DNA of 64,000 nt. It comes from Tistrella mobilis. GTDB taxonomy: Bacteria > Pseudomonadota > Alphaproteobacteria > Tistrellales > Tistrellaceae. The notes below the pieces were generated by a model. It was not told where the DNA came from, made no database searches, and worked only from the letters and a program-made list of their open reading frames with translations. Below are positions 1-64,000 of the stretch, piece after piece. Made by a program: the position numbers and the translations under genes. Location of the stretch: NCBI RefSeq assembly GCF_041468085.1, contig NZ_CP121017.1, forward strand, positions 2,087,501 through 2,151,500. Reading direction: 5' to 3'. Position 1 is the first letter of the stretch; each line of letters starts with the position of its first letter.

Positions 1-82
1 GGGTCGCGCTCGTACAATCGGACATGCCCTGATGACAACCAGGCCCACTCAACGGGCCGCAGGGAGGCGGGAGGGAACGTCC

Positions 83-940
83 ATGCACAAATCCATGCGC
101 ACTTCGGATGGCGCCACCATCCGCTATGTCGACGAAGGGGCCGGCGAGGTGCTGGTCCTGCTGCATGGCTGGGCGCAGTCGGCAGCGATGTTCCGGCATC
201 AGATCGCGGAATTCGCCGGCACCCGGCGGGTGATTGCGCCGGATTTCCGCGGGCACGGGGCTTCCCCCGACTGCGCGCATGGCCACCGCATCTACCGCTT
301 CGCGGCCGATCTGGCCGAGTTGATGGCGCATGAGGGCATCGGGCGGGCGACGATCCTGGGCTGGTCGATGGGGGCATCGGTGCTCTGGGCCTATGTCGAT
401 CTCTACGGCACCGCGCGGATCGACCGCTGCATTTTCGTCGACGAGCCGGCCTCGGTGATGCGTCAGGCCGGCATGACCGACGACGAGGCGGCCGATGCCG
501 GCGCGCTTTTCGATGCCGCGACCATGATCGGCATCGCCGCCCAGCTGGCCGGGCCCGACAGTGCGGCGGCGCGTGAGGCCTTTCTCGACGGCATGATCAC
601 GCCGGGCATCCCGTCGGAGCTGAGGCGCTTCCTGCTGGACGAGAATCTCCGGCCCGTGGCGCGCACGATCGCCGCGCTCTTCGCCGATCACTGCTCGATC
701 GACTGGCGCGACGTGTTCGCGCGGTTCGACGTGCCGGTGCTCGTGATCGGTGGCCGGGTCAGCCATGTCGACATCCGCTCGCAGATCTGGATCCGCGACC
801 GCTTGCCCGAGGCAGAACTGGTGATCCTGGACGAGGCGGATGGCGGGGCGCATTTCCCCTTCATCGAGGCGCCGGAGGTCTTCAACGCCGTGCTCACGCG
901 CTTCCTCGGCGCCCCTGCCGCCGCGGCCGGAGCCGCCTGA
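83..940 (+). CDS. alpha/beta-fold hydrolase
   Basis: Predicted cytoplasmic serine hydrolase of 285 residues. The oxyanion-hole HGW motif is at about residues 29-31, the nucleophile elbow GWSMG places the catalytic serine at 95, a likely acid is Asp230 in the sequence SHVD, and the catalytic histidine is His257 in GGAHF. No signal peptide or membrane segment is seen. I chose the ATG at 83 because GGAGGG lies about 8 bases upstream; an in-frame ATG at 32 would add a low-complexity basic tail. The substrate cannot be read from sequence; the family includes esterases, haloperoxidase-like and C-C hydrolases. The EamA transporter gene follows after 119 bp on the same strand with its own ribosome binding site. 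The fold is certain, the substrate unknown. Confidence 0.85.
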   Translation: MHKSMRTSDGATIRYVDEGAGEVLVLLHGWAQSAAMFRHQIAEFAGTRRVIAPDFRGHGASPDCAHGHRIYRFAADLAELMAHEGIGRATILGWSMGASVLWAYVDLYGTARIDRCIFVDEPASVMRQAGMTDDEAADAGALFDAATMIGIAAQLAGPDSAAAREAFLDGMITPGIPSELRRFLLDENLRPVARTIAALFADHCSIDWRDVFARFDVPVLVIGGRVSHVDIRSQIWIRDRLPEAELVILDEADGGAHFPFIEAPEVFNAVLTRFLGAPAAAAGAA

Positions 941-1059
941 ACCGGCACAGCCCCGGTCGTCCGGCCCCGGTCGGCCGGCCCTTGGGGGAACACCCCGGTT
1001 CCCCGGCCCGTTGCTCCCGACCCGATACCACTCCCGGTATCGGCGATCGAGGAGGTGTC

Positions 1060-2118
1060 ATGACGGACGGAACCGGCCGGGCAGCGGCGACGCGCGCCGC
1101 TGATCCCGCTCCGCGGAGGGCGGCGGCATCGGGTAGCACGCACCGTGCCCTGATGGAACTTGCCCTTGCCATGGTCCTGTTCGGCTCGGCGACGCCGGTC
1201 GCCCGGATCGTGACCGCGGCGATGCCGGTCTTCGTGGCCGGCAGCCTGCGGGCGGTAATCGGCTCCCTGCTGCTGCTGCCGGTGATCCTCCGGCGGCGCA
1301 GGGCGCTGGCCGCGATCGACCGGCGGAGCTGGGGGCTGATCGCGCTCATTTCCGCCGTCGGCATGGTCGGCTTCACCGTCTTCATGCTTTACGGCATGCA
1401 GATGGTCTCGGGCATCGAAGGCTCTGTGGTGATGAGCGCCACGCCCGCGGTAACGGCGCTCGCCTCGGTTCTGGTGCTGAAGGATCGGGTGAGCTGGCGG
1501 ACGGTCGCCGCGGTGGGGCTTGCCGTTGCGGGCGTGCTGGTGCTGCAGCTGGGTGCCGGCGGCGTTGCGGGCGAGGGGGCCGCGGGCGGGGAACAGGGCG
1601 GCGGCCCAAGCTGGACCGGCATGCTGCTGGTTTTCGCGGCGGTGTGCTGTCAGGTCGCCTATACCCTGCTCGGCAAGCTGGTGGCGCAGCGGGTGGATCC
1701 GGTGCTCGTCGCGGCCCTGTCGGCCTGGATGTCGCTGATCGTCTTCCTGCCGCTGGCGCTCTGGCAGTTGCCCGATTTCGCCCCCCATAAGGTCGGCGGC
1801 GAAGCCTGGGCGGCGGCCCTCTGGTACGGTGCCGGCACGCTCGCCATGGGCAACTGGCTCTGGTATGCGGGGCTTGCCCGCGTGCAGGGTGCGGTGGCGG
1901 CGGGCTTCATGGCGCTGATGCCGGTCTCGGCGCTGGTGCTGTCCTACATCCTGCTGGGGGAGCCGTTCCGCATGGTGCATCTGGCCGGCTTCGTCGTGGT
2001 GCTCGCCAGCGTGCTGATGATCTCGTGGGAGCATGCGCGCATGGCCCGCCGGGCGGTGGCCCGGGCCGCGTGCGCAGATCGTGCCGGCGATGAGGAGAGC
2101 GAGGTGGTCCGCGGCTGA
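1060..2118 (+). CDS. EamA/DMT-family inner-membrane transporter
   Basis: A 352-residue multi-pass inner-membrane protein of the drug/metabolite transporter superfamily. Two EamA repeats of about five helices each are visible, the first starting near the motif FGSATPVA and the second after a Gly/Ala-rich loop near the middle. The first 30 residues are hydrophilic and Ala/Arg-rich, so the N-terminus is probably cytoplasmic. The ATG at 1060 follows a clear GGAGG at 1051-1055, which decides against the in-frame ATG at 982. Members export amino acids, nucleosides or drugs; nothing here fixes the substrate. Independent of guaA, which has its own ribosome binding site downstream. Confidence 0.85.
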
Positions 2119-2242
2119 GCGCATGGGCCGCCCACGCCGTCTGCGCCCTTGCCAAACCGGCCCGGTCGTGGTTCTCTCCGCTCCACCGGGCGGTGGCCGG
2201 CGCGATGGTCCGGCGGCACCGCCCCGACCCTCAGGAGGCGCG

Positions 2243-3790
2243 ATGACCGACCGCATCCTGATCCTCGACTTCGGCAGCCAGGTGACGCAGCTGATCGCGC
2301 GCCGTGTGCGCGAGGCGGGGGTCTATTCCGAAATCAAACCGTTCAGCGTCGATTCCGCGTGGATCGAGGCTTTTGCACCCGCGGGCGTGATCCTGTCGGG
2401 CGGCCCCGCATCGGTGACCGAGGCGGCGACGCCGCGGGCGCCGGAGGTGGTCTTCCGCCTGGGCGTGCCGGTGCTCGGCATCTGCTATGGTCAGCAGACC
2501 ATGGTCGATCAGCTGGGCGGCCGGGTGGAGGCCGATGATCACCGCGAATTCGGCCGCGCCTATGTGGATGTCCGCGATGCCTGCCCGCTGTTCGACGGCG
2601 TCTGGGCGCCGGGCGAACGCCATCAGGTGTGGATGAGCCATGGCGACCGGGTGACCGCGCTGCCCGAGGGCTTCCGCGTGGTCGGCACCTCGGACGGTGC
2701 GCCCTTCGCCGCCATTGCCGACGATGCCCGCCGCTTCTTCGGCGTGCAGTTCCACCCCGAGGTGGTGCACACCCCGGACGGGGCGAAGCTGATCGGTCAT
2801 TTCGTCCGCGACATCTGCGGCTGCCCCGGCGACTGGACCATGGCCGCCTTCCGCGAGAGCGCGATCGCGCGCATCCGCGAGCAGGTGGGCCGCGAGCGGG
2901 TGATCTGCGGCCTCTCGGGCGGCGTCGACAGCGCGGTTGCGGCCAAGCTGATCCACGAGGCGATCGGCGATCAGCTGACCTGCGTCTTCGTCGATACCGG
3001 CCTGCTGCGTTCGGGCGAGGCCGAACAGGTGGTCGACCTGTTCCGCGGCGCCTTCAACATCCCCCTGGTGCATGTGGATGCCGGCGCGCTCTTCCTTGAG
3101 AAGCTGGCGGGCGTGGACGATCCGGAGCGCAAGCGCAAGATCATCGGCGCGACCTTCATCGACGTGTTCGAGGCGGAAGCGAAGAAGATCGGCGGCGCCT
3201 CTTTCCTGGCCCAGGGTACGCTCTACCCCGACGTGATCGAATCGGTCTCGTTCACCGGCGGCCCGAGCGTGACCATCAAATCGCATCACAATGTCGGCGG
3301 CCTGCCCGAGCGCATGAACATGAAGCTCGTCGAGCCGCTGCGCGAACTGTTCAAGGACGAGGTCCGCGACCTCGGCCGCGAACTGGGCCTGCCCGACGGC
3401 TTCGTCGGCCGCCATCCCTTCCCGGGACCGGGCCTCGCCATCCGCGTGCTGGGCGCCGTGGCCGAAGACCGCCTCGCCATCCTGCGCAAGGCCGACCGGA
3501 TCTATCTTGAAGAGATCCGCAATGCCGGCCTTTACGACGCGATCTGGCAGGCCTTCGCGGTGCTGCTGCCGGTCCGCTCGGTGGGCGTGATGGGCGACGG
3601 CCGCACCTACGACAATGTCTGCGCGCTGCGCGCCGTCACCTCCACCGACGGCATGACCGCCGACAGCTACCCCTTCGACCACGCCTTCCTGAGCCATGTG
3701 GCGCACAGGATCATCAACGAGGTCAAGGGCATCAACCGGGTGACCTATGACGTGACGTCCAAGCCGCCTGGAACGATCGAGTGGGAGTGA
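2243..3790 (+). CDS. guaA: GMP synthase (glutamine-hydrolysing)
   Basis: Converts XMP, ATP and glutamine to GMP, the last step of guanine nucleotide synthesis, in the cytoplasm. The 515-residue product has the usual single-chain architecture: class I glutamine amidotransferase domain (about 1-195; nucleophile Cys81 in GICYGQ, His171 and Glu173 in FHPE), then the ATP-pyrophosphatase domain with the P-loop SGGVDS at 225-230, then the C-terminal dimerisation domain ending in KPPGTIEWE. Length and ending match the family. The ATG at 2243 is preceded by AGGAGG at 2233-2238. A factor-independent terminator follows, so this is the end of a transcript. Confidence 0.98.
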
Positions 3791-3826
3791 GGGGCCGCGG
3801 CCTCTGACAGATCGCTGGACTGAGGG

Positions 3827-3857
3827 AAACCGCCGGGGCGAAAGCTTTGGCGGTTTT
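3827..3857 (+). terminator. rho-independent terminator after guaA
   Basis: AAACCGCC (3827-3834) pairs perfectly with GGCGGTTT (3849-3856), followed by TTTTC, 37 bases after the guaA stop. The 14-base loop contains the palindrome AAAGCTTT. Stem plus T-run is the classical intrinsic terminator form. Confidence 0.8.
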
Positions 3858-3906
3858 CGTCTGCCAGGACTCACAACCCTCCAGAACAACCTGCTCCCAA
3901 GGCTGA

Positions 3907-3946
3907 TATAGCACTGCTATAGACTCGATCCTATAGCGGTGCTATA
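3907..3946. promoter_or_regulatory. paired palindromes, likely TetR operator
   Basis: Two 15-bp palindromic sites lie just upstream of the TetR gene: TATAGCACTGCTATA at 3907-3921 (perfect around its centre) and TATAGCGGTGCTATA at 3932-3946. The second, read on the other strand, differs from the first by one base. Their centres are 25 bp apart. The block ends 14 bases before AGGAGG and so covers the expected promoter; its AT-rich arms could also supply -10 elements. Autoregulation by the adjacent TetR protein is the natural inference. Confidence 0.7.
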
Positions 3947-3978
3947 TTCCGGAAACGGTCAGGAGGGCGGCACCCGAT

Positions 3979-4554
3979 ATGGATACGAAGACGGCACTGG
4001 TGGCGGCGGCCCTGACGCTGATCGAGAAGGAGGGCGCGGCGGCTTTCTCGACGCGGGCGGTCTGCGACATCGCGAAGGTGACGGCGCCCACCCTTTATCA
4101 TCATTTCCGGAGCGCCGACGGTCTGTTGAGCGCGGCGATCGCCGAAGCGTTCGAACAGTTCCTGTCATCGAAGAGGGCAGCCATCCGGTCGACGGATCCG
4201 GTCGCGGCGCTGATCGAAGGCTGGGACAACTATGTGGGATTTGCCGCGGCGCGCCCGCGCCTTTACGCGGCGATGATGGCGCGGTTCCTCTCGGGCGCCG
4301 ATCTGCCGGCGGCGCGGGAGGGGCAGGCCATGCTGCGCCAGCGCATCGCGCAGATCGAGGCTGCCGGCCGGCTGGCGATCGCGCCCGAGGCGGCCGTTCA
4401 GGTCATCTGGGCCTCGGCGAATTCCGCCGCGCTGCTGTTCCTCGGCACCACGCTTCAGCCCGGCGTCGATATGGGCACACCCGATCCCGCCACCATCGCC
4501 CGGCTGCGCGATGGCGCCGTGCAGGCGATCTGCACCCCGGCTCTCCCGGAGTAG
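3979..4554 (+). CDS. TetR/AcrR-family transcriptional regulator
   Basis: A 191-residue one-component repressor. The N-terminal helix-turn-helix occupies about residues 6-52, with the typical end of the recognition helix in TLYHHFRS. The rest is the all-helical ligand-binding and dimerisation region; the C-terminal subfamily is not clear. AGGAGG at 3961-3966 supports the ATG at 3979. The paired palindromes at 3907-3946 are its probable operator. The NAD-dependent epimerase gene starts 4 bases after its stop, so the two form an operon and the epimerase is the likely controlled function. The inducer is unknown. Confidence 0.92.
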   Translation: MDTKTALVAAALTLIEKEGAAAFSTRAVCDIAKVTAPTLYHHFRSADGLLSAAIAEAFEQFLSSKRAAIRSTDPVAALIEGWDNYVGFAAARPRLYAAMMARFLSGADLPAAREGQAMLRQRIAQIEAAGRLAIAPEAAVQVIWASANSAALLFLGTTLQPGVDMGTPDPATIARLRDGAVQAICTPALPE

Positions 4555-4558
4555 ACGC

Positions 4559-5575
4559 ATGAAAATCTTTGTGACCGGCGGGTCCGGCTTTCTCGGCGCC
4601 CGCCTTATTCCAAGGCTGATGGCGGAAGGCCATGAGGTGCTGGCCATGGCCCGCTCGCCATCGGCCGATGGCAAGCTGCGGGCGCTCGGAGCGGTGCCGG
4701 TTCGCGGCGACATGAACAATCCCGACGACATGGAGATGCCGCCGGTCGACGCGGTCATTCATCTGGCGGCTCACTTCCGCTTTGCCGGTCCGCGCGCGCC
4801 ATATCTCCGCGTCAATGTGGACGGCACGAAAGCGCTGTTGAAGGCCGCACGGGCAGCGGGCGCGTCATCCTTCATCTATCTGACGGCCGCTGCCGTCATC
4901 ATGGACGATCGCGGCTCGCCGATCCGCAATGCCGACGAGCGGGCGCCGACTTTCCCAGACAGTTTCTCACCCTACATCGCCAGCAAGGCGACCAGCGAAG
5001 CCGGCGTTCTTGCCGCCAGCGGCTCTGGTCTCCGCACCATCGCCATTCGCCCGCCGGGCATCTGGGGGCCGGGCGACGCCTTCAGCCGAAACATCCCGCA
5101 CGCGATCAGGTCGGGCCGTTTCGCATTCATCGCGCGCGGCGACTATCCGTATTCCACCTGCCATGTCGACAATGTCGTCGAAGCGCTGATCTGCGCGCTC
5201 GACCGGGGCGAAGGCGGCCGGGCCTATTTCGTCCGCGATCCCGACAACACGACTTTCCGCGCCTTCATCGACGGGTTGGCGAAGCTGCAGGGGCTGTCGA
5301 TCGACACGCTTCGTTCGGTTCCCTATGGGACGGCCTTCTTCATGGGGCGCATGATGGAACTCGGCGCCCGCATCAGGCGCGCGGATCAGGATCCCCCGCT
5401 GAGCCGAACGATGGTGCGCCTGATCGGCCGCCCGTTCACGATCGACGACAGCGCCGCGCGGCGGGATCTGGGCTATGTTGGCCGGGTTTCGCGTCTGGAG
5501 GGGCTGGCCTCTTATGGCGTGGGGCAGCCACCCGGTGGCGGCGCGTCCGACGGCTGCCTGACGGATGCGCGATAG
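4559..5575 (+). CDS. NAD(P)-dependent epimerase/dehydratase (extended SDR)
   Basis: A 338-residue extended short-chain dehydrogenase. It opens with a Rossmann fold carrying TGGSGFLG (residues 6-13), has the structural motif HLAA, and the active-site pair YIASK. The RPPGIWGPGD segment is typical of the substrate-binding half. These enzymes act on nucleotide sugars, sterols or hydroxy-steroids, and the substrate is not evident. It is 4 bases downstream of the TetR gene and probably co-transcribed and repressed with it. Its last 64 bases overlap the 3' end of the convergent AraC gene; the Gly/Pro-rich C-terminal tail may be a by-product of that overlap. Confidence 0.85.
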   Translation: MKIFVTGGSGFLGARLIPRLMAEGHEVLAMARSPSADGKLRALGAVPVRGDMNNPDDMEMPPVDAVIHLAAHFRFAGPRAPYLRVNVDGTKALLKAARAAGASSFIYLTAAAVIMDDRGSPIRNADERAPTFPDSFSPYIASKATSEAGVLAASGSGLRTIAIRPPGIWGPGDAFSRNIPHAIRSGRFAFIARGDYPYSTCHVDNVVEALICALDRGEGGRAYFVRDPDNTTFRAFIDGLAKLQGLSIDTLRSVPYGTAFFMGRMMELGARIRRADQDPPLSRTMVRLIGRPFTIDDSAARRDLGYVGRVSRLEGLASYGVGQPPGGGASDGCLTDAR

Positions 5576-6762
5576 GCCGACGGGGTCATCCCGGTTTCAC
5601 GCTTGAAGGCGGCATTGAACACGGATTTGGAATTGAAGCCGGCGTCGAGAAGCACGTCCATCAGGCTGTCCTGCCGCGCCGGGTCGCGCAGGATTTCCTG
5701 GGCCGCGGCCACGCGCAGGCGCGCGATGTAGTCGTGATAGCCGATGCCGAAGGCGGTGTTCAGGGTCTGGCTGACGTCGTTCGGGCTGGCGCCCACCGCT
5801 TCGGCCAGCCGCGAAAGGTTGAGCAGAGGGTCGCGATAGAGCCGGTCCTGCTCCATCACCCGGGTGATGGCGGCGGCGAGTTCCGACCGGTCGGCCTCGG
5901 GCAGGGCGGCGCGGCCGTATTTGGGGCGGGTGGGGGCCAGGATCGCCGCCAGCATCTCGCCCGGCGGCGGCAGCATGCGGTCGGGTTGTGCGAGGCCGAG
6001 CAGGCCGAGGGCGTAGAGAGCCGCAACCTGCACCACCCCGGCCAGGGCCTCGAAGGGGGCGGTGTCGATGCCCGGCATCAGCCCCGCGACCAGGCTGCAG
6101 AGATAGGCGAGCCAGGACACACCGATCAGGACCAGCAGGCCGCGCAACCAGACGAGCCGGCCGGCGAGCGGATCGCCCGGGCGGAGATCCCGGCCGCGGG
6201 ACCTGACCTCGCGCAGGCTGAGGACCAGGGCGGCCGCGATCAGCATCGCCGACAGAAGATGCACCGTCACAAGCGACAGCGCGGCCGTGACGATCCCGGG
6301 ATCCGACGCCCCGGCGCGGTCGCTCAGAACGGCGAGCCGGGTGGGGGCGGGCTGGATCAGGAACAGGAGGGCGGCAAGGCCGGCCGTGACGGTGGCTGCG
6401 ATCCAGGGCCAGTCCCGCCGCTGCAGCCGCCAGGCAGGGTTGAAGATCGCCGCCACATGGCCCCGCAGACAGGGGCCGATGAGCGGAATGAGCAGCAGGC
6501 CGGCCCCGGCCAGGACCGGCGCCCGATCCAGCCAGCCGAACCGCAGGGCGGCATCCTCCAGCCCCGACAGGGTGACGGCGCCGATCAGCGTGGCCAGAAA
6601 CAGGGTCGATGCGCGGCGCAGATCACGCCGCACCACCAGCAGCCCGGCCAGGAGCAACCCCTGGCCGAGCCCGATCAGAAGAAGAGCGGCAACGAGATCC
6701 AACCAGCGCCTCGACCTCAGGAGAGAGAGGCGGAGCGTTCCAGAAATCCGCCGATGCCGCAA
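5512..6762 (-). CDS. membrane-anchored AraC-family regulator
   Basis: A 416-residue protein with about seven hydrophobic segments in the first 270 residues and an AraC-type double helix-turn-helix at about 300-410 (signature region around DAGFNSKSVFNAAFKRETG, TPSAYR). The layout, a multi-pass sensor joined to a DNA-binding domain, is known from AraC regulators thought to sense lipids or envelope signals directly from the membrane. The ATG at 6762 lies 12 bases past the stop of the autotransporter esterase on the same strand, so the two are probably one transcript. Regulation of that esterase is plausible but unproven. Confidence 0.85.
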   Translation of the reverse strand: MRHRRISGTLRLSLLRSRRWLDLVAALLLIGLGQGLLLAGLLVVRRDLRRASTLFLATLIGAVTLSGLEDAALRFGWLDRAPVLAGAGLLLIPLIGPCLRGHVAAIFNPAWRLQRRDWPWIAATVTAGLAALLFLIQPAPTRLAVLSDRAGASDPGIVTAALSLVTVHLLSAMLIAAALVLSLREVRSRGRDLRPGDPLAGRLVWLRGLLVLIGVSWLAYLCSLVAGLMPGIDTAPFEALAGVVQVAALYALGLLGLAQPDRMLPPPGEMLAAILAPTRPKYGRAALPEADRSELAAAITRVMEQDRLYRDPLLNLSRLAEAVGASPNDVSQTLNTAFGIGYHDYIARLRVAAAQEILRDPARQDSLMDVLLDAGFNSKSVFNAAFKRETGMTPSAYRASVRQPSDAPPPGGCPTP

Positions 6763-6774
6763 GAGACCACCTCT

Positions 6775-8571
6775 TCAGAAGCGCCAGGCGACCCGCGCAT
6801 GGGCGCTCCGGTCCCGGTCGGTGGTCGCACCCGCCGCGAGACGCAGTGTTGCGTTCGGGCCGAGCCCGATATCGACGCCCGCGCGAAGCTCTCCCGTCCC
6901 CTCGGGGCGGGCGAGCGGTCTGGTGATGTCTTTGGCAGAATTGTCGACCAGCCGGCCCCGGATATCCCCGTCGAAGCCGGAGAGCCTGTCTTCCCAGGCG
7001 AGGCTCGCCCAGGGGGTAAGCCAGCCGGTGGCGACATAGCGCAGGTGGAGCCCGGCGCCGCCGAGGAGGCCCGAGGTCGAGACCTCGTCGAAGGCCATTT
7101 CAAGCCCTGTGCGGCCGTGTTCGGTGAAGGCGCCGATGCGGCTGTCGGACCAGCGCAGCCAGACTGCCGGCTGAAGGGTGAGCGCACCTGCGGTGACGAC
7201 ATAGCCGGCCGAGATTTCGGCGAAGCGGCTGTCGATGTCGGTCTTGTGATCGGCCCGCATCAGCGCCACCGGCATGGTGCGGAACCCCTCCGCCCGCGCG
7301 GTCAGCGTGCCGAGGCTTGCGCCCAGGCGAAACCGCCCGAGACGGCGCTCGCCGGAGGCGACCACCGACCAGCCGCCGACATCCGTGGATCCGGGGCTGT
7401 CGGCAAGCTTGCCGTCATGGCGGGCGACATCAAGGCGCACGGTCCAGCCAAGACCGTCGGACCAGCCGAGGCCGAGCGCCGCAAGGCCGGCATCGTCCCG
7501 GCCCGCACCGCCATCGGCCGAAACGCTGAAGCCCGGGGCGGGGGCTGCGTCGGCCCAGGCGGCAAAGCGCTCGTCACGGGCCCGTGCTGCGATCTGGTCA
7601 CCGGTGGTGCGGGCAAAGCGCGTCATCGACTGGGGAAGGGCATGGGCCGTACCGGCCAGCTGGCTCAGAAGTGCCCGATAATAGTTGGCCTGCAGGCGCT
7701 GTCCCGCCTCGGTCAGATGCAGGCCGTCGAAGAACAGATAGGTGTTCTGAACCGCGCGATCGGTCGAACAGAGGCTGCCCGATGCCTCATCGTAACAAGC
7801 CTCGGTGACGTTGGTGAAGCCGAGGGCGGCCGCGTGGGCCAGCACATGGTCGAACAGGCGGCTGACCCTGACCATGACGATGTCGGGCGCCCCCGGCCGG
7901 GCGCTCTGGTCGCGAAGGGCGGCCAGCTGATCGGCGCGGTGGCGGTCCAGCACGCCGTGCATGATCAGGTTGAACCGCTCCCGATCCTCGGGCGGGACCA
8001 GCCCGGCGAAGGCCGGGGCCAGATAAAAATCGGGCACGTCCTCGACCAGGATGCGGCGGGCTCCCAGATCGGCGAGCCGGTCGAGACCTGCCCCGATATT
8101 GCCGGTCACTTCGGCCGAGGTCTCCGTGAGGTCGCGGTTGCCCAGATCGCGGATGAAATCATTGGTGCCGATGGCGACCACGAACAGATCGCCGGGCCGG
8201 CCCCGCAGGCCGCGCCCGGCAAAGGCATCGATCTGGGCGCCAAAGCCGGTGCCGGTGACCGGACCTGCAATGTTGTCATCGCCCGAGGTGGCACCTGAAA
8301 AGGCGAAGTTCACCTCTCGCGACCCGGCCGCCGCACCGGCCGAGGGCGCGATCCCCGGCACAAGATGCTCGATCCAGACCGGGCCGTTCGATTCGCGGCT
8401 GAAGCCGTCGGGGGCGTAATAGGGCGCGCCGGTGCGGTCGAAGCCCGGCAACACATAGAGATTGCCCTGTTCGACCGAGCTGTCGCCGAAGACGAAGCTG
8501 CCGGCCAGGGCGGGCCCGGCCAGAAACAGGGACAGAAGGCCGGCTGCGGCCGGCAGGGATGAGGCAGGCAT
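6775..8571 (-). CDS. GDSL (SGNH) esterase autotransporter
   Basis: A 598-residue type V secreted lipase/esterase. A signal peptide ends near residue 23 (ALA). The SGNH hydrolase passenger follows: FGDSS gives nucleophile Ser31, GTND gives Asn136, and DGLH gives Asp281 and His284 of the triad. From about residue 340 the chain is an outer-membrane beta-barrel with alternating aromatic strands, ending in WRF, the C-terminal aromatic expected for BAM insertion. Homologous in design to EstA/ApeE enzymes that stay attached to the cell surface. I chose the ATG at 8571 because the signal peptide then starts at residue 1; the in-frame extension to 8637 is not signal-like. Confidence 0.92.
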   Translation of the reverse strand: MPASSLPAAAGLLSLFLAGPALAGSFVFGDSSVEQGNLYVLPGFDRTGAPYYAPDGFSRESNGPVWIEHLVPGIAPSAGAAAGSREVNFAFSGATSGDDNIAGPVTGTGFGAQIDAFAGRGLRGRPGDLFVVAIGTNDFIRDLGNRDLTETSAEVTGNIGAGLDRLADLGARRILVEDVPDFYLAPAFAGLVPPEDRERFNLIMHGVLDRHRADQLAALRDQSARPGAPDIVMVRVSRLFDHVLAHAAALGFTNVTEACYDEASGSLCSTDRAVQNTYLFFDGLHLTEAGQRLQANYYRALLSQLAGTAHALPQSMTRFARTTGDQIAARARDERFAAWADAAPAPGFSVSADGGAGRDDAGLAALGLGWSDGLGWTVRLDVARHDGKLADSPGSTDVGGWSVVASGERRLGRFRLGASLGTLTARAEGFRTMPVALMRADHKTDIDSRFAEISAGYVVTAGALTLQPAVWLRWSDSRIGAFTEHGRTGLEMAFDEVSTSGLLGGAGLHLRYVATGWLTPWASLAWEDRLSGFDGDIRGRLVDNSAKDITRPLARPEGTGELRAGVDIGLGPNATLRLAAGATTDRDRSAHARVAWRF

Positions 8572-8699
8572 GGCAGGTTCCCGAGTGGTGCCACCCGATG
8601 CGGTGGCTGCCCCTCTTCCTGCCCGAACCGCCTGCAAACCGTCGTCCGGGCGGGCAGAACCGGACGTCCTGTCTGTCAGACCAGACGTCGCACGCGGCC

Positions 8700-11549
8700 T
8701 CAGCCGCCCATCAGCGCCGCAAACCGACCCTTGCGCTTCACCAGCTCGTCATGCGTGCCGGCCTCGACGATCCGTCCGCCCTCCAGCACCAGGATCAGCC
8801 CGGCCTGGCGGATGGTCGACAGGCGATGGGCGATGACGATGCGGGTGGCGGGCAGGGCCTGGATGGTCTGCATCACCCGTGCCTGAGTGGGGCCGTCGAG
8901 GGCGCTGGTGGGTTCGTCCAGCACCAGCACCGGCGGCCGCTGGACCAGGGCGCGGGCCAGGGCCAGGCGCTGGAGCTGCCCGCCCGAGAGCATGCGGGTC
9001 GCATCGGGCAGCATGGTGTGCAGCCCCATCGGCATGGTGGCGACATCCTGGTCCAGGGCGGCGGCGGCCAGGGCGGCCCGGACCTGGTGGGGGCTGGCAT
9101 CGCTGATGCCGCGGACGATGTCGAGGATCGATCCCGGAGGCAGGGCCTCGTCCTGAAGTACGGTGCCGATCTGGCGGCGGACGGCGGTGGGGTGCAGGGT
9201 GCGGAGGTCGTGGCCATCGATATAGACGGCCCCGGTTCCGGGCGCCTCCAGGCCCAGCAGCAGGCGCAGCAGGGTGGATTTGCCGCTGCCCGAAGGGCCG
9301 ACGATCGCGACCATCTGCCCCGGCGCCACCCGGAACGAGATGTCGGAGAGCACCGGCGGGCCGCTTTCATAAGCAAAGCCGACGGCGGCAAAGCTGATCT
9401 CGCCCGAAAGCGGGCCCGGATCGGTGAGGCCGGTGGTCGCCGGCGGTGCCCGCTCCAGCAGCGGTCGGGCGAACGCCCAGCCGGGCAGCATCATCCAGGC
9501 GCCGAGCAGCGCCCGCAGGAATTGCGACAGCCCGGCCGTCATCAGGCCGAAAGCGGTGGCGATGGCGGCGATGGCGGCGATGGACAGGGCCGGCGCGCCC
9601 TCGGCCGTGTCCGCCAGCCCCTGCATCACCGCGAACAGTGCGGCGGTCGCCAGAATCGGGAAGGCCGCCTGCCAGCTTTCGAACAGATTGCCGATGCGTC
9701 GGGCCTTGACCGAGCGGTGACGCATGGCGGCGAAACGGTCGGCCCAGCGCAGCACGGCGCGGTCTTCCGCCGCAGCCGTGCGCAGCTTGACCATGGCATT
9801 GATCATCTGCAGCAGCTGGGCATCCGCAGTGCCCATCAGCTCTTCGCCGTTGCGATAGGCGCGGGCCTGGGCATGGCCGGTGGCGACGCCGATCAGGAGA
9901 TGCAGCCCCGCCAGCCCGGCGGCGAGCCCGGCCAGAAGCGGGCTGTGCCAGGCGATGACGGCCAGCGACGAGACCACCATGCCGAGCGTGCCGCCGCTCA
10001 GATACAGCATCTGCCGGAAGCCCGAGATGCTGCCGAGCCCGGCGCCCAGCTGGGCCGAGAGGAAGGCGGCCGGGCGCGATCTCAGAAAGGGCAGGGGCAG
10101 GGCGATGATCCGTGCCCAGGCGCGATCGAACAGCCCGGCATCGCCGCGCATGGCGACCCGTTCCCGCGCCGTCTCTGCGGCAAGCTGGGCGAGGTAGCCG
10201 GCGCCTGCGACCAGCAGCACCAGCAGCCCGATCTGAACCAGGGCCCCGCGCAGGGCCGCCGGCACCAGCAGGCCGAAGACCAGCCCGGTGACGATGGGCA
10301 GGATCTGGCCGATCAGGCTGCCGATCAGGGTTGCGGCCAGGAAGACCAGACTGTCGGGCCCCGCCCCGGCCAGGCCGGCGGTCATCATCCCGGCGAGCCC
10401 GGCCTTGCGGGCCAGGGGCAGGAAGATCTGGCGGGCGGTGGGCGCGATCCCGGCGGCCTCTGCGGCCGTCACCCTCCGGCGGGCGCCGTGGCGATCGATC
10501 ATGTCGTAATGCCCGCCCCGCCAGATCAGCCCGACCGGGCGGTCCTGATGACGGGCGAGCAGCAGGCCGGATTCCTGCCGCCACCAGCCGTCGGGCAGGT
10601 CCACCTGGCGGAGCAGCAGGCCCGAGGCGCGGGCGATCTCGTCCAGTTGCGGCAGCCGGTCCATCTGCGCGCGGCGGGCCGCGGCCGGGCGGTGGATCGG
10701 CACGCCCAGCTCACGTCCCAGCAGGCGCAGCACGTCGAGCAGGCCGTCGCCGCCATCGGCTTCGGCAAGCAGCGGCACCCGGTTGCCGAGCAGGCCTGCA
10801 AACCGTGCCAGGGTCTGGCGGTGATCCTGGGCTGTGGCATGATCGCGGGCGCGGATCCGGTTCAGTTCGTCGGCTTCGGCCAGCCCGCGCAGGATCGGCA
10901 GCACTTCCGTCGCCGCGGCCCCCCAGGCGGCCAGCGCCTCCGGCCAGTCGGGCCGGGCCAGTCCTTCGGCGAAAGGCAGCAGGTCGATCTGCGCGGCATC
11001 GTCCAGCGTCAGCCAGCTGCCCTCGGGCAGCGGCACAAGCCCCGAGACCGGCTCCATGCCGCAGAACCGGGCGCCGGCCCCCACCGGCAGCTGCACCCAG
11101 GTGATCCCGACGGTGGCGCCGATCACCGATCCGGCGCCGAGCCGGATGGCGGCGGCCCGCTGGCCGTGGGCTGCCAGATCCGGCTGGGGCCTGGGGTCGA
11201 TCAGCCGTCCCAATCCGCCGCCGATGGTGCCCAGCCAGCCGGCGATGCCGGCGGCGATCTCGGGCAGGCCGGCGCTGTTGCGCCAGAGCACATCCGGGAG
11301 CTGCCAGATCAGGGTAACCGCATCACCGGCCGCGATCAGATGCTCGGTGCCGAGCAGCGCCGGCGCGGCGCCGAACAGAAGGCCGCCGTTCTCGATCCGG
11401 CCGATGGCCATGCGGGCGGTGGGCCGTTCCGCGGAGATGGCGAAGAGATCGACCGGCCCGCCCGTCACCAGATAGCAGCTGCCTGGCTGATCCAGCGCCA
11501 GGGGGCGTTCGGTCATCAGGCGCGGCTGCGGCGTGGCGGGCTGATCCAT
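8700..11549 (-). CDS. NHLM-type ABC exporter, second subunit (cassette 1)
   Basis: A 949-residue inner-membrane exporter: long soluble N-terminal region (about 1-390), six-helix transmembrane domain (about 400-660) and C-terminal nucleotide-binding domain with Walker A GPSGSGKS, signature LSGGQ, Walker B VLVLDEPTSAL and switch His in IVIAHRLS. It matches the 'NHLM bacteriocin system ABC transporter, ATP-binding protein' family. The stretch just before the membrane domain looks like a degenerate C39-like domain with no catalytic Cys, as in other members. The ATG at 11549 lies 5 bases past the stop of the C39 exporter, with GGGTGAG inside that gene's end as ribosome binding site. Last gene of the cassette. 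Probably pairs with the C39 subunit. Confidence 0.9.
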   Translation of the reverse strand: MDQPATPQPRLMTERPLALDQPGSCYLVTGGPVDLFAISAERPTARMAIGRIENGGLLFGAAPALLGTEHLIAAGDAVTLIWQLPDVLWRNSAGLPEIAAGIAGWLGTIGGGLGRLIDPRPQPDLAAHGQRAAAIRLGAGSVIGATVGITWVQLPVGAGARFCGMEPVSGLVPLPEGSWLTLDDAAQIDLLPFAEGLARPDWPEALAAWGAAATEVLPILRGLAEADELNRIRARDHATAQDHRQTLARFAGLLGNRVPLLAEADGGDGLLDVLRLLGRELGVPIHRPAAARRAQMDRLPQLDEIARASGLLLRQVDLPDGWWRQESGLLLARHQDRPVGLIWRGGHYDMIDRHGARRRVTAAEAAGIAPTARQIFLPLARKAGLAGMMTAGLAGAGPDSLVFLAATLIGSLIGQILPIVTGLVFGLLVPAALRGALVQIGLLVLLVAGAGYLAQLAAETARERVAMRGDAGLFDRAWARIIALPLPFLRSRPAAFLSAQLGAGLGSISGFRQMLYLSGGTLGMVVSSLAVIAWHSPLLAGLAAGLAGLHLLIGVATGHAQARAYRNGEELMGTADAQLLQMINAMVKLRTAAAEDRAVLRWADRFAAMRHRSVKARRIGNLFESWQAAFPILATAALFAVMQGLADTAEGAPALSIAAIAAIATAFGLMTAGLSQFLRALLGAWMMLPGWAFARPLLERAPPATTGLTDPGPLSGEISFAAVGFAYESGPPVLSDISFRVAPGQMVAIVGPSGSGKSTLLRLLLGLEAPGTGAVYIDGHDLRTLHPTAVRRQIGTVLQDEALPPGSILDIVRGISDASPHQVRAALAAAALDQDVATMPMGLHTMLPDATRMLSGGQLQRLALARALVQRPPVLVLDEPTSALDGPTQARVMQTIQALPATRIVIAHRLSTIRQAGLILVLEGGRIVEAGTHDELVKRKGRFAALMGG

Positions 11550-11554
11550 CGGGC

Positions 11555-13696
11555 TCACCCTTCGCGCATCAGCTGCACGAAGGGGCCCGGGCGGGAGAGC
11601 AGGGCCTCGGGCGAGCCCTCCTGCACGATGCTGCCCTTGTCCATCACGATCACGCGGTCGCAATCACGAACGGCGCTGAAGCGGTGGGCGACGATGATCA
11701 TGGTGGCACCCAGCCGGCGCAGCCCCGCATGCAACCCGGCCTCGGTTTCGGTGTCGAGGAAGGCGGTCGCTTCGTCGAGGATCAGGATGCGTGGCTCGCG
11801 GACCAGGGCGCGGGCGATTTCGAGCCGGGCGCGCTGACCGCCGGAGAGATTGGTGCCGCCCTCGGTCACATGGCCGCCATAGCCGCCGGGGCGGCGGAGG
11901 ATGACATCGTGGATCAGCGCCATGCGGGCGGCTTCGACGATCCGTTCATCGGGCAGGGATGGATCCCAGAGGGCGATATTGTCGCGGATGCTGCCTTCAA
12001 GGATCACGGCGCGCTGATCGACATAGGCCAGCGACTGGCGCAGCCGTGCCCGCGGGATCGCGGTCATCGGCGTGCCGTCGATCAGGATGTCGCCTGCAGC
12101 CGGCGGGTGGATGCCGGCGATCAGCGCCGCAAGGGTCGACTTGCCGGATCCGGAGGCGCCGACGATGCCCAGACGCTCGCCCGGGCTGAGCGAGAGGTTC
12201 AGATCCCGGATCAGCGGCACTGCGGCCGGGCCGTAGCCGGCGCTCACCCCCCGAAGGTCGATGGCGCCGATCAGGCGGCCGGGCGCCGGATCGGCGGTCC
12301 CGGTGAATTCGGCCGCCGTCGGATGGCGGAGCGTGTCGTCCAGCACCTGGATACAGGCCTGACCGTCCTGGATCCTGGCGCCGAGCTGGACCAGCTGTGC
12401 CATCGGTGCCAGGAAGCCCGCCATCAGCGCCTGAAAGGCGATCAGCATGCCCAGGGTCAGCTCGCCACGGATGACCATATCGGCCCCGATCACCAGCACC
12501 AGCCCGCCCAGGGCGAGGCCGGTGAGGCCGGGCAGGGCGGTCAGCCGCATGCGTCGGCGGGCCAGCCCCTGGCGGAGGTTCAGCACCCGCGCATACATGG
12601 CCGACAGCCGTTCTCGGAACAGATCTTCCAGCCCCGCCGCCTTGTAGGCTTCGATCATGCCCAGCCCCTGTTTCGCGAAACCGGCCTGCATGGTGGTGGC
12701 GATCACCATCCGCCGGTTGTCGTCGGCAAGCGCCCGCGAGGATCGGGTGAGCAAAGCGAGATTGACGGCCGCCCCGGCCGCGACCAGCAGGCCGAGCCAG
12801 GGGGCGTAGAACATCATGGCGGCCAGATAGGCGGTCGCCGTCAGCAGGTTCAGAAGCACCGCACCGACATCGCCGGCGATCAGCTGCGCCAGGCGGTCGT
12901 TGAGCATCACCCGGCTGGCCACCTCGCCCGGATGGCGCTGCGCGAAATAGAGCAGCGGCAGGCGCACGACATGGCCGACGAAACCGGCGGCGCCACGGAG
13001 TGCCAGCCGGGTTTCGAGGCGGAGCAGCGCCTCGCGCTGCAGGAAAGTGAGGGCGGCCGTCAGCACCGCCGCCAGCCCCATGCCCAGAATCAGCGGCCAG
13101 AGCCAGGTTGCGAACCGGTTGACCAGGATCTGGTCGATGAAGATCTGGGCGAAGACCGGCACCAGCAGCCCCGGCACGACCAGGGCAAACGAGATCATCA
13201 GGATGAAGCCGAAGGCATCACCGGCCCCGCGCAGTCGCCGGGTGAGGCCGCGGGCGAGCGACGGGCGGCTGCCGCGGCGCTGGAAGCCGGAACCCGGCCG
13301 CATGAACAGCACGATGCCCGTGAACATGCGATCGAATTCGGCGGCGCTCACCTCCCGCGGGCCGGTCGCGGGATCGTTCAGCCGGACCCGGTCACCGCGA
13401 AAACCTTCAACCACCAGGAAATGGTTCATGCCCCAATGGATGATGGCTGGCAGATCCCGGCCGCGGAGGTCTGCCGGCTCCAGCCGTTCGGCCTGCGCTT
13501 CCAGCCCCATCGCGCGGGCGGCGCGCAGGATCGCGAGGGCGGAACTGCCGTCGCGGGAGACGTTGCAGGCCTGGCGCAGCTCTTCCAGCGTTGCCCAGCA
13601 GCCGTGATATCCCAGAATGATGCCGAGCGCCGCCGCCCCGCATTCGGCGGCTTCCATCTGCAACAGGGTGGGGGTGCGCTGACGCCGGCCGGGCAT
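11555..13696 (-). CDS. C39 peptidase-containing ABC exporter (cassette 1)
   Basis: A 713-residue peptidase-ABC exporter that cuts a leader after Gly-Gly and translocates the cargo. The N-terminal C39 protease has the oxyanion Gln13 and nucleophile Cys19 (QMEAAECG), His92 (NHFLVVEG) and Asp108 (LNDPA), so it looks catalytically complete. A six-helix membrane domain (about 160-450) follows, then an ATPase domain with GASGSGKS, LSGGQ and ILILDEATAFLD. It belongs to the 'NHLM system peptidase/ATP-binding' family. Its ATG at 13696 directly abuts the TGA of the HlyD gene, which indicates translational coupling. The double-glycine protein at 15036-15614 is the obvious substrate. Confidence 0.93.
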   Translation of the reverse strand: MPGRRQRTPTLLQMEAAECGAAALGIILGYHGCWATLEELRQACNVSRDGSSALAILRAARAMGLEAQAERLEPADLRGRDLPAIIHWGMNHFLVVEGFRGDRVRLNDPATGPREVSAAEFDRMFTGIVLFMRPGSGFQRRGSRPSLARGLTRRLRGAGDAFGFILMISFALVVPGLLVPVFAQIFIDQILVNRFATWLWPLILGMGLAAVLTAALTFLQREALLRLETRLALRGAAGFVGHVVRLPLLYFAQRHPGEVASRVMLNDRLAQLIAGDVGAVLLNLLTATAYLAAMMFYAPWLGLLVAAGAAVNLALLTRSSRALADDNRRMVIATTMQAGFAKQGLGMIEAYKAAGLEDLFRERLSAMYARVLNLRQGLARRRMRLTALPGLTGLALGGLVLVIGADMVIRGELTLGMLIAFQALMAGFLAPMAQLVQLGARIQDGQACIQVLDDTLRHPTAAEFTGTADPAPGRLIGAIDLRGVSAGYGPAAVPLIRDLNLSLSPGERLGIVGASGSGKSTLAALIAGIHPPAAGDILIDGTPMTAIPRARLRQSLAYVDQRAVILEGSIRDNIALWDPSLPDERIVEAARMALIHDVILRRPGGYGGHVTEGGTNLSGGQRARLEIARALVREPRILILDEATAFLDTETEAGLHAGLRRLGATMIIVAHRFSAVRDCDRVIVMDKGSIVQEGSPEALLSRPGPFVQLMREG

Positions 13697-14992
13697 TCAG
13701 CGGCCACCGGTCTCGCGCGGCGCGTCCGGGCCGGCATATTGCAGGGCGGGGATGGCGAGGGCGAGCAGGGGGCCGGAGCGGATGGTGAAACGCAGCTCCG
13801 CCAGCGTGCCGGGCTCGATCCGCGGCGGGGTGGCGCGCGGAGAGGACCAGAGCGGATGACCGGGCCGCGCCGGGTCAGGATCGAGGGCGACCGTCACCTC
13901 GAAGGGCGCACCCATGCCCTCCTGGAACGTCTGCACCAGCCGGTCGTTCTGCAGGGTCTTGAGCATGCCGGCACTGCTGGCCGGCACGTCGCTCACATGC
14001 ACGACATGGCCGCGCAGGAACCCGTGCTCTTCGCGCCGCGTGGTGGTGGGCGAGATTTCGACCGGCATGCCCGGGCGGATCTTCTTGCCGTCGGCGGCGG
14101 TGACATAGGCGGTGACATGGGGCAGCACGCCTCTGCCGTCGCCCGGCTCTGCCCGCCGCTCCAGGGTGACCATCGCGGTGCCGGGCTGGACCATCTGGCC
14201 GATATTGACCTTGGCCTCCACCACCCGCCCGGCGAAGGGGGAACGTATGGTGCTGTTGCGCGCCAGCTGCCGGTCCAGGGCCGCCAGCTCCCGCTCGGCT
14301 TCGGCCAGACGGCGTTCGGCTTCCAGCCGCGCCTTTTCGCGTTCGGTCGCCTGAAGGGCCGCCTCCGCCTGCATGGCGACGCGCTCGTCGCGGGCATCGG
14401 CGATGCTGCTTTCGACCGCCAGCACCTCCTGATCCACCTGCAACAGCCGGTCGCGGGTGACATTGCCGGTGCTGAGCAGGCGGCGAAGATTGGCCTGCTG
14501 GTCGCGAAGTGCGGCGCCCCGCAGCTCCAGAGCCTGGACACGCTCGGCCAGAGAGGCCTCCCGGGCCGTGCGCAGGCGGGCGCGATTGGCGTCGTCGGCC
14601 GCCTGGAAACGGACAAGCTCGTCGCGGAATCTGAGCGCATCGGCGCGTTCGGCGCGGGCGATATCGCGTTTCAGCTCCAGATCCGGTTGCGCAATACGGG
14701 CGACCACCGCGCCTTCGGCCACCTCCGTGCCCGGGGCGGCATCAAGGGCAAGCACCTGCCCTGCCGCATCGGCCACCACATCGATCATGCCGCCGGGTGC
14801 GAGCAGGATGCCTTGCCCGCTCACCGAGATCGGCACCCGGAAGAGCGCGCTCCAGACCAGGGCCCCCAGGATCAGAGCAACCAAAAACAGCCCGCCCGCC
14901 CAGAGGCGCGGGCGCATGACGCCAAGCGCGTCACGGTACTGGTTCGACGTCGCGGACGACTCGAGCGCAGCCGGACGGAAAAGCGTGCTCAC
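13697..14992 (-). CDS. HlyD-type periplasmic adaptor (cassette 1)
   Basis: A 431-residue membrane-fusion protein linking the inner-membrane exporter to an outer-membrane channel. It has one transmembrane helix near residues 31-49, a split lipoyl/biotinyl-like domain, a long coiled-coil hairpin (about 110-245, rich in Ala/Arg/Glu heptads) and the adaptor motif IRSPFAGRV after the coiled coil. It matches the 'NHLM bacteriocin system secretion protein' family. The stop abuts the ATG of the C39 exporter. The upstream neighbour, 43 bases away on the same strand, is the double-glycine cargo. No TolC is encoded in this cassette; the one at 59598-60992 is a candidate partner. Confidence 0.9.
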   Translation of the reverse strand: MSTLFRPAALESSATSNQYRDALGVMRPRLWAGGLFLVALILGALVWSALFRVPISVSGQGILLAPGGMIDVVADAAGQVLALDAAPGTEVAEGAVVARIAQPDLELKRDIARAERADALRFRDELVRFQAADDANRARLRTAREASLAERVQALELRGAALRDQQANLRRLLSTGNVTRDRLLQVDQEVLAVESSIADARDERVAMQAEAALQATEREKARLEAERRLAEAERELAALDRQLARNSTIRSPFAGRVVEAKVNIGQMVQPGTAMVTLERRAEPGDGRGVLPHVTAYVTAADGKKIRPGMPVEISPTTTRREEHGFLRGHVVHVSDVPASSAGMLKTLQNDRLVQTFQEGMGAPFEVTVALDPDPARPGHPLWSSPRATPPRIEPGTLAELRFTIRSGPLLALAIPALQYAGPDAPRETGGR

Positions 14993-15035
14993 CGGTTATG
15001 GTCCCGCAGCCGGACGATCGGTCGGTCGGCCGGCG

Positions 15036-15614
15036 TCAACGCATATTGCCGATGATGTTGTTGGCGGTGTTCTGCATCCGGTCGATGAACTGCTGCATCA
15101 GCGCCATGGCCTCTGCACGTTTCTCGTTCATCGCCTGCAGGGCGGCCATCTCCATGGTCTGAACGGCAGTCACGTCGCCGATGCGGTCCTGCAGCAGGCC
15201 GGTGATGGCATCCATGTCCGAGGCATCGATGCTGCCGTCGTCGATCCGTTCCTGATCCAGGCCGAGATCGGCGGCAAGGGCGCCGAGCGTGGTTTCCTGG
15301 CCCAGGTGGTGAACCAGAGTATCGGTCGACAGGGGGCCCTGCCGGTCGAGCGTTTCATCGAGACCGCTCAGCTCCTGCAGGGTGCCGTTCATCTGCGTGA
15401 GCTGGGTGTTACGTTGCTCGATCGCATCCATCTGCTGCTGGACACTGCTGTCCAGCTGATCCTGTCTCTGCTGCTGCACCAGGGCGAGGATCTGGTCGAG
15501 ATCCATATTGGTGGCATCCATGAAGCCGATGCCCGGGGTACCCGACGAACCGCCGGTGACTTGCGCCAGATCCTCGTCCGTGACGATCGTCGATGGCTTG
15601 ATATCGTTCACCAT
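15036..15614 (-). CDS. double-glycine leader protein, probable exported cargo
   Basis: A 192-residue protein whose first 22 residues form a canonical double-glycine leader: DEDLAQVTGG with Leu16 at -7, Val19 at -4 and Gly21-Gly22 at -2/-1. Cleavage would release about 170 residues beginning SSGTPGIGF. The mature part has no cysteine, is rich in Gln, Asp, Met and Leu, and is predicted helical with an amphipathic C-terminal helix ending IIGNMR. It has no transmembrane segment. AGGAGG about 7 bases before the ATG at 15614 decides the start. First gene of cassette 1, followed by HlyD, C39-ABC and ABC genes. I do not recognise the mature domain. It is far larger than a typical microcin and does not carry a nitrile-hydratase-like leader. 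Whether it is a toxin, matrix or filament protein is open. Confidence 0.8.
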   Translation of the reverse strand: MVNDIKPSTIVTDEDLAQVTGGSSGTPGIGFMDATNMDLDQILALVQQQRQDQLDSSVQQQMDAIEQRNTQLTQMNGTLQELSGLDETLDRQGPLSTDTLVHHLGQETTLGALAADLGLDQERIDDGSIDASDMDAITGLLQDRIGDVTAVQTMEMAALQAMNEKRAEAMALMQQFIDRMQNTANNIIGNMR

Positions 15615-15650
15615 TCCCGCCTCCTGGTCAGCACCCGATGTCGTGTGCGC

Positions 15651-15680
15651 ACTATGCGGGAGAAGAGATGTATGGGTCAA
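15651..15680 (-). promoter_or_regulatory. probable sigma-70-like promoter of export cassette 1
   Basis: On the minus strand TTGACC (15680-15675) and CATAGT (15656-15651) are separated by 18 bp and would start transcription about 30 bases before the ATG at 15614. The GGTTGACC block occurs a second time about 23 bp further upstream, which could be a duplicated -35 or a regulator half-site. Confidence 0.5.
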
Positions 15681-15816
15681 CCACTGGCGGAACCCGTGGT
15701 CAACCGCGCGTGACTCTTGAAGATGACTGGAGGCGCCGTCCGACATCTTCTTCATCTTCATCCGCGGTGGAGAATTTGAGAGCAAATAGTGCTCCATTCT
15801 GCACTGGTCTGCGGAA

Positions 15817-15847
15817 ATCTTCCCCGGCGACTACCGCCGGGGAAGAT
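15817..15847. promoter_or_regulatory. 13-bp perfect hairpin upstream of cassette 1
   Basis: ATCTTCCCCGGCG (15817-15829) is a perfect inverted match of 15835-15847 with a 5-base loop. Neither strand has a long T-run directly after it, though the minus strand continues TTTCC. It lies upstream of the predicted cassette promoter, so it may be a terminator remnant, a boundary element or a protein-binding site. Confidence 0.55.
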
Positions 15848-15939
15848 CGGCAGCCTCCGTTGGGGCGAGCATTCGTTCTTGATATGTTCGATCAGGCGTG
15901 TGACGATCATCCGGTCCGACATGACGGTTGAGGCCCCCG

Positions 15940-16782
15940 ATGACCTTCCCCGAAACCGATCCCGGCCGCATCTTTCGCAGGCTTCACGAGGCGCCCGGCG
16001 CCTTCATCCTGCCCAACCCCTGGGATGCGGGGACGGCACGGATCCTGGCGGGGATGGGGTTTCCCGCACTCGCCACCACCAGCGCCGGCATGGCCTTTTC
16101 GGCGGGCCAGCCCGAGGGTGTGGCCGGACGCGAGCAGGTGCTGGCGCATTGCCGGTCGATCGTAACGGCGACACCGCTGCCGGTTTCGGCGGATCTGGAG
16201 AAGGGTTTCGGCGACGATCCGGCACATGCGGCCGAAACCGTCCGGGCTGCCGCAGAGGCCGGGCTTGCCGGCTGTTCGCTGGAAGATCACACCGGCGACC
16301 GGTCGCGGCCGATCTACGATCATGGCCTTGCGGTGGAGCGTATCGCCGCCGCGGCAGAGGCCGCCCGCGGGCTGGATCGCGATTTCGTGCTGACGGCGCG
16401 GGCCGAGAATTTCATGTGGGGCCGCCCGGATCTCGACGACACCATCCGTCGCCTTCAGGCTTTCGAAGCCGCCGGTGCCGACGTGCTCTACGCCCCGGGC
16501 CTGCCGGATCTGGATGCGGTGCGCATGGTCTGCACTGCCGTCACACGGCCGGTCAATGTCGTGATCGGCGTCGCCGGCATGGCGGCCACGGCCGATGACC
16601 TGGCTGCGGCGGGCGTGAAGCGGATCAGCCTGGGCTCGACCCTCGCCCGGCTCGCCTTCGGTGCCTTCGTCGAGGCGGCGCGGGAGATGCGTCGTGCCGG
16701 CAGTTTCAGCTTCGCCGGCCGGGCGATGCCGTTTGCGGAACTGGAAGGATTTTTCGGTGATCAGCAGCCCGGCCCCGGCTGA
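15940..16782 (+). CDS. isocitrate lyase / PEP mutase superfamily protein
   Basis: A 280-residue TIM-barrel enzyme of the ICL/PEPM superfamily, which makes or breaks C-C or P-C bonds next to a carboxylate (oxaloacetate decarboxylase, methylisocitrate lyase-like, PEP mutase-like). Family features seen are NPWDAGTAR near the N-terminus, the SADLEKGF metal-binding strand, the EDHTGD segment and the TARAENF strand. The Lys-Cys signature of true isocitrate lyase is absent, so it is one of the small non-ICL members. The ATG at 15940 follows GAGG by 6 bases. The 3' end overlaps the convergent AraC gene by 22 bases. The specific reaction is not assigned. Confidence 0.82.
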   Translation: MTFPETDPGRIFRRLHEAPGAFILPNPWDAGTARILAGMGFPALATTSAGMAFSAGQPEGVAGREQVLAHCRSIVTATPLPVSADLEKGFGDDPAHAAETVRAAAEAGLAGCSLEDHTGDRSRPIYDHGLAVERIAAAAEAARGLDRDFVLTARAENFMWGRPDLDDTIRRLQAFEAAGADVLYAPGLPDLDAVRMVCTAVTRPVNVVIGVAGMAATADDLAAAGVKRISLGSTLARLAFGAFVEAAREMRRAGSFSFAGRAMPFAELEGFFGDQQPGPG

Positions 16783-17552
16783 CCAGGGGCATCCGGACCA
16801 AGGGCCGAGGGTGGCCGGCCCAGCATGCGCCGGACCATGGTCGAGAAGGCCGGCGGGCTTTCATAACCCAGATCGAGCGCCACGCCGGTGACCGGCTGGC
16901 CGGCGGCGAGCCTGGACAGTGCCGTCATCAGGCAGGCCTGCCGGCGCCAGACGCCGAAGGACAGACCTGTCTGGCTGCGGAAGAAGCGGGTGAAGCTGCG
17001 GGGGCTCATGGCCAGCCGACACGCCCAATCTTCGGGGCGGATGCGAATGTCGGGGGCCTGCATGAATTCCCGACAGAGGGCGCCGAGGCGTGGATCGGGC
17101 GGCAGAGGCGCGAAGACCGGCAGCACCGGAGCTGCGGCCAGTTCGTGCAGGATCAGCCCGATCAGCGCACCGTCCCGCCCGTCCTGGTCGTAGAGCGCCG
17201 GCAGATCTGCGGCGGCCAGCAGCAGCTGGTGGAGCAGCGCCCCGACCGTCAGCACCTCGCAGCCTGTGGCCGGGCGCGGCGCTGCCGCCGGTTCGATATA
17301 GAGACTGCGGGTGGCGACGCCGACCATCCGTACCGCATGACGGGCCCCGGCCGGGATCCAGACCCCCGCATGGGGCGGAACCACCCAGGCGCCGTCGGCG
17401 GTTTCGACCTCCATCAGCCCGGTCATGCCATAGAGAAACTGCGCACGTCGATGGGTATGCGGCGGTAGCCGCTGCCCATGGGGATAATCCGTGCCGATCG
17501 CCAGCACGGGGCGAGGGGTGGCGTCGACCGTGTCGAGGGCGATGTTGCGCAA
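16761..17552 (-). CDS. AraC-family regulator with cupin N-terminal domain
   Basis: About 263 residues. An N-terminal cupin-like ligand domain (HTHRRAQFLYG, then PPHAGVWIPAGARH) precedes a C-terminal AraC helix-turn-helix pair (MSPRSFTRFFRSQTG; LDLGYESPPAFSTMVRR). The start is uncertain: the conserved sequence begins near 17552, where a TTG is the best in-frame start, and there is no in-frame ATG or GTG close to it. The gene is divergent from the TauE/SafE gene at 17673, separated by about 120 bp, so it may control that exporter. Its 3' end overlaps the ICL/PEPM gene. Confidence 0.85.
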   Translation of the reverse strand: MRNIALDTVDATPRPVLAIGTDYPHGQRLPPHTHRRAQFLYGMTGLMEVETADGAWVVPPHAGVWIPAGARHAVRMVGVATRSLYIEPAAAPRPATGCEVLTVGALLHQLLLAAADLPALYDQDGRDGALIGLILHELAAAPVLPVFAPLPPDPRLGALCREFMQAPDIRIRPEDWACRLAMSPRSFTRFFRSQTGLSFGVWRRQACLMTALSRLAAGQPVTGVALDLGYESPPAFSTMVRRMLGRPPSALGPDAPGQPGPGC

Positions 17553-17672
17553 GGGGCGGGGTTTCCGGAAATCTGGCCTGAACGCGAAGATAATCGGCCA
17601 ATCTTCGAAAGCCGGCAAGAGCCGGCGGGGCCAGGATGGCCGGGACGCTGTCTTATCCGGATCCCCATCCCC

Positions 17673-18464
17673 ATGCCTCTCCCGATCGATCTCCATCTTC
17701 TGCTTCTGGCCTTCGGCGTGCTGGCCGGGCTCACCACCGTGCTGTTCGGCTTCGGCGGCGGTTTCGTCGCCGTACCCTTGCTCTATACGATGTTCACGAC
17801 CGTCGGCACCGCGCCTGCGCAGGCCATGCATGTGGCGGTCGCAACCTCGACGGCCGTGATGATCGTCGGCGCCGGCCTCGCCAGCCTGCGTCATGCCCGT
17901 GCCGGTAGTCTGGACATGGGACAGCTGCGGCCGCTGATCCTGCCGGTCAGCCTGGGGGCCGTGATCGGCGCCCAGGCTGCGATGTCGTTCGGGGGCGAGG
18001 GCCTCAGGGCGGCCTTCATCGCCTATCTGGGCCTCACCATTCTCGACTGTCTGTTCCGGCCCGGTTTCATGACCGGCACGGCGAGACCGGCCCGGCCGAT
18101 GCGACGGCGGGCCGCGGCCCTTATCGGGCTGGGCATCGGCGCGATCGCGGCCTTCCTGGGCGTCGGCGGCAGCGTGATGACCGTGCCGCTGCTGCGTCGG
18201 CGCGGCGCCGACATGACCGCGGCCACCGCGATGGCAAGCCCGCTTTCCCTGCCGATGGCGGTGGCGGGGACGATCGGCTATGTGGGGCTGGCCGAGGGAT
18301 CCACGGGACAGGTCGATGCCGGCGCCTTCCTCGCCCTCGCCATCGGATCGATGATCGGCGTCAGGCTGAGCGCGCCGCTGATCGGCCGCCTGCCCGACAG
18401 ACTGCATGCCAGGGCATATCTTTTGCTGCTCACCCTCGTGCTGGTGGTGATGGTTCTGCGGTGA
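17673..18464 (+). CDS. TauE/SafE-family membrane exporter (DUF81)
   Basis: A 263-residue inner-membrane protein with about eight hydrophobic segments in two repeats, each beginning with a glycine-rich motif (FGFGGGFVAVPLL near residue 25; FLGVGGSVMTVPLL in the second half). This is the mark of TauE/SafE transporters, which export sulfite, sulfoacetate or related organic anions. The ATG at 17673 places the first helix directly at the N-terminus. It is divergent from an AraC-type regulator. This is one of two TauE/SafE proteins in the window; the other sits in the sulfide cluster at 25243. The substrate is not deducible. Confidence 0.85.
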   Translation: MPLPIDLHLLLLAFGVLAGLTTVLFGFGGGFVAVPLLYTMFTTVGTAPAQAMHVAVATSTAVMIVGAGLASLRHARAGSLDMGQLRPLILPVSLGAVIGAQAAMSFGGEGLRAAFIAYLGLTILDCLFRPGFMTGTARPARPMRRRAAALIGLGIGAIAAFLGVGGSVMTVPLLRRRGADMTAATAMASPLSLPMAVAGTIGYVGLAEGSTGQVDAGAFLALAIGSMIGVRLSAPLIGRLPDRLHARAYLLLLTLVLVVMVLR

Positions 18465-18570
18465 CCGAGGGCTCGCTTTTTCCGCGGGCGATGGTGTGGA
18501 ATTTCTCTTGGGGTGACGGGCTCCGATGCAATAGGGTTCGGTCAAAAGCCGAACCGGGAGGAACGACCCC

Positions 18571-19794
18571 ATGACCGATACGACCGATGCCCCCTTCGTC
18601 GTCGTCACCGGCACCTGCGATACCAAGAGCGACGAGCTGGTTTATCTGCGGGATCTCGTCCGCGCGGCCGGCGTGGCCGTGAAACTGGTCGATGTGGCCC
18701 CCCGCGGCAGCTCCGGGGCTGCCGACGTCGCCACGCGGGACGTGCTGGCCGCGCTGCCGGGGGCGGCGGAAGAACTGGCCGCAACGAGGGATCGCGGCCA
18801 GGCGGTCGCCATTGTCGCGCGGGCCTTCGCGGCCTGGGTGGATGCGCAGGCGCCCCGCATCCTGGGCATGATCGGGGCGGGCGGTTCGGGCAATACCGCG
18901 CTGATCACCCCGGGGATGGGGCGGCTTCCGGTCGGCACGCCCAAGATCATGATCTCGACCGTCGCCTCGGGCGATGTGGCGCCCTATGTGGGGCCGAACG
19001 ACATCGCCATGCTCTATTCGGTGGTCGATCTGGCCGGGCTGAATTCGATCTCGCGCAGGGTTCTGGGCAATGCCGCCAATATGATGGCCGGCGCCGTCAC
19101 CCGGCTGCTGCCCGACGTCGCGGAACCGGAGAAGCCCGCGCTCGGCCTGACCATGTTCGGCGTCACCACCCCCTGCATCGAACAGGTGGTGGCGCGGCTG
19201 GAGGCCGATTACGAATGCTTCGTTTTCCACGCCACCGGCACCGGCGGCCGGACGATGGAGAAACTGGCCGATAGCGGCCGCCTTGCCGGCATGATCGACG
19301 TGACCACCACCGAAGTCGCCGATCTGCTGATGGGCGGGGTGATGAGCGCCGGCGAGGACCGGCTGGGTGCTGCGATCCGCACGCGGCTGCCCTATGTCGG
19401 TTCGTGCGGTGCGCTCGACATGGTGAATTTCGGCGGGCTGGAGACCGTGCCCGCGCGCTATCGCGACCGGCAGCTTCATGTCCACAATGCTCAGGTCACG
19501 CTGATGCGGACCACGCCCGAGGAGAACGACCGGATGGGCCGCTGGATCGGCGAGCGGCTGAACCGCATGGAGGGCGAGGTCCGCTTCCTGCTGCCGCTGG
19601 GCGGCGTGTCGGTGATCGATGTGCCCGGCGCGCCCTTCCATGACCCCGAGGCCGATGCCGCCCTGTTTGCCGCACTGCGCGAGACGGTCCGCCAGACCGA
19701 TCGCCGGCGGCTGATCGACCTGCCCCATGCCGTCAACGACGACGCTTTTGCCGAGGCGGTGGTGGCGGCTTTCCTCGACATTGCCGGGAGATGA
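18571..19794 (+). CDS. UPF0261 / Tm-1-like ATP-binding protein
   Basis: A 407-residue cytoplasmic protein of the UPF0261 family, related to the N-terminal ATP-binding half of the plant Tm-1 resistance protein. It begins with a Rossmann-like strand and TCDTKSDE, and has the Gly-rich segments IGAGGSGNT and GVTTPC. GGGAGG ends about 9 bases before the ATG at 18571. Its TGA overlaps the ATG of the next gene, a PEP-hydrolase-like TIM barrel, so the two are translationally coupled. The same two domains are fused in Tm-1-like proteins, which suggests the pair acts together. The reaction is unknown. Confidence 0.88.
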
Positions 19795-20627
19795 TGATGA
19801 CCCGTTTCGATCGTGGCCAGCTGATGGACCGTTTCCGCCGGATGGTGGCCGACCGGATCCCGATCATCGGCGGCGGGGCCGGGACCGGCCTGTCGGCCAA
19901 ATGCGAAGAAGCCGGCGGGATCGACCTGATCGTGATCTACAATTCCGGCCGCTATCGCATGGCCGGGCGCGGCTCGCTGTCGGGCCTGCTCGCCTATGGC
20001 AATGCCAACGAGATCGTGATGGAGATGGCGCGCGAGGTCCTGCCGGTGGTGAAGCACACTCCGGTCCTGGCCGGCGTCAACGGTACCGACCCGTTCTGCA
20101 TCTTCGATCACTATCTGGACCAGCTGAAGGCGCTGGGTTTCGCCGGCGTGCAGAACTTCCCGACCGTGGGGCTGATCGACGGCGTGTTCCGCCAGAACCT
20201 GGAAGAGACCGGCATGGGCTATGCCCATGAGGTGGAGATGATCCGGCTCGCGGCCGCGAAAGACATGCTGACCACGCCCTATGTCTTCGGCGAGGCGGAT
20301 GCGGTCGCCATGGCCGAGGCCGGCGCCGACATCATCGTCTGCCATCTGGGGCTGACCACCGGCGGCAGCATCGGGGCCGATACCGCCGTGAAGCTGGAAG
20401 ACTGCCCGGCGATGGTCGACCGCTGGGCGGCGGCTGCGCAATCGGTCAATCCCGATGTCATCGTGCTGGTCCATGGCGGGCCGGTTTCGATGCCCGAGGA
20501 TGCCGGTTATGTGCTGAAGACCGCGCGCCACTGCCACGGCTTCTATGGGGCGAGTTCCATGGAGCGCCTGCCGACCGAGGTGGCGTTGACCGAGCAGACC
20601 CGGGCGTTTAAATCGATCTCGTTCTGA
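19791..20627 (+). CDS. phosphoenolpyruvate hydrolase family TIM-barrel protein
   Basis: A 278-residue TIM-barrel protein matching the family annotated as 'PEP hydrolase' or 'TIM-barrel signal transduction protein'. Typical blocks are [14 protein letters not shown] near the N-terminus, [14 protein letters not shown], and [13 protein letters not shown] in the middle. It begins in an ATGATGATG run that overlaps the previous stop, so the exact first codon (19791, 19794 or 19797) is unclear. It corresponds to the C-terminal half of Tm-1-like proteins, and its partner half lies just upstream. The name reflects homology and no activity is demonstrated here. Confidence 0.85.
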
Positions 20628-20639
20628 GCGGGGTGCAGG

Positions 20640-21213
20640 ATGCGGGCGACCTATGATCCGCTGTTCACGCTGAAGCCCGTGGCGGAGGATGTGTGGGTCG
20701 TCGACGGGCCTGTGATCCGCTATGGCATGCCCTGGCCGAAAATTCCGTTTCCGACGCGGACCACCATCATCCGCCTGCCGGAGGGGCGTCTGTTCGTGCA
20801 CTCGCCCACCGAGCTGACGCCGGGGCTTCGGGACGCGATCGACCGGATCGGCCGGCCGGCCTGGATCATCGGCCCCAACCGCATCCATTACTGGTGGATA
20901 CCAGACTGGACGGCCGCCTGGCCCGAGGCCGCGGTGTATCCTGCGCCCCGAATCCCCGAACAGGCGGGCGACCGGATCCGCGGCCCCTTTCGGCCACTGG
21001 ACGGGGCGGGGCCCTCTCCCTGGGAGGGGGGGCTGGACACCATGCCGGTTGGATATGCGGCTGACTTTTCGCCACAACCGCGCCGAGCTCAGATCGGCGG
21101 TCGAGACCATGATCGGCCAGGCACCCGAGCGGGTGATCCTGGCCCATGGCCGCTGGTTCGAAACCGACGGGACGGCGCGGCTCGGACAGTCCTTTTCATG
21201 GCTGCTGTCCTGA
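20640..21213 (+). pseudogene. decayed DUF4336 gene (internal deletion with frameshift)
   Basis: The reading frame from 20640 gives a good DUF4336 N-terminus ([20 protein letters not shown] ... [19 protein letters not shown] ... GPNRIHYWW) up to about 21045. It then loses family resemblance although it stays open to 21299. A different frame from about 21050 reads [14 protein letters not shown] ... [12 protein letters not shown] ... FSWLL and stops at 21213, which looks like the true C-terminus of the family. Roughly 50-60 residues that normally lie between these parts, including the metallo-hydrolase-like core, are missing. The gene is therefore most likely inactivated by a deletion that also shifted frame. 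It follows the PEP-hydrolase gene by 12 bases. A sequencing error could explain the shift but not the missing middle. Confidence 0.65.
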
Positions 21214-21224
21214 CGCCGCGGGTT

Positions 21225-21866
21225 TCAGCCACCCCTTGGAAGGGGGCGGGCACCATCCATGAACAACCGCACCACGACCGCGAATTCGTCGCGGAGTGAC
21301 AGGCCGGGTTCGGCCAGCCAGCGCATGATGGCGCCGAAATAGAGATGGTGCAGCGCATTGGCCAGGTGATCGGCGGACAGGCTGCCGGTCAGTTCGCCTG
21401 CCGTCTGCCCCGCTTCGATCAGCTCGCGCCAGACATGGGTGATATCGCTTTCCGCACAGGGCGGGCGGGCGATGCCGTCCCGGACGAACAGGGTGAAGCG
21501 GTGGCGGAGATAGGCCGCCATATAGCCCGGATGGGCCTCGCACCAGACGGCAGAGGTGTCGAGCACCCAGGAGAGGCGTGCCGTTACGCCCTCGCGCCCG
21601 GCCAGACCCGCCCGCATGACGGCTCGCTCACGCGCGAATTCTTCATCCATCCAATGCGCCAGCACCGCTTCCTTGGTGGGGAAGTGGTTGTACAGCGTGC
21701 GCTTGGCGACGTCGGCTTCGGCTGCGATCTGTTCCATGGTGACGGCGTCATAGCCGGCGGCCGCGAACAGGCGCTGCGCGGTCAGGGCCAGATGATCGAG
21801 CATCTGCCGGCGCTTGCGCTCCCGCCGGCCGATCGTCTCGTCCGCAATCGTGCCGGCCGTGCTCAT
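21225..21866 (-). CDS. TetR/AcrR-family transcriptional regulator
   Basis: A 213-residue repressor with an N-terminal helix-turn-helix at about 17-65 ([21 protein letters not shown]) and a helical C-terminal ligand domain containing two cysteines. It is divergent from the glycosyltransferase gene at 22001, and the 134-bp gap holds an AT-rich inverted repeat (21918-21940). In many bacteria such a TetR next to a transferase or efflux gene controls it. The ligand is unknown. The 3' end lies 12 bases beyond the decayed DUF4336 gene, on the opposite strand. Confidence 0.9.
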
Positions 21867-21917
21867 CTCCGGGTCCGGTGCATGTCCGGCTCCTGCTCAG
21901 GTCGGATCTTTACAAAA

Positions 21918-21940
21918 GTATACGACGTGCATTTATATAC
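21918..21940. promoter_or_regulatory. AT-rich inverted repeat between TetR and glycosyltransferase
   Basis: GTATA (21918-21922) and TATAC (21936-21940) form inverted arms 13 bp apart in an otherwise GC-rich divergent region; TATATAC on the plus strand could also be a -10 element. It is a plausible operator/promoter for the two flanking genes. The short arms keep confidence low. Confidence 0.4.
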
Positions 21941-22000
21941 GGCGGTGAAGGCGGGGCGTCACCCGGATTCGCCACGGCCCCCCCGCAAAGGCATCCCCCG

Positions 22001-23257
22001 ATGAAGTTCACCATCGTCACCTACGGCACCGAGGGCGACACCCGCCCGCTGGCCGTGCTGGCGCGTGGTCTGATGGATGCCGGCCATCGCGTGCGGCTGC
22101 TTGCCGATGCCTCGACGCTGGGCAGTGCCTATGCGTTGGGGGTGCCGGCAACGGGGCTTTCGGGCGATATCCGTCAGGATCTGCAACCGGGCGAGGTGCT
22201 TTCAGCGCTGGTCGGGGATCCGGAAGGGGTCGACGGCACGGCACGCGCGGCGGCCAGAGTGGTCAATCCGCTGGTCGAAGGCTGGATGCGGCAGGTGCTT
22301 GCGGCGGCCGAGGGCAGCGATGCCATCCTGCCCTCGGCGCTTGCCGCCTTCGTCGGTCTGTCGGTGGCGGAATGTCTGAAAGTGCCGGCGATCGGCCTCG
22401 GCACCATCCCGCTGTCGCCGACCTCGGCCTTTCCGTCGCCCTTCATCAGGCCCGGCCGCGTGTTCCGGCCGTTCAACCGCCTGAGCCACAAGCTGGTCAA
22501 TGAGCGGTTCTGGCGTGGCTTCGCCGAGAGCACCAATGCCGCGCGTCGCAGGGTCTGCGGGTTGCCGCCCCGGATCCGCAGCTGGCGCGATCATCCGATG
22601 CTCTATGGCATCTCTCCCGGTCTTGTCCCACGGCCAGGCGACTGGCCCGACACGGCGCGGATCTGCGGGCAATGGGTCCGGCCGGCCGGAAGCTGGACGC
22701 CTCCGCCGGCCTTGGACGCCTTTCTGTCGGCGGGGCCGCCGCCGGTCTATATCGGCTTCGGCAGCATGGCCGGCATCAATCCGCGGCTGCTGACCCGCGA
22801 AGTGTCGCGCCTGGCCCGGCGATACCGCATCGTGTTCAGCCCGGGCTGGAGCGGTGTCGATCCCGCCGGGCTGCCCGAGAGCGTTTTCGTGATCGGCGAG
22901 GCGCCGCATGACCGGCTGTTTCCGCGGATGTCGGTGGTGGTCCATCACGGCGGGGCCGGGACCAGCCATTCGGCGGTGCGGGCTGGCGTGCCCTCGGTGG
23001 TCGTGCCCTTCGCGGTGGACAATGCTTTCTGGGCCGACCGTCTGCGCCGGGCCGGTGTGGCGCCGGCACCGGTCGATGTGGCGCAGCTGGATGCCGATCG
23101 GCTGGACGCAGCCATCGCCGCGGCCGGCCGGCCGGAGATGCGTGAACGGGCAAAGGCGCTGGCCGCGGCCATGGCGGCGGAGGATGGTGTGGCCGCGGCC
23201 GTGGCGGCGATCGAAGCCCTGACGGGGGCGGGACGACACCTGCCGTATCGGCACTGA
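22001..23257 (+). CDS. GT1-family glycosyltransferase (UGT / sterol glucosyltransferase-like)
   Basis: A 418-residue GT-B glycosyltransferase. The N-terminal domain starts MKFTIVTYGTEGDTRPL, the typical acceptor-side opening of the UGT/sterol 3-beta-glucosyltransferase group. The C-terminal domain has PVYIGFGSM and the nucleotide-sugar signature VVHHGGAGTSHSAVRAGVPSV. No signal peptide or membrane helix is seen. Such enzymes glycosylate lipids, sterols, hopanoids or antibiotics using UDP- or dTDP-sugars, and the acceptor is not evident. It stands alone on the plus strand and may be controlled by the divergent TetR gene. Confidence 0.88.
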   Translation: MKFTIVTYGTEGDTRPLAVLARGLMDAGHRVRLLADASTLGSAYALGVPATGLSGDIRQDLQPGEVLSALVGDPEGVDGTARAAARVVNPLVEGWMRQVLAAAEGSDAILPSALAAFVGLSVAECLKVPAIGLGTIPLSPTSAFPSPFIRPGRVFRPFNRLSHKLVNERFWRGFAESTNAARRRVCGLPPRIRSWRDHPMLYGISPGLVPRPGDWPDTARICGQWVRPAGSWTPPPALDAFLSAGPPPVYIGFGSMAGINPRLLTREVSRLARRYRIVFSPGWSGVDPAGLPESVFVIGEAPHDRLFPRMSVVVHHGGAGTSHSAVRAGVPSVVVPFAVDNAFWADRLRRAGVAPAPVDVAQLDADRLDAAIAAAGRPEMRERAKALAAAMAAEDGVAAAVAAIEALTGAGRHLPYRH

Positions 23258-23274
23258 ACCTCTGGCCGGTCCGC

Positions 23275-24966
23275 CTACCCGGCCGAGGCGGGGGCGGCAG
23301 ATTTGGGCTTCGCCAGCCATTCGCGGCCGCGCAGCATCGCCTTCCAGTACATCCAGGGCAGCATCCGTTCTTTCAGCAGCCAGGCGAGGCGGCTGGGCCG
23401 GCGGCCGTCGATCAGCCAGTCGGGGAAGCTCGGCAGCAATTTGCCGCCATAGCCGAATTCGGCGAGCACGATCCGGCCGCGTTCCACCGTCAGCGGGCAG
23501 GATCCGTAGCCGTCATAAACCGCATCGGCCCCCGAAATCAGCCCAAGATCGCGCAGCAGATTATGCGCGACCACCGGGGCCTGCTTGCGGGCGGCGGCCG
23601 CCGTCTTGGCATTGGGGGCATTGCAGGCATCGCCGAGGCCGTAGACGCCGGCATGGTGTCTGTGCCGCAGGCTGGCCGGATCGACATCCACCCAGCCATC
23701 GGCATCGGCAAGCGGGGAGACCTTCACGAAATCCGGGGCGCATTGTGGCGGCACCACATGGATCATGTCGAAGCCGCGTTCCACCGTGCTGGCCTGCCCC
23801 GACGGATCGGTGCGGGTGAACCAGGCGGTGCGGGCGGGGCCGTCGATCCGGATCAGCTTTTCCTGGAACTGCAGGTGAATGCCGTAGCGCTCGACATAGG
23901 ACATCAGCGCGGGCACGTAATCCTTCACGCCGAACAGGACGGCGCCGGCGGTGCAGAACCGTATGTCGATATTGGCCAGCACGCCCTGCCGGCGCCAGTG
24001 ATCGGCCGAAAGATACATCGCCTTCTGCGGTGCGCCGGCGCATTTGATCGGCATCGGCGGCTGGGTGAAGACGGCATGGCCGCCCTTCAGCTCCTGGACC
24101 AGCTGCCAGGTGTAAGGGGCCAGGTCATAGCGGTAATTCGAGGTGACGCCGTTGCGGCCCAGCGTCTCGGCCAGGCCCGGAATGGCCGTCCAGTCGAGCT
24201 TGAGCCCCGGGGCGACGACCAGCGCCCGCCAGGTGACCACCCGGCAGCCGTCGAGGATGACGGCCTTTGCGTCGGGTTCGAAGGCGGCGACCGCCGCCTT
24301 GATCCAGGTGACGCCCGGGGGGATCAGCGAGGCCATGGTTCGGGCCGTGGTGCGGGCATCGAACACCCCGCCGCCGACCATGGTCCATCCGGGCTGGTAA
24401 TAGTGGATGTCGGCCGGGTCGATGATCGCGATGTCGAGATCGGGCTTGCGGGCCTTCAGGCTGGAAGCGACGGCGATGCCTGCGGCACCGGCGCCCACGA
24501 TCACCACATCGTGGTGAAGCCCGGCCCCCTCTACGGGGGTGCGGCCGCCATTGGCGATCCGGCGGGCAACGCCGGTCATGTCATAGCCGGCCGATTTCGC
24601 GGCGGCGATGATCTCGGGCAGCGGCCGGCCGCGCGCCGCCTCGGCCAGCGACCAGAGCGTGGCCGAACGCGTGCCTGACCGGCAATAGGCGAGCAGGGGC
24701 CGCGGCAGGCGGTCGACCAACCCGGCGAAGGCGCCCGCCTGATCGTCGGTGACCTTGCCCGAGGCGACCGGCAGATAGGCGGCTTCCATCCCGGCGGCCT
24801 GTGCCGCCTGACGGATCTCCTCGAATCCCGGCTGATCGGGGCCTTCGCCGTCGGGGCGGTTGCAGATGACGGCGCGGAAGCCGGCAGCGGCCAGATCGGC
24901 CATGTCTTCCGGATGGATCTGGGGTGCGACCGAGATGGTCGGCGACAGGGCATGTGTGCGGGGCAT
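23275..24966 (-). CDS. sulfurtransferase-like domain fused to sulfide:quinone oxidoreductase
   Basis: A 563-residue fusion. Residues 1-110 form a DUF442/TIGR01244 domain with a phosphatase/rhodanese-like active loop YCRSGTRS (Cys95, Arg100). From 153 on is an FAD flavoprotein of the type II SQR (SQOR) group: the GxGxxG fold at 158-163, the first active-site Cys309 in IKCAGAPQKAMYL, and Cys448 in GLGDACNAPNAKTAAA. The enzyme would oxidise sulfide, pass electrons to quinone, and hand sulfur to an acceptor through the fused domain. This fusion is known in Alphaproteobacteria. I chose the ATG at 24966. It is the last gene of a minus-strand sulfide cluster with TauE/SafE, ArsR and peroxiredoxin. 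Confidence 0.9.
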   Translation of the reverse strand: MPRTHALSPTISVAPQIHPEDMADLAAAGFRAVICNRPDGEGPDQPGFEEIRQAAQAAGMEAAYLPVASGKVTDDQAGAFAGLVDRLPRPLLAYCRSGTRSATLWSLAEAARGRPLPEIIAAAKSAGYDMTGVARRIANGGRTPVEGAGLHHDVVIVGAGAAGIAVASSLKARKPDLDIAIIDPADIHYYQPGWTMVGGGVFDARTTARTMASLIPPGVTWIKAAVAAFEPDAKAVILDGCRVVTWRALVVAPGLKLDWTAIPGLAETLGRNGVTSNYRYDLAPYTWQLVQELKGGHAVFTQPPMPIKCAGAPQKAMYLSADHWRRQGVLANIDIRFCTAGAVLFGVKDYVPALMSYVERYGIHLQFQEKLIRIDGPARTAWFTRTDPSGQASTVERGFDMIHVVPPQCAPDFVKVSPLADADGWVDVDPASLRHRHHAGVYGLGDACNAPNAKTAAAARKQAPVVAHNLLRDLGLISGADAVYDGYGSCPLTVERGRIVLAEFGYGGKLLPSFPDWLIDGRRPSRLAWLLKERMLPWMYWKAMLRGREWLAKPKSAAPASAG

Positions 24967-25037
24967 GGGGTGCCACTCCCGTCGGCGGGTCGGTCCCGGG
25001 TGGTCGCGGGCATGCATGCGTCCTCGCACGCGGCCGG

Positions 25038-25052
25038 CGATCGTCACGATCG
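25038..25052. promoter_or_regulatory. 15-bp palindrome upstream of the SQR fusion gene
   Basis: CGATCGTCACGATCG is palindromic around its central base and lies 72 bases before the SQR start. Just beyond it is an AT-rich patch (25058-25082) that could hold the promoter on the minus strand. It is a candidate operator for a separate SQR transcript. No known consensus is matched with certainty. Confidence 0.35.
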
Positions 25053-25182
25053 ACCCGTGATATGTAACCTGTAATTGAGAAGACAGTCGGACCACGGCGC
25101 GGAACGGGCCGCGTGGCGTGGCCTTGACGGCCGGATCAGCCGGTGGCCGGGGACGGGACCATGGGGGTTTCCTCCTGTTCTT

Positions 25183-25214
25183 GATGTGTCTGGTTCTGGA
25201 TGTGTCTGGTTCTG
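25183..25214. repeat. two tandem 16-bp direct repeats
   Basis: GATGTGTCTGGTTCTG occurs twice head to tail (25183-25198 and 25199-25214), perfectly, in the 276-bp gap between the SQR fusion gene and the TauE/SafE gene. Origin by slippage is likely; a binding-site role is possible. Confidence 0.85.
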
Positions 25215-25242
25215 GACGGCCGCGGCGGCGCCCGGCCCCGCA

Positions 25243-26025
25243 TCAGAGTGCGAGGCCGAAAGCGGCGGCGTTGCGATAGAGCATGTAAAGGGCCACCACG
25301 AAGACGAGGCCGGCGAAGATGCGGTTCAGCGCCGCCTTGCGCGTGGCCAGCCGGCAGGCGAGCTGCATGCCGAGATAGCCGCCGGCCAGCCCGCCGGCGA
25401 TGTATTCGACGGCAATCGGCCAGTCTACCAGGCCCGAGACGGCGTAGTTGGTGGCCGTGGTGAGGCCGAGGGCGCCGACGGCGAGCAGGGACGAGCCTAC
25501 CGCATCCAGCATCGGCATGCCGGTCGAGAAGATCAGGCCCGGCACGATCAGAAAGCCGCCACCGATCCCGAAGAAACCCGACAGCAGGCCGACACAGGCG
25601 GCGGCCGGGATCACCAGCGGCAGGCGCCGTGCCTCCTCCTGATCGCCGGGTGCGGCGTCACCGCCGCGGCGGAGCATCAGCACCCCCACCACCATCATCA
25701 GCAGGGCGAAGAGGAAGAGCAGGCGCTGGCCGTCGACATCCTTGCCGATCCACGACCCGATGGCGGCGCCACCGGCACCGATGACGGCGAAGAGCCCGGC
25801 ATCGCGCCAGCGGACATTGCCGGCCCGGGCATGGCTGGCGAAATTGGCGAAGGCATTGAACGAGACGGCGAGCGCGCCCGTGCCGATCGCCGCATGGGGC
25901 GGCAGGCCCACGACATAGAGCAGCAGCGGTGTGGCCATGATCGAGCCGCCGCCGCCGATCAGACCCAGCGTGAAGCCGACGAGGCCGCCTGAGGCGACGG
26001 CGAGGGCCGGTTGCAGTACCATCAT
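25243..26025 (-). CDS. TauE/SafE-family exporter in sulfide cluster
   Basis: A 260-residue inner-membrane protein with about eight helices in two repeats (GLIGGGGSIMATPLLLY near residue 22; FFGIGGGFLIVPGLIF in the second half). In sulfide clusters of Alphaproteobacteria such proteins are proposed to export sulfite or other oxidised sulfur products. It lies between the ArsR regulator (upstream, 91 bp) and the SQR fusion (downstream, 276 bp), all on the minus strand. The start is one of two adjacent ATGs (26025 or 26022). The exported compound is inferred from context only. Confidence 0.88.
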   Translation of the reverse strand: MMVLQPALAVASGGLVGFTLGLIGGGGSIMATPLLLYVVGLPPHAAIGTGALAVSFNAFANFASHARAGNVRWRDAGLFAVIGAGGAAIGSWIGKDVDGQRLLFLFALLMMVVGVLMLRRGGDAAPGDQEEARRLPLVIPAAACVGLLSGFFGIGGGFLIVPGLIFSTGMPMLDAVGSSLLAVGALGLTTATNYAVSGLVDWPIAVEYIAGGLAGGYLGMQLACRLATRKAALNRIFAGLVFVVALYMLYRNAAAFGLAL

Positions 26026-26116
26026 GGTCGGGCTCCTTTCACCCGGATGGTCGCGGGGGCGCGTATCTGCCCGGCGGCCGTGATCTGTGGCTTTGTCTAT
26101 GGTTTGCGGTTGAGCG

Positions 26117-26512
26117 TCACCGCTCCCCCACCACGGCGAAGGTCGCGGCCGGCGTCAGGCGCCGTGCGTGTGTGGCAGGTCGGGCAGAGGGTGTGGAGGT
26201 CGGGATGGAAGCCGGGGCGGCGTCGGCGCCGCCGAAGCCCTGCCGCAGCAGACCCAGAAGCTGTTCGGCATGGCCGGGGGTGACCCGGTAGAAAATCGTC
26301 CGGCCTTCCCGCCGGCCGGTGATCAGCCCGGCCTCGCGCAGCTCCCCCAGATATTGCGACAGGCTGGGCTGGCGAATGCCCAGCGCGTCCTCGATCCCGC
26401 TCACCGCGCATTCACCCTCCATCAGGAAGAAGGCGACACGCAGCCGGGCCGGATGGGCGAGCACACGCAGCCGGGCGGCACCTTCGGTAACGGCTTCAGG
26501 GTCCAGGCTCAT
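26117..26512 (-). CDS. ArsR-family regulator, SqrR/BigR-like
   Basis: A 131-residue winged-helix regulator. The DNA-binding region reads IRQPSLSQYLGELREAGLITGRREGRTIFYRV, very close to the SqrR/BigR/YgaV group that senses persulfides and derepresses sulfide oxidation genes. Those proteins use two conserved cysteines. Here the first is present (Cys35 in EGECAVSGIE) but the second, expected near the end of the last helix, is absent (sequence RQGFGGADA), and Cys35 is the only cysteine. The ATG at 26512 overlaps the peroxiredoxin stop (ATGA). The C-terminal tail is Ala/Pro-rich. A function in sulfide response is supported by the neighbours. Confidence 0.88.
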   Translation of the reverse strand: MSLDPEAVTEGAARLRVLAHPARLRVAFFLMEGECAVSGIEDALGIRQPSLSQYLGELREAGLITGRREGRTIFYRVTPGHAEQLLGLLRQGFGGADAAPASIPTSTPSARPATHARRLTPAATFAVVGER

Positions 26513-27177
26513 CCGCGGTCTCCGGTCGGGTCGCCGGACAGGGGGCCGGTGCGGAAATACCAGTCGGTTCCGGGCGCCTGGCTGTCGAAGAGGGTGTCGG
26601 GCGAGATGTCTACCGGCAGGATCACGTCTTCGCCCGGCATCCAACCCTCGGGGGTGGCAACGTCATGGGCGTCGGCTGTGCGAAGGGCCGCGACCAGACG
26701 CAGCAGTTCCGCGACATTGCGGCCCGTGGTCATCGGGTACCAGCTGATGGCGCGGATGATGCCGGCCGGGTCGATCACGAAGGCCGCACGGACCATCGAG
26801 GCATCGGGTGCGTTGGGGGCAATCATCCCATAGGCGCGGGCGATGGCCATCGACGGATCCTCGACGATCGGGAAGGGGATCTTCACCCCGAACTGATCGT
26901 GGATGCTGCGGATCCAGGCCACATGCGAGAACAGGCTGTCCACCGACAGTGCCAGCAGATCGCAGTCCAGCGCCGCAAAACGGTCGGCCGCCCGGGCAAA
27001 GGCGATGAACTCGCTGGTACAGACGGGCGTGAAATCCGCGGGGTGCGAGAACAGCAGCAGCCAGCGCCCGCGATAATCGGCAATCGCCCGGTCGCCCATC
27101 GTCGTCCGCGCCCGGAACTCCGGGGCGGGGTCGTGAAGCAGGGGCGGACCCCGGTGGGCGATGGGCTGGTCGGTCAT
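26509..27177 (-). CDS. 1-Cys peroxiredoxin (Prx6 type)
   Basis: A 222-residue thiol peroxidase reducing peroxides and possibly polysulfides in the cytoplasm. The peroxidatic Cys53 lies in HPADFTPVCTSEF, with the catalytic Thr and Arg typical of the family. The long C-terminal region and absence of a resolving Cys match the Prx6 group; the second cysteine (in LDCDLLALSVDS) is in the usual non-resolving position. First gene of the sulfide cluster, overlapping the ArsR gene by ATGA. The AT-rich stretch 27201-27245 upstream probably holds the promoter and operator. Reactive sulfur produced by SQR would fit an antioxidant role here. Confidence 0.9.
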   Translation of the reverse strand: MTDQPIAHRGPPLLHDPAPEFRARTTMGDRAIADYRGRWLLLFSHPADFTPVCTSEFIAFARAADRFAALDCDLLALSVDSLFSHVAWIRSIHDQFGVKIPFPIVEDPSMAIARAYGMIAPNAPDASMVRAAFVIDPAGIIRAISWYPMTTGRNVAELLRLVAALRTADAHDVATPEGWMPGEDVILPVDISPDTLFDSQAPGTDWYFRTGPLSGDPTGDRG

Positions 27178-27200
27178 CCCGGATCCTCGCGGATTGGCGT

Positions 27201-27245
27201 CTTTGATATTCTATGGATTGGTATACTGATAAAATATGAAAATGC
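27201..27245 (-). promoter_or_regulatory. AT-rich promoter region of the sulfide cluster
   Basis: A markedly AT-rich block upstream of the peroxiredoxin gene, containing ATATT and AATAT about 20 bp apart as imperfect inverted halves plus GTATAC. SqrR/BigR proteins bind AT-rich palindromes, so this is the best operator candidate for the ArsR protein encoded downstream. No exact -35/-10 pair can be fixed. Confidence 0.4.
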
Positions 27246-27286
27246 CAGGCATGAGTCCAGGCAGGAAATTCAGGTGCTTGCGCCGG

Positions 27287-27748
27287 TCAACGCAGGGGTA
27301 GGGCGACGCTCTGCTTGACGGTCTGGCTGGGGACGTCGGTCTTGATGTTGCGCACCCCCTTCACCCGGCTGAGGTGGTTGGCCTGGAAGCGGCGGTAGTC
27401 GTCCAGGTCGGCGGCAACCACCCGCAACAGCGCGTCGCAATCGCCGAGCATGATGTAGCACTCGACCACCTCGGGAAATTCACGCACCGCTGCAATGAAG
27501 CGGTCGATGGTTTCGGCATCCTGCGTCTCCAGCCAGATCCGGGCGAAGAGCGACAGCGGCAGACCGATCTTCGCCGGGTCGACCACGGCGGCGTAGCGGC
27601 GGATGATCCCGGCCTCTTCCAGCAGCCGCACCCGACGCAGGCAGGGAGAGGGCGACAGCCCCACCTCGCGTGCCAGCTCCACATTCTGCATCCGGCCGTC
27701 GCGCTGCAGGGCGCGGAGGATCCGCTTGTCGATCTCGTCCAGTTTCAT
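27287..27748 (-). CDS. Lrp/AsnC-family transcriptional regulator
   Basis: A 153-residue feast/famine regulator. The N-terminal helix-turn-helix (LDEIDKRILRALQRDGRMQN ... LSPSPCLRRVRLLEEAGII) is followed by the RAM ligand domain (VVECYIMLGDCDALLRVVA). The ATG at 27748 has GCGGAA at a suitable distance; a second ATG two codons earlier is too close to it. It is divergent from a LysE-family exporter at 27899, the classic arrangement in which an Lrp protein senses an amino acid and activates its exporter. The ligand is unknown. Confidence 0.92.
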   Translation of the reverse strand: MKLDEIDKRILRALQRDGRMQNVELAREVGLSPSPCLRRVRLLEEAGIIRRYAAVVDPAKIGLPLSLFARIWLETQDAETIDRFIAAVREFPEVVECYIMLGDCDALLRVVAADLDDYRRFQANHLSRVKGVRNIKTDVPSQTVKQSVALPLR

Positions 27749-27898
27749 TGGCATGTTCCGCGGATTTATAGGATCTGACCGGCATTGAGTGCCAAGTATC
27801 AGATTGCAGTTGGCATCTTCGCAACCCGATTGCCGGGGTTGGTGGTTATTGTTTCCCCATCGACCTCCGGTGGCGGAGGCGTGGCAGGGGGCGTGCAC

Positions 27899-28519
27899 AT
27901 GGGTTGGGAGTGGATGGCCTCGGTGGTGGTCTTCGCGATCGCGATGTCGGCGACGCCCGGACCCAACAACACCATGCTGACGGCGTCAGGGGCCAATTGG
28001 GGCTTTCTGCGCAGCCTGCCGCACATGGCCGGCATCAGCCTGGGCGTGACCGTCATCCTGGCGGTGGTGGGGGCCTTCGGTTCGCCGCTGGTGGCGGCGC
28101 CGGGGGTGCATGCGGTGCTGAAATGGGTGGGCGTCTGCTATCTGCTCTGGCTGGCGTGGAAGATCGCAACCGCCCGGCCGGCGCCGGAAGGCACGCCCGT
28201 CGGCCGCGGCGGGCGTGGCCGGCCGCTCAATATCCTGGAGGCGGCCGCCTTCCAGCTGGTCAACCCCAAATTCTGGGTGATCGCCGCCAGCGCCATGGTG
28301 ACCTATGTCGGAGAGGGCGGAGAGGGCGGCGGCGCGCTGTTGCCGGCGATCACTCTTGCCCTGGTCTTCGGTGTGGTCACCTTCCCGTGTTCGGTGCTGT
28401 GGACGCTGGTCGGCGTGGGGGCCGGCCGGCTGCTGCGCACGGCGCGGGCGCTTCGGGTCTTCAACATCGTCATGGCGGCGCTGCTGGTCGCTTCGCTGAT
28501 ACCGATCGTCCGGGAATGA
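27899..28519 (+). CDS. LysE/RhtB-family amino acid exporter
   Basis: A 206-residue inner-membrane protein with about six helices. The N-terminal motif SATPGPNNTML and the mid-protein QLVNPKFWV are family signatures. The ATG at 27899 follows AGGGGG at a good distance; upstream in-frame codons would add a non-membrane extension. It pairs divergently with the Lrp regulator gene, which is its likely controller. Substrates of the family include lysine, arginine, homoserine, threonine and leucine; none can be assigned. Confidence 0.9.
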   Translation: MGWEWMASVVVFAIAMSATPGPNNTMLTASGANWGFLRSLPHMAGISLGVTVILAVVGAFGSPLVAAPGVHAVLKWVGVCYLLWLAWKIATARPAPEGTPVGRGGRGRPLNILEAAAFQLVNPKFWVIAASAMVTYVGEGGEGGGALLPAITLALVFGVVTFPCSVLWTLVGVGAGRLLRTARALRVFNIVMAALLVASLIPIVRE

Positions 28520-28630
28520 CGCCGGACGGTCGACAGCGGTTGGCAGGGCAGCGGCAGAGGATTGACGCCGGTCGCGGATCGTGGGCCCAATCGGCAACCT
28601 GAACCAAGCCGACTCTCTGTCCGGTGCCCC

Positions 28631-29962
28631 GTGCTCAAGCTTGCCTTTCTTCTCATCGGTCCCGATGCATTCAAAGCGCGATGGTATGCGCTCGCTGGTG
28701 CCGGCGCCTTTCTGCTCGTCCTTGCAGCGGCCCTGATGACGGGGCTGTCGCCCGCGCTGACCATTGCGACCTATCTGGCGCTCGGCCTGGGTTTCCTGGG
28801 CTCGGGCCTGCTGATGGCGGTGGTCGCCCTGGCTTCGGCCGGGCCGCGCCGCTGGCTGGCCCTCACCCGGCCGATGATGTCGATCCTGGCCGGGCTGCTG
28901 ATCCTGGGCACGGCCTTCGAAACCGGCTGGCTGCTGTCGACGGCCTTTGCGATCGCCTTCATCCTGGACGGTGCGTTCCGCATCCTGATGACCCTGCTCA
29001 CCCGTTTCACCGGCTGGGTCACCTCGATCGCCTGCGGCGTCGCCGAGCTGGTCCTGGCGGTGATGATGCTGGCGGGCTGGCCGTTTTCGGGGGCGTGGAA
29101 CGTACCGTTCTGCATCGGCCTGTTCATCGGCCTGTCGGGCTGGCTGCTGATCCGGCTGGGCCTGCTGCTGCGCGGGCTGGAGGACGAGGCCGCGATCCTG
29201 CTGCTGCCGGTCTTCTCGGGGCGCGGCTGGTATGATCATGCCCCGGTGCTGATCGGCGAGGCCCCGCCGCGTGGCCCCGACGATCCGCCGATCGTGGTGC
29301 GGATCTGGATGCCGGCGGGCCCCGACCGGACCCGCGCGGGCCGGCCGGTCATCGATCGCTATCTGGGCGCGCAGGATGACGAAGGCGTGTTCTCGGGTGG
29401 CCATGCCTCTCTGGAACTGGCGCCGGATGTGTATATCAGCCACTGGCCTGCGACCGATTTCGACCTGAACGGCCGCGGTTTGATGACCGTGTTCAGTTCG
29501 CGCGCCGATAACGACATGGCCGGCAGCTTTCAGCGCAGCTATGACGAAGAGGCGGCCGACTGGCGGCCGGCCGATCTCAGGATCGAGGTCCACCGCTTCA
29601 ACCCGCGGCGACTGAAGGCGTTCTGGGCCGGCTACAAGCAGGATGCCACCTACAACGTCACCAACCGCAACTGTTCGGTGGTGGTGGCGGCCGGGCTGGA
29701 TGCGGCGCTGGAAGGCGTGCTGGCCGGGCGCCACCCCTGGCTGCGCCTGCTGGGGCTGATGATCGATCCCGATCTGTGGGTGGCGGCGATGATCCGCACC
29801 CGGGCCTCTTCAATGACCTGGACGCCGGGGCTGGTGCTGGACTATGTCCGCACCCTGGTCCGGATCGTGGAGCGGCGTGACCTGTCCTGGGGCCGGCGTT
29901 TCCGCGGCTTTCTGGGGCGGGTCGATGGTGAGATCACCGACAGGGGAGCGCCGGCTGCATGA
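28631..29962 (+). CDS. HdeD-like (DUF308) membrane domain fused to a permuted papain-like domain
   Basis: About 443 residues. The first 180 have six hydrophobic segments in the HdeD/DUF308 pattern. A soluble C-terminal region of about 250 residues follows, with a conserved-looking His in SGGHASLEL and a later Cys in YNVTNRNCSVVVA. His-before-Cys with this spacing resembles circularly permuted papain-like folds (YiiX/NlpC/LRAT type), suggesting an acyl- or peptide-hydrolase acting at the membrane. That fold assignment is inference. The start is uncertain: GTG at 28631 best precedes the first helix, while TTG at 28562 is an in-frame alternative. The stop overlaps the MFS gene start (ATGA), so they are coupled. 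Confidence 0.7.
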   Translation: MLKLAFLLIGPDAFKARWYALAGAGAFLLVLAAALMTGLSPALTIATYLALGLGFLGSGLLMAVVALASAGPRRWLALTRPMMSILAGLLILGTAFETGWLLSTAFAIAFILDGAFRILMTLLTRFTGWVTSIACGVAELVLAVMMLAGWPFSGAWNVPFCIGLFIGLSGWLLIRLGLLLRGLEDEAAILLLPVFSGRGWYDHAPVLIGEAPPRGPDDPPIVVRIWMPAGPDRTRAGRPVIDRYLGAQDDEGVFSGGHASLELAPDVYISHWPATDFDLNGRGLMTVFSSRADNDMAGSFQRSYDEEAADWRPADLRIEVHRFNPRRLKAFWAGYKQDATYNVTNRNCSVVVAAGLDAALEGVLAGRHPWLRLLGLMIDPDLWVAAMIRTRASSMTWTPGLVLDYVRTLVRIVERRDLSWGRRFRGFLGRVDGEITDRGAPAA

Positions 29963-31143
29963 CCGGAACCGAAGCGACCGCGACCGAAGACGGTGCAAGC
30001 GAAGGGGCGGCGGCCCCGCAGGGCAATCTGCTGTCGCGGGCGGCGGTCATTGCCACCGCAACCATGTTCGGCCTGACCTATTCACTCAGCGCGGCGCTGA
30101 TCGCGCTCGATCTCGACCGGCGGGATCTGGAGCCGGCGGCGATCGGGGCGAATGCCGCGATGCATGCGCTGGGCGTGCTGGCCATGGCCTTCCTGCTGCC
30201 GCGGGTGGTGCCGCGTCTCGGCATCCGCCGCATGGTCATCCTGTCGCTGGTGCTGGCGGCGGTGGTGCTGGTGCTGTTTCCGGCGACGCCGGTCTGGGTA
30301 TGGTTCGTGCTCCGCCTGCTGCTCGGGGCCTCGTCCGAAACCCTGTTCGTGCTCTCGGAAACCTGGACCAATGCGCTCGCCACCGAACGCACCCGCGCGC
30401 AGGCCATGGCGATCTACACCGCGGCACTCTCGGTTGGCTTTGCGGCCGGCCCGGCCATCCTGGCGGCCATCGGCTCGGAAGGCACGACCGCCTATGTCGT
30501 CGGTGCGGCGATCGCGGCCGGTGCGGCGCTGTTCGTCGCGGCCCCCAAAGTGAGGGCGCCGGCCTTCGAACACCCGGTGAAGAAAAGCCCGCTCTACTTC
30601 ATGCGGCTCGCCCCGGTCGCGATTGCGGCGATCATGCTGAATGCGGCGCTCGAAACCTCGGGCCTGTCGTTCCTCGCCCTCTATGCCGGCAATCTGGGTT
30701 GGAGCGAGAGCGGGGCCACGGGGCTGATGTCGGTGATGATGGTGGGCGCCATCCTGCTGCAGCTGCCGATCGGCTGGATCGGCGACCGCATGGACCGGAT
30801 GCTGCTGGTCCGGATTCTGGCGGTGATCGCCGGGCTCGGCGCCCTGGTCTGGCCGCTGGCGCTGGGCCATCAGATCGTGACCTGGGTGCTGCTGTTCGTC
30901 TGGGGCGGTGCCTTCGTCGGCGTCTATACCATCATGCTCGCGGTGGTCGGCAGCCGCTTCAAGGGCGGCGACCTGGTCGGCATCTATGCGGCGATGGGGT
31001 TGATGTGGGGCGTGGGCGCCCTGCTCGGGCCGGTGCTCGCCGGGGCTGCCATGGATGTCACCCGCCACGGCCTTGCCTTCTTCGCGGCGACCGCCTGCTT
31101 CGCCTTCGTGGCGGCAAGCCTGATCAGGCCCCGGGTGGCCTGA
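29959..31143 (+). CDS. MFS transporter
   Basis: A 394-residue major facilitator with 12 predicted helices. Loop motifs typical of the superfamily are seen: GIRRM after helix 2 and IGDRMDR after helix 8. The N-terminus is hydrophilic for about 25 residues. It belongs to the drug/sugar-like efflux branch; the substrate is unknown. Its ATG overlaps the stop of the HdeD-like fusion gene (ATGA), so the two are probably one operon and may serve a shared envelope-stress or export task. Convergent with the ACT-domain gene, whose stop is 14 bases away. Confidence 0.87.
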   Translation: MTGTEATATEDGASEGAAAPQGNLLSRAAVIATATMFGLTYSLSAALIALDLDRRDLEPAAIGANAAMHALGVLAMAFLLPRVVPRLGIRRMVILSLVLAAVVLVLFPATPVWVWFVLRLLLGASSETLFVLSETWTNALATERTRAQAMAIYTAALSVGFAAGPAILAAIGSEGTTAYVVGAAIAAGAALFVAAPKVRAPAFEHPVKKSPLYFMRLAPVAIAAIMLNAALETSGLSFLALYAGNLGWSESGATGLMSVMMVGAILLQLPIGWIGDRMDRMLLVRILAVIAGLGALVWPLALGHQIVTWVLLFVWGGAFVGVYTIMLAVVGSRFKGGDLVGIYAAMGLMWGVGALLGPVLAGAAMDVTRHGLAFFAATACFAFVAASLIRPRVA

Positions 31144-31157
31144 TCAGGAAGGGGGGC

Positions 31158-31538
31158 TCATCCGATCCGGTGGCCAGCGGCCCTGAGCGCTGCAATTACC
31201 CGCTCCCGGTCGGCCACCTGGACCAGCAGATAGTCGGTATCGAAGGTCGAGACCAGGAAGATGCCGATCCCGTCGGCCGCCAGCGGTTGCAGGACCGCGG
31301 CGGCGATGCCGGTCTCGTCGAAGGCGAACGGGCCCTGGAACTTGAAGCAGGACCAGGCCCGGTCCGCCCTGACATCGTCGGGCACCCGCCCGGCCAGGCA
31401 CACCACCGACAGCTCGTCGGCGGTGCGCGAGATCGACACGAAACCCGGCCCGTCGGCCCAGCCGGGAATGGTTGCAAGGGGGTCGAGCCGGGCGACCGCA
31501 TAGGTTCCGGACAGGGGGAGGAGGGTGATCTGTCTCAT
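31158..31538 (-). CDS. ACT domain-containing protein
   Basis: A 126-residue small protein of the stand-alone ACT group (related to CASTOR-type ACT pairs). The first half carries FVSISRTADELSVVCLAG and the second half the motif GIGIFLVSTFDTDYLLVQ, a repeat of two ACT-like folds that usually bind amino acids. No DNA-binding or catalytic domain is seen. The ATG at 31538 has only a weak ribosome binding site. The gene starts 29 bases after the stop of the AhpD-like gene and may share its transcript. The ligand is unknown. Confidence 0.8.
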   Translation of the reverse strand: MRQITLLPLSGTYAVARLDPLATIPGWADGPGFVSISRTADELSVVCLAGRVPDDVRADRAWSCFKFQGPFAFDETGIAAAVLQPLAADGIGIFLVSTFDTDYLLVQVADRERVIAALRAAGHRIG

Positions 31539-31567
31539 GATCCGGAACTTCTGCAGGCAGGGTATGA

Positions 31568-32152
31568 TCAGCGGCCGAGGGTGTAGAACTCGTCGTTCGG
31601 CCGCATGCGGGTGACATTGGCCATGCGGTTGGACAGGCCGAAGAACGAGGCGATGCCGGCAATGTCCCAGGCATCCTCTTCGGTGAAGCCATGGGCGGCG
31701 AGAGTGACGAAATCCTCTTCTTCCACCGCATAGGCTTCGAACGACACCTTCATCGCGAAATCGAGCATAGCCCGCTGACGCTCGGTGATGTCGGCCTTGC
31801 GATAGTTGATCGCCACCTGATCCGCGATCAGCGGGTTCTTGGCCCGGATGCGCAGAATGGCGCCATGGGCGACCACGCAGTACTGGCACTGATTGGCATT
31901 GCTGGTGGCGACCACGATCATCTCGCGCTCGGCTTTGGTCAGGTTGCCGGGCTTGTCCATCAGCGCATCGTGATAGGCGAAGAAGGCACGGAATTCATCC
32001 GGCCGGCGCGCCAGTACGACGAAGACATTGGGAATGAAGCCCGATTTCTCCTGCACCTTGAGCAGGCGGTCGCGGATGTCTTCCGGCATCTCGTCGAGCG
32101 AGGGAACCGGGAAGCGGCTGATCGGCAGGGCGGCGGGTGCGGTGTTGGTCAT
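31568..32152 (-). CDS. AhpD-like / carboxymuconolactone decarboxylase-family peroxidase-related protein
   Basis: A 194-residue all-helical protein of the CMD/AhpD family, peroxidase-related subgroup. The redox motif CxxC is seen at Cys89-Cys92 (QCQYC) followed by His96, the standard active site for thiol peroxidase or electron-donor activity. Length fits the subgroup of about 190 residues. It lies 48 bp downstream of acuI on the minus strand and may be co-expressed. A role in detoxifying peroxides or reactive aldehydes is inferred. Confidence 0.88.
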   Translation of the reverse strand: MTNTAPAALPISRFPVPSLDEMPEDIRDRLLKVQEKSGFIPNVFVVLARRPDEFRAFFAYHDALMDKPGNLTKAEREMIVVATSNANQCQYCVVAHGAILRIRAKNPLIADQVAINYRKADITERQRAMLDFAMKVSFEAYAVEEEDFVTLAAHGFTEEDAWDIAGIASFFGLSNRMANVTRMRPNDEFYTLGR

Positions 32153-32200
32153 GGCGGGGCGTTTCCGTTGGGGAGGGATTCTTGGGGGCGGCGCCGAGCG

Positions 32201-33193
32201 TCAGCCGAGCTCCGGGTTGACAGGCACGACCACGCGGCCGCGGACCTTGCCTTCGAGGATGCGGGCGGCGGTCGGGATCACCTCGTCGAAGCCGATTTCG
32301 GTGGTCAGCGCGTCGAGCAGGGCCGGGTCCAGATCGCGGCCGAGGCGCTGCCAGGCTTCCAGCCGGTCGGGCCTGGGGCACATCACACTGTCGACGCCGG
32401 CAAGCGTCACGCCGCGCAGGATGAAGGGGGCGACGGTCGCGGGCAACGACATGCCGCCTGCCAGGCCGCAGGCGGCGACCGTGCCGCGATACTTCATCTG
32501 GGCGCAGATATTGGCGAGGGTCTGGCCGCCGACCACGTCGACTGCACCGGCCCAGCGCTCTTTCGCAAGCGGCTTGCCCGGTTCGGCAAAGGGGGCGCGG
32601 TCCATGATCTCGGCGGCGCCGAGCCGCGTCAGATAGTCGGCCTCCTCGGGCCGGCCGGTCAGGGCCACGACCCTGTAGCCGAGTTTCGCCAGCACGGCGA
32701 CGGCCACCGAGCCGACACCGCCTGCCGCACCGGTGACCAGCACCTCGCCCTTATCGGGCGTGACGCCATGACGCTCCAGCGCCAGCACGCAGAGCATGGC
32801 GGTATAGCCGGCCGTGCCGATGGCGGCCGCCTGACGCAGGGTGAAGGGGCTGGCGAGCGGCACCAGCCAGTCGCCCTTCAGCCGGGCCTTGCCGGCAAGG
32901 CCGCCCCAATGGACTTCCCCCACGCCCCAGCCGTTCAGCACCACCCGATCGCCGGGCTTCCAGTCGGCATGGTCCGAGCTTTCGACCACACCAGCCAGAT
33001 CGATGCCGGGCACCATGGGGAAGCTGCGCACCACCGGACTTTTGCCGGTGATGGCGAGGCCGTCCTTGTAGTTCAGCGTCGACCAGCCGACCTTGACCGT
33101 GACATCGCCGGCGGGCAGCCGGTCGTCGTCGAGATCGGTCTGCCGGGCATGGTAGCCGCTGTCGTCCTTGTCGATCAGGATCGCCTTGAACAT
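32201..33193 (-). CDS. acuI: acrylyl-CoA reductase (NADPH), AcuI/YhdH family
   Basis: A 330-residue medium-chain dehydrogenase/reductase of the AcuI/YhdH group that reduces toxic acryloyl-CoA to propionyl-CoA with NADPH. Family features are the opening [11 protein letters not shown], the [15 protein letters not shown] segment, GIDLAGVV, and the nucleotide-binding [12 protein letters not shown]. The zinc ligands of alcohol dehydrogenases are absent, as expected. It lies 29 bp downstream of a TetR gene resembling acuR, the same arrangement as the acuR-acuI module of Rhodobacter. Propionyl-CoA and methionine/DMSP-derived acrylate pathways are the probable context. Confidence 0.92.
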
Positions 33194-33222
33194 CGGGGGA
33201 GAGGCTCCGTTCGGGTGATGGT

Positions 33223-33903
33223 TCAGTTGGATGACGTGGCCGGCACTGGCGGCGGCGCATGGCCGAGCAGGGCGAAGAAGCCGGCAGCGAACAGCCGGAG
33301 CGGCGCCGGGTCGCGGTCGAGCTTGGTGCGCAGCACCGCCCCTTCCCAGCCGATCCAGAAGAAGGCGGCCAGGCGGTCGCAGTCATGGGCCGCATCGATG
33401 TCACCGGCCGCCTGTGCCGCCCGCAGGCAGCGGGCGGTGCGGGCCTGCCAGTCCAGGAACACCGCGGCGATCTGCGCGCGGAAGCCTTCGGGCAGGGTGC
33501 CCATCTCCTGGCCCAGATTGCCCACCAGGCAGCCGCGCCGCCAGCCGTGGCGGGCCATTCCCGCCTCGGCATCGGCGATGAAGCCGCCAAGCCGGGTGAT
33601 CGGCGTCAGGCTGTCGTCCAGGAACCAGCGGTCGAGCTTGCGGGCGAAATAGGCCGCATAGGCGTCGATCAACGCGGCGCCGAACGCCTCTTTGCCGTCG
33701 AAGTAGTGGTAGAAGGATCCTTTCGGGATGCCGGCGGATTTCAGGATCTCGTCCAGCCCGACCGCCGAAAACCCCTTCTCGGTGAGGATCGCGACGCCGG
33801 AGCGCACCAGCCGCTCCCGCGCATCGGCCAGCCCGGCCTTGGGCGGGCGGCCCCGGCGGCGGGCAGGCGTGGCGGGGGCGGCAGAGATGGTGGCGTCGGT
33901 CAT
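33223..33903 (-). CDS. acuR: TetR-family regulator, AcuR-like
   Basis: A 226-residue TetR repressor. The N-terminal tail RRRGRPPK leads into a helix-turn-helix ([26 protein letters not shown]). The C-terminal region with [11 protein letters not shown] is typical of the subgroup containing AcuR, which releases DNA when bound to acrylate. Gene order TetR then acuI on one strand with 29 bp between them supports the assignment. A 21-bp inverted repeat 8 bases upstream (33912-33932) is the probable operator, so the pair would be autorepressed. The ligand itself is inferred from homology. Confidence 0.85.
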
Positions 33904-33911
33904 GCGGTGAA

Positions 33912-33932
33912 TTTAGACCGATCGTCTCTAAA
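33912..33932. promoter_or_regulatory. 21-bp inverted repeat, probable AcuR operator
   Basis: TTTAGA (33912-33917) and TCTAAA (33927-33932) are perfect inverted arms around a centre containing CGATCG. The site begins 8 bases upstream of the acuR start, in a 41-bp gap after the LysR gene, so a bound repressor would block acuR-acuI transcription. Confidence 0.7.
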
Positions 33933-33944
33933 ATAACAAGACCT

Positions 33945-34856
33945 CTATTCAGGGGTGATCCCGGCGGCGACCTCCACGACCTGCTGACGCAGCCAGCGAC
34001 AGGCCGGATGGTCGTCGGCGCGCCGGTGCCAGAGCAGATGGAAGGGAACCGACGGCAGAGGCAGGGGTGGTGGTGCCGCGACCAGATCCGGCCGGCCGTC
34101 TGCGACCACGCCGGCCATGACGGTGGCGACGAGATCGGTCTCGGCGACGATTGCGGGCACGGCGTACATCTGCGGCAGCATCAGGCCGATCCGGCGGCGG
34201 AGCCCGCGGGCCTGAAGCGCCTGGTCCACCAGGCCGAAGCCGTCGCCTTCGGGCGAGACCAGCAGATGGCGAGCCTCCAGAAAGGCCGTCAGATCGGCGA
34301 GGGCGGCTTCGGCCGGCCCGCCTTTGCGGGCGATGCAGACGAAGGGCTCGACGAAGAGCGGCCTGGACAGGATCCGCGCCTCGGGGCCCGGGGGCACGCC
34401 GACGGCAAGATCGGCGACGGCGTCGTCCAGCAGGCGGATCGCCTCATCCCGGCCCTGGAAGCCCAGCACCCGCAGGTCGATTCCGGGGGCCGCCGTCGCC
34501 AGCCGCCGGCCCAGTCCCGGCAGCAGCCGGTGGGCCGGATGCTCCGACAGCGCAAGCGTAACCCTGGCCGTGGTCGCGCCCGGGTCGAAGCCGGGCGCGA
34601 TGTCGAGCGCCGCATCGATCGTCTCCAGGACCTGGCGAAAGGCGTGGGTCAGATCCAGCGCCCGCGGGGTCGGCGCCAGACCCCTGGGGCTGCGGATGAA
34701 CAATTCGTCGCCGGTGGCACGGCGCAGCCGGGCAAGGGCTGCGCTCATCGCCGGTTGGGTCAGCCCGATCCGCCGGGCTGCGCGGGTGACGTTGCGCTCG
34801 GCCATCAAAGCCTGGAAGGCCGCGATCAGGTTGAGGTCGAAGCCGTTATGATCCAT
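33945..34856 (-). CDS. LysR-family transcriptional regulator
   Basis: A 303-residue LysR activator/repressor. The winged helix-turn-helix is at about 6-64 (FDLNLIAAFQALMAERNVTR ... LTQPAMSAALARLR), followed by the two-lobed effector-binding domain. It is divergent from the SnoaL-like/MDR gene pair at 34953, with 96 bp between, the usual LysR arrangement with its target. Within that gap TCATATGA (34870-34877) is palindromic and could be part of the binding site. The effector is unknown. Confidence 0.92.
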   Translation of the reverse strand: MDHNGFDLNLIAAFQALMAERNVTRAARRIGLTQPAMSAALARLRRATGDELFIRSPRGLAPTPRALDLTHAFRQVLETIDAALDIAPGFDPGATTARVTLALSEHPAHRLLPGLGRRLATAAPGIDLRVLGFQGRDEAIRLLDDAVADLAVGVPPGPEARILSRPLFVEPFVCIARKGGPAEAALADLTAFLEARHLLVSPEGDGFGLVDQALQARGLRRRIGLMLPQMYAVPAIVAETDLVATVMAGVVADGRPDLVAAPPPLPLPSVPFHLLWHRRADDHPACRWLRQQVVEVAAGITPE

Positions 34857-34952
34857 GAAATCTATGCCCTCATATGATTACCATTGATTTTGATGATGAC
34901 ATGGGTGGCCCTACCTTCTCCATCGTCACCCGATGATGGAGGCCTGACGCCT

Positions 34953-35420
34953 ATGGACATCGCCCGCATTCCCCCGACCGAGGCTGCCGGCCTCAGCCCT
35001 GGCCGCCGAGTTGCGCTGGAGCATCTCTATGGCGGTTTGGGCACCGACGAGGTCGACCTCGTCGACCTGGCGTTGACGCCCGACTGGCAGGACATCCCCC
35101 CGATGCCGGGGCAGGTGCCCGGACCCGAGGGCATCAAGCCGATTTTTCGCATGCTGAGAGAGGCCATTCCCGATCTCGCGGTCGAGATCAACGAGGTGCT
35201 GGCCGGCCCCGATCGGGCGGTCGTGCGGCTGACCGCGACCGGCACCCATCTGGGGCCGCTGTTCGGTGTGCCCGCCGGCGGCCGGCGGATCAGCTTCGCG
35301 ATGCACGACTTCCACCGCTTCGATGGCGAGCGCATCGCCGTCACCCGCCATATGGAAGATCTGTTCGGCCTGTTCACTCAGATCGGCGCCTGGCCTCTGA
35401 TGGAAGGAGCGGGGGCATGA
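34953..35420 (+). CDS. SnoaL-like ester cyclase-family protein
   Basis: A 155-residue protein with the NTF2-like alpha+beta-barrel pattern of SnoaL polyketide-cyclase-like proteins: LTPDWQDIPP, GPEGIKPIFRMLREAIPDL, and the strand pair RAVVRLTATGTHLGPLFGVPAGG. In bacteria most such proteins are not polyketide enzymes but bind or isomerise small hydrophobic molecules. The ATG at 34953 has GGAGG about 10 bases upstream. It overlaps the MDR oxidoreductase gene (ATGA) and is divergent from the LysR gene, so the three form a small regulon. Confidence 0.83.
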   Translation: MDIARIPPTEAAGLSPGRRVALEHLYGGLGTDEVDLVDLALTPDWQDIPPMPGQVPGPEGIKPIFRMLREAIPDLAVEINEVLAGPDRAVVRLTATGTHLGPLFGVPAGGRRISFAMHDFHRFDGERIAVTRHMEDLFGLFTQIGAWPLMEGAGA

Positions 35421-36331
35421 CCCGAAGCCTGGTTCTCACCCGTATGGGTGCCGCGCCCGAGACTGGTCTTGCGGAGCTGATGCCGCGGGAGCCGGGGCCG
35501 GGCGAGGTCCGTATCGCCATAGAGGCGGCGGCGTTGAACCCGCTGGATGCCAAGCTTGCCCTGGGTCATCTCGCCGACTGGTTTCCGATCGTGCCGCCCT
35601 GGGTGCCGGGCACCGATTTCGCCGGCCGGGTGGTGGCCGTCGGCGCCGGCGTGACGGGTTTTGCCCCGGGGGACGAGGTCTTCGGGCGCAGTGATCCCGT
35701 TGCCGGCGGCGCCTTCGGGCCCGCGATCACCCTGCCGGCCGGCTTCGTGGCGCGGCGCCCGGCGGGGATCGATGCCGCAACCGCGGCGGCCCTGGTCACA
35801 CCGGCAGCCATTGCGCTGCAGGCGCTGGACGAGACGGCCGGTGCCGATGGTCCGCTGGTGATCCTGGGCAGCGGTGCGGTCGGCGCCGCGCTGGTGCAGA
35901 TCGCCCGCCGCCGACGTGCCGTAACGGTCAGCGGCCGCCATGCCGCCCGGCTTGCGGCGCCGGGGGTACAGGTGCTTGTGGCAGAGGGGGGCGACCTGAC
36001 CGCCGCTATCGCCGGGGCAGCGGTGGTGATCGACACCGTCGGCGGCCCGCGTCAGCGACAGGTGCTGGCCTGTCTGCGCCCCGGTGCCCGCTTCCTGGCC
36101 ATCGCCGAGCCGCTGCCCGGGGATGCGGCGGTACCTGCGGGCGTCGAGGCCGGTTTCGCGGCTCTGGCAGGTGGCGGCGGTCAGCTCGATCGGATCGCCG
36201 GACTGGCGGCTGATGGCGTGCTGGTCCCCGAGATTGCGAACCGTTTCGGGATCGGGGATGCGGCGGCCGTGTTCAGCGCCTGGACGGATGGGCGTCTTCC
36301 GGCCCGTCAGGTGATGGTGCAGCAGGGGTGA
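35417..36331 (+). CDS. medium-chain quinone-reductase-like oxidoreductase
   Basis: A 304-residue zinc-independent MDR protein. It has the GroES-like N-terminal domain with AALNPLDAKLALG and VPGTDFAGRVVAVG, then a Rossmann domain with ILGSGAVGAALVQIA. No structural-zinc cysteine cluster is seen. It is most like NADPH:quinone oxidoreductase/enoyl reductase-type members. It starts in an ATGA overlap with the SnoaL-like gene, so both are made together and are probably LysR-controlled. The substrate is unknown. Confidence 0.87.
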   Translation: MTRSLVLTRMGAAPETGLAELMPREPGPGEVRIAIEAAALNPLDAKLALGHLADWFPIVPPWVPGTDFAGRVVAVGAGVTGFAPGDEVFGRSDPVAGGAFGPAITLPAGFVARRPAGIDAATAAALVTPAAIALQALDETAGADGPLVILGSGAVGAALVQIARRRRAVTVSGRHAARLAAPGVQVLVAEGGDLTAAIAGAAVVIDTVGGPRQRQVLACLRPGARFLAIAEPLPGDAAVPAGVEAGFAALAGGGGQLDRIAGLAADGVLVPEIANRFGIGDAAAVFSAWTDGRLPARQVMVQQG

Positions 36332-36364
36332 CCGGTAGGTCGGAATCGGGATTGGCGGCAAAAT

Positions 36365-36383
36365 TTTTCTGTAAAACAGAAAA
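36365..36383. promoter_or_regulatory. AT-rich 19-bp palindrome upstream of DUF2975/HTH pair
   Basis: TTTTCTGT and ACAGAAAA (8-bp perfect arms, 3-bp centre AAA) lie in the 106-bp gap between the MDR gene and the DUF2975 gene, inside an unusually AT-rich stretch (36359-36388). It is the natural operator/promoter candidate for the small Xre-type protein encoded downstream. A weak terminator of the MDR operon is an alternative. Confidence 0.55.
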
Positions 36384-36437
36384 TTTTTGCTGCAACATGC
36401 GGGCATTGATGGATGCACAGCCAAGAGGTGACGGATC

Positions 36438-37010
36438 ATGCGCCTGCCCGCTGCCAATCAGACGCCAGATGACGATGGCAAGGGCCGGGAGGACGTGGCC
36501 CTCTGCCGCCGCAGCCATCGCCTGGCGCATCTCTGCGCCGTTTTTGCCGTGGCCCTGCCGGTTGGTGTGGTCGTGAGCTGTGCGGCGGGGCAGGTGCCGG
36601 ACCTTCCGGGCCTGTCGAAGACGATCGACCTTGCGGCGCTGGTCTGGTGGCAGGTCGGCATCGTTCTGGCCGGCATGCTGGCGCCGGTGCTGCCGGTCAG
36701 CCTGGCCCTGCTGGTGGCACGGCGCTGCTTTCTGGCCGTCGGCCGGGGAGCCATCTTCACCCTGGAGACGGTGGCCGCCCTTCGGCGGATCGCCGGTCTG
36801 GTGACGCTTGGCGGGATTGCGGGGCTGATCGCACCGACGGTGGTGGTGCTGGGGGCGACCGTTCTGGCGGCGCCCGGCCAGCGTCAACTGGCGATCAGCA
36901 TCAGCAGCGGGCCGCTGCTGACCCTGGTGCTGGGGGCCGTGGTCTATCTGATCGCCGACATCATGCATCGGGCAGCACGCATGGCGGAAGACCATGCTCA
37001 GATCGTCTGA
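36438..37010 (+). CDS. DUF2975 membrane protein
   Basis: A 190-residue inner-membrane protein with four predicted helices, matching DUF2975. The family is regularly encoded directly before a tiny YozG-like Xre regulator, as here, where the stop and the next start overlap (TGATG). The ATG at 36438 is preceded by AGAGG. Hydrophilic N-terminal residues precede the first helix. The molecular function of DUF2975 is unknown; the pairing suggests a membrane partner or target of the regulator. Confidence 0.85.
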   Translation: MRLPAANQTPDDDGKGREDVALCRRSHRLAHLCAVFAVALPVGVVVSCAAGQVPDLPGLSKTIDLAALVWWQVGIVLAGMLAPVLPVSLALLVARRCFLAVGRGAIFTLETVAALRRIAGLVTLGGIAGLIAPTVVVLGATVLAAPGQRQLAISISSGPLLTLVLGAVVYLIADIMHRAARMAEDHAQIV

Positions 37011-37216
37011 TGGCGATCGTCGTGCGTCTGGATGTGATGCTGGCCCGCCGCAAGATGAGTTCCCGGGATCTGGCGGCGCAGATCGGTATCACCGAGGCCA
37101 ATCTTTCGCTGTTGAAGCGCGGCCATGTGAAGGGCATCCGCTTCGAGACGCTGGAGAAGATCTGCGAGGCGCTCGCCTGCCAGCCCGGCGACCTTCTGGA
37201 GTATGAAGCGCCCTGA
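37010..37216 (+). CDS. YozG-like Xre-family helix-turn-helix protein
   Basis: A 68-residue single-domain DNA-binding protein. The helix-turn-helix spans about residues 18-60 (SRDLAAQIGITEANLSLLKRG, then RFETLEKICEALACQPGDLLEY). Its length and sequence match the Cro/C1-type proteins that accompany DUF2975. It overlaps the DUF2975 stop by one base and is followed at once by a strong hairpin terminator. Autoregulation through the AT-rich palindrome at 36365-36383 is likely. Confidence 0.9.
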   Translation: MAIVVRLDVMLARRKMSSRDLAAQIGITEANLSLLKRGHVKGIRFETLEKICEALACQPGDLLEYEAP

Positions 37217-37218
37217 CG

Positions 37219-37258
37219 ACGACAAGGGGCCCGGGCGGTCGGCCGGGCCCCTTGTCGT
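37219..37258 (+). terminator. strong hairpin between convergent genes
   Basis: A perfect 16-bp GC-rich stem (37219-37234 with 37243-37258) and an 8-base loop immediately follow the YozG-like gene. There is no long T-run, but its position 24 bases from the stop of the convergent GST gene suggests a terminator working from both sides. Confidence 0.75.
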
Positions 37259-37282
37259 TGCGTCATCCGGGCGAAGCGCCGG

Positions 37283-37990
37283 TCAGGCCGGCCGCTTCGG
37301 GATGTCGAGACCCCGCTGCACCGCCGGCCGGGCAAGGCCGCGCTCCAGCCAGGCCGGAACGTTGACCAGCTTTTCGAAATGGACCAGATCGCCCGCGCCA
37401 TAGAAACCGATCAGGTTGCGCACCCAGCCGAGCAGCGAGATGTCGGCGATGGTGTAGTCGCCGCCCATGATCCAGTCGCGACCGTCGAGCCGGGTTTCGA
37501 GCACACCGAGCAGGCGCTCGCTCTCGGCGCGGTAGCGCTCCAGCGGGCGCTTGTCCTCAATCTCGCGGCCGGCGAATTTGTGGAAGAAGCCGAGCTGGCC
37601 GAAAATGGGCCCGACCGCGGCCATCTGGAAGAAGACCCACTGGATGGTCTCGATCCGGGCAATCGGATCGGCGGGCAGAAAGCGGCCGGTCTTTTCCGCC
37701 AGATAAAGCAGGATCGCGCCGGATTCGAACAGACCGACCGGCCGGCCGTCAGGGCCTGCGGGGTCGATGATCGCCGGGATCTTGCCGTTCGGGTTGAGCG
37801 ACAGGAAGTCCGGCGTCCAGGTCTCGTCGTTCATGATGTCGATCAGATGTGCCTCGTAGGGCAGGCCGGTCTCTTCCAGCATGATCGACACCTTCACGCC
37901 ATTGGGCGTGGCCAGGGAATAGAGCTGGATGCGATCCGGATGGGCGGCAGGCCAGCGGCGGGTGATCGGGAAGGCAGAGAGATCGGCCAT
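37283..37990 (-). CDS. glutathione S-transferase (YghU/YfcG-like)
   Basis: A 235-residue GST. The thioredoxin-like N-terminal domain has YSLATPNGVKVSIMLEE, with Thr-Pro-Asn replacing the cysteine of other classes, as in the Nu-class disulfide-bond reductases YghU and YfcG. The helical C-terminal domain has YTIADISLLGW, the conserved folding motif. LNPNGKIPAI and LFESGAILLYLAE give the glutathione site. It acts in the cytoplasm on disulfides or electrophiles. It is monocistronic on the minus strand. Confidence 0.92.
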   Translation of the reverse strand: MADLSAFPITRRWPAAHPDRIQLYSLATPNGVKVSIMLEETGLPYEAHLIDIMNDETWTPDFLSLNPNGKIPAIIDPAGPDGRPVGLFESGAILLYLAEKTGRFLPADPIARIETIQWVFFQMAAVGPIFGQLGFFHKFAGREIEDKRPLERYRAESERLLGVLETRLDGRDWIMGGDYTIADISLLGWVRNLIGFYGAGDLVHFEKLVNVPAWLERGLARPAVQRGLDIPKRPA

Positions 37991-38037
37991 CGGGGCGTCC
38001 TTCGAGCGGGCGGAACGGGCGGGCAGAGGCGGTCATC

Positions 38038-39360
38038 CTAGGCGGGCCGGCGGCGGCTGTCTGTCCTGCCTGCCGGAAACGCACCGTTCCCCGGCGTACC
38101 GGTATGGTCTGTGCGGGATGCACTTTCCGCCGGCGGCTCGTGCCCGAAAACGCTCCGGCCGCCATAGTCGTGGGATCGGCGGCGTTCCTCGGCGATGAAG
38201 GCATCGAGCGACGGGCCGGTGGCACGCCGTTCCAGCCGCCGCGCCTGCGCATCGAGGCGGCGGATGGCGTCGAGCTTTTCGTCATGGCCGAGGGATGCGG
38301 CTTCGACCGCCGATTTCATCACCTGAATGGTCCGGTCATAGACCAGCACCGGCACCGGGAAGGGCTGCCGGTCCTTGCCGCCATGGGCGAGCGAGAAGCG
38401 CGCCGGATCGTCGAACCGGCACGGGGCGCCGTGCACCACCTCGGCGACTATGGCAAGCGAGCGTACCGTCCGGGCGCCGACGCCCGGAACCATCAGCAGT
38501 TCGGCAAAATCCCGCGGCCCTGCCTCTGCGGCAGCGGCGAGCGCGCCATGCAGGCGGCGCAGGATCACGTCTCCCGGCCGGACATCGTGACGATCGGGCA
38601 TCACCAGATGCGGCAGTTCAGGCTGGGCTGTGGCGGGTCGGGGCGGGGCGGGCGGAGTAAGGGCCGCGGCTTCCCGGACGATGCCGTCCGGCCCCAGATC
38701 CCGCAGCAGATCCAGCTGTCCGATGCGCGAGGCGGCGGCGCGGCGGTCGGTGAGATTGACGATCCGGCCCTGATTGCGGCCGTCGATGGCGGCATGTGGG
38801 GCCTCCACGAAACTCTTCAGGTCTTCCGACAGCCAGTGATAGCGGCGGGCAAGACGGGTGCCGTCGTTCATGCCCTGCTGCACCACCACCCAGCGCCCGT
38901 CATCGGCGACCACGAAACCGTGGAGATACAGGTCGAAGCCGTCCTGCACGGCGGCGCTGTCGACCTTGGCGATCATCCGGCTGGTTTGGGCAAGCGCGCT
39001 GCCGTCGAGGCCGGTGCGGTTGCCGACCGCCAGAAGTTCATCGGGGGTGGCGCGGGAATGGCGGCCGCGGCCGCCGCAGACATGCAGGCCAAGCTCTGCC
39101 GAAAGCGGCGTCAGCCCGCGCTTCAGCGCCCCCAGAACCGAGGTGGTGATCCCCGAGGAATGCCAGTCCATGCCCATCACCGCGCCGAAGGACTGGAACC
39201 AGAAGGGGTGGGCGAGACGGCGGAGGAACTCGTCGCGACCGTAATGCAGGATGATCGCCTGCGCGATCACCGTGCCGAGCTTCGTCATCCGCTGGCCCAG
39301 CCAGGCAGGTACCCGGCCGCCATGGAGCGGCAGATCGGCACTGCCGGCGCGTCTGGACAT
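38038..39360 (-). CDS. DUF763 domain-containing protein
   Basis: A 440-residue protein matching DUF763, a family best known from archaea and scattered bacteria. The N-terminus MSRRAGSADLPLHGGRVPAWL and the segments LHYGRDEFLRRLAHPFWFQ, CGGRGRHSRATP and VQQGMN are characteristic. The part after about 260 (GVGARTVRSLAIVAEV) contains a helix-hairpin-helix-like motif, which hints at nucleic-acid binding. The last 50 residues are low-complexity. No function is established for the family. The ATG at 39360 is preferred over an in-frame ATG 108 bases upstream. It is divergent from the ftsH-like gene with 125 bp between them. Confidence 0.88.
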   Translation of the reverse strand: MSRRAGSADLPLHGGRVPAWLGQRMTKLGTVIAQAIILHYGRDEFLRRLAHPFWFQSFGAVMGMDWHSSGITTSVLGALKRGLTPLSAELGLHVCGGRGRHSRATPDELLAVGNRTGLDGSALAQTSRMIAKVDSAAVQDGFDLYLHGFVVADDGRWVVVQQGMNDGTRLARRYHWLSEDLKSFVEAPHAAIDGRNQGRIVNLTDRRAAASRIGQLDLLRDLGPDGIVREAAALTPPAPPRPATAQPELPHLVMPDRHDVRPGDVILRRLHGALAAAAEAGPRDFAELLMVPGVGARTVRSLAIVAEVVHGAPCRFDDPARFSLAHGGKDRQPFPVPVLVYDRTIQVMKSAVEAASLGHDEKLDAIRRLDAQARRLERRATGPSLDAFIAEERRRSHDYGGRSVFGHEPPAESASRTDHTGTPGNGAFPAGRTDSRRRPA

Positions 39361-39485
39361 GGGGAGCGGCTCCGGAACGAAAGGGAAACATCGACATCCT
39401 AACCATCCGGGGTGACGGATGGCAAGGTGATCGGATGCAGATGGTGTTAGCATCGCGGCAGATTGCACGACAAAGGTGACGGGTG

Positions 39486-41300
39486 ATGGAGAAGAAGACC
39501 CGGTTCCATCTCTGGTACTGGTTCGCCGCCCTGTTTGCGCTGCTGGTGTTCCAGTACGTCTTCACCACCGCCCGGCAGGTGGCCGAAATTCCCTACAGCC
39601 GGTTCGAGACCTATCTGGCCGAGGGGAAGATCGCCGAAGTCGCCGTGTCGGACCGCTTCATCCAGGGCACGCTGAAGGAGCCGCTGGAAGGCGGCCAGAC
39701 CCGCTTCGTCACCACCCGTGTGGAGCCCGATCTCGCCCGCCAGCTTCAGGACAAGGGCGTGGTGGTGACGGGGCAGGTAGAGAACACCTTCTTCCGCGAC
39801 CTGCTGTCATGGGTGCTGCCGGTCGCCCTGTTCGCCGGCGTCTGGATCTTCATCCTGCGGCGGATGGGGGCGGGGCTGGGCGGCGGCATGATGCAGGTCG
39901 GCAAGAGCAAGGCGAAGGTCTATGTGGAGCGCGATACCGGCGTCACTTTCGACGATGTCGCCGGTGTCGACGAGGCGAAAGACGAGCTGAAAGAAATCGT
40001 CGCCTTCCTGAAGGATCCGAAGGGTTATGGCCGGCTGGGCGCGCGCATGCCCAAGGGGGTTCTGCTGGTCGGCCCTCCCGGCACCGGCAAGACCCTGCTC
40101 GCCCGGGCGGTGGCGGGTGAGGCGGGGGTGCCGTTCTATTCGATCTCGGGGTCTGAATTCGTCGAGATGTTCGTGGGCGTGGGGGCGGCACGGGTGCGCG
40201 ACCTCTTCGCCCAGGCGCGCGAGCGGGCGCCGGCGATCATCTTCATCGACGAGCTTGATGCGCTTGGCCGGGCGCGTGCGATCGGGCCGATGTCGGGCGG
40301 CCAGGACGAGAAGGAACAGACCCTCAATCAGTTGCTGGTCGAACTCGACGGCTTCGACCCGTCATCCGGTCTGGTGCTGCTGGCGGCGACCAACCGGCCG
40401 GAAATCCTGGACCCGGCCCTGATGCGCGCGGGCCGTTTCGACCGTCAGGTGCTGGTCGACCGCCCCGACAAGCCGGGGCGCATCCAGATCCTGAACGTGC
40501 ATATGAAGAAGGTCGATCTTGCCCCGGATGTCGATGCGGCGAAGGTGGCGGCGCTGACGCCGGGCTTTACCGGCGCCGATCTTGCCAATCTGGTCAATGA
40601 GGCGGCCCTGCTCGCCACCCGCCATGGCCGGGATGCGGTGACCATGGCGGATTTCAACGATGCCGTGGAGCGGATCGTTGCGGGGCTTGAGAAGCGCAAC
40701 CGCCTGCTGAACCCGCGTGAGCGCGAGATCGTCGCCCATCACGAGATGGGCCATGCGATCATGGCGAGCGTGCTGCCCGGGGTCGATCCGGTGCACAAGG
40801 TCTCGATCATCCCGCGCGGCATCGGCGCACTGGGCTATACCATCCAGCGGCCGACCGAGGACCGCTTCCTGATGACCCGAACCGAGCTTGAGAACAAGAT
40901 GGCGGTGCTGCTGGGGGGCCGGGCGGCGGAATGGGTGGTCTATCACCATCTTTCGACCGGGGCGGCGGACGACCTGGCCAAGGTGACCGACATCGCCCGG
41001 GCCATGGTGACCCGCTATGGCATGTCGGAGACGCTGGGGCAGGTGGCGCTGGAGCGTGACCGGCGGTCCTTCCTCGGCCCCGAGGATCTGACCGGCATGC
41101 CACGGCCGCGCGACTTCTCCGACGCGACCGCGGCGGCGATCGATGCGGAGGTCCGCCAGATCGTCGATCGGGCCTTCGAGCGGACGGTGACTGCGCTGAC
41201 CGAGCGTCGCGCGCTGCTCGACCGTGCCGCCCGCCGGCTGCTGGAAGAGGAAACGCTGGATGGCGAGGCTCTGAAGGCAATGATCGCAGGCACCGCCTGA
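39486..41300 (+). CDS. ftsH: FtsH-family ATP-dependent zinc metalloprotease
   Basis: A 604-residue membrane-bound AAA protease. Two N-terminal helices (about 8-26 and 108-125) flank a short periplasmic domain. The AAA module has Walker A GPPGTGKT at 196-203 and Walker [11 protein letters not shown], and the second region of homology [20 protein letters not shown]. The protease has the zinc motif HEMGH at 419-423, where HEAGH is usual; both His and the Glu are kept. It removes misfolded and short-lived membrane proteins. The Met variant and the absence of the usual tilS/folP neighbours suggest a second copy, but this window cannot show another. A GTG just before the ATG at 39486 is an alternative start. 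Confidence 0.93.
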
Positions 41301-41303
41301 CCG

Positions 41304-41323
41304 GATTTGACCATGGTCAAATC
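41304..41323. promoter_or_regulatory. 20-bp perfect palindrome upstream of alcohol dehydrogenase
   Basis: GATTTGACCATGGTCAAATC is a perfect 20-bp palindrome starting 3 bases after the ftsH stop and ending 63 bases before the alcohol dehydrogenase ATG. The TTGACC half could serve as -35. No T-run follows, so a regulator-binding site is more likely than a terminator. No regulator gene is adjacent. Confidence 0.65.
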
Positions 41324-41386
41324 GCCGCCGCCGGCCCTGTGCGACAGTGCCTGCCAGGGTGACGGCACCGGGCGCGAGGTGGCGAG

Positions 41387-42370
41387 ATGAAGGCGATGGT
41401 TCTGCAGCGGCCGGGAACGGCCCTGGTGATGGAGACGCGGCCTGATCCCGAGCCGGGGCCCGGGCGGATTCTGGTCCGCGTGCTGGCCTGCGCGGTCTGC
41501 CGCACCGATCTGCATGTGGTCGATGGCGATCTGCCGGACCCGAAGCTGCCAGTGGTGCCGGGGCACGAGGTGGTGGGCGTGGTCGAGGCGCTGGGTGCCG
41601 GTGTCGACCCGTCGCTCGCCGGGAAGCGGGTGGGCGTGCCCTGGCTGGGGCATGCCTGCGGCACCTGCCGCTATTGCGGCATGCGGGCCGAGAATCTGTG
41701 CGATGCCCCCGAATTCACCGGCTATACCCGCGATGGCGGCTTTGCGACCCATATGCTGGCCGATGCCGGTTTTGCCTTTCCGCTGGCCGATGATGCCGAT
41801 CCGGTGGCAACGGCGCCGCTGATGTGTGCCGGCCTGATCGGCTGGCGGTCGCTCAAGATGGCGGGGGAGGCTGACCGGATCGGGCTCTACGGCTTCGGCG
41901 CTGCCGCCCATATCATCGCCCAGGTCTGCCGCTGGCAGGGGCGCGAGGTCTTCGCCTTCACCAGCCCTGGCGACAGCGCGGCGCAGGCCCATGCCCGGGC
42001 GTTGGGCGCGGTGTGGGCGGGCGGGTCGGACCAGGCGCCGCCGGCGGAACTGGATGCCGCGATCCTGTTCGCGCCTGTGGGCCATCTGGTGCCGAAGGCG
42101 CTGGCCGCGGTGCGCAAGGGCGGCATCGTGGTCTGCGGCGGCATCCATATGAGCGACATTCCGTCCTTCCCCTACCGCCTGCTCTGGGGCGAACGCCGGC
42201 TTGTGTCGGTCGCCAACCTCACCCGTGCCGATGGCCATGAATTCCTGGAACTGGCGCCGCGTGCCGGCGTGAAGACGTCCACGATCATCTATCCGCTGGC
42301 CGATGCCAATCGCGCGCTCGACGATCTGCGCCATGGCCGCTTTCAGGGGGCGGCCGTGCTCGTGCCCTGA
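41387..42370 (+). CDS. zinc-dependent alcohol dehydrogenase
   Basis: A 327-residue medium-chain alcohol dehydrogenase. Catalytic zinc ligands are seen in ACAVCRTDLH and GHEVVG, and structural-zinc cysteines in HACGTCRYCGMRAENLC. The Rossmann domain has YGFGAAAHIIAQ in place of the usual GxGxxG. It belongs to the AdhA-like group oxidising primary alcohols or reducing aldehydes with NAD. A 20-bp palindrome lies upstream. ilvD follows 111 bp downstream with its own ribosome binding site. Physiological substrate unknown. Confidence 0.9.
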   Translation: MKAMVLQRPGTALVMETRPDPEPGPGRILVRVLACAVCRTDLHVVDGDLPDPKLPVVPGHEVVGVVEALGAGVDPSLAGKRVGVPWLGHACGTCRYCGMRAENLCDAPEFTGYTRDGGFATHMLADAGFAFPLADDADPVATAPLMCAGLIGWRSLKMAGEADRIGLYGFGAAAHIIAQVCRWQGREVFAFTSPGDSAAQAHARALGAVWAGGSDQAPPAELDAAILFAPVGHLVPKALAAVRKGGIVVCGGIHMSDIPSFPYRLLWGERRLVSVANLTRADGHEFLELAPRAGVKTSTIIYPLADANRALDDLRHGRFQGAAVLVP

Positions 42371-42481
42371 CGGGTCCATGTCGCGTCGGAACCTGTTTCC
42401 TCCGGCCACCGATCCATCGACAATGGCGGATCGAAGCCGCAGCCCCGAATGCCGCGGCACAGAGCGGGAGGAGACGACGAG

Positions 42482-44155
42482 ATGGCGAACAACCGGCGGT
42501 CCGCCAACATCACCCAGGGTGTGGCGCGTTCGCCCAACCGGGCGATGTATTACGCCCTGGGCTATCAGGCGGCCGATTTCGACAAGCCGATGATCGGCAT
42601 CGCCAACGGCCATTCCACGATCACCCCCTGCAATGCCGGGCTGCAGAGGCTGGTCGATGCGGCGACGGCTGCGGTGAAGACGGCCGGCGCCAATCCGCAG
42701 GTCTTCGGCACGCCCACCATCTCCGACGGCATGGCGATGGGCACCGAAGGCATGAAGTACTCGCTGATCTCACGCGAGGTCATCGCCGACTGCATCGAGA
42801 CCTGCGTTCAGGGCCAGTGGCTGGACGGGGTGCTGGTGGTCGGCGGCTGCGACAAGAACATGCCCGGCGGCATGATCGCGCTTGCCCGCTGCAATGTGCC
42901 CGGCATCTATGTCTATGGCGGCACGATCAAGCCGGGGCGCTGGAAAGGGCAGGATCTGTCGATCGTCTCGGCCTTCGAGGCGGTGGGCGCCTTCATGGCC
43001 GGCCGGATGTCGCAAGAGGATTTTGAGGGGGTGGAGCGCAATGCCTGCCCGTCGACCGGATCCTGCGGTGGCATGTATACCGCCAACACGATGAGTTCAT
43101 CCTTCGAGGCGCTGGGCATGGCGCTGCTCTATTCCTCGTCGATGGCCAATCCGGACGAGGAAATCGTGGCGGGTGCTGCGCGGGCGGCCGAGGTGCTGGT
43201 GAAGGCGGTGGAGGCGAACCTCTGCCCGCGCGACATCATCACCCGCAAATCGATCGAGAATGCCGTGGCGCTGATGATGGCCACCGGCGGTTCGACCAAT
43301 GGCGTGCTGCATTATCTGGCGATCGCCCATGCCGCCGGTGTGGAATGGTCGCTGGACGATTTCGAGCGGGTGCGCCGCAAGGTGCCGGTGATCTGCGATC
43401 TGAAGCCCTCGGGCCGGTTCATGGCGGTGGATCTGCACAAGGCCGGCGGTGTGCCGCAGGTGCTGAAGATCCTGCTGAATGCCGGGCTGATCCACGGCGA
43501 CTGCATGACCATCACCGGCCGGACGCTGGCCGAGGAACTGGAGCATGTGCCGGATGAGCCGCGGGCCGATCAGGAGGTGATCCGTCCGATCAACCGGCCG
43601 ATCTATGACGAGGGCCACCTGGCCATCCTGAAAGGCAATCTTGCCACCGGAGGCGCCGTCGCCAAGATCAGCGGCCTGAAGAATCCGGTGATCACCGGAC
43701 CGGCGCGGGTATTCGACGACGAGCCTTCGGCCATGGACGCGATTCTGAGCGACCGGATCCGGCCGGGCGACGTGGTGGTGCTGCGCTATCTGGGGCCGAA
43801 GGGCGGGCCGGGCATGCCCGAGATGCTGGCGCCGACCTCGGCGATCATCGGCCGTGGGCTGGGGGAGAGCGTCGGGCTGATCACCGACGGCCGGTTCTCG
43901 GGCGCGACCTGGGGCATGGTGGTCGGCCATGTGACGCCCGAGGCGAGCGAGGGCGGCACCATCGCGCTGGTCAGGGAGGGCGACGAGATCACCATCGACG
44001 CCCATCGCCAGCTGATCCAGCTGAATGTCGACGACGCGGAACTGGAGGCCCGGCGGGCAGCATGGACGCCGCCCGCACCGCGCTATACCCGCGGCGTGCT
44101 GTCGAAATTTGCAAAGCTGGCCCGCCCGGCGAGCGAAGGGGCGGTCACCGACTGA
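42482..44155 (+). CDS. ilvD: dihydroxy-acid dehydratase
   Basis: Dehydrates 2,3-dihydroxy-acids to 2-oxo-acids, the third common step of valine and isoleucine synthesis, using an Fe-S cluster. The 557-residue product carries the cluster cysteines Cys50 (TITPC), Cys123 ([10 protein letters not shown]) and Cys195 ([14 protein letters not shown]), plus the C-terminal domain with [14 protein letters not shown]. Length is normal. The ATG at 42482 follows GGGAGGAG. It is monocistronic between an alcohol dehydrogenase gene and the convergent xthA gene. Confidence 0.97.
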
Positions 44156-44180
44156 GCCCCGGGGAAGGTGAGCTGCCGTC

Positions 44181-45014
44181 TCAGGCGGCGGCTTCGCCTT
44201 CCGGCACGCCATAAGGGGCGTGGATGCGGGCCTGATCGGCCAGCCGTGCCCAGACGGGCGTGTGGTCCGATGCCTTGTCGCGGCCGCGCGGCGCGCGGTC
44301 GATATCCGCGGCCTCCAGCCGGTCGCAGGCCTCGGGCGAGAGCAGCAGATGGTCGATGCGCAGCCCGTGATCCTTCTGCCACATGCCGGCGCGGTAATCC
44401 CACCAGCTGTAGCGGCCGGCTTCGGCATGGAGCGCGCGGAAGGCGTCGGTCCAGCCCTGGTGGAGCACGGCGCGGTAGCGGCGGCGCTCTTCCGGATGGA
44501 ACAGCACGTCGCCGGCCCAGCCCTTGGGGTCGTAGAGATCGCCGGCCTCGGGCGCGATGTTGAAATCGCCGCCGATCACCGTCGGGCGGCTGGCGTCATC
44601 CAGCATCGAGCGGGCATGGGCGGCGAAAGCATCGAGGAAGGCGAGCTTGTAGGGGAACTTCTCGGACGTTACCGATTGACCGTTCGGTACATAGACGCTG
44701 GCGACCCGGATACCCCGGTCGCCGATCGCCACCGTGCCCTCGATCCAGCGCGCCTGCTCGTCCTCGAAGCCGGGCAGGCCGCGGGTGACGTCGGTGATCG
44801 GTGCCCTGGCCAGAATCGCGACGCCGTTATAGGTCTTCTGGCCATGGGCCGCGAAATGGTAGCCGGCCGCCTCGATTTCCGCCGCCGGGAACTTGTCGGT
44901 TTCGAGCTTCAGTTCCTGAAGCAGCACGATATCCGGCGTCGCTTCGGCCAGCCAGTCGAGCACGTGGCCGAGGCGGGCCTTGAGCGAATTGACGTTCCAG
45001 GTGGCGATGATCAT
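44181..45014 (-). CDS. xthA: exodeoxyribonuclease III
   Basis: A 277-residue AP endonuclease and 3'-5' exonuclease of base-excision repair. The endonuclease/exonuclease/phosphatase fold is clear: IIATWNVNSLKAR with Asn7, LLQELKLE with the metal ligand Glu34, VYVPNGQS, GGDFNIAPE, LRIDHLLLS and the terminal KASDHTPVWA with the catalytic His. The ATG at 45014 puts the first strand at residue 1. It begins 16 bases downstream of the erpA stop, so both genes are probably one transcript. Confidence 0.96.
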   Translation of the reverse strand: MIIATWNVNSLKARLGHVLDWLAEATPDIVLLQELKLETDKFPAAEIEAAGYHFAAHGQKTYNGVAILARAPITDVTRGLPGFEDEQARWIEGTVAIGDRGIRVASVYVPNGQSVTSEKFPYKLAFLDAFAAHARSMLDDASRPTVIGGDFNIAPEAGDLYDPKGWAGDVLFHPEERRRYRAVLHQGWTDAFRALHAEAGRYSWWDYRAGMWQKDHGLRIDHLLLSPEACDRLEAADIDRAPRGRDKASDHTPVWARLADQARIHAPYGVPEGEAAA

Positions 45015-45030
45015 CGGGGGCCGGGCTGCC

Positions 45031-45420
45031 TCAGAACACGCTGAACGAGGTGCCGCAGCCGCAGGAGGCCGTGGCGTTCGGATTGGTGACCGCAAAGCGC
45101 GAGCCGGTCAGATCCTCGACGAAATCCAGCTCGGAACCGATGATGAAGGGAATCGATGCCTCATCGACCAGCGCCTCGGCGCCGTCGCGGGCGATGACCA
45201 CGTCTTCCGGCTGCACGCCGTCCTTGTCGATCGAGAATTCGTACTGGAAGCCCGAGCAGCCGCCGCCCGACACGGCGATGCGCAGCCGGACCGGCACGCC
45301 TTCCTTCTCAGCGATGCGGTTGATATGGCGTGCGGCGCGGGCGCTCAGCGTCAGCGGCGGCAGGCCGGGGGTGCCGGCGGAGCCGTTGCCCGAGGTGAGG
45401 ACGGCGTCGGAAGCGGCCAT
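45031..45420 (-). CDS. erpA: iron-sulfur cluster insertion protein ErpA
   Basis: A 129-residue A-type carrier that delivers Fe-S clusters to apo-enzymes. The three cluster cysteines are Cys55 (GGGCSGFQY), Cys120 and Cys122 (SCGCGTSFSV). The N-terminal 22 residues are a variable, Gly/Pro-rich extension before the conserved LTLSARAARHI. The gene is divergent from dgt with a 202-bp gap and is followed by xthA. This erpA-dgt arrangement is widespread in Alphaproteobacteria. No clear IscR or RirA site is visible upstream. Confidence 0.95.
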   Translation of the reverse strand: MAASDAVLTSGNGSAGTPGLPPLTLSARAARHINRIAEKEGVPVRLRIAVSGGGCSGFQYEFSIDKDGVQPEDVVIARDGAEALVDEASIPFIIGSELDFVEDLTGSRFAVTNPNATASCGCGTSFSVF

Positions 45421-45622
45421 CAGCTGGACCTCCTCGCAGGTGGATACCGGATCGCGGGTTTCTCACCCGTTTATTGGACCCAAGATGTAGGCAAGTGCAG
45501 CCCCCAGGTCAACGACGGCCTGCCCTGCGCCGGTTGATGGGCGCCGGGCTTCGGCGTAGCCTGAACGGGCTTGGCCGTGCCACCCCGGTGCCGGCTGATG
45601 CCGAGAGGTCGACGAGGAGATC

Positions 45623-46828
45623 ATGGCCGCAGCCGACCCCCGGGATGTCTCGTCCCATCTCGCCCCCTATGCCTGCCGTCCGACCCGCGGCCGGCTGATC
45701 GACGAGCCGGAGAGCCAGATCCGCTCGCCCTTTCAGCGCGATCGCGACCGGGTGGTTCACGCCCGGTCGTTCCGCCGGCTGATGTACAAGACCCAGGTCT
45801 TCGTCAGCCATGAGGGCGATCATTACCGCACCCGCCTGACCCACAGCCTGGAGGTGGCGCAGATCAGCCGCACGATTGCCCGGGTGCTGGGCCTCGACGA
45901 GGATCTGGCCGAGGTCGTGGCCCTGGCCCATGATCTGGGCCATCCGCCCTTCGGTCATGCCGGAGAAGAGGCGCTGGCCCAGGCTGCGGCGGATTTCGGT
46001 GGCTTCGACCACAATGTCCAGGCGCTTCGGGTGATCACCATGTTCGAGCGGCGCTATGCCGCCTTCGACGGGCTGAACCTCAGCTGGGAGACGATCGAGG
46101 GCATTGCCAAGCATAACGGGCCGATGACCGGGCCGCTGGCCGATCCCCGCCCCAAACCGCCGGTGGTGACCGAGACCCTGGCCGCGATCAGCAGCATCAA
46201 GCCGCTGGATCTGGACGGCTGGCCGTCGATCGAGGCGCAGGTGGCGGCCCTTGCCGATGATGTCGCCTATATCACCCATGATATCGACGACGGGCTGCGT
46301 GCCGGTCTGCTGTCGATCGCGGATGTGGCGGAACAGCCGCTGGCCGGGCCGCTGCTCAAGCAGCTGGCCGCAGACTATCCGGGGCTTGAACAGCGCCGGC
46401 TGATCGGCGAACTTCTGCGCCGCCTGATCGATCGCATGGTCACGGACCTGATCACGGAAACCCGGCGCCGGATTGCGGCGGCGGGCATCGCCCATGCGGA
46501 TGATGCACGGGCGCTGGGCGCGCCGACGGTTGCGTTTTCCGCCGAGATGGACCAAGACAGGCACGCGATCAAAGCCTATCTGTTCGGCGCGCTCTATCGC
46601 CATGTCCGGGTCAACCGGATGACGTCGAAGGCGCGCCGGGTGGTGCGGGATCTGGTGGCGCTGTTCCTGGCCGAGCCCGAATGCCTGCCCGACGGCTGGC
46701 GTGAACGGGCCGAAGGGCCGGGGAGTGCCGCCACCGCCCGCGTGGTCGTGGACTATGTGGCGGGCATGACCGACCGGCATGCCCGCGACGAGTACGAAAA
46801 GTTGTTCAACCCATTCGTCAGGACGTGA
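45623..46828 (+). CDS. dgt: deoxyguanosinetriphosphate triphosphohydrolase-like protein
   Basis: A 401-residue HD-domain enzyme removing tripolyphosphate from dGTP or related dNTPs. Metal ligands are seen in [12 protein letters not shown] (His74) and [15 protein letters not shown] (His103, Asp104), with the further Asp in [13 protein letters not shown]. Length fits the type 2 dGTPase group. First gene of a plus-strand housekeeping run; the argS GTG start follows its stop after one base, so argS is translated from the same message. Confidence 0.94.
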
Positions 46829-46829
46829 C

Positions 46830-48575
46830 GTGAGCGTCTTCGAAGAGTTTCGCGCCAGAATCGCCGGCATCGTCGGGGCGCTCGGGACCGAGGGCCGTCT
46901 GCCGGCCGATCTGGACACCGCCAACATCTCCGTGGAACCGCCGCGTGACGCCGCCCATGGCGATCTCGCGACCAATGCCGCCCTGGTGCTGGCCAAGGCG
47001 GCGCGGATGAAGCCGCGCGACATTGCCGAGGCGCTGGCGGAGAAGCTGCGCGCCGACGGCGATGTCGAGACGGTGGAGGTGGCCGGGCCCGGCTTCGTGA
47101 ACCTGCGCCTGTCACCCGCCTACTGGCAGGGTGTGGTGCGCAGCGTGCTGGCCGTCGGCACCGCCTATGGCGACCTGACCGCGGGTGCCGGCCGGCGGGT
47201 CAATATCGAGTATGTCTCGGCCAATCCGACCGGGCCCATGCATGTCGGCCATGCCCGGGGCGCCGTGGTCGGCGACGTGCTGGCCAGCCTGCTGATCAAG
47301 GCGGGCTATACCGTCTGCCGCGAATACTACATCAACGATGCCGGCAGCCAGATCGATGTGCTGGCGCGGTCGGTCCATATCCGCTATCGCGAGGCGCTGG
47401 GCGAGACGGTGGGCGAGATTCCGGCCGGTCTCTATCCGGGCGATTACCTGGTGCCGCTGGGGCAGACGCTTGCCGCCGAATTCGGCGACCGCTGGGCGAC
47501 AGCCCCCGACAGCGAATGGCTGCCGGTGTTCAAGGCCCGTGCGGTCGAGGCGATGATGGCCCTGATCCGCGACGACCTCGCGGCGCTGGGCGTGCGCCAT
47601 GACGTGTTCTCGTCGGAAAAGGTGCTGCACGAAAACGGCGCGATCGATGCGGCACTGGCGGCGCTGGTCGAGGCCGGGCACATCTATGAAGGCGTGCTGG
47701 AGCCGCCCAAGGGCAAGCTGCCCGACGACTGGGAGCCGCGCCCGCAGACCCTGTTCCGCGCCACCGATTTCGGCGACGACGTGGACCGGGCGCTGAAGAA
47801 GTCGGACGGCGCCTATACCTATTTCGCGGCCGACATCGCCTATCACTTCGACAAGTATCGCCGCGGCTGGCCCGAGCAGATCGACGTTCTGGGCGCCGAT
47901 CACGGCGGCTATGTCAAGCGGATGAAGGCCGCCGTCAAGGCAATCTCGGGCGGTGCGGCCGAACTCGACGTCAAGCTCTGCCAGCTGGTCAATCTGATGG
48001 CCAATGGCGAGCCGGTGAAGATGTCGAAGCGCGCCGGTACCTTCGTCACCCTGCGCGAGGTGGTGGACGAGGTCGGGCGCGATGTGGTCCGCTTCATCAT
48101 GCTGACCCGCAAGAATGATGCGACGCTCGATTTCGATCTGGCGAAGGTCACCGAGCAGTCGCGCGACAACCCGGTCTGGTACGTCCAGTACGCCCATGCC
48201 CGCGCCCGGTCGGTTCAGCGCAATGCGAAGGAGCAGATGGGCATCGAGGCGCCGACGGCCGATGCCGCACCGCTCCATCGCCTGACCCATGATGCCGAAC
48301 TGGGCCTGATCCGCCGCCTGGCCGAATGGCCGCGGGTGGTGCAGGGCGCGGCCGATGCACATGAGCCACACCGAATCGCCTTTTATCTCCAGGACTTGGC
48401 CGCAGAACTTCATGGACTGTGGACGAAAGGCCGCGAGGATGAGAGCCTGCGGATCATCGTGGCTGACGATCCCGAGATCGTCGCCGCCCGCCTGGCACTG
48501 ATCGAGGCCGCCCGTCTGGTGATCGCCTCGGGGCTGGGTGTGATGGGTGTGCAACCGGTCGAGGAGCTGCACTGA
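46830..48575 (+). CDS. argS: arginyl-tRNA synthetase
   Basis: A 581-residue class I synthetase charging tRNA-Arg. The N-terminal Add1 domain (to about 110) is followed by the catalytic core with the HIGH-like motif HVGH at 138-141 ([14 protein letters not shown]), the KMSKR loop at 397-401, and the C-terminal anticodon-binding DALR domain. The start is GTG at 46830, one base after the dgt stop, as the conserved N-terminus begins there; no ATG is suitably placed. The stop overlaps the next gene (TGATG). Confidence 0.97.
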
Positions 48576-49639
48576 TGCCGCAACCGCCGCTCAACGGCGA
48601 CGACGAGGGCGGGCTTCGCGCCGAGCCGCGCCGGCCCGCCGCAGGGCCGCGGCCGCCGCGTGACGACGACTTCGAACCCGCCGGCCATGTCCCGCTGCCG
48701 CGGCGCCATCGCCTGCGTCCGGTCGCCGTGGCGGCGGCGTTGATCCTGTTCGGCGGCCTGGTCTGGTACGCCTTCGATCAGCGCGACGTGTCGATGCGTG
48801 ACGCACCGCCGCCGCTGATCACCGCCGATCAGACGCCGATGAAATCCCTGCCCAAGGATCCCGGCGGCATGGAAGTGCCGCATCGCGACAAGACCGTCTA
48901 TGAAGCGCTCGGTGGCGGCACCGATACCGGATCCGAGCCTGAACGGGCGCCGGTGGAACGGCTGATGCCGCCGCCGGAAGATCCGATCCTGCCGGAGCCG
49001 GATGAAGGCGCATTGGTGGCCGAGGCACCGGAAGCGGCGCAGCCCGAAACCGCGCAGCCCGGCGGGGCGCCGGCTGCGACGCCGGAACAGCCGGCCGTGC
49101 AGGAGGTGCCGACCCCGGCAGCTCCGGTTCCGGCCGCGCCGCAGCCCCAGGCGCCGGTCGAGATGCCGAAGCCGGTCGAGCCCGCGCCGGCACCGGTCGA
49201 GACGCCGAAGCCCGTGGAACAGGCAAAGCCCGCCCCCGAGGCCCCGAAACCCGCAGAGCCGGCCAAACCCGCAGAGCCGGCCAAACCCGTCGAGCAGGCG
49301 AAGCCGGCCGAGGCCCCGAAGCCGGTGGAGCCGCCCAAGGCACCGGATCTGCGTGATGTGCGCACCGGCGCTGATGCGACGGCCTCGCTGGCCGGCTGGA
49401 AGGTCCAGCTGGGGGCCTTCGGCGACGAGGCCGGCGCGCGCAAGGGCTGGGACACATTGCGCACCCGCAACAAGGAACTGGTCGCCGGCCTGCAGCCGGT
49501 GATCGTTCCGGTCAAGGTGAAGGACAAGGGTACCTTGTATCGACTCCAGGCCGGTCCGCTGGCAGACGGTGCCACCGCAAAGGCGCTCTGCGGCCGCTTC
49601 GCCCAGGCGAAGCTCGCCTGTTTCCCGGTGGCGCCATGA
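48575..49639 (+). CDS. SPOR domain-containing membrane protein
   Basis: A 354-residue bitopic protein: hydrophilic cytoplasmic N-terminus (about 1-48), one transmembrane helix (about 49-66), a long periplasmic linker very rich in Pro, Ala, Glu and Lys (about 100-260, with repeated KPAEPA/KPVE units), and a C-terminal SPOR domain (about 270-354, WKVQLGAFGDEAGA ... LYRLQAGPL). SPOR domains bind denuded septal peptidoglycan, so a place at the division site is likely. It lies between argS and nagZ, overlapping both, an order conserved in Alphaproteobacteria and tying it to wall recycling. Confidence 0.92.
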   Translation: MPQPPLNGDDEGGLRAEPRRPAAGPRPPRDDDFEPAGHVPLPRRHRLRPVAVAAALILFGGLVWYAFDQRDVSMRDAPPPLITADQTPMKSLPKDPGGMEVPHRDKTVYEALGGGTDTGSEPERAPVERLMPPPEDPILPEPDEGALVAEAPEAAQPETAQPGGAPAATPEQPAVQEVPTPAAPVPAAPQPQAPVEMPKPVEPAPAPVETPKPVEQAKPAPEAPKPAEPAKPAEPAKPVEQAKPAEAPKPVEPPKAPDLRDVRTGADATASLAGWKVQLGAFGDEAGARKGWDTLRTRNKELVAGLQPVIVPVKVKDKGTLYRLQAGPLADGATAKALCGRFAQAKLACFPVAP

Positions 49640-50682
49640 GCACGCCCGCAACCCCCTCGTGTCCGGCCGATCTGCGCCCGATCATCATCGGCTGCCAGGG
49701 GCTGAAGCTGACGGCAGAAGAGCGCGCCATGATCGCCGGCGAACGCCCGCTGGGGCTGATCGTGTTCGCCCGCAATGTCGACGAACCCGAACAGCTGTCG
49801 GCGCTGGTCGCCGAATTCCGCGAAGCGGTGGCCAATCCATACGCCCCGGTCCTGATCGATCAGGAGGGCGGCCGCGTCCGCCGGCTGAAGCCGCCGCATT
49901 GGGGCGTGGTGCCGCCGGCCGGCGCCATCGGCCGGCTGCATGCCAAGGACCCGGCGGCGGGGCTGACCGCGGCGCGGCTGACCGGCCGGCTGGTCGGTCA
50001 TGACCTGATCTCGCTCGGCATCAACGTCGATTGCGCACCGGTGGCCGATATCCGCTTCGCTCATGCCCATGAGGTGATCGGCGATCGCGCCTATTGCGGC
50101 GATCCGGTCAAGGTGGCGGCACTGGCCGGCGCGATGGCGGCCGGGCTGGGCGAGGCCGGCGTACAGCCGGTGGTGAAACACATTCCCGGCCATGGCCGGG
50201 CCGAGACCGACAGCCATGCGGAGCTGCCGGTGGTCGATGCCGATCTCGACGCCTTGCGGGCCGCGGATTTTGCACCCTTTCTGGCGCTCAACCGTCTGCC
50301 CTGGGCGATGACCGCCCATGTCGCCTATCCGGCGATCGATCCCGACCTGCCGGCGACCCTGTCGGCGAAGGTCATCGACGAGGTGATCCGCCGCGAGATC
50401 GGTTTCGACGGCGTGCTGCTGTCCGACGACGTCTGCATGGCGGCGCTGGAGGGCGACATGTCCTGGCGGGCGAATTCTGCCCTGGCTGCCGGTTGTGACG
50501 CCGTGCTTCACTGCAATGGCAACACCGCAGAGACCCGCGCGGTGCTGCAGGCGGCCCCTCTGATCACGGCGGAAGCCCGGCGGCGGCTGGCGGCGGCGGC
50601 GGCCTGGGCGGCGAAGCGGCGCCTGGTCCAGCTGGATGTCGCGGCGGACCGCAAGGCACTCACCGGCCTGATCGGCGACTGA
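49636..50682 (+). CDS. nagZ: beta-N-acetylhexosaminidase NagZ
   Basis: A 348-residue glycoside hydrolase family 3 enzyme that removes GlcNAc from anhydromuropeptides in the cytoplasm during wall recycling. The family signature KHIPGHGRAETDSH supplies the catalytic His on the mobile loop, and the nucleophile Asp is in VLLSDDVCM. DQEGGRVRRLKPP near residue 75 is the sugar-binding loop. No signal peptide. It overlaps the SPOR gene (ATGA) and precedes scpA by 21 bp. Confidence 0.95.
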   Translation: MSTPATPSCPADLRPIIIGCQGLKLTAEERAMIAGERPLGLIVFARNVDEPEQLSALVAEFREAVANPYAPVLIDQEGGRVRRLKPPHWGVVPPAGAIGRLHAKDPAAGLTAARLTGRLVGHDLISLGINVDCAPVADIRFAHAHEVIGDRAYCGDPVKVAALAGAMAAGLGEAGVQPVVKHIPGHGRAETDSHAELPVVDADLDALRAADFAPFLALNRLPWAMTAHVAYPAIDPDLPATLSAKVIDEVIRREIGFDGVLLSDDVCMAALEGDMSWRANSALAAGCDAVLHCNGNTAETRAVLQAAPLITAEARRRLAAAAAWAAKRRLVQLDVAADRKALTGLIGD

Positions 50683-50703
50683 CCGGGTTCGGAGGCCGGT
50701 GAC

Positions 50704-51633
50704 ATGACCGGCGGTACCAGGGACGGCCTGACATCTGAGACCGTTGCATCGGACGCGGCGGCGACGTCGCGTCCGATGCAGCTTGTTCTGGACCTCGACG
50801 GCTTCGAAGGGCCGATCGACCTGCTGCTGTCGCTGGCCCGCGATCAGAAGGTCGATCTGCAGAAGATTTCGATCACCCGTCTTGCCGACCAGTATCTGGG
50901 CTTCATTGCCGAGGCCCGGCGCCGTCATCTGGAACTGGCGGCTGATTATCTGGTGATGGCCGCCTGGCTCACCTACCTCAAATCGCGGCTGCTGCTGCCG
51001 GACGAGGCGCCGCCTGCGGACGAGGATGAACCCTCGGCCGAGGAGATGGCGGCGGCCCTGGCCCTGCGCCTGCGCCGGCTGGAGGCGATGCGCCGGGCGG
51101 GCGAGGCTCTGCGGGCCCGGCCGCGGCTGCTGCTGGACCGGTTTCCTGCGGGCGGCGCTGGGGCAGCGGTCAGGATCGTGGAGCGGCAGGCGACCGACGG
51201 CTATGGCGACCTGATCGCCGCCTATGCCCGGATCGCCGAACGGCGCTTTCGCAATGTGCTGACGGTGACGCCGTCGCGGCTGATGACCATCGATCAGGCG
51301 ATCGAGCGGTTGGGCGCCCTGCTGCCTGGCCTGCCACGGCGCTGGGTGCCGCTGATCGGGCTGCTGCCCGATCTGCCGGCCCCCCGGCCGCTGCCGGCGA
51401 CGGGCGACCCGCTGGCCATGGCGGCGGCCGAGGCGGCGGCTGCGCGTGCCAGACGGCTGGAGCGACGCTCGGCCCTGGCGGCCAGCTTCGTGGCGGTGCT
51501 GGAACTGGCGCGACAGGGCCGGCTGGCGGTGGCGCAGAGGCGGGGCGGCGGGCCGCTGATGGTGCATCCGGACGCCCGGGCCCCCATGGACGAGATCCCG
51601 ACGGATGACGAGGAGGGCGGAGATGAGCGGTGA
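50704..51633 (+). CDS. scpA: segregation and condensation protein A
   Basis: The 309-residue kleisin of the SMC-ScpAB chromosome-condensation complex. The N-terminal SMC-neck binding helix region starts at LVLDLDGFEGPIDLLLSLAR, then KSRLLLPDE, and the C-terminal winged helix (SFVAVLELARQGRLAVAQ) binds the SMC head. The first 24 residues are not conserved and contain a 13-bp hairpin at DNA level (50745-50780); a start at ATG 50776, at the conserved MQLVLDL, is possible. The end overlaps scpB by 11 bases. Confidence 0.95.
   Translation: MTGGTRDGLTSETVASDAAATSRPMQLVLDLDGFEGPIDLLLSLARDQKVDLQKISITRLADQYLGFIAEARRRHLELAADYLVMAAWLTYLKSRLLLPDEAPPADEDEPSAEEMAAALALRLRRLEAMRRAGEALRARPRLLLDRFPAGGAGAAVRIVERQATDGYGDLIAAYARIAERRFRNVLTVTPSRLMTIDQAIERLGALLPGLPRRWVPLIGLLPDLPAPRPLPATGDPLAMAAAEAAAARARRLERRSALAASFVAVLELARQGRLAVAQRRGGGPLMVHPDARAPMDEIPTDDEEGGDER
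50745..50780 (+). promoter_or_regulatory. 13-bp perfect inverted repeat inside the scpA start region
   Basis: TGCATCGGACGCG (50745-50757) pairs perfectly with 50768-50780 around a 10-base loop. The right arm covers an in-frame ATG at 50776 where conserved ScpA sequence begins. A stable hairpin here could influence which start is used. There is no T-run, so it is not a terminator. Confidence 0.5.
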
Positions 51634-52306
51634 CGACACGAACGGCTTCGCCCATGCGCGCCGCGTGATCGAGGCGGTGCTGTTCGCCAGCGCCGAGCCG
51701 CTCGGCCGCGACCGGCTGGCCGAGTATCTGCCGGCCGGGGCCCCGATCGATGCCGTGCTGGACAGTCTGGCCGCCGATTATGCCGGACGCGGGGTGGAAC
51801 TGGTGCGCCGCGACGACGCCTGGGCCTTCCGCACCGCCCCGGATCTTGCCCCGCATCTTCAGGCCCGGGTGGTGGAGCCGCGCCGGCTGGGGCGGGCGGC
51901 GCTGGAGGTGCTGGCGATCATTGCCTATCACCAGCCGGTGACCCGTGCCGAGATCGAGGAGATCCGCGGCGTGGCCCTGGCGCGTGGGACGCTGGATCTG
52001 CTGATCGAAACCGGCTTCGTGCGCCCGCGCGGCCGGCGGCAGGCTGTGGGGCGGCCGCTGGAATGGGTGACGACGCCCCATTTTCTGGATCATTTCGACC
52101 TGACGTCACTGGCCGACCTGCCGGGGCTGGACGAGCTGAAGGCCGCCGGTCTGCTGGGGCAGGGGCGAGGGATTGCCGACTATGCCGCCGATCAGGAACA
52201 GCCGGCCCTGCCGCTGGAACCCCGCCCGAAGCCGAGCGGACGGCTTGGCGGCTTCACGACGGGCCTTGAGGGCGGCGAGGATGGCCCGGACGTCAACAAT
52301 GATTGA
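51623..52306 (+). CDS. scpB: segregation and condensation protein B
   Basis: The 227-residue partner of ScpA. Two winged-helix domains are recognisable: the first around RRVIEAVLFASAEPLGRDRLAEYLP, the second with ALEVLAIIAYHQPVTRAEIEEIRGV, RGTLDLLIETGFVRPRGRR and VGRPLEWVTTPHFLDHF. The ATG at 51623 follows GAGGAGGGCGGAG and overlaps scpA. In many Alphaproteobacteria the tatABC genes come next; here the export cassette 2 takes that position. Confidence 0.95.
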   Translation: MSGDDTNGFAHARRVIEAVLFASAEPLGRDRLAEYLPAGAPIDAVLDSLAADYAGRGVELVRRDDAWAFRTAPDLAPHLQARVVEPRRLGRAALEVLAIIAYHQPVTRAEIEEIRGVALARGTLDLLIETGFVRPRGRRQAVGRPLEWVTTPHFLDHFDLTSLADLPGLDELKAAGLLGQGRGIADYAADQEQPALPLEPRPKPSGRLGGFTTGLEGGEDGPDVNND

Positions 52307-52432
52307 CCCGGCAGCCATCGGCGCTTGCAGCCCTGCCGGCGGCACGGGAGGTTCGGCGGTCGATGGACAGCATCCGCCCGGGCGGCTAGCTTTGGGTCGG
52401 GATGTGGGTGCGGGGGTGATGTCGGTCCGACG

Positions 52433-53689
52433 ATGAATGCCAGCGGTATCTTCCGGAAGGCGGCCCTCGACCGCCTGTCTTCCCCCGAACAGCTTGATCA
52501 GACACTGACCGTCGCCAGCCCGCGGGGCTGGGCGGCGGCGCTTGTCGTGGCGGCGGCCATGACCGGGGTCGTGGTCTGGTCGGTGGTGGGCGAAATCCCC
52601 GTGCGCAAGGCCGGGCAGGGCTTGCTGATCGCCGAGGGCGGCCGGGTTCTGGATGCCCCGGCGCTGGGGGCCGGCACGCTGTCCGAGCTTCTGGTCGGGC
52701 TGGGGGACGAGGTCGCCGTCGGCCAGCCGGTGGCACGGATCTCCAATCCCGACCTGACCCTGCAGCTTGTCAATCTGCGGGCAGTGGTGGCCGAACGCCG
52801 CGAAGCCCGTGCTCGCCTGGAGCAGGATCTGGCCGAGGAGGCCCGCCTGCGGGAAGCGAGCCTGGCCGCGCAGCGCGAGGCGCTGGATACCCGACTGAAT
52901 GCCGCGCGCAGCCGGCTGTCCTATCAGCAGGGGCGCCTCTCCGATCTGGAGGCGCTGCTGGCGCAGAAGGTGGTGACGCGCGATGCACTCGCCCGGGCAC
53001 GGGACGAGGTCGCGCAGGCGCGCCAGGATCTGGCCGAGGTGGAAAGCGGCACAGCCGATCTCCGCTCGCGCAAGATCGAGGCCGAGATCGCAGCCGAGCG
53101 CCGCCGCCGCGAGGCCGACGAGGCGATCGCCGAGGCGGAGCGCCGTGTTGCCGAGCTGGAGGCCCGCGCTGCACGCGGTGCCGTGGTGACGGCACCCGAG
53201 ACGGGACGTGTGACCGAGATCAAGCAGCTGCCTGGCGCCCAGGTGACTGCGGGCCAGGCGGTGCTGGCGCTTCAGACCGGCGGCGAGACGCTGGAAGTGG
53301 TGATGTTCGTGCCACCGGCCGACGGCAAGGCGGTTCGCCCGGGTATGCCGGTGCAGATCAGCCCCTCCACCGCCCCGCGGGAGAGCTTCGGCACGCTGAC
53401 CGGCGAGCTGGTGTCGGTGTCGGATTTCCCGGTATCCTCCGACGGCATCCGGGCGATCGTCGACAATCCCGGGCTGGTGGAGAGTTTTGCGCAGGCGGGC
53501 CCGCCCTTTCTGGCCCGGGTGCGGATCGATCGTGATCCGGCCAGCGCCTCCGGCTATCGCTGGACCTCGTCGAAGGGCAGCGACCTCGCGCTTTCGGCCG
53601 GCACGCTGGCCTCGGTCGAGGTCGAGACCGCGACCGAGCGGCCGATCGATATGGTGATCCCGCTGCTCAAGGAGTGGACCGGGCTGTGA
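52433..53689 (+). CDS. HlyD-type periplasmic adaptor (cassette 2)
   Basis: A 418-residue membrane-fusion protein of the NHLM secretion type. One transmembrane helix lies at about 33-50, followed by a split lipoyl-like domain, a long coiled-coil hairpin (about 105-245, rich in Arg/Ala/Glu) and the beta-barrel half with VPPADGKAVRPGMPVQISPS. It is homologous to the cassette 1 adaptor (same VTA/VPPADGK and RPGMPV blocks) yet clearly divergent. Its TGA overlaps the GTG start of the C39 exporter. First gene of cassette 2, 126 bp after scpB; no obvious promoter could be fixed in that gap. Confidence 0.9.
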   Translation: MNASGIFRKAALDRLSSPEQLDQTLTVASPRGWAAALVVAAAMTGVVVWSVVGEIPVRKAGQGLLIAEGGRVLDAPALGAGTLSELLVGLGDEVAVGQPVARISNPDLTLQLVNLRAVVAERREARARLEQDLAEEARLREASLAAQREALDTRLNAARSRLSYQQGRLSDLEALLAQKVVTRDALARARDEVAQARQDLAEVESGTADLRSRKIEAEIAAERRRREADEAIAEAERRVAELEARAARGAVVTAPETGRVTEIKQLPGAQVTAGQAVLALQTGGETLEVVMFVPPADGKAVRPGMPVQISPSTAPRESFGTLTGELVSVSDFPVSSDGIRAIVDNPGLVESFAQAGPPFLARVRIDRDPASASGYRWTSSKGSDLALSAGTLASVEVETATERPIDMVIPLLKEWTGL

Positions 53690-55950
53690 CCGCGCCTGCC
53701 GCGGCGCCGGCCGCCCCTGAGAGCCTGATCAAGCCCAACGCCCCCAAAGGGGGGCGCCGCTTCCGTGTGCCGACCATCCTGCAGATGGAGGCGACCGAAT
53801 GCGGCGCTGCGTCGCTGGCGATGATCATGGCCCATCACGGGCTCTGGCTGCCGCTGGAGGTGCTGCGCCGGGAATGCGGCGTGTCGCGTGACGGCTCCAA
53901 GGCCGCCAACCTGCTCAGGGCCGCACGGCGCTACGGCTTCGAGGCCCGCGGCTACCGGCGTGAGCCGGACAGCGTCGTCAATCTGCCCTTCCCGATGATC
54001 GTGTTCTGGAACTTCAACCATTTCGTGGTGCTTGAAGGGGTGGATGCGACGCGTGACCGGGTCTGGATCAACGATCCGGCCATGGGTCCGCGGGCGATGA
54101 CGGTGGAGGAATTCGACCAGGGCTTCACCGGCGTATGCCTGGCCTTCCGGCCGACGCCGGAGTTCAAGCGCGGCGGCCGCCCGCCGGGGCTGTTCAAGGC
54201 CTTTGCCGAGCGGCTGCGCGGCAGCGGCCCGGCGCTGGCCATGGTGCTGATGCTGACCCTGATGCTGGTGCTGCCGGGGCTGGCCCTGCCGGTTTTCTCC
54301 AAACTCTTCGTCGACGGTGTGCTGATCGGCGACGAGCAGGATTGGCTGAAACCGCTGCTGATCGGTATCGGGCTGACCGCGATCATCCGGGCCGGGCTCG
54401 ATTGGGCGCAGATGCGCTATCTGGCCCGGCTGGAACTGAAGCTGGCGATTTCAGGCTCGGCCAAGCTGCTCTGGCATGTTTTCCGATTGCCGGTGGAGTT
54501 CTTCCTTCAGCGCTATCACGGCGACGTGGCGATGCGGGTGGAATCCGGCGACCGGATCGCGCAGCTGCTCTCGGGCCAGTTCGCGACCAATGCGGTCGGG
54601 CTGGTGACCATGGTCTTCTATGCCGTGGTCATGATCGGCTATTCGCCGCTGCTGGGGGCCGTGGGGATCGGCCTCGCCCTGGTCAATGCCGTGGTGCTGA
54701 AACTGGCGCAGCGGGCGCGGGAAGATGGCGGCCGGCGTCTTGCCCGCGAACAGGGGGCGCTGGCGGCGACCTCGATCAGCGGCATTCAGTTGCTGGAGAC
54801 CCTGAAGGCGAGCGGTGGCGAGAGCGATTTCTTCGCCCGCTGGGCGGGCGTCCATGCCCGCTATCTGAACGCCCTGCAGCAGGTCGGCCGGATCACCTCG
54901 TGGGTCAATGCGGTGCCGGCCTTCATGGCGGCGCTGACCTCGGCGGTGATCCTGGGCATCGGCGGGTTGGAGGTGATGTCGGGCGCCATCACGGTCGGCG
55001 GTCTGGTGGCGGTGCAGAGCCTGCTCGCCAGCTTTTCGGCGCCCATTGCCGGGCTGATGCAGTTCGGCGGCGAGTTGCATGGGATCAAGGGCCAGGTGGC
55101 GCGGATCGACGACGTGCTGCGCTATGACGTCGATCCCACACTCGACACCACCGAAAAGGTGATGCGGATCGATGCGCCCTCGGGCCGCAGGCTGCCGCAG
55201 CGCCTGCGCGGCGAGGTGCGGATCGAGAACCTGACCTTCGGCTACAACAAGGCCGAGGCGCCGCTGATCGATGATTTTTCACTCACCATCCGCCCCGGAC
55301 AGCGCGTGGCCCTGGTCGGGGGGTCGGGCAGCGGCAAATCCACCGTGGCGCGCGTGGTCTGCGGGCTCTACCGGCCGTGGAGCGGCCGGGTGCTGTTCGA
55401 CGGTATCCCCGCCGAAGACCTGCCCCATGCCTATTTTGCCGGTTCCATCGCCTCGGTCGACCAGGAGATCTTTCTGTTCGAGGGCACGGTGCGCGAGAAC
55501 GTGACCATGTGGGACGACACCATCAGCGAGGCGGCCGTGACCCGGGCGCTGCGCGATGCCGCCCTGCTGGACCTGATCGAAGCGCGGCCCGGGCGATATG
55601 ACTCACCCGTTGCCGAAAACGGCGCCAATTTCAGCGGCGGCCAGCGCCAGCGGCTGGAGATCGCCCGCGCGCTGGTCGGCGACCCGGCAGTGCTGATCCT
55701 GGACGAGGCGACCAGCGCGCTCGACACCCAGATCGAGAAGATCATCGACGAGCGCCTGCGCCATCGCGGCTGCACCTGCCTGATCGTGGCGCACCGGCTG
55801 TCGACGATCCGCGATTGCGACGAAATCATCGTGCTGGAACGGGGGCGCATCGCCCAGCGGGGCCGGCACGAAGACATGATCCGCGAGGACGGCCCCTATG
55901 CCAGGCTGATCCGCTCTGAACAGACCGATGCGGCAAGGGGGCGCGGATGA
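53686..55950 (+). CDS. C39 peptidase-containing ABC exporter (cassette 2)
   Basis: A 754-residue leader-cleaving exporter. The N-terminal protease has Gln33 and Cys39 (QMEATECGAAS), His112 (FNHFVVLEG) and Asp130 (INDPA), a complete C39 triad. Six transmembrane helices (about 180-480) and an ATPase domain (GGSGSGKS, FSGGQRQR, VLILDEATSALD, IVAHRLS) follow. It matches the NHLM peptidase/ATP-binding family. The start is taken as GTG 53686, inside GTGA with the HlyD stop and with AAGGAG upstream; GTG 53674 is an alternative. Its candidate substrates are the NHLP-type peptides at 60989-61669. Confidence 0.93.
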   Translation: MTAPAAAPAAPESLIKPNAPKGGRRFRVPTILQMEATECGAASLAMIMAHHGLWLPLEVLRRECGVSRDGSKAANLLRAARRYGFEARGYRREPDSVVNLPFPMIVFWNFNHFVVLEGVDATRDRVWINDPAMGPRAMTVEEFDQGFTGVCLAFRPTPEFKRGGRPPGLFKAFAERLRGSGPALAMVLMLTLMLVLPGLALPVFSKLFVDGVLIGDEQDWLKPLLIGIGLTAIIRAGLDWAQMRYLARLELKLAISGSAKLLWHVFRLPVEFFLQRYHGDVAMRVESGDRIAQLLSGQFATNAVGLVTMVFYAVVMIGYSPLLGAVGIGLALVNAVVLKLAQRAREDGGRRLAREQGALAATSISGIQLLETLKASGGESDFFARWAGVHARYLNALQQVGRITSWVNAVPAFMAALTSAVILGIGGLEVMSGAITVGGLVAVQSLLASFSAPIAGLMQFGGELHGIKGQVARIDDVLRYDVDPTLDTTEKVMRIDAPSGRRLPQRLRGEVRIENLTFGYNKAEAPLIDDFSLTIRPGQRVALVGGSGSGKSTVARVVCGLYRPWSGRVLFDGIPAEDLPHAYFAGSIASVDQEIFLFEGTVRENVTMWDDTISEAAVTRALRDAALLDLIEARPGRYDSPVAENGANFSGGQRQRLEIARALVGDPAVLILDEATSALDTQIEKIIDERLRHRGCTCLIVAHRLSTIRDCDEIIVLERGRIAQRGRHEDMIREDGPYARLIRSEQTDAARGRG

Positions 55951-58900
55951 GCGCGGCGCCGTCCGACAGCGCAGGTCTGCCGCCGATCGATCCGGAGCTG
56001 GTCGAGGCCAAGGCCGAACTGCTGGCCAAGATCGACGGGGTGCGCCGTCAGGTCGGCTATCACAATCCCTTCCTGCTCGACCGGCCCGATCTCATCTGGC
56101 TGGTGCTGGAAGGCGCGGTCGATCTTTATGCCGTGCCGGTGCGTGACGGCGAGGTGATCGGCGTCGGCATTCATGTCGGCCGCGTCCCGGCCGGCGAGCT
56201 GGTGTTCTCGCCCGGCCTGGTCCCGTCGGCGGGGGCGCTGGTCGCGGCGGAAGAGGGGGCCGATCTGGCGCTCCGTGCCGTTGCGGTGATGGGCACCGAA
56301 CTGTTCGAGGCGAAGCGCGCCGATGTCGCCGAGGGCGATTTCGACCTGATCGTGGTCGACTGGCTGGATCGCTGGATCGGCCATATGGCCGGGCTCGCGG
56401 TGCCGGGGGCGGGTGCCCGGGCGGCTGATCTGCTTGAAGCCGAGCCGGGCCAGCAGGTGCCGGCCGGCAGGGTTCTGGGGCCGCAGCCCGAAGATGTGAT
56501 CTGGGTTCAGTGCAACAGCGGCCGCGTACGGCTGCTGGGCCTGCCGGAGCTGGAATACGGCCGCAACGATCCGCCGGTGCCGGTCGCCCGCCATCTCTGG
56601 GTGGAAACGGCCGAAGAGGCGATCCTTTCGCCGGCCTATACGCCAACGGTGCTGTTCCGTGGCACGGCCTGGGAGGCGCTGGACGCCTTCCACCACATGG
56701 TGCTGACGGCAGCCGCCCGGCGGCTCGCCGAGGCGGCCGAGCAGGATGGCGGCCGGCTGGAAACCCGCCGGGATGCCAGCCGGCGCCGGTTCGAGACGTC
56801 GCTCGGCCGCATCGGGCGCCTGCTCGACCGGCATGGCCCGTCCGAGGCGGCGGGCCTGACCGAGGGCGCCGGTCCGTTGATCGCCGCGGTCGACCGTGTC
56901 GCCCGCGAAACCGGCATCGACACGGCGTCCCGCGGCGCGAAACCGCGTGGCGGACGGGTGCTCGACATCGCCCAGAGCCTGAGGCTGCGCTGTCGGCGGG
57001 TGACGCTGACCGGCGACTGGTGGCGCCGCCCGGGCGCGCCCCTGGTCGCCTTCATCGGCGAGACCGGGGCGGGCGAGCGCGGCCGGCCCGTGGTCCTGCT
57101 ACCCGCTGCCGATGGCCGCTGGCGGTTGGTCGATCCCGAGACCGACGGGCCGGCCGGGCCGGGCCGGCCTCTCACCCGTGCCGCGGTCGACAGCCTGAGC
57201 GGCGAGGGCTGGATGCTCTACCGGCCGTTTCCGGCCAAGCCGATATCGGTGGGGGAGGTCTGGCGCTTCGGTCTTCACGGCCTGAAGGGCGACGTGCGCA
57301 CCATCATGGCCTGCGGGCTGCTGGCCGCGCTGACCGGCCTGCTGACCCCCATCGCCAGCGGGGCCCTGTTTTCCAACGTCATCCCGCGGGCTGATCTGCA
57401 GACCCATCTGTGGGTGGTGCTGGCGCTGCTGGCGGGCGCGGTCGGTATCCTGACCTTCGCCGTGGTCCGTGGCATCGCTTTGTTGCGGCTCCAGGCGACA
57501 ATGGACTGTTCGGTACAATCGGCGGTCTGGGACCGTCTGCTGGCCCTGCCGGCGCCGTTTTTCCGTCGGTTCACCGGCGGTGATCTGGCCGACCGGGCCA
57601 ACAGCGTCTCTGCGATCCGCGAACTGCTGACCGGATCGGCACTTCAGGTGGGGCTGGATGCGCTGTTTTCTCTGGTCAGCCTGTCCCTGCTGTTCTGGTA
57701 CAGCGCGAAGCTGGCCCTGGTGGCGCTGGGCGTGCTGCTGCTGCAGGTGCTGGTGACCGGCATTCTGCTCAGGATCCAGCTGCCCGACCAGCGGGCGCTG
57801 CTCAGCCTGGGCGGCCGGATCGAGGGGCTGGTCTTCCAGCTGCTGACGGGGCTGTCGAAGCTTCGGGTCTCTGCCGCCGAACCGCGGGCCTTCGCGCGCT
57901 GGGCCGAGGAGTTCTCGGTGCGCAAGCGGCTGACCTATCGGGTGCGGCTGAATGCGGCGGCGCAGGGGGCGCTGGCGCAGCTGTTCCCGGTGCTGGGCAC
58001 GCTGGCGGTCTACCTCTCGGTCGCAACGCTGCTCACCGGACCCGACGGGCGCCCGGAATTCGGCATCGGCCCGTTCATGGCCTTCACCGCCGCCTTCGGC
58101 CAGCTGACCATGGCGATGACCTCTCTGGTTGCAACCGCCGGCACCGTGCTCGCCATCGTCCCGCTTTACGAGCGGGTGACGCCGATCCTGACCGAGATGC
58201 CCGAGATCACCCCCGACCGGGCCCATCCGGGCGAGATCACCGGCCGGATCGAGTTTTCCCACGTCACCTTCGCTTACGCCCCCGATGCGCCGCCGGTGCT
58301 GGATGATCTGTCGCTGACCATCGAGTCCGGTGGCTATGTCGCCTTCGTCGGCGAAAGCGGCTCGGGCAAGTCCACCCTGCTGCGCCTGCTGCTCGGCTTC
58401 GAACTGCCGCAATCGGGCGGTGTCTATTTCGACGGCATGGATCAGGCCGGCCTGGACCTGACGGCGCTGCGCCGGCAGATCGGCGTGGTGCTCCAGAACG
58501 GCCGTCTGATGTCGGGCAGCATCTTCGACAACATCGTGGGTTCGTGGCCGCTCACCCAGGAAGATGCCTGGACGGCGGCGCGGCTCGCCGGCCTCGACGA
58601 GGATATCCGGGCCCTGCCGATGGGCATGCATACGGTGCTGTCGGAAGGCGGCGGCACGCTTTCGGGCGGGCAGCGGCAGCGGCTGATGATCGCCCGGGCC
58701 CTGGTCCACCGGCCGCGCATCCTGGTGCTGGACGAGGCGACCAGCGCGCTCGACAACCGCACCCAGGCCATCGTCAATGACAGCATTTCGAAGCTCAACA
58801 TGACCCGGATCGTGGTCGCGCACCGGCTTTCGACCATCCAGGACGCCCATCAGATCTATGTCATGAAGGCCGGCCGGCTGGTGGAGCAGGGCGACTATCG

Positions 58901-58958
58901 CAGTCTGATGGCGCTGGATGGTGAATTCGCTGCCCTGGCCCGGCGTCAGCTGCTCTGA
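55947..58958 (+). CDS. NHLM-type ABC exporter, second subunit (cassette 2)
   Basis: A 1003-residue exporter: about 440 soluble N-terminal residues, six transmembrane helices (about 445-720) and an ATPase domain with GESGSGKS, LSGGQRQR, ILVLDEATSALD and IVVAHRLS. The soluble region has a cupin/cyclic-nucleotide-binding-like opening and then a degenerate C39-like portion without catalytic Cys, as in the NHLM ATP-binding family. It overlaps the C39 gene (ATGA). It probably forms a heterodimeric or two-stage exporter with the C39 subunit. The convergent secreted-protein gene ends 7 bases beyond its stop. Confidence 0.9.
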   Translation: MSAAPSDSAGLPPIDPELVEAKAELLAKIDGVRRQVGYHNPFLLDRPDLIWLVLEGAVDLYAVPVRDGEVIGVGIHVGRVPAGELVFSPGLVPSAGALVAAEEGADLALRAVAVMGTELFEAKRADVAEGDFDLIVVDWLDRWIGHMAGLAVPGAGARAADLLEAEPGQQVPAGRVLGPQPEDVIWVQCNSGRVRLLGLPELEYGRNDPPVPVARHLWVETAEEAILSPAYTPTVLFRGTAWEALDAFHHMVLTAAARRLAEAAEQDGGRLETRRDASRRRFETSLGRIGRLLDRHGPSEAAGLTEGAGPLIAAVDRVARETGIDTASRGAKPRGGRVLDIAQSLRLRCRRVTLTGDWWRRPGAPLVAFIGETGAGERGRPVVLLPAADGRWRLVDPETDGPAGPGRPLTRAAVDSLSGEGWMLYRPFPAKPISVGEVWRFGLHGLKGDVRTIMACGLLAALTGLLTPIASGALFSNVIPRADLQTHLWVVLALLAGAVGILTFAVVRGIALLRLQATMDCSVQSAVWDRLLALPAPFFRRFTGGDLADRANSVSAIRELLTGSALQVGLDALFSLVSLSLLFWYSAKLALVALGVLLLQVLVTGILLRIQLPDQRALLSLGGRIEGLVFQLLTGLSKLRVSAAEPRAFARWAEEFSVRKRLTYRVRLNAAAQGALAQLFPVLGTLAVYLSVATLLTGPDGRPEFGIGPFMAFTAAFGQLTMAMTSLVATAGTVLAIVPLYERVTPILTEMPEITPDRAHPGEITGRIEFSHVTFAYAPDAPPVLDDLSLTIESGGYVAFVGESGSGKSTLLRLLLGFELPQSGGVYFDGMDQAGLDLTALRRQIGVVLQNGRLMSGSIFDNIVGSWPLTQEDAWTAARLAGLDEDIRALPMGMHTVLSEGGGTLSGGQRQRLMIARALVHRPRILVLDEATSALDNRTQAIVNDSISKLNMTRIVVAHRLSTIQDAHQIYVMKAGRLVEQGDYRSLMALDGEFAALARRQLL

Positions 58959-58965
58959 CGGGTCG

Positions 58966-59601
58966 TCAGTCCGCCAGCGGCAGACCGGCATCGGCGGCGG
59001 CGGCGCTCTCGATCATGCCGCGCAGGCTCCCGGTGTTGGCGAAGTCCCACCGCCCGTCATAGACAACATCATCAATCCGCCAGCCGTCGTTGCCGCGCAG
59101 GATCGACAGGCGGTCGGTCCAGCTGGTCATCAGCGTGCCAGCTTCATGGGCATAGCGCAGCTCGACCGATGCGGTGTTGCGTGCCAGGGTCACCGCGCCG
59201 ACACGGCAGCTGGTCGCGCCTTCGAACAAGCTGGAGAACAGATCGCCATCGGCGAAGGGCGGTTTGTCGCCTGGCGCCTGCCGGATGGCGGCGTCGTGAA
59301 GATGCCGGGCAGCGGTGAGGGCGCCATCCAGACCAAGGGTGATCAACGGTTCCAGGGCATGACGGCCGGCAGGGGCGGGCAGGCCACCGCTGCGGAGGTC
59401 GGGATAGACGGCACAGAAGGCTTCGGCGAGTGCCGCGACCTCCACGCCGTCTTCGGCTGCGGCAGTCCGGGCAGCGCTGGCCTGGGCGTCGAGCGTCGAG
59501 CCATAGACTTCCTGGGCGGGTGCGACACGTGGCAGAACGCAGCAGACCAGCATCGCCACAAGCCATGCCGACGGGCCTTTTCCGCTCGGGTGAGATTTCA
59601 C
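58966..59601 (-). CDS. small secreted protein (DUF3828-like), function unknown
   Basis: A 211-residue protein with an N-terminal signal peptide (hydrophobic core around WLVAMLVCCVL, probable cleavage near VAPAQ). The mature part has two domains' worth of mixed helix and strand. The C-terminal portion with WTDRLSILRGNDGWRIDDVVYDG is the NTF2-like pattern seen in DUF3828-type periplasmic proteins. The start is GTG 59601, overlapping the TolC stop (GTGA). It is the last gene of the precursor-TolC operon. Immunity, chaperone or channel-accessory roles are possible; none is shown. Three cysteines are in the precursor outside the signal region or nearby. Confidence 0.75.
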   Translation of the reverse strand: MKSHPSGKGPSAWLVAMLVCCVLPRVAPAQEVYGSTLDAQASAARTAAAEDGVEVAALAEAFCAVYPDLRSGGLPAPAGRHALEPLITLGLDGALTAARHLHDAAIRQAPGDKPPFADGDLFSSLFEGATSCRVGAVTLARNTASVELRYAHEAGTLMTSWTDRLSILRGNDGWRIDDVVYDGRWDFANTGSLRGMIESAAAADAGLPLAD

Positions 59602-60992
59602 TCCCCGGTGACGGGGTTCACGAACACGCGCCATTTGACCGCCTCATAATCGCCAGTGGGATCATGATACGGCACATCGAGCCCGAGTGCGCGCGCTTCA
59701 AGCCCGCCCGTGGCGGCCAGCACTCCGAAGGCGGCGACGATCAGATCCCGGCGTGCCCCGGCAAGCGCTTCGCTGGCATCGAGCAGATCGCGCTGGGCAT
59801 CCAGCAGATCGATCAACGGGCGGCGGCCCAGATCGACCTCGCGCGCCACGCCGTCGAGTGCGGTTGTCGCCGCTTCGACCTGGGCTTCGCGTGCGGTGAT
59901 GGCGGCACGGGCCGCCAGCATGTCGCGCCAGACCCGTTCGGTCCGCTCGACGATGCTGCGCTCGGTGGCCACGCGGGACAGCCGGGCTTCGGCGGCGGCC
60001 TTGCGGGCCTCGCGCAGGCGGCTCTCGGCGATGCCGGCACTGTAGATCGGCACGGTCAACTGAAGGCCGACGGCCGCCGCCTCGGTTTCGCGCGGATTGA
60101 TATCCAGGCTGGAGCGGTTGCGGCTGAGGCTGCCGGTAAGGGAGACCTTGGGCAGCAGGGCACCGCGGCTGACCGCGATGCCGTCGGTGGCGGCCTCGGT
60201 CGCGAAGCCGGCAGCCAGGATCTGCGGATTGGCCTCTCTGGCACGGAGCAGGGCGGTGTTCAGACTGTCGGGCAGGCTTGCAGGCAGAGGGGCCGGATCC
60301 GGATCAGCCGGCTCCCGGCCCGTCACCGCCAGATAGGTGGCCTGCGATTTGGCGAGCGCGGCTTCGGCGGCAACCACCCGTGCCTCCGCATCCGCCACCC
60401 GCGCACCGGCCTGGGCAAGATCTGCGGCGGTGGCATCCCCCAGATCGTGAAGGGCGCGGGTCTGATCCAGCCGCCGCACCAACAGCTCGCGGGACTGGCG
60501 GTTGAGGTCCAGAACGTCGAGATCCCGGGCGACGTCGACATGAGCGGTGACCGCGGCGAGAAGCACGTCGGCTTCGGTGGTCCTGAGCCGGGCCCGCTCG
60601 GCCCGGATGGTGTTCTCGGCCCGATCGAGCCCGGCCGTGGCGGCGCCACCGCTATAGACCGGCTGGCTGAGGGTGAGCGCCTGCTGGTCCTGGCGGTTGG
60701 TGCGGCTGACCGCCCCGTCATAGGTCAGGTCCTGTACGTCTCGGCTGGCGGTTGCCGAGAGGCTGGGCAGAAAACCGCCCAACGCCTGAGGCCGTTGTTC
60801 ATTGACGACATCGAGGCGCGCCCGTCCGACCGCCAGATCCGGATTGGCGAGATAAGCGGCGGCCAGGGTTTCGGACAGGGTTTGTGCGCCGGCCGGTGCC
60901 GTCGCTGCCATGATCGCCGCGATGGTGGTGGCAAGAGGCCAGGCACGGGGCCGCTGGCCTGACCGGTGCCGGATCGGGGACCCGGCGCTCAT
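59598..60992 (-). CDS. TolC-family outer membrane channel protein
   Basis: A 464-residue outer membrane efflux/secretion channel. A signal peptide ends near residue 36 (APAGAQ). Two OEP repeats follow, each with long Ala/Arg/Leu helices that build the periplasmic tunnel (LSETLAAAYLANPDLAVGRA; LPDSLNTALLRAREANPQIL), and short beta-strand segments (LTLSQPVYSGGAATAG; LQLTVPIYSAGIAESR). It would complete a trans-envelope export route with the HlyD and ABC proteins encoded convergently. Its ATG overlaps the stop of the second precursor gene (ATGA), tying it to that operon. It may also serve cassette 1. Confidence 0.93.
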   Translation of the reverse strand: MSAGSPIRHRSGQRPRAWPLATTIAAIMAATAPAGAQTLSETLAAAYLANPDLAVGRARLDVVNEQRPQALGGFLPSLSATASRDVQDLTYDGAVSRTNRQDQQALTLSQPVYSGGAATAGLDRAENTIRAERARLRTTEADVLLAAVTAHVDVARDLDVLDLNRQSRELLVRRLDQTRALHDLGDATAADLAQAGARVADAEARVVAAEAALAKSQATYLAVTGREPADPDPAPLPASLPDSLNTALLRAREANPQILAAGFATEAATDGIAVSRGALLPKVSLTGSLSRNRSSLDINPRETEAAAVGLQLTVPIYSAGIAESRLREARKAAAEARLSRVATERSIVERTERVWRDMLAARAAITAREAQVEAATTALDGVAREVDLGRRPLIDLLDAQRDLLDASEALAGARRDLIVAAFGVLAATGGLEARALGLDVPYHDPTGDYEAVKWRVFVNPVTGE

Positions 60993-61291
60993 CGGCTGCC
61001 GTCGGTCCTCGGGAACAGGCCGGCGGCAAAGGCCGCGTCACCGACGGTAACCACATCGCCGCCGGCATCGGCGGCCTGATCCAGGTCGTCATAGGCCATC
61101 AGCGGCGAGGGCAGAACCAGATGCATCCGGTCGCGCCGGTCTTCCAGCACCACGACCTCGCAGCCTTCGGGAACATCCAGCCCGGCGTCGGCGAGCACGG
61201 CGACCGGGTTTGCCTTAAGCCGGTCACGCAGGGCGGCATCTTTGGCGGCACGGCGCAGCAGATCGGCCAGCACCCGGGTCACTTCGCTCAT
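60989..61291 (-). CDS. NHLP-type precursor peptide, atypical cleavage region
   Basis: A 100-residue peptide with a nitrile-hydratase-like leader: LLRRAAKDAALRDRLKANP then VLADAGLDVPEGCEVVVLED and HLVLPSP, the typical order of the family. After this an acidic stretch leads to AGG at 76-78, but position -4 is Asp and -7 is Gln, where Leu/Val-type residues are expected, so cleavage by C39 is doubtful. The putative core is 22 residues with no Cys and only one Ser, at the penultimate position. It starts 6 bases after the other precursor gene and overlaps the TolC gene. It may be a decoy, a second cargo or a helper for export. Confidence 0.82.
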   Translation of the reverse strand: MSEVTRVLADLLRRAAKDAALRDRLKANPVAVLADAGLDVPEGCEVVVLEDRRDRMHLVLPSPLMAYDDLDQAADAGGDVVTVGDAAFAAGLFPRTDGSR

Positions 61292-61297
61292 GACCTG

Positions 61298-61669
61298 TCA
61301 TCCTCCGCCCAGAGTGAATGTCACGCCGCCCGAGCCGAAAACCAACAGCATGTCATCTCCACCAGGTGCCACAACCGGACCACCGACTCCGCCGGCGACG
61401 GCATCAAGGGCGTCGTCCGACAGATCGGTGCCATCGGCATCCTGGGCGACCGGCGGAATGACCAGATGCACGCGATCCGGCGTATTTTCGACCACGACCA
61501 GGCTGACATCGGCCGGCAGGTCGATGCCATGGGCCGCCAGGGCCTGACGCGGATTCGTCCTGCACAGGGCGCGGAATTCCGCATCCCGCCAAGCATGGTC
61601 GATTATGTCGCCGATGCGCTTGCGCAATTCGTCCGTCACCTGATCGTGAGAGCCTGTGCCCTTGTCCAT
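61298..61669 (-). CDS. NHLP-type precursor peptide with canonical GG site
   Basis: A 123-residue peptide with a nitrile-hydratase-like leader (DIIDHAWRDAEFRALCRTNP, AAHGIDLPADVSLVVVEN, RVHLVIPP) and a textbook processing site: LSDDALDAVAGG with Leu88 at -7, Val91 at -4 and Gly93-Gly94. The core is 29 residues, rich in glycine and valine, has no Cys, one Ser and one or two Thr, and ends TLGGG. That composition offers few sites for lanthionine, azol(in)e or sactionine formation, and no modifying enzyme is encoded nearby. The ATG at 61669 (GCGGGAA upstream) gives a leader of normal family length; an in-frame ATG at 61810 does not. First gene of the operon. Confidence 0.87.
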   Translation of the reverse strand: MDKGTGSHDQVTDELRKRIGDIIDHAWRDAEFRALCRTNPRQALAAHGIDLPADVSLVVVENTPDRVHLVIPPVAQDADGTDLSDDALDAVAGGVGGPVVAPGGDDMLLVFGSGGVTFTLGGG

Positions 61670-61745
61670 GTTCCCGCCGCGCTGGGCCCTTTGTCGCGGG
61701 GGCCGCACGCGCCCGCTTTCGCATTCAACGCCATGATCCCCCTGT

Positions 61746-61774
61746 TTGGTAAATCCCGCCACGGCGCGGGTCAA
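61746..61774 (-). promoter_or_regulatory. possible promoter of the precursor-TolC operon
   Basis: TTGACC (61774-61769) and the weak TACCAA (61751-61746) are 17 bp apart on the minus strand. The -35 matches the TTGACC of the cassette 1 promoter. The -10 is poor, as in promoters needing an activator. Confidence 0.4.
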
Positions 61775-61814
61775 TGGCCGTTTATGCGACATGCGAGATA
61801 TCATGTCCATTGAC
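61770..61814. promoter_or_regulatory. nested inverted repeat, possible response-regulator site
   Basis: GTCAATGG (61770-61777) is inverted as CCATTGAC (61807-61814), and inside it GACATG (61788-61793) is inverted as CATGTC (61802-61807). The left outer arm overlaps the predicted -35 of the precursor operon. The site could bind the regulator encoded 212 bp away. Confidence 0.55.
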
Positions 61815-62025
61815 GGGCAAAGCCGCTCTGCTGTGACCGGAAAGCCGCGCCTGCCATCTGAAGTGTACCGCCTGGCGGGCCGACCGTTGCGGTACCGGTC
61901 CGCCGGATGTCCTTTTCAGGATGCAAGCGCCGGCGCCCCGGTATATAAGGCGAGTTAACAAGCAGTCCAAGGGTAGAGGCTGGCGGACGACTATCCGCCG
62001 TGCGGGATGGATCGGGGGCAGAGGC

Positions 62026-62757
62026 GTGACTCTGCGGCATAACGGGGCGGCACTTCCGTCTGAACCTAGAGATCGCGTTGCCGTGCTGTCGGAAGACATC
62101 GGCGAGGCGCGTCGCATTGCCGACTACCTCAAAACCTCCGGGATAATATCTGCCGCATTAATCGCCAATCGCGCAAGTTGCGATCAGCTTGCCGACCGAC
62201 CTGTGGATCTGGTGGTTCTGGATTGCGACGGCCGCACCGTCGACGGCCTTGCACTCGGCCGGCGTATCCTGGCCAATGGCCAGCCCGGCCTGGTTTTCGT
62301 CAGCAAGCGTGACGACGAGGTGGAACGGGTGATCGGCCTCGACATGGGCGCCGACGACTTCCTGGTCCGCCCTTTCAGCCTGCGGGAGCTGACCGCCCGG
62401 GTCCGCGCGGTCCTGAGGCGCCGGCGCATGATGCCCGAGACCATAGGCGCCGATGTCCGCCATGTCCGCGGCTGGACCATCGACCTTACCCGGCGCGAGA
62501 TCGCCGACCCGGATGGCGAGGTCGTACGGCTGACGCGCGGGGAATTCGACCTGCTGGCCGCCATCGTTCAGGCCGGCGGCCGGCCCGTGACCCGCGAATA
62601 CCTGCTGGAAGTGGTATCGAAGCGGGCCGATGCGGTATCCGACCGCACGGTCGTGACCCTGATCAGCCGTCTGCGGCGCAAGCTGGATCGCGGGGCGGGC
62701 GATCTGGACCTGATTCGTACGGAGCCGGGCGTCGGCTACCGGATTACGGCCGACTGA
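62026..62757 (+). CDS. OmpR-family response regulator with atypical receiver
   Basis: About 243 residues. The N-terminal receiver has SED in place of the usual acidic pair motif, the phosphoacceptor-like Asp66 in LVVLDCDG, and the C-terminal loop VRPFS, where Arg115 replaces the invariant Lys of KPF. The C-terminal winged helix (LTRGEFDLLAAIVQAGGRPVTREYLLE ... TVVTLISRLRRKLD ... IRTEPGVGYRI) is intact. Substitution of the Lys argues for altered or phosphorylation-independent control. No histidine kinase is encoded nearby. The start GTG at 62026 follows GGGGGCAGAGGC; no ATG is well placed. It is divergent from the precursor operon and is the obvious candidate regulator. Confidence 0.88.
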   Translation: MTLRHNGAALPSEPRDRVAVLSEDIGEARRIADYLKTSGIISAALIANRASCDQLADRPVDLVVLDCDGRTVDGLALGRRILANGQPGLVFVSKRDDEVERVIGLDMGADDFLVRPFSLRELTARVRAVLRRRRMMPETIGADVRHVRGWTIDLTRREIADPDGEVVRLTRGEFDLLAAIVQAGGRPVTREYLLEVVSKRADAVSDRTVVTLISRLRRKLDRGAGDLDLIRTEPGVGYRITAD

Positions 62758-63133
62758 CCTCGTCGGTCCCTCTGCCATAAAGCTCCCGACATGCTGAATA
62801 TGACACGAAGCCCGCAGCGCCTTGTGCTGTAAAGCCTGGCTTATGCCCGGTGTGTCATGAAAAGGGCGCGGCCTGCCATCGAGTATTGCGATGTAGAGGA
62901 AGGTGTGGCTATTGAAGGTCCCATCTTTGCTTCACGCAATCGAAGGCTGTCGGTCCTACATTCTCCTCATAGCCGAGGCGCACACGACCTGCCGATGTCG
63001 AGACATCGACCGTGGCGCCACAGATCGTCGAACCGGCCCGCGCGTCCCCCGATGCGCACCGCTCTTGCAACCACATCATGCAATGGCAGGCTCACCCCCG
63101 GCGACGGTCCCCTGAAGGAGGAGCACCGAAACC
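62758..63133. other. 376-bp gene-free region
   Basis: Between the response regulator and the small lipoprotein gene. It is less GC-rich than the surrounding genes. ATGACAC (62800-62806) and GTGTCAT (62852-62858) are inverted copies 45 bp apart. I find no convincing coding frame, terminator or RNA gene. Confidence 0.5.
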
Positions 63134-63385
63134 ATGTCCGCCATGAAGCATAGCCCCAAAGCCCTTGCCGCCGCCGCCGTCTGCGTTGCCGCCCTTGCAC
63201 TTGCTGCCTGCGGCAACACGCCTGAACGCCGCGGCCTGACCGGCGCCGGCCTGGGTGCCGGTGCGGGTGCCGCGATCGGTGCCGCCACCGGCGGCAGCGT
63301 GCTCGGCGGCGCCCTGGTCGGTGGCGCGGCCGGTGGCCTGACCGGCGCCCTGACCGACAAGGACGACATCGATATCGGCGACTGA
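63134..63385 (+). CDS. small glycine-zipper lipoprotein
   Basis: An 83-residue lipoprotein. A short signal peptide ends in the lipobox LAAC with lipidated Cys26, followed by NTPERRG and a glycine-zipper segment (GAGLGAGAGAAIGAATGGSVLGGALVGGAAGG, about residues 37-69) as in YMGG/Gly-zipper proteins of the outer membrane. It ends in an acidic tail. AAGGAGGAG lies about 10 bases before the ATG. Its function is unknown; proteins of this kind are often abundant envelope or stress-related components. Confidence 0.85.
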   Translation: MSAMKHSPKALAAAAVCVAALALAACGNTPERRGLTGAGLGAGAGAAIGAATGGSVLGGALVGGAAGGLTGALTDKDDIDIGD

Positions 63386-63519
63386 TCGCCACCCCGACGG
63401 TTTCCGTCGCAAAAACATCACGAGGCGGCGCGGTCGACGTGACCGGCCGCCCTCCTTACATATCGGTCAGCTTTCGCACCCTGCGCGAGCCGCCTTTCCC
63501 GAAAGACGGAGGTCCATCC

Positions 63520-63705
63520 ATGGAGGGACGCAAGGACAGCTTTCTGGGCGACCTGTTCCGCATCATCGTCGCGGTGATCCTGCCGCCGCTGGGCGTGCTG
63601 CTGGAGGTCGGCCTGACCAAGCACTTCTGGATCAACATCCTGCTGACGCTGCTCGGCTGGCTGCCCGGCATCATCCATGCGGTGTGGGTCATCAGCCGCC
63701 GCTGA
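63520..63705 (+). CDS. YqaE/Pmp3-family membrane peptide
   Basis: A 61-residue protein with two transmembrane helices: the first with RIIVAVILPPLGVLLEVGL, the second with INILLTLLGWLPGIIHAVWVI. This is the complete Pmp3/YqaE signature, a family linked to membrane potential and salt or cold stress. GGAGG stands before the ATG at 63520; upstream in-frame codons are not conserved. A strong terminator follows at once, so it is the end of a short transcript. Confidence 0.92.
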   Translation: MEGRKDSFLGDLFRIIVAVILPPLGVLLEVGLTKHFWINILLTLLGWLPGIIHAVWVISRR

Positions 63706-63722
63706 CATTGCCCGTCATGCAG

Positions 63723-63760
63723 AAAGGCCCCGGTCCTGGAAAAGGGCCGGGGCCTTTTTT
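63723..63760 (+). terminator. rho-independent terminator after YqaE/Pmp3 gene
   Basis: AAAGGCCCCGG (63723-63733) pairs perfectly with CCGGGGCCTTT (63747-63757), followed by TTT: a strong GC stem with an A-rich upstream side and a T-run. It may also work for the opposite strand. Confidence 0.9.
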
Positions 63761-63764
63761 CGGG

Positions 63765-63799
63765 CCTGAGTCTGTTCCTGGACCTGAGTCTGTTCCTGG
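63765..63799. repeat. two near-tandem 17-bp direct repeats
   Basis: CCTGAGTCTGTTCCTGG occurs twice (63765-63781 and 63783-63799) with one base between, just after the terminator. Slippage is the likely origin. Confidence 0.85.
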
Positions 63800-63818
63800 G
63801 CCTCAGCCACAGGAGGCG

Positions 63819-64000
63819 TCACCACTCCGGATCGGGCAGATCCAGATAGGCGGCCCGCAGTGCCTCGGACCAGCGCTGGCGGATAGAAAGAAAATAGGGG
63901 TCGGTTTCGTCGATCCGTCGCTCCAGATCATATTCGAAAGTATCCGAGCGGATGACGGTCAGGTCGATCGGCATGCCGACCGACAGATTGCTGCGCAGCG
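63819..64000 (-). CDS. proteasome-type peptidase (Anbu), C-terminal part
   Basis: The last 60 codons of a minus-strand gene run off the window edge. Translation gives RSNLSVGMPIDLTVIRSD, RRIDETDPYFLSIRQRWSEA and ends DLPDPEW, which matches the C-terminus of the bacterial proteasome-like Anbu peptidases. Those Ntn-hydrolases are usually encoded beside transglutaminase-like and alpha-E proteins, which would lie beyond position 64000. The catalytic N-terminus is outside the window and cannot be checked. Confidence 0.8.
   Translation of the reverse strand, partial: LRSNLSVGMPIDLTVIRSDTFEYDLERRIDETDPYFLSIRQRWSEALRAAYLDLPDPEW

What the first reader, a model, noticed from the sequence alone, without database searches (positions are those of the whole stretch)
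8700..15614. Second NHLM exporter cassette whose cargo is a Cys-free, 170-residue helical protein behind a short double-glycine leader
NHLM exporters are associated with long nitrile-hydratase-like or Nif11-like leaders. Here the first gene encodes a 22-residue canonical GG leader followed by a large, Gln/Met/Asp-rich, Cys-free protein that I cannot place in any family. Gene order cargo-HlyD-C39-ABC with abutting stops and starts argues for a dedicated cargo. The helical, amphipathic C-terminus is compatible with a self-assembling or surface-active protein.
Basis: partly seen in the sequence, partly recalled or inferred. Interest (0 to 1): 0.82.

Follow-up and report, generated by a model that had tools for sequence, protein, structure and literature searches.

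The report
Injection-machine filament protein, rerouted for export
A protein family seen elsewhere mostly in bacterial injection-needle (type III secretion) gene sets has here a cleavable leader and its own ABC exporter, in genomes where two needle marker genes were not found, which suggests a needle-free way to put such a filament-type protein outside the cell.

Summary
The cassette is real: window 15614-8700 (-), cargo, NHLM-type HlyD, C39-ABC1, ABC2, in a Tistrella genome. The cargo is a 192-aa Cys-free protein with a 22-aa leader, VTGG|SSG, found with the same exporter set in 3 of 3 genus genomes and one genome of another family, G160.

It can be placed. Profiles in both directions join it to a protein of type III secretion (T3SS) translocon operons (SycD, SctE), probably the SctA filament/tip slot of EspA, SseB and Bsp22. 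Of 385 class genomes 13 hold the family: 4 in this cassette, 9 in T3SS loci; 7 of 9 inspected rhizobial plasmids agree. All 4 cassette members have the leader; 1 of 17 T3SS members (R. etli) has a proline-broken look-alike. The 4 cassette genomes lack SctE and T3SS-type SctJ matches.

Best reading: an SctA-family gene left the injectisome and became a double-glycine, type I-exported protein. Family and export route are well supported by sequence; filament assembly outside is inferred. The listings of ten paper searches showed no report of it.

The parts
15036..15614 (-). cargo gene, 192 aa, homologue of T3SS translocon-operon (SctA-slot) proteins, with double-glycine leader
15549..15614 (-). 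22-residue leader ending VTGG (Val-4, Leu-7, Asp-8, Val-12)
   Evidence: recognition positions as described for the LahT150 protease in PMC6363468 (passages)
15620..15625 (-). AGGAGG ribosome-binding site, 5 nt before the ATG
   Evidence: by eye
15339..15500 (-). predicted N-terminal long helix, residues 39-92
   Evidence: AlphaFold2, (moderate confidence)
15042..15224 (-). predicted C-terminal long helix, residues 131-191, well conserved across T3SS homologues
13697..14992 (-). HlyD-type adaptor of the NHLM kind
   Evidence: TIGR03794 249.7 bits, cut-off 156.2
11555..13696 (-). C39 peptidase / permease / ATPase (ABC1); peptidase and nucleotide-binding motifs intact
   Evidence: TIGR03796 849.5 bits, cut-off 853.3; Peptidase_C39 112.3 bits; motifs
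8700..11549 (-). second ABC permease/ATPase (ABC2) with an N-terminal extension of about 267 residues before the model match; nucleotide-binding motifs intact
   Evidence: TIGR03797 559.3 bits, cut-off 709.4, residues 268-947

Best explanation
The cargo is a member of a T3SS translocon-operon protein family, probably the SctA (EspA/SseB/Bsp22-type) filament/tip slot, that has been captured by a peptidase-containing ABC export cassette. Shown by sequence: homology to the T3SS-locus proteins; a double-glycine leader with C39 recognition residues in all four exporter-linked members; no SctE and no T3SS-type SctJ match in the genomes that carry it. Inferred from established biochemistry of these transporters: the C39 domain of ABC1 cuts after Gly22, and the ABC1/ABC2 pair with HlyD and a TolC-type outer-membrane channel exports the 170-residue chain unfolded, without needle or T3SS chaperone. 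Inferred from the family alone: outside, the two long helices pair and the protein polymerises into a filament or surface coat used for attachment or matrix, not for injection.
For: Profile of the 3 Tistrella cargo proteins, 385 class genomes: the matches below E 0.005 are the Tistrella genes, G160 (2.7e-24, GG leader plus exporter), G266 (7.5e-10) and G268 (9.7e-5), the last two in T3SS translocon operons. Reverse test, profile of the 4 T3SS rows alone on G000, G001, G002, G160: the cargo is top in 4 of 4 (E 8.4e-12, 8.3e-12, 6.8e-11, 2.6e-21), next best 0.39. Profile-profile: probability 98.4, E 7.8e-15, 169 columns. Four T3SS sub-profiles, one of rhizobia only, each report the cargo and no other of 652 window ORFs at E up to 10 (E 1.6e-5 to 7.1e-10; all 17 T3SS rows together 3.8e-17). 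Shuffles: real 55.0 bits, best of 4000 shuffles 17.5, reversed -2.6. Wider profile: 13 of 385 class genomes, 6 of which had given rows to it; the 7 new ones and G266, G268 all have a SycD-like ORF next to the homologue, 8 of 9 with SctE. SctE model (PF04888) no match in G000, G001, G002, G160, matches in G266, G268; SctJ model over cut-off only in G266, G268, G670, the Tistrella match being FliF-sized and under cut-off, G160 none. Exporter co-inheritance: window against G160 ABC1 64%, HlyD 56%, ABC2 50%, against the other NHLM set in the same window 42, 37.5, 32%. The leader fits C39 recognition. The GG members form one group in the tree, 88/83, and 94/93 without the six longest T3SS rows. Bsp22 has the same plan in an AlphaFold model, N-helix 26-74 and C-helix 144-204, and forms filaments (PMC12607632, passages).
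Against: No direct sequence match to named EspA, SseB or Bsp22: Pfam no family, NCBIfam SseB E 0.098 in 1 of 14, PDB best E 0.29 and 0.028, unrelated coiled coils or enzymes. So 'SctA' rests on gene slot and architecture, and in rhizobia the slot is two genes after SctE rather than beside SycD. A leader-like stretch (QNLPSQNLYNIPGG, hydrophobic -4, -7, -12) also stands in 1 of 17 T3SS members, R. etli, so the leader pattern alone is not exclusive; its prolines and the lack of an annotated C39 exporter in that 16-kb locus argue for chance. The model is of moderate confidence, and Foldseek and VIA-align show only generic helical hairpins. Only 6 of 17 single T3SS sequences find the cargo on their own below E 1e-3. 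Coiled-coil composition can inflate scores; one global shuffle reached 17.5 bits. A weak C-terminal match in G408 (117 aa) sits near neither T3SS nor exporter genes. The trees flag long-branch joins involving the GG rows. Only two T3SS markers were used to call T3SS absent. Expression, cleavage and filaments were not tested.
Confidence: 0.78

Rival explanations
1. The cargo is an unusual large double-glycine bacteriocin (contact-dependent or diffusible) that reuses a T3SS helical protein as toxin or as surface scaffold.
For: GG leader and C39 exporter are typical of bacteriocins (TIGR01847 E 0.082, below cut-off). In the alphaproteobacterium Caulobacter a type I-exported system, Cdz, kills on contact by surface aggregates (PMC5380434, abstract).
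Against: The four cassette genes leave no candidate immunity gene: the flanks are a GDSL autotransporter and a PEP-mutase-type enzyme. Homology lies with T3SS translocon-operon proteins. The protein has no Cys and is far larger than a classic bacteriocin peptide.
Confidence: 0.12
2. Similarity to the T3SS proteins is convergence of long amphipathic, Gln-rich helices; the cargo is an unrelated secreted coiled-coil protein.
For: Two-helix coiled coils attract false matches; Foldseek finds only generic hairpins; identity of the cargo to T3SS members is 16-26%.
Against: Top hits in both directions with a wide gap, hhalign E 7.8e-15 over 169 columns, 4000 shuffles and the reversed chain far below, a shared C-terminal pattern ending mostly NMR or NIR, and 9 of 9 class hits outside the cassette falling in one gene slot.
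Confidence: 0.06
3. The cargo is a modified-peptide (RiPP) precursor or a carrier, as NHLM exporters usually carry, and the protein part is only a long core.
For: NHLM-type exporter genes.
Against: No maturase gene among the four cassette genes, no NHLP or Nif11 leader match, no Cys, and a conserved region over 169 columns shared with T3SS-locus proteins.
Confidence: 0.03

Closest known systems
Bsp22 / EspA / SseB (SctA) tip-filament proteins of T3SS
   Same: Gene slot of the homologues (translocon operon with SycD, SctE, SctB), long N- and C-terminal helices with a middle segment, similar size; a Btc22-like chaperone gene lies next to the G266 homologue (NF051897 E 2e-8, below cut-off)
   Different: No translocon or SycD gene in the cassette; a GG leader at the N-terminus; own ABC exporter. 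Direct sequence match to the named proteins not found
NHLM (NHLP) bacteriocin export cassettes
   Same: HlyD over cut-off, C39-ABC1 and ABC2 in order
   Different: Short class II-type leader instead of NHLP or Nif11 leader; ABC1 just under, ABC2 well under the curated cut-off; protein cargo
EbfG/PteB of Synechococcus elongatus (PMC4997328, abstract)
   Same: GG-motif proteins exported by a peptidase transporter for a non-antibiotic role (biofilm)
   Different: EbfG proteins are small; no relation to T3SS was tested here
Cdz of Caulobacter crescentus (PMC5380434, abstract)
   Same: Alphaproteobacterial type I-exported proteins that form surface aggregates
   Different: Glycine-zipper bacteriocins with an immunity protein; no immunity candidate in this cassette, glycine zippers not tested

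Membership tests
NHLM export cassette | HlyD adaptor TIGR03794 over cut-off | tested here: met
   249.7 against 156.2 bits
NHLM export cassette | C39-ABC1 TIGR03796 over cut-off | tested here: not met
   849.5 against 853.3 bits, but full length 1-710; G160 849.0
NHLM export cassette | ABC2 TIGR03797 over cut-off | tested here: not met
   559.3 against 709.4 bits
NHLM export cassette | precursor with nitrile-hydratase-like or Nif11-like leader | tested here: not met
   no such NCBIfam model matched the cargo up to E 1
Double-glycine (class II type) leader proteins | GG with hydrophobic -4, -7, -12 for C39 recognition | tested here: met
   V-4, L-7, V-12 (window) and V-4, L-7, L-12 (G160) (positions from PMC6363468); the same pattern also occurs in 1 of 17 T3SS members
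Double-glycine (class II type) leader proteins | TIGR01847 bacteriocin_sig over cut-off | tested here: not met
   13.6 against 15.7 bits, E 0.082
T3SS SctA-slot (EspA/SseB/Bsp22-type) family | sequence homology to proteins in that slot | tested here: met
T3SS SctA-slot (EspA/SseB/Bsp22-type) family | lies in a translocon operon with SycD, SctE, SctB | tested here: not met
   the window cassette has exporter genes instead; no SctE match in 4 of 4 cassette genomes
T3SS SctA-slot (EspA/SseB/Bsp22-type) family | direct match to a named EspA, SseB or Bsp22 model or structure | tested here: inconclusive
   NCBIfam SseB E 0.098 in 1 of 14 members; no Pfam family; Foldseek/VIA uninformative
T3SS SctA-slot (EspA/SseB/Bsp22-type) family | polymerises into filaments | not testable with these tools
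   needs purified protein

The most novel reading that the evidence does not exclude
A needle-free extracellular filament: an injectisome tip-filament protein that, after double-glycine cleavage and type I export, self-assembles on the surface of Tistrella-type bacteria, a new kind of type I-secreted appendage derived from T3SS.
Probability: 0.4. Interest if true: 0.9.

Novelty: new variant of a known kind. Interest (0 to 1): 0.8.

Why it matters
Secretion substrates are thought of as tied to their machines. Here a family found otherwise in T3SS operons carries the export signal of another system, in genomes where two T3SS marker models were not found. That gives a natural test of which part of such a protein is export signal and which is assembly domain, and whether it can assemble without a needle. 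It also gives a small, defined export cassette for a 170-residue protein and extends the cargo of NHLM-like exporters beyond peptides.

Tried and rejected
Single-sequence searches led nowhere: P0001 found only the genus in 59 relatives, only T. mobilis in genome contigs, nothing in plasmids, one chance PDB match at E 0.4. Pfam FliD_N matches 6 of 9 members but under cut-off (best 0.0013); I treat it as coiled-coil similarity, though a homology of EspA and flagellin is in print (PMC1084347, passages). Structure comparison was uninformative: Foldseek PDB no match at E 0.001; VIA-align, 50 rows shown, all Z below 10, generic hairpins, IpaB and a flagellar filament among them. The PDB profile search with A5 gave 285 sequences at E up to 10, best 0.028, the 60 shown mostly viral fusion-helix coiled coils: chance. 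The order of G160: 1 of 61 genomes, G160 itself.

Hits I did not count; 11 of 17 genomes had only weak matches (E 0.005 to 0.07), not looked at; of 9 genomes, 4 (G407, G488, G520, G675, E 0.003 to 0.008) were not looked at; G408 was: a 117-aa protein sharing only the C-terminal helix; in the 18 kb fetched my nine profiles found, besides it, only one TPR ORF about 5 kb away, and Pfam gave nothing. Plasmids: 9 of 16 records inspected; 6 have an annotated SycD, SctE, unnamed, homologue row; H16 has the same row with vaguer names; H7 has a secretin gene beside it and no SycD or SctE listed; H11 is a transposase-rich remnant.

Limits of my own tests. In one search the SctE, SycD, SctB and similar profiles were built partly from G266, G268, G670 and rhizobia, so for those they are self-tests; G266 and G268 rest on Pfam and NCBIfam, G670 on these profiles and my reading of its ORFs alone. 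The A5 profile held rows of 6 of the 13 genomes it found. The first leader pattern matched 4 of 4 cargo rows and 1 of 17 T3SS rows (S. garamanticum, GS), but 7 T3SS rows were stop-to-stop frames of which it saw only the first 60 residues; the repeat over 60% of each frame with fixed positions gave 4 of 4 and 1 of 17 (R. etli).
Full report
The window lies in a 6.3-Mb genome (G000); the named relative found is Tistrella mobilis KA081020-065. The finding's four genes are present as stated, on the minus strand: cargo 15036-15614, HlyD 13697-14992, C39-ABC1 11555-13696, ABC2 8700-11549. The same window holds a canonical NHLM set at 52325-58958 (+), all three models over cut-off; the cassette studied here is a divergent one, ABC1 3.8 bits and ABC2 150 bits under the curated cut-offs, both aligned over almost the whole model. 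The C39 Cys, His and Asp motifs and both nucleotide-binding sites are intact.

The cargo has a leader of 22 residues ending in VTGG with Val-4, Leu-7 and Val-12. Those are the positions of the substrate that sit in the groove of the LahT150 C39 domain (Val-4, Leu-7, Leu-12; PMC6363468, passages). The cassette is in 3 of 3 genomes of the genus, between the same neighbours: a GDSL autotransporter downstream and a PEP-mutase-type gene upstream, with a metal P-type ATPase gene inserted on the upstream side in T. mobilis (the ATPase name is my reading of the sequence). Cargo identity window to T. mobilis is 76%, exporter genes 89-92%. dN is 0.16 and dS 0.58; residues 93-192 are the slowest.

What the cargo is. 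A profile of the three Tistrella proteins (A1) was run on 385 genomes of the class. Below E 0.005 it matched only Tistrella, G160, G266 and G268. G160, of another family, has the same four-gene cassette: GG leader VVLSEEDLEKVTGG, then HlyD 248.2, ABC1 849.0, ABC2 569.6 bits. G266 and G268 carry the homologue, twice in tandem, in T3SS loci. In G266 the row is a Btc22-like chaperone (E 2e-8, under cut-off), homologue, homologue, TPR chaperone, SseC (65.8 bits, cut-off 30.2), SctB (47.7, cut-off 37), with SctU, T, S, R, N and V around. G268 has homologue, homologue, TPR, an unknown, TPR, SseC (58.2 bits), an SctB-like ORF (weak) and SctJ. This is the place of sseB before sscA-sseC-sseD in SPI-2 (gene order recalled), hence 'SctA slot'.

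The link was tested against itself. The profile of the four T3SS proteins alone (A3) has the cargo as top match in 4 of 4 cassette genomes, E 8.4e-12, 8.3e-12, 6.8e-11 and 2.6e-21, with the next best at 0.39. Profile against profile gives probability 98.4 and E 7.8e-15 over 169 columns. Four T3SS sub-profiles each report the cargo as the only match among 652 window ORFs: rhizobial 7.2e-6, G266 7.1e-10, G268-type 1.6e-5, G176-type 5.3e-8; all together 3.8e-17. As single sequences only 6 of 17 T3SS proteins find it below 1e-3, so the relation is distant. Of 4000 shuffled copies the best scores 17.5 bits, the reversed chain -2.6, the real chain 55.0.

Distribution. The enlarged profile (A5, 14 rows) matches 13 of 385 class genomes at E 0.001: 4 with the exporter cassette (G000, G001, G002, G160) and 9 others. 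Six of the 13 had given rows to the profile; 7 are new. In 9 of 9 of the others a SycD-like ORF lies next to the homologue and in 8 of 9 SctE follows; the contig of G173 ends. A phylum sample (398 genomes) adds G670, with TPR chaperone, SctE-like and SctB-like genes, and the odd G408. By tblastn the G266 protein finds 16 plasmids, all rhizobial. Of 9 inspected, 7 have SycD, SctE, an unnamed protein, homologue, of which one (H16) carries vaguer names; one has a secretin gene beside it, one is a remnant. These include R. etli, whose T3SS is the Rhc-III type (PMC3973906, passages). In the 9 records the homologue is called hypothetical or uncharacterized.

The leader. All 4 cassette members have GG at 21-22 with hydrophobic -4, -7 and -12. 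Of 17 T3SS members 1, R. etli, has a stretch that meets the same rule, QNLPSQNLYNIPGG. It carries prolines at -3 and -11, the other four rhizobial members tested lack it, and the 16-kb locus lists no C39 exporter, so I read it as chance; it could also be a trace of how a leader arose.

The cassette genomes showed no sign of the injectisome by two models: SctE 0 of 4; SctJ only a FliF-sized, under-cut-off match in Tistrella and nothing in G160. An ABC2 N-terminal query finds 15 of 385 class genomes; the 4 with the SctA-like cargo are close (40-100%), the other 11 are at 26-36%, and none of those 11 has an SctA-like match. The exporter genes of window and G160 are nearer to each other (64, 56, 50%) than to the window's own canonical set (42, 37.5, 32%). 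In a 21-row tree the 4 GG members form one group, support 88/83, and 94/93 after six long T3SS rows are left out; both trees warn of long branches meeting there, and the root is unknown. One capture is the simplest reading; the reverse direction is not excluded but the T3SS form is far wider.

Mechanism. Shown: homology, leader, exporter, absence of matches to two T3SS markers. Inferred from known transporter biochemistry: cleavage after Gly22 and export through ABC1/ABC2, HlyD and a TolC-type channel; one OEP gene is at 59598-60992 (-) beside the canonical set. Inferred from the family: assembly outside. AlphaFold2 on three rows gives helices 39-92 and 131-191 around a small middle segment (mean pLDDT 67), the plan described for Bsp22 (helices 26-74 and 144-204), which forms flexible filaments and resembles EspA despite minimal sequence similarity (PMC12607632, passages). 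The conserved C-terminal helix fits, since the C-terminal coiled coil of EspA is needed, though by that paper's reading not sufficient, for filament assembly (PMC1084347, passages). The fold itself could not be confirmed by structure comparison.

Literature. Ten searches: their listings, several of them cut short (15 of 217, 12 of 16, 10 of 195 and 10 of 226 papers), show no title or abstract start joining a T3SS filament or translocon protein with a double-glycine leader or an NHLM exporter. I opened six papers in part, none whole; the two papers that hold both 'injectisome' and 'double-glycine' I did not open. The library holds only open-licence PMC papers.

Noticed in passing
window 52325-58958 (+): Canonical NHLM HlyD-ABC1-ABC2 set, all over cut-off; no NHLP-type precursor among the few neighbouring ORFs scanned; a TolC-like OEP gene follows at 59598-60992 (-)
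   Followed up: partly
L071 7893-8420: The R. etli T3SS homologue has an N-terminal GG stretch (NLYNIPGG) that meets the hydrophobic-position rule for a C39 leader; chance or a hint at how the leader arose
   Followed up: partly
L056 12425-13572, L057 8899-10312: T3SS homologues come as short/long tandem pairs, like the paired EspA homologues described for Chromobacterium violaceum in PMC1084347 (passages)
   Followed up: no
L055 1887-2501 middle segment: The G160 cargo holds an EF-hand-like loop DTNDDGNLDAEE; the Tistrella segment ERIDDGSIDASD looks like a degenerate one (by eye; one of nine members, not named in the output, matched EF-hand_6 at E 0.086)
   Followed up: no
L069 about 8071-8427 (+): G408: orphan 117-aa protein sharing only the family's C-terminal helix, with no T3SS or NHLM genes found in the 18 kb fetched
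   Followed up: partly
L055 163-1395 (+): A transposase-like ORF (by eye) lies just upstream of the G160 cassette, near the contig end; possible sign of mobility
   Followed up: no
window 6775-8637 (-): GDSL lipase autotransporter directly downstream of the cassette, conserved in the genus
   Followed up: partly
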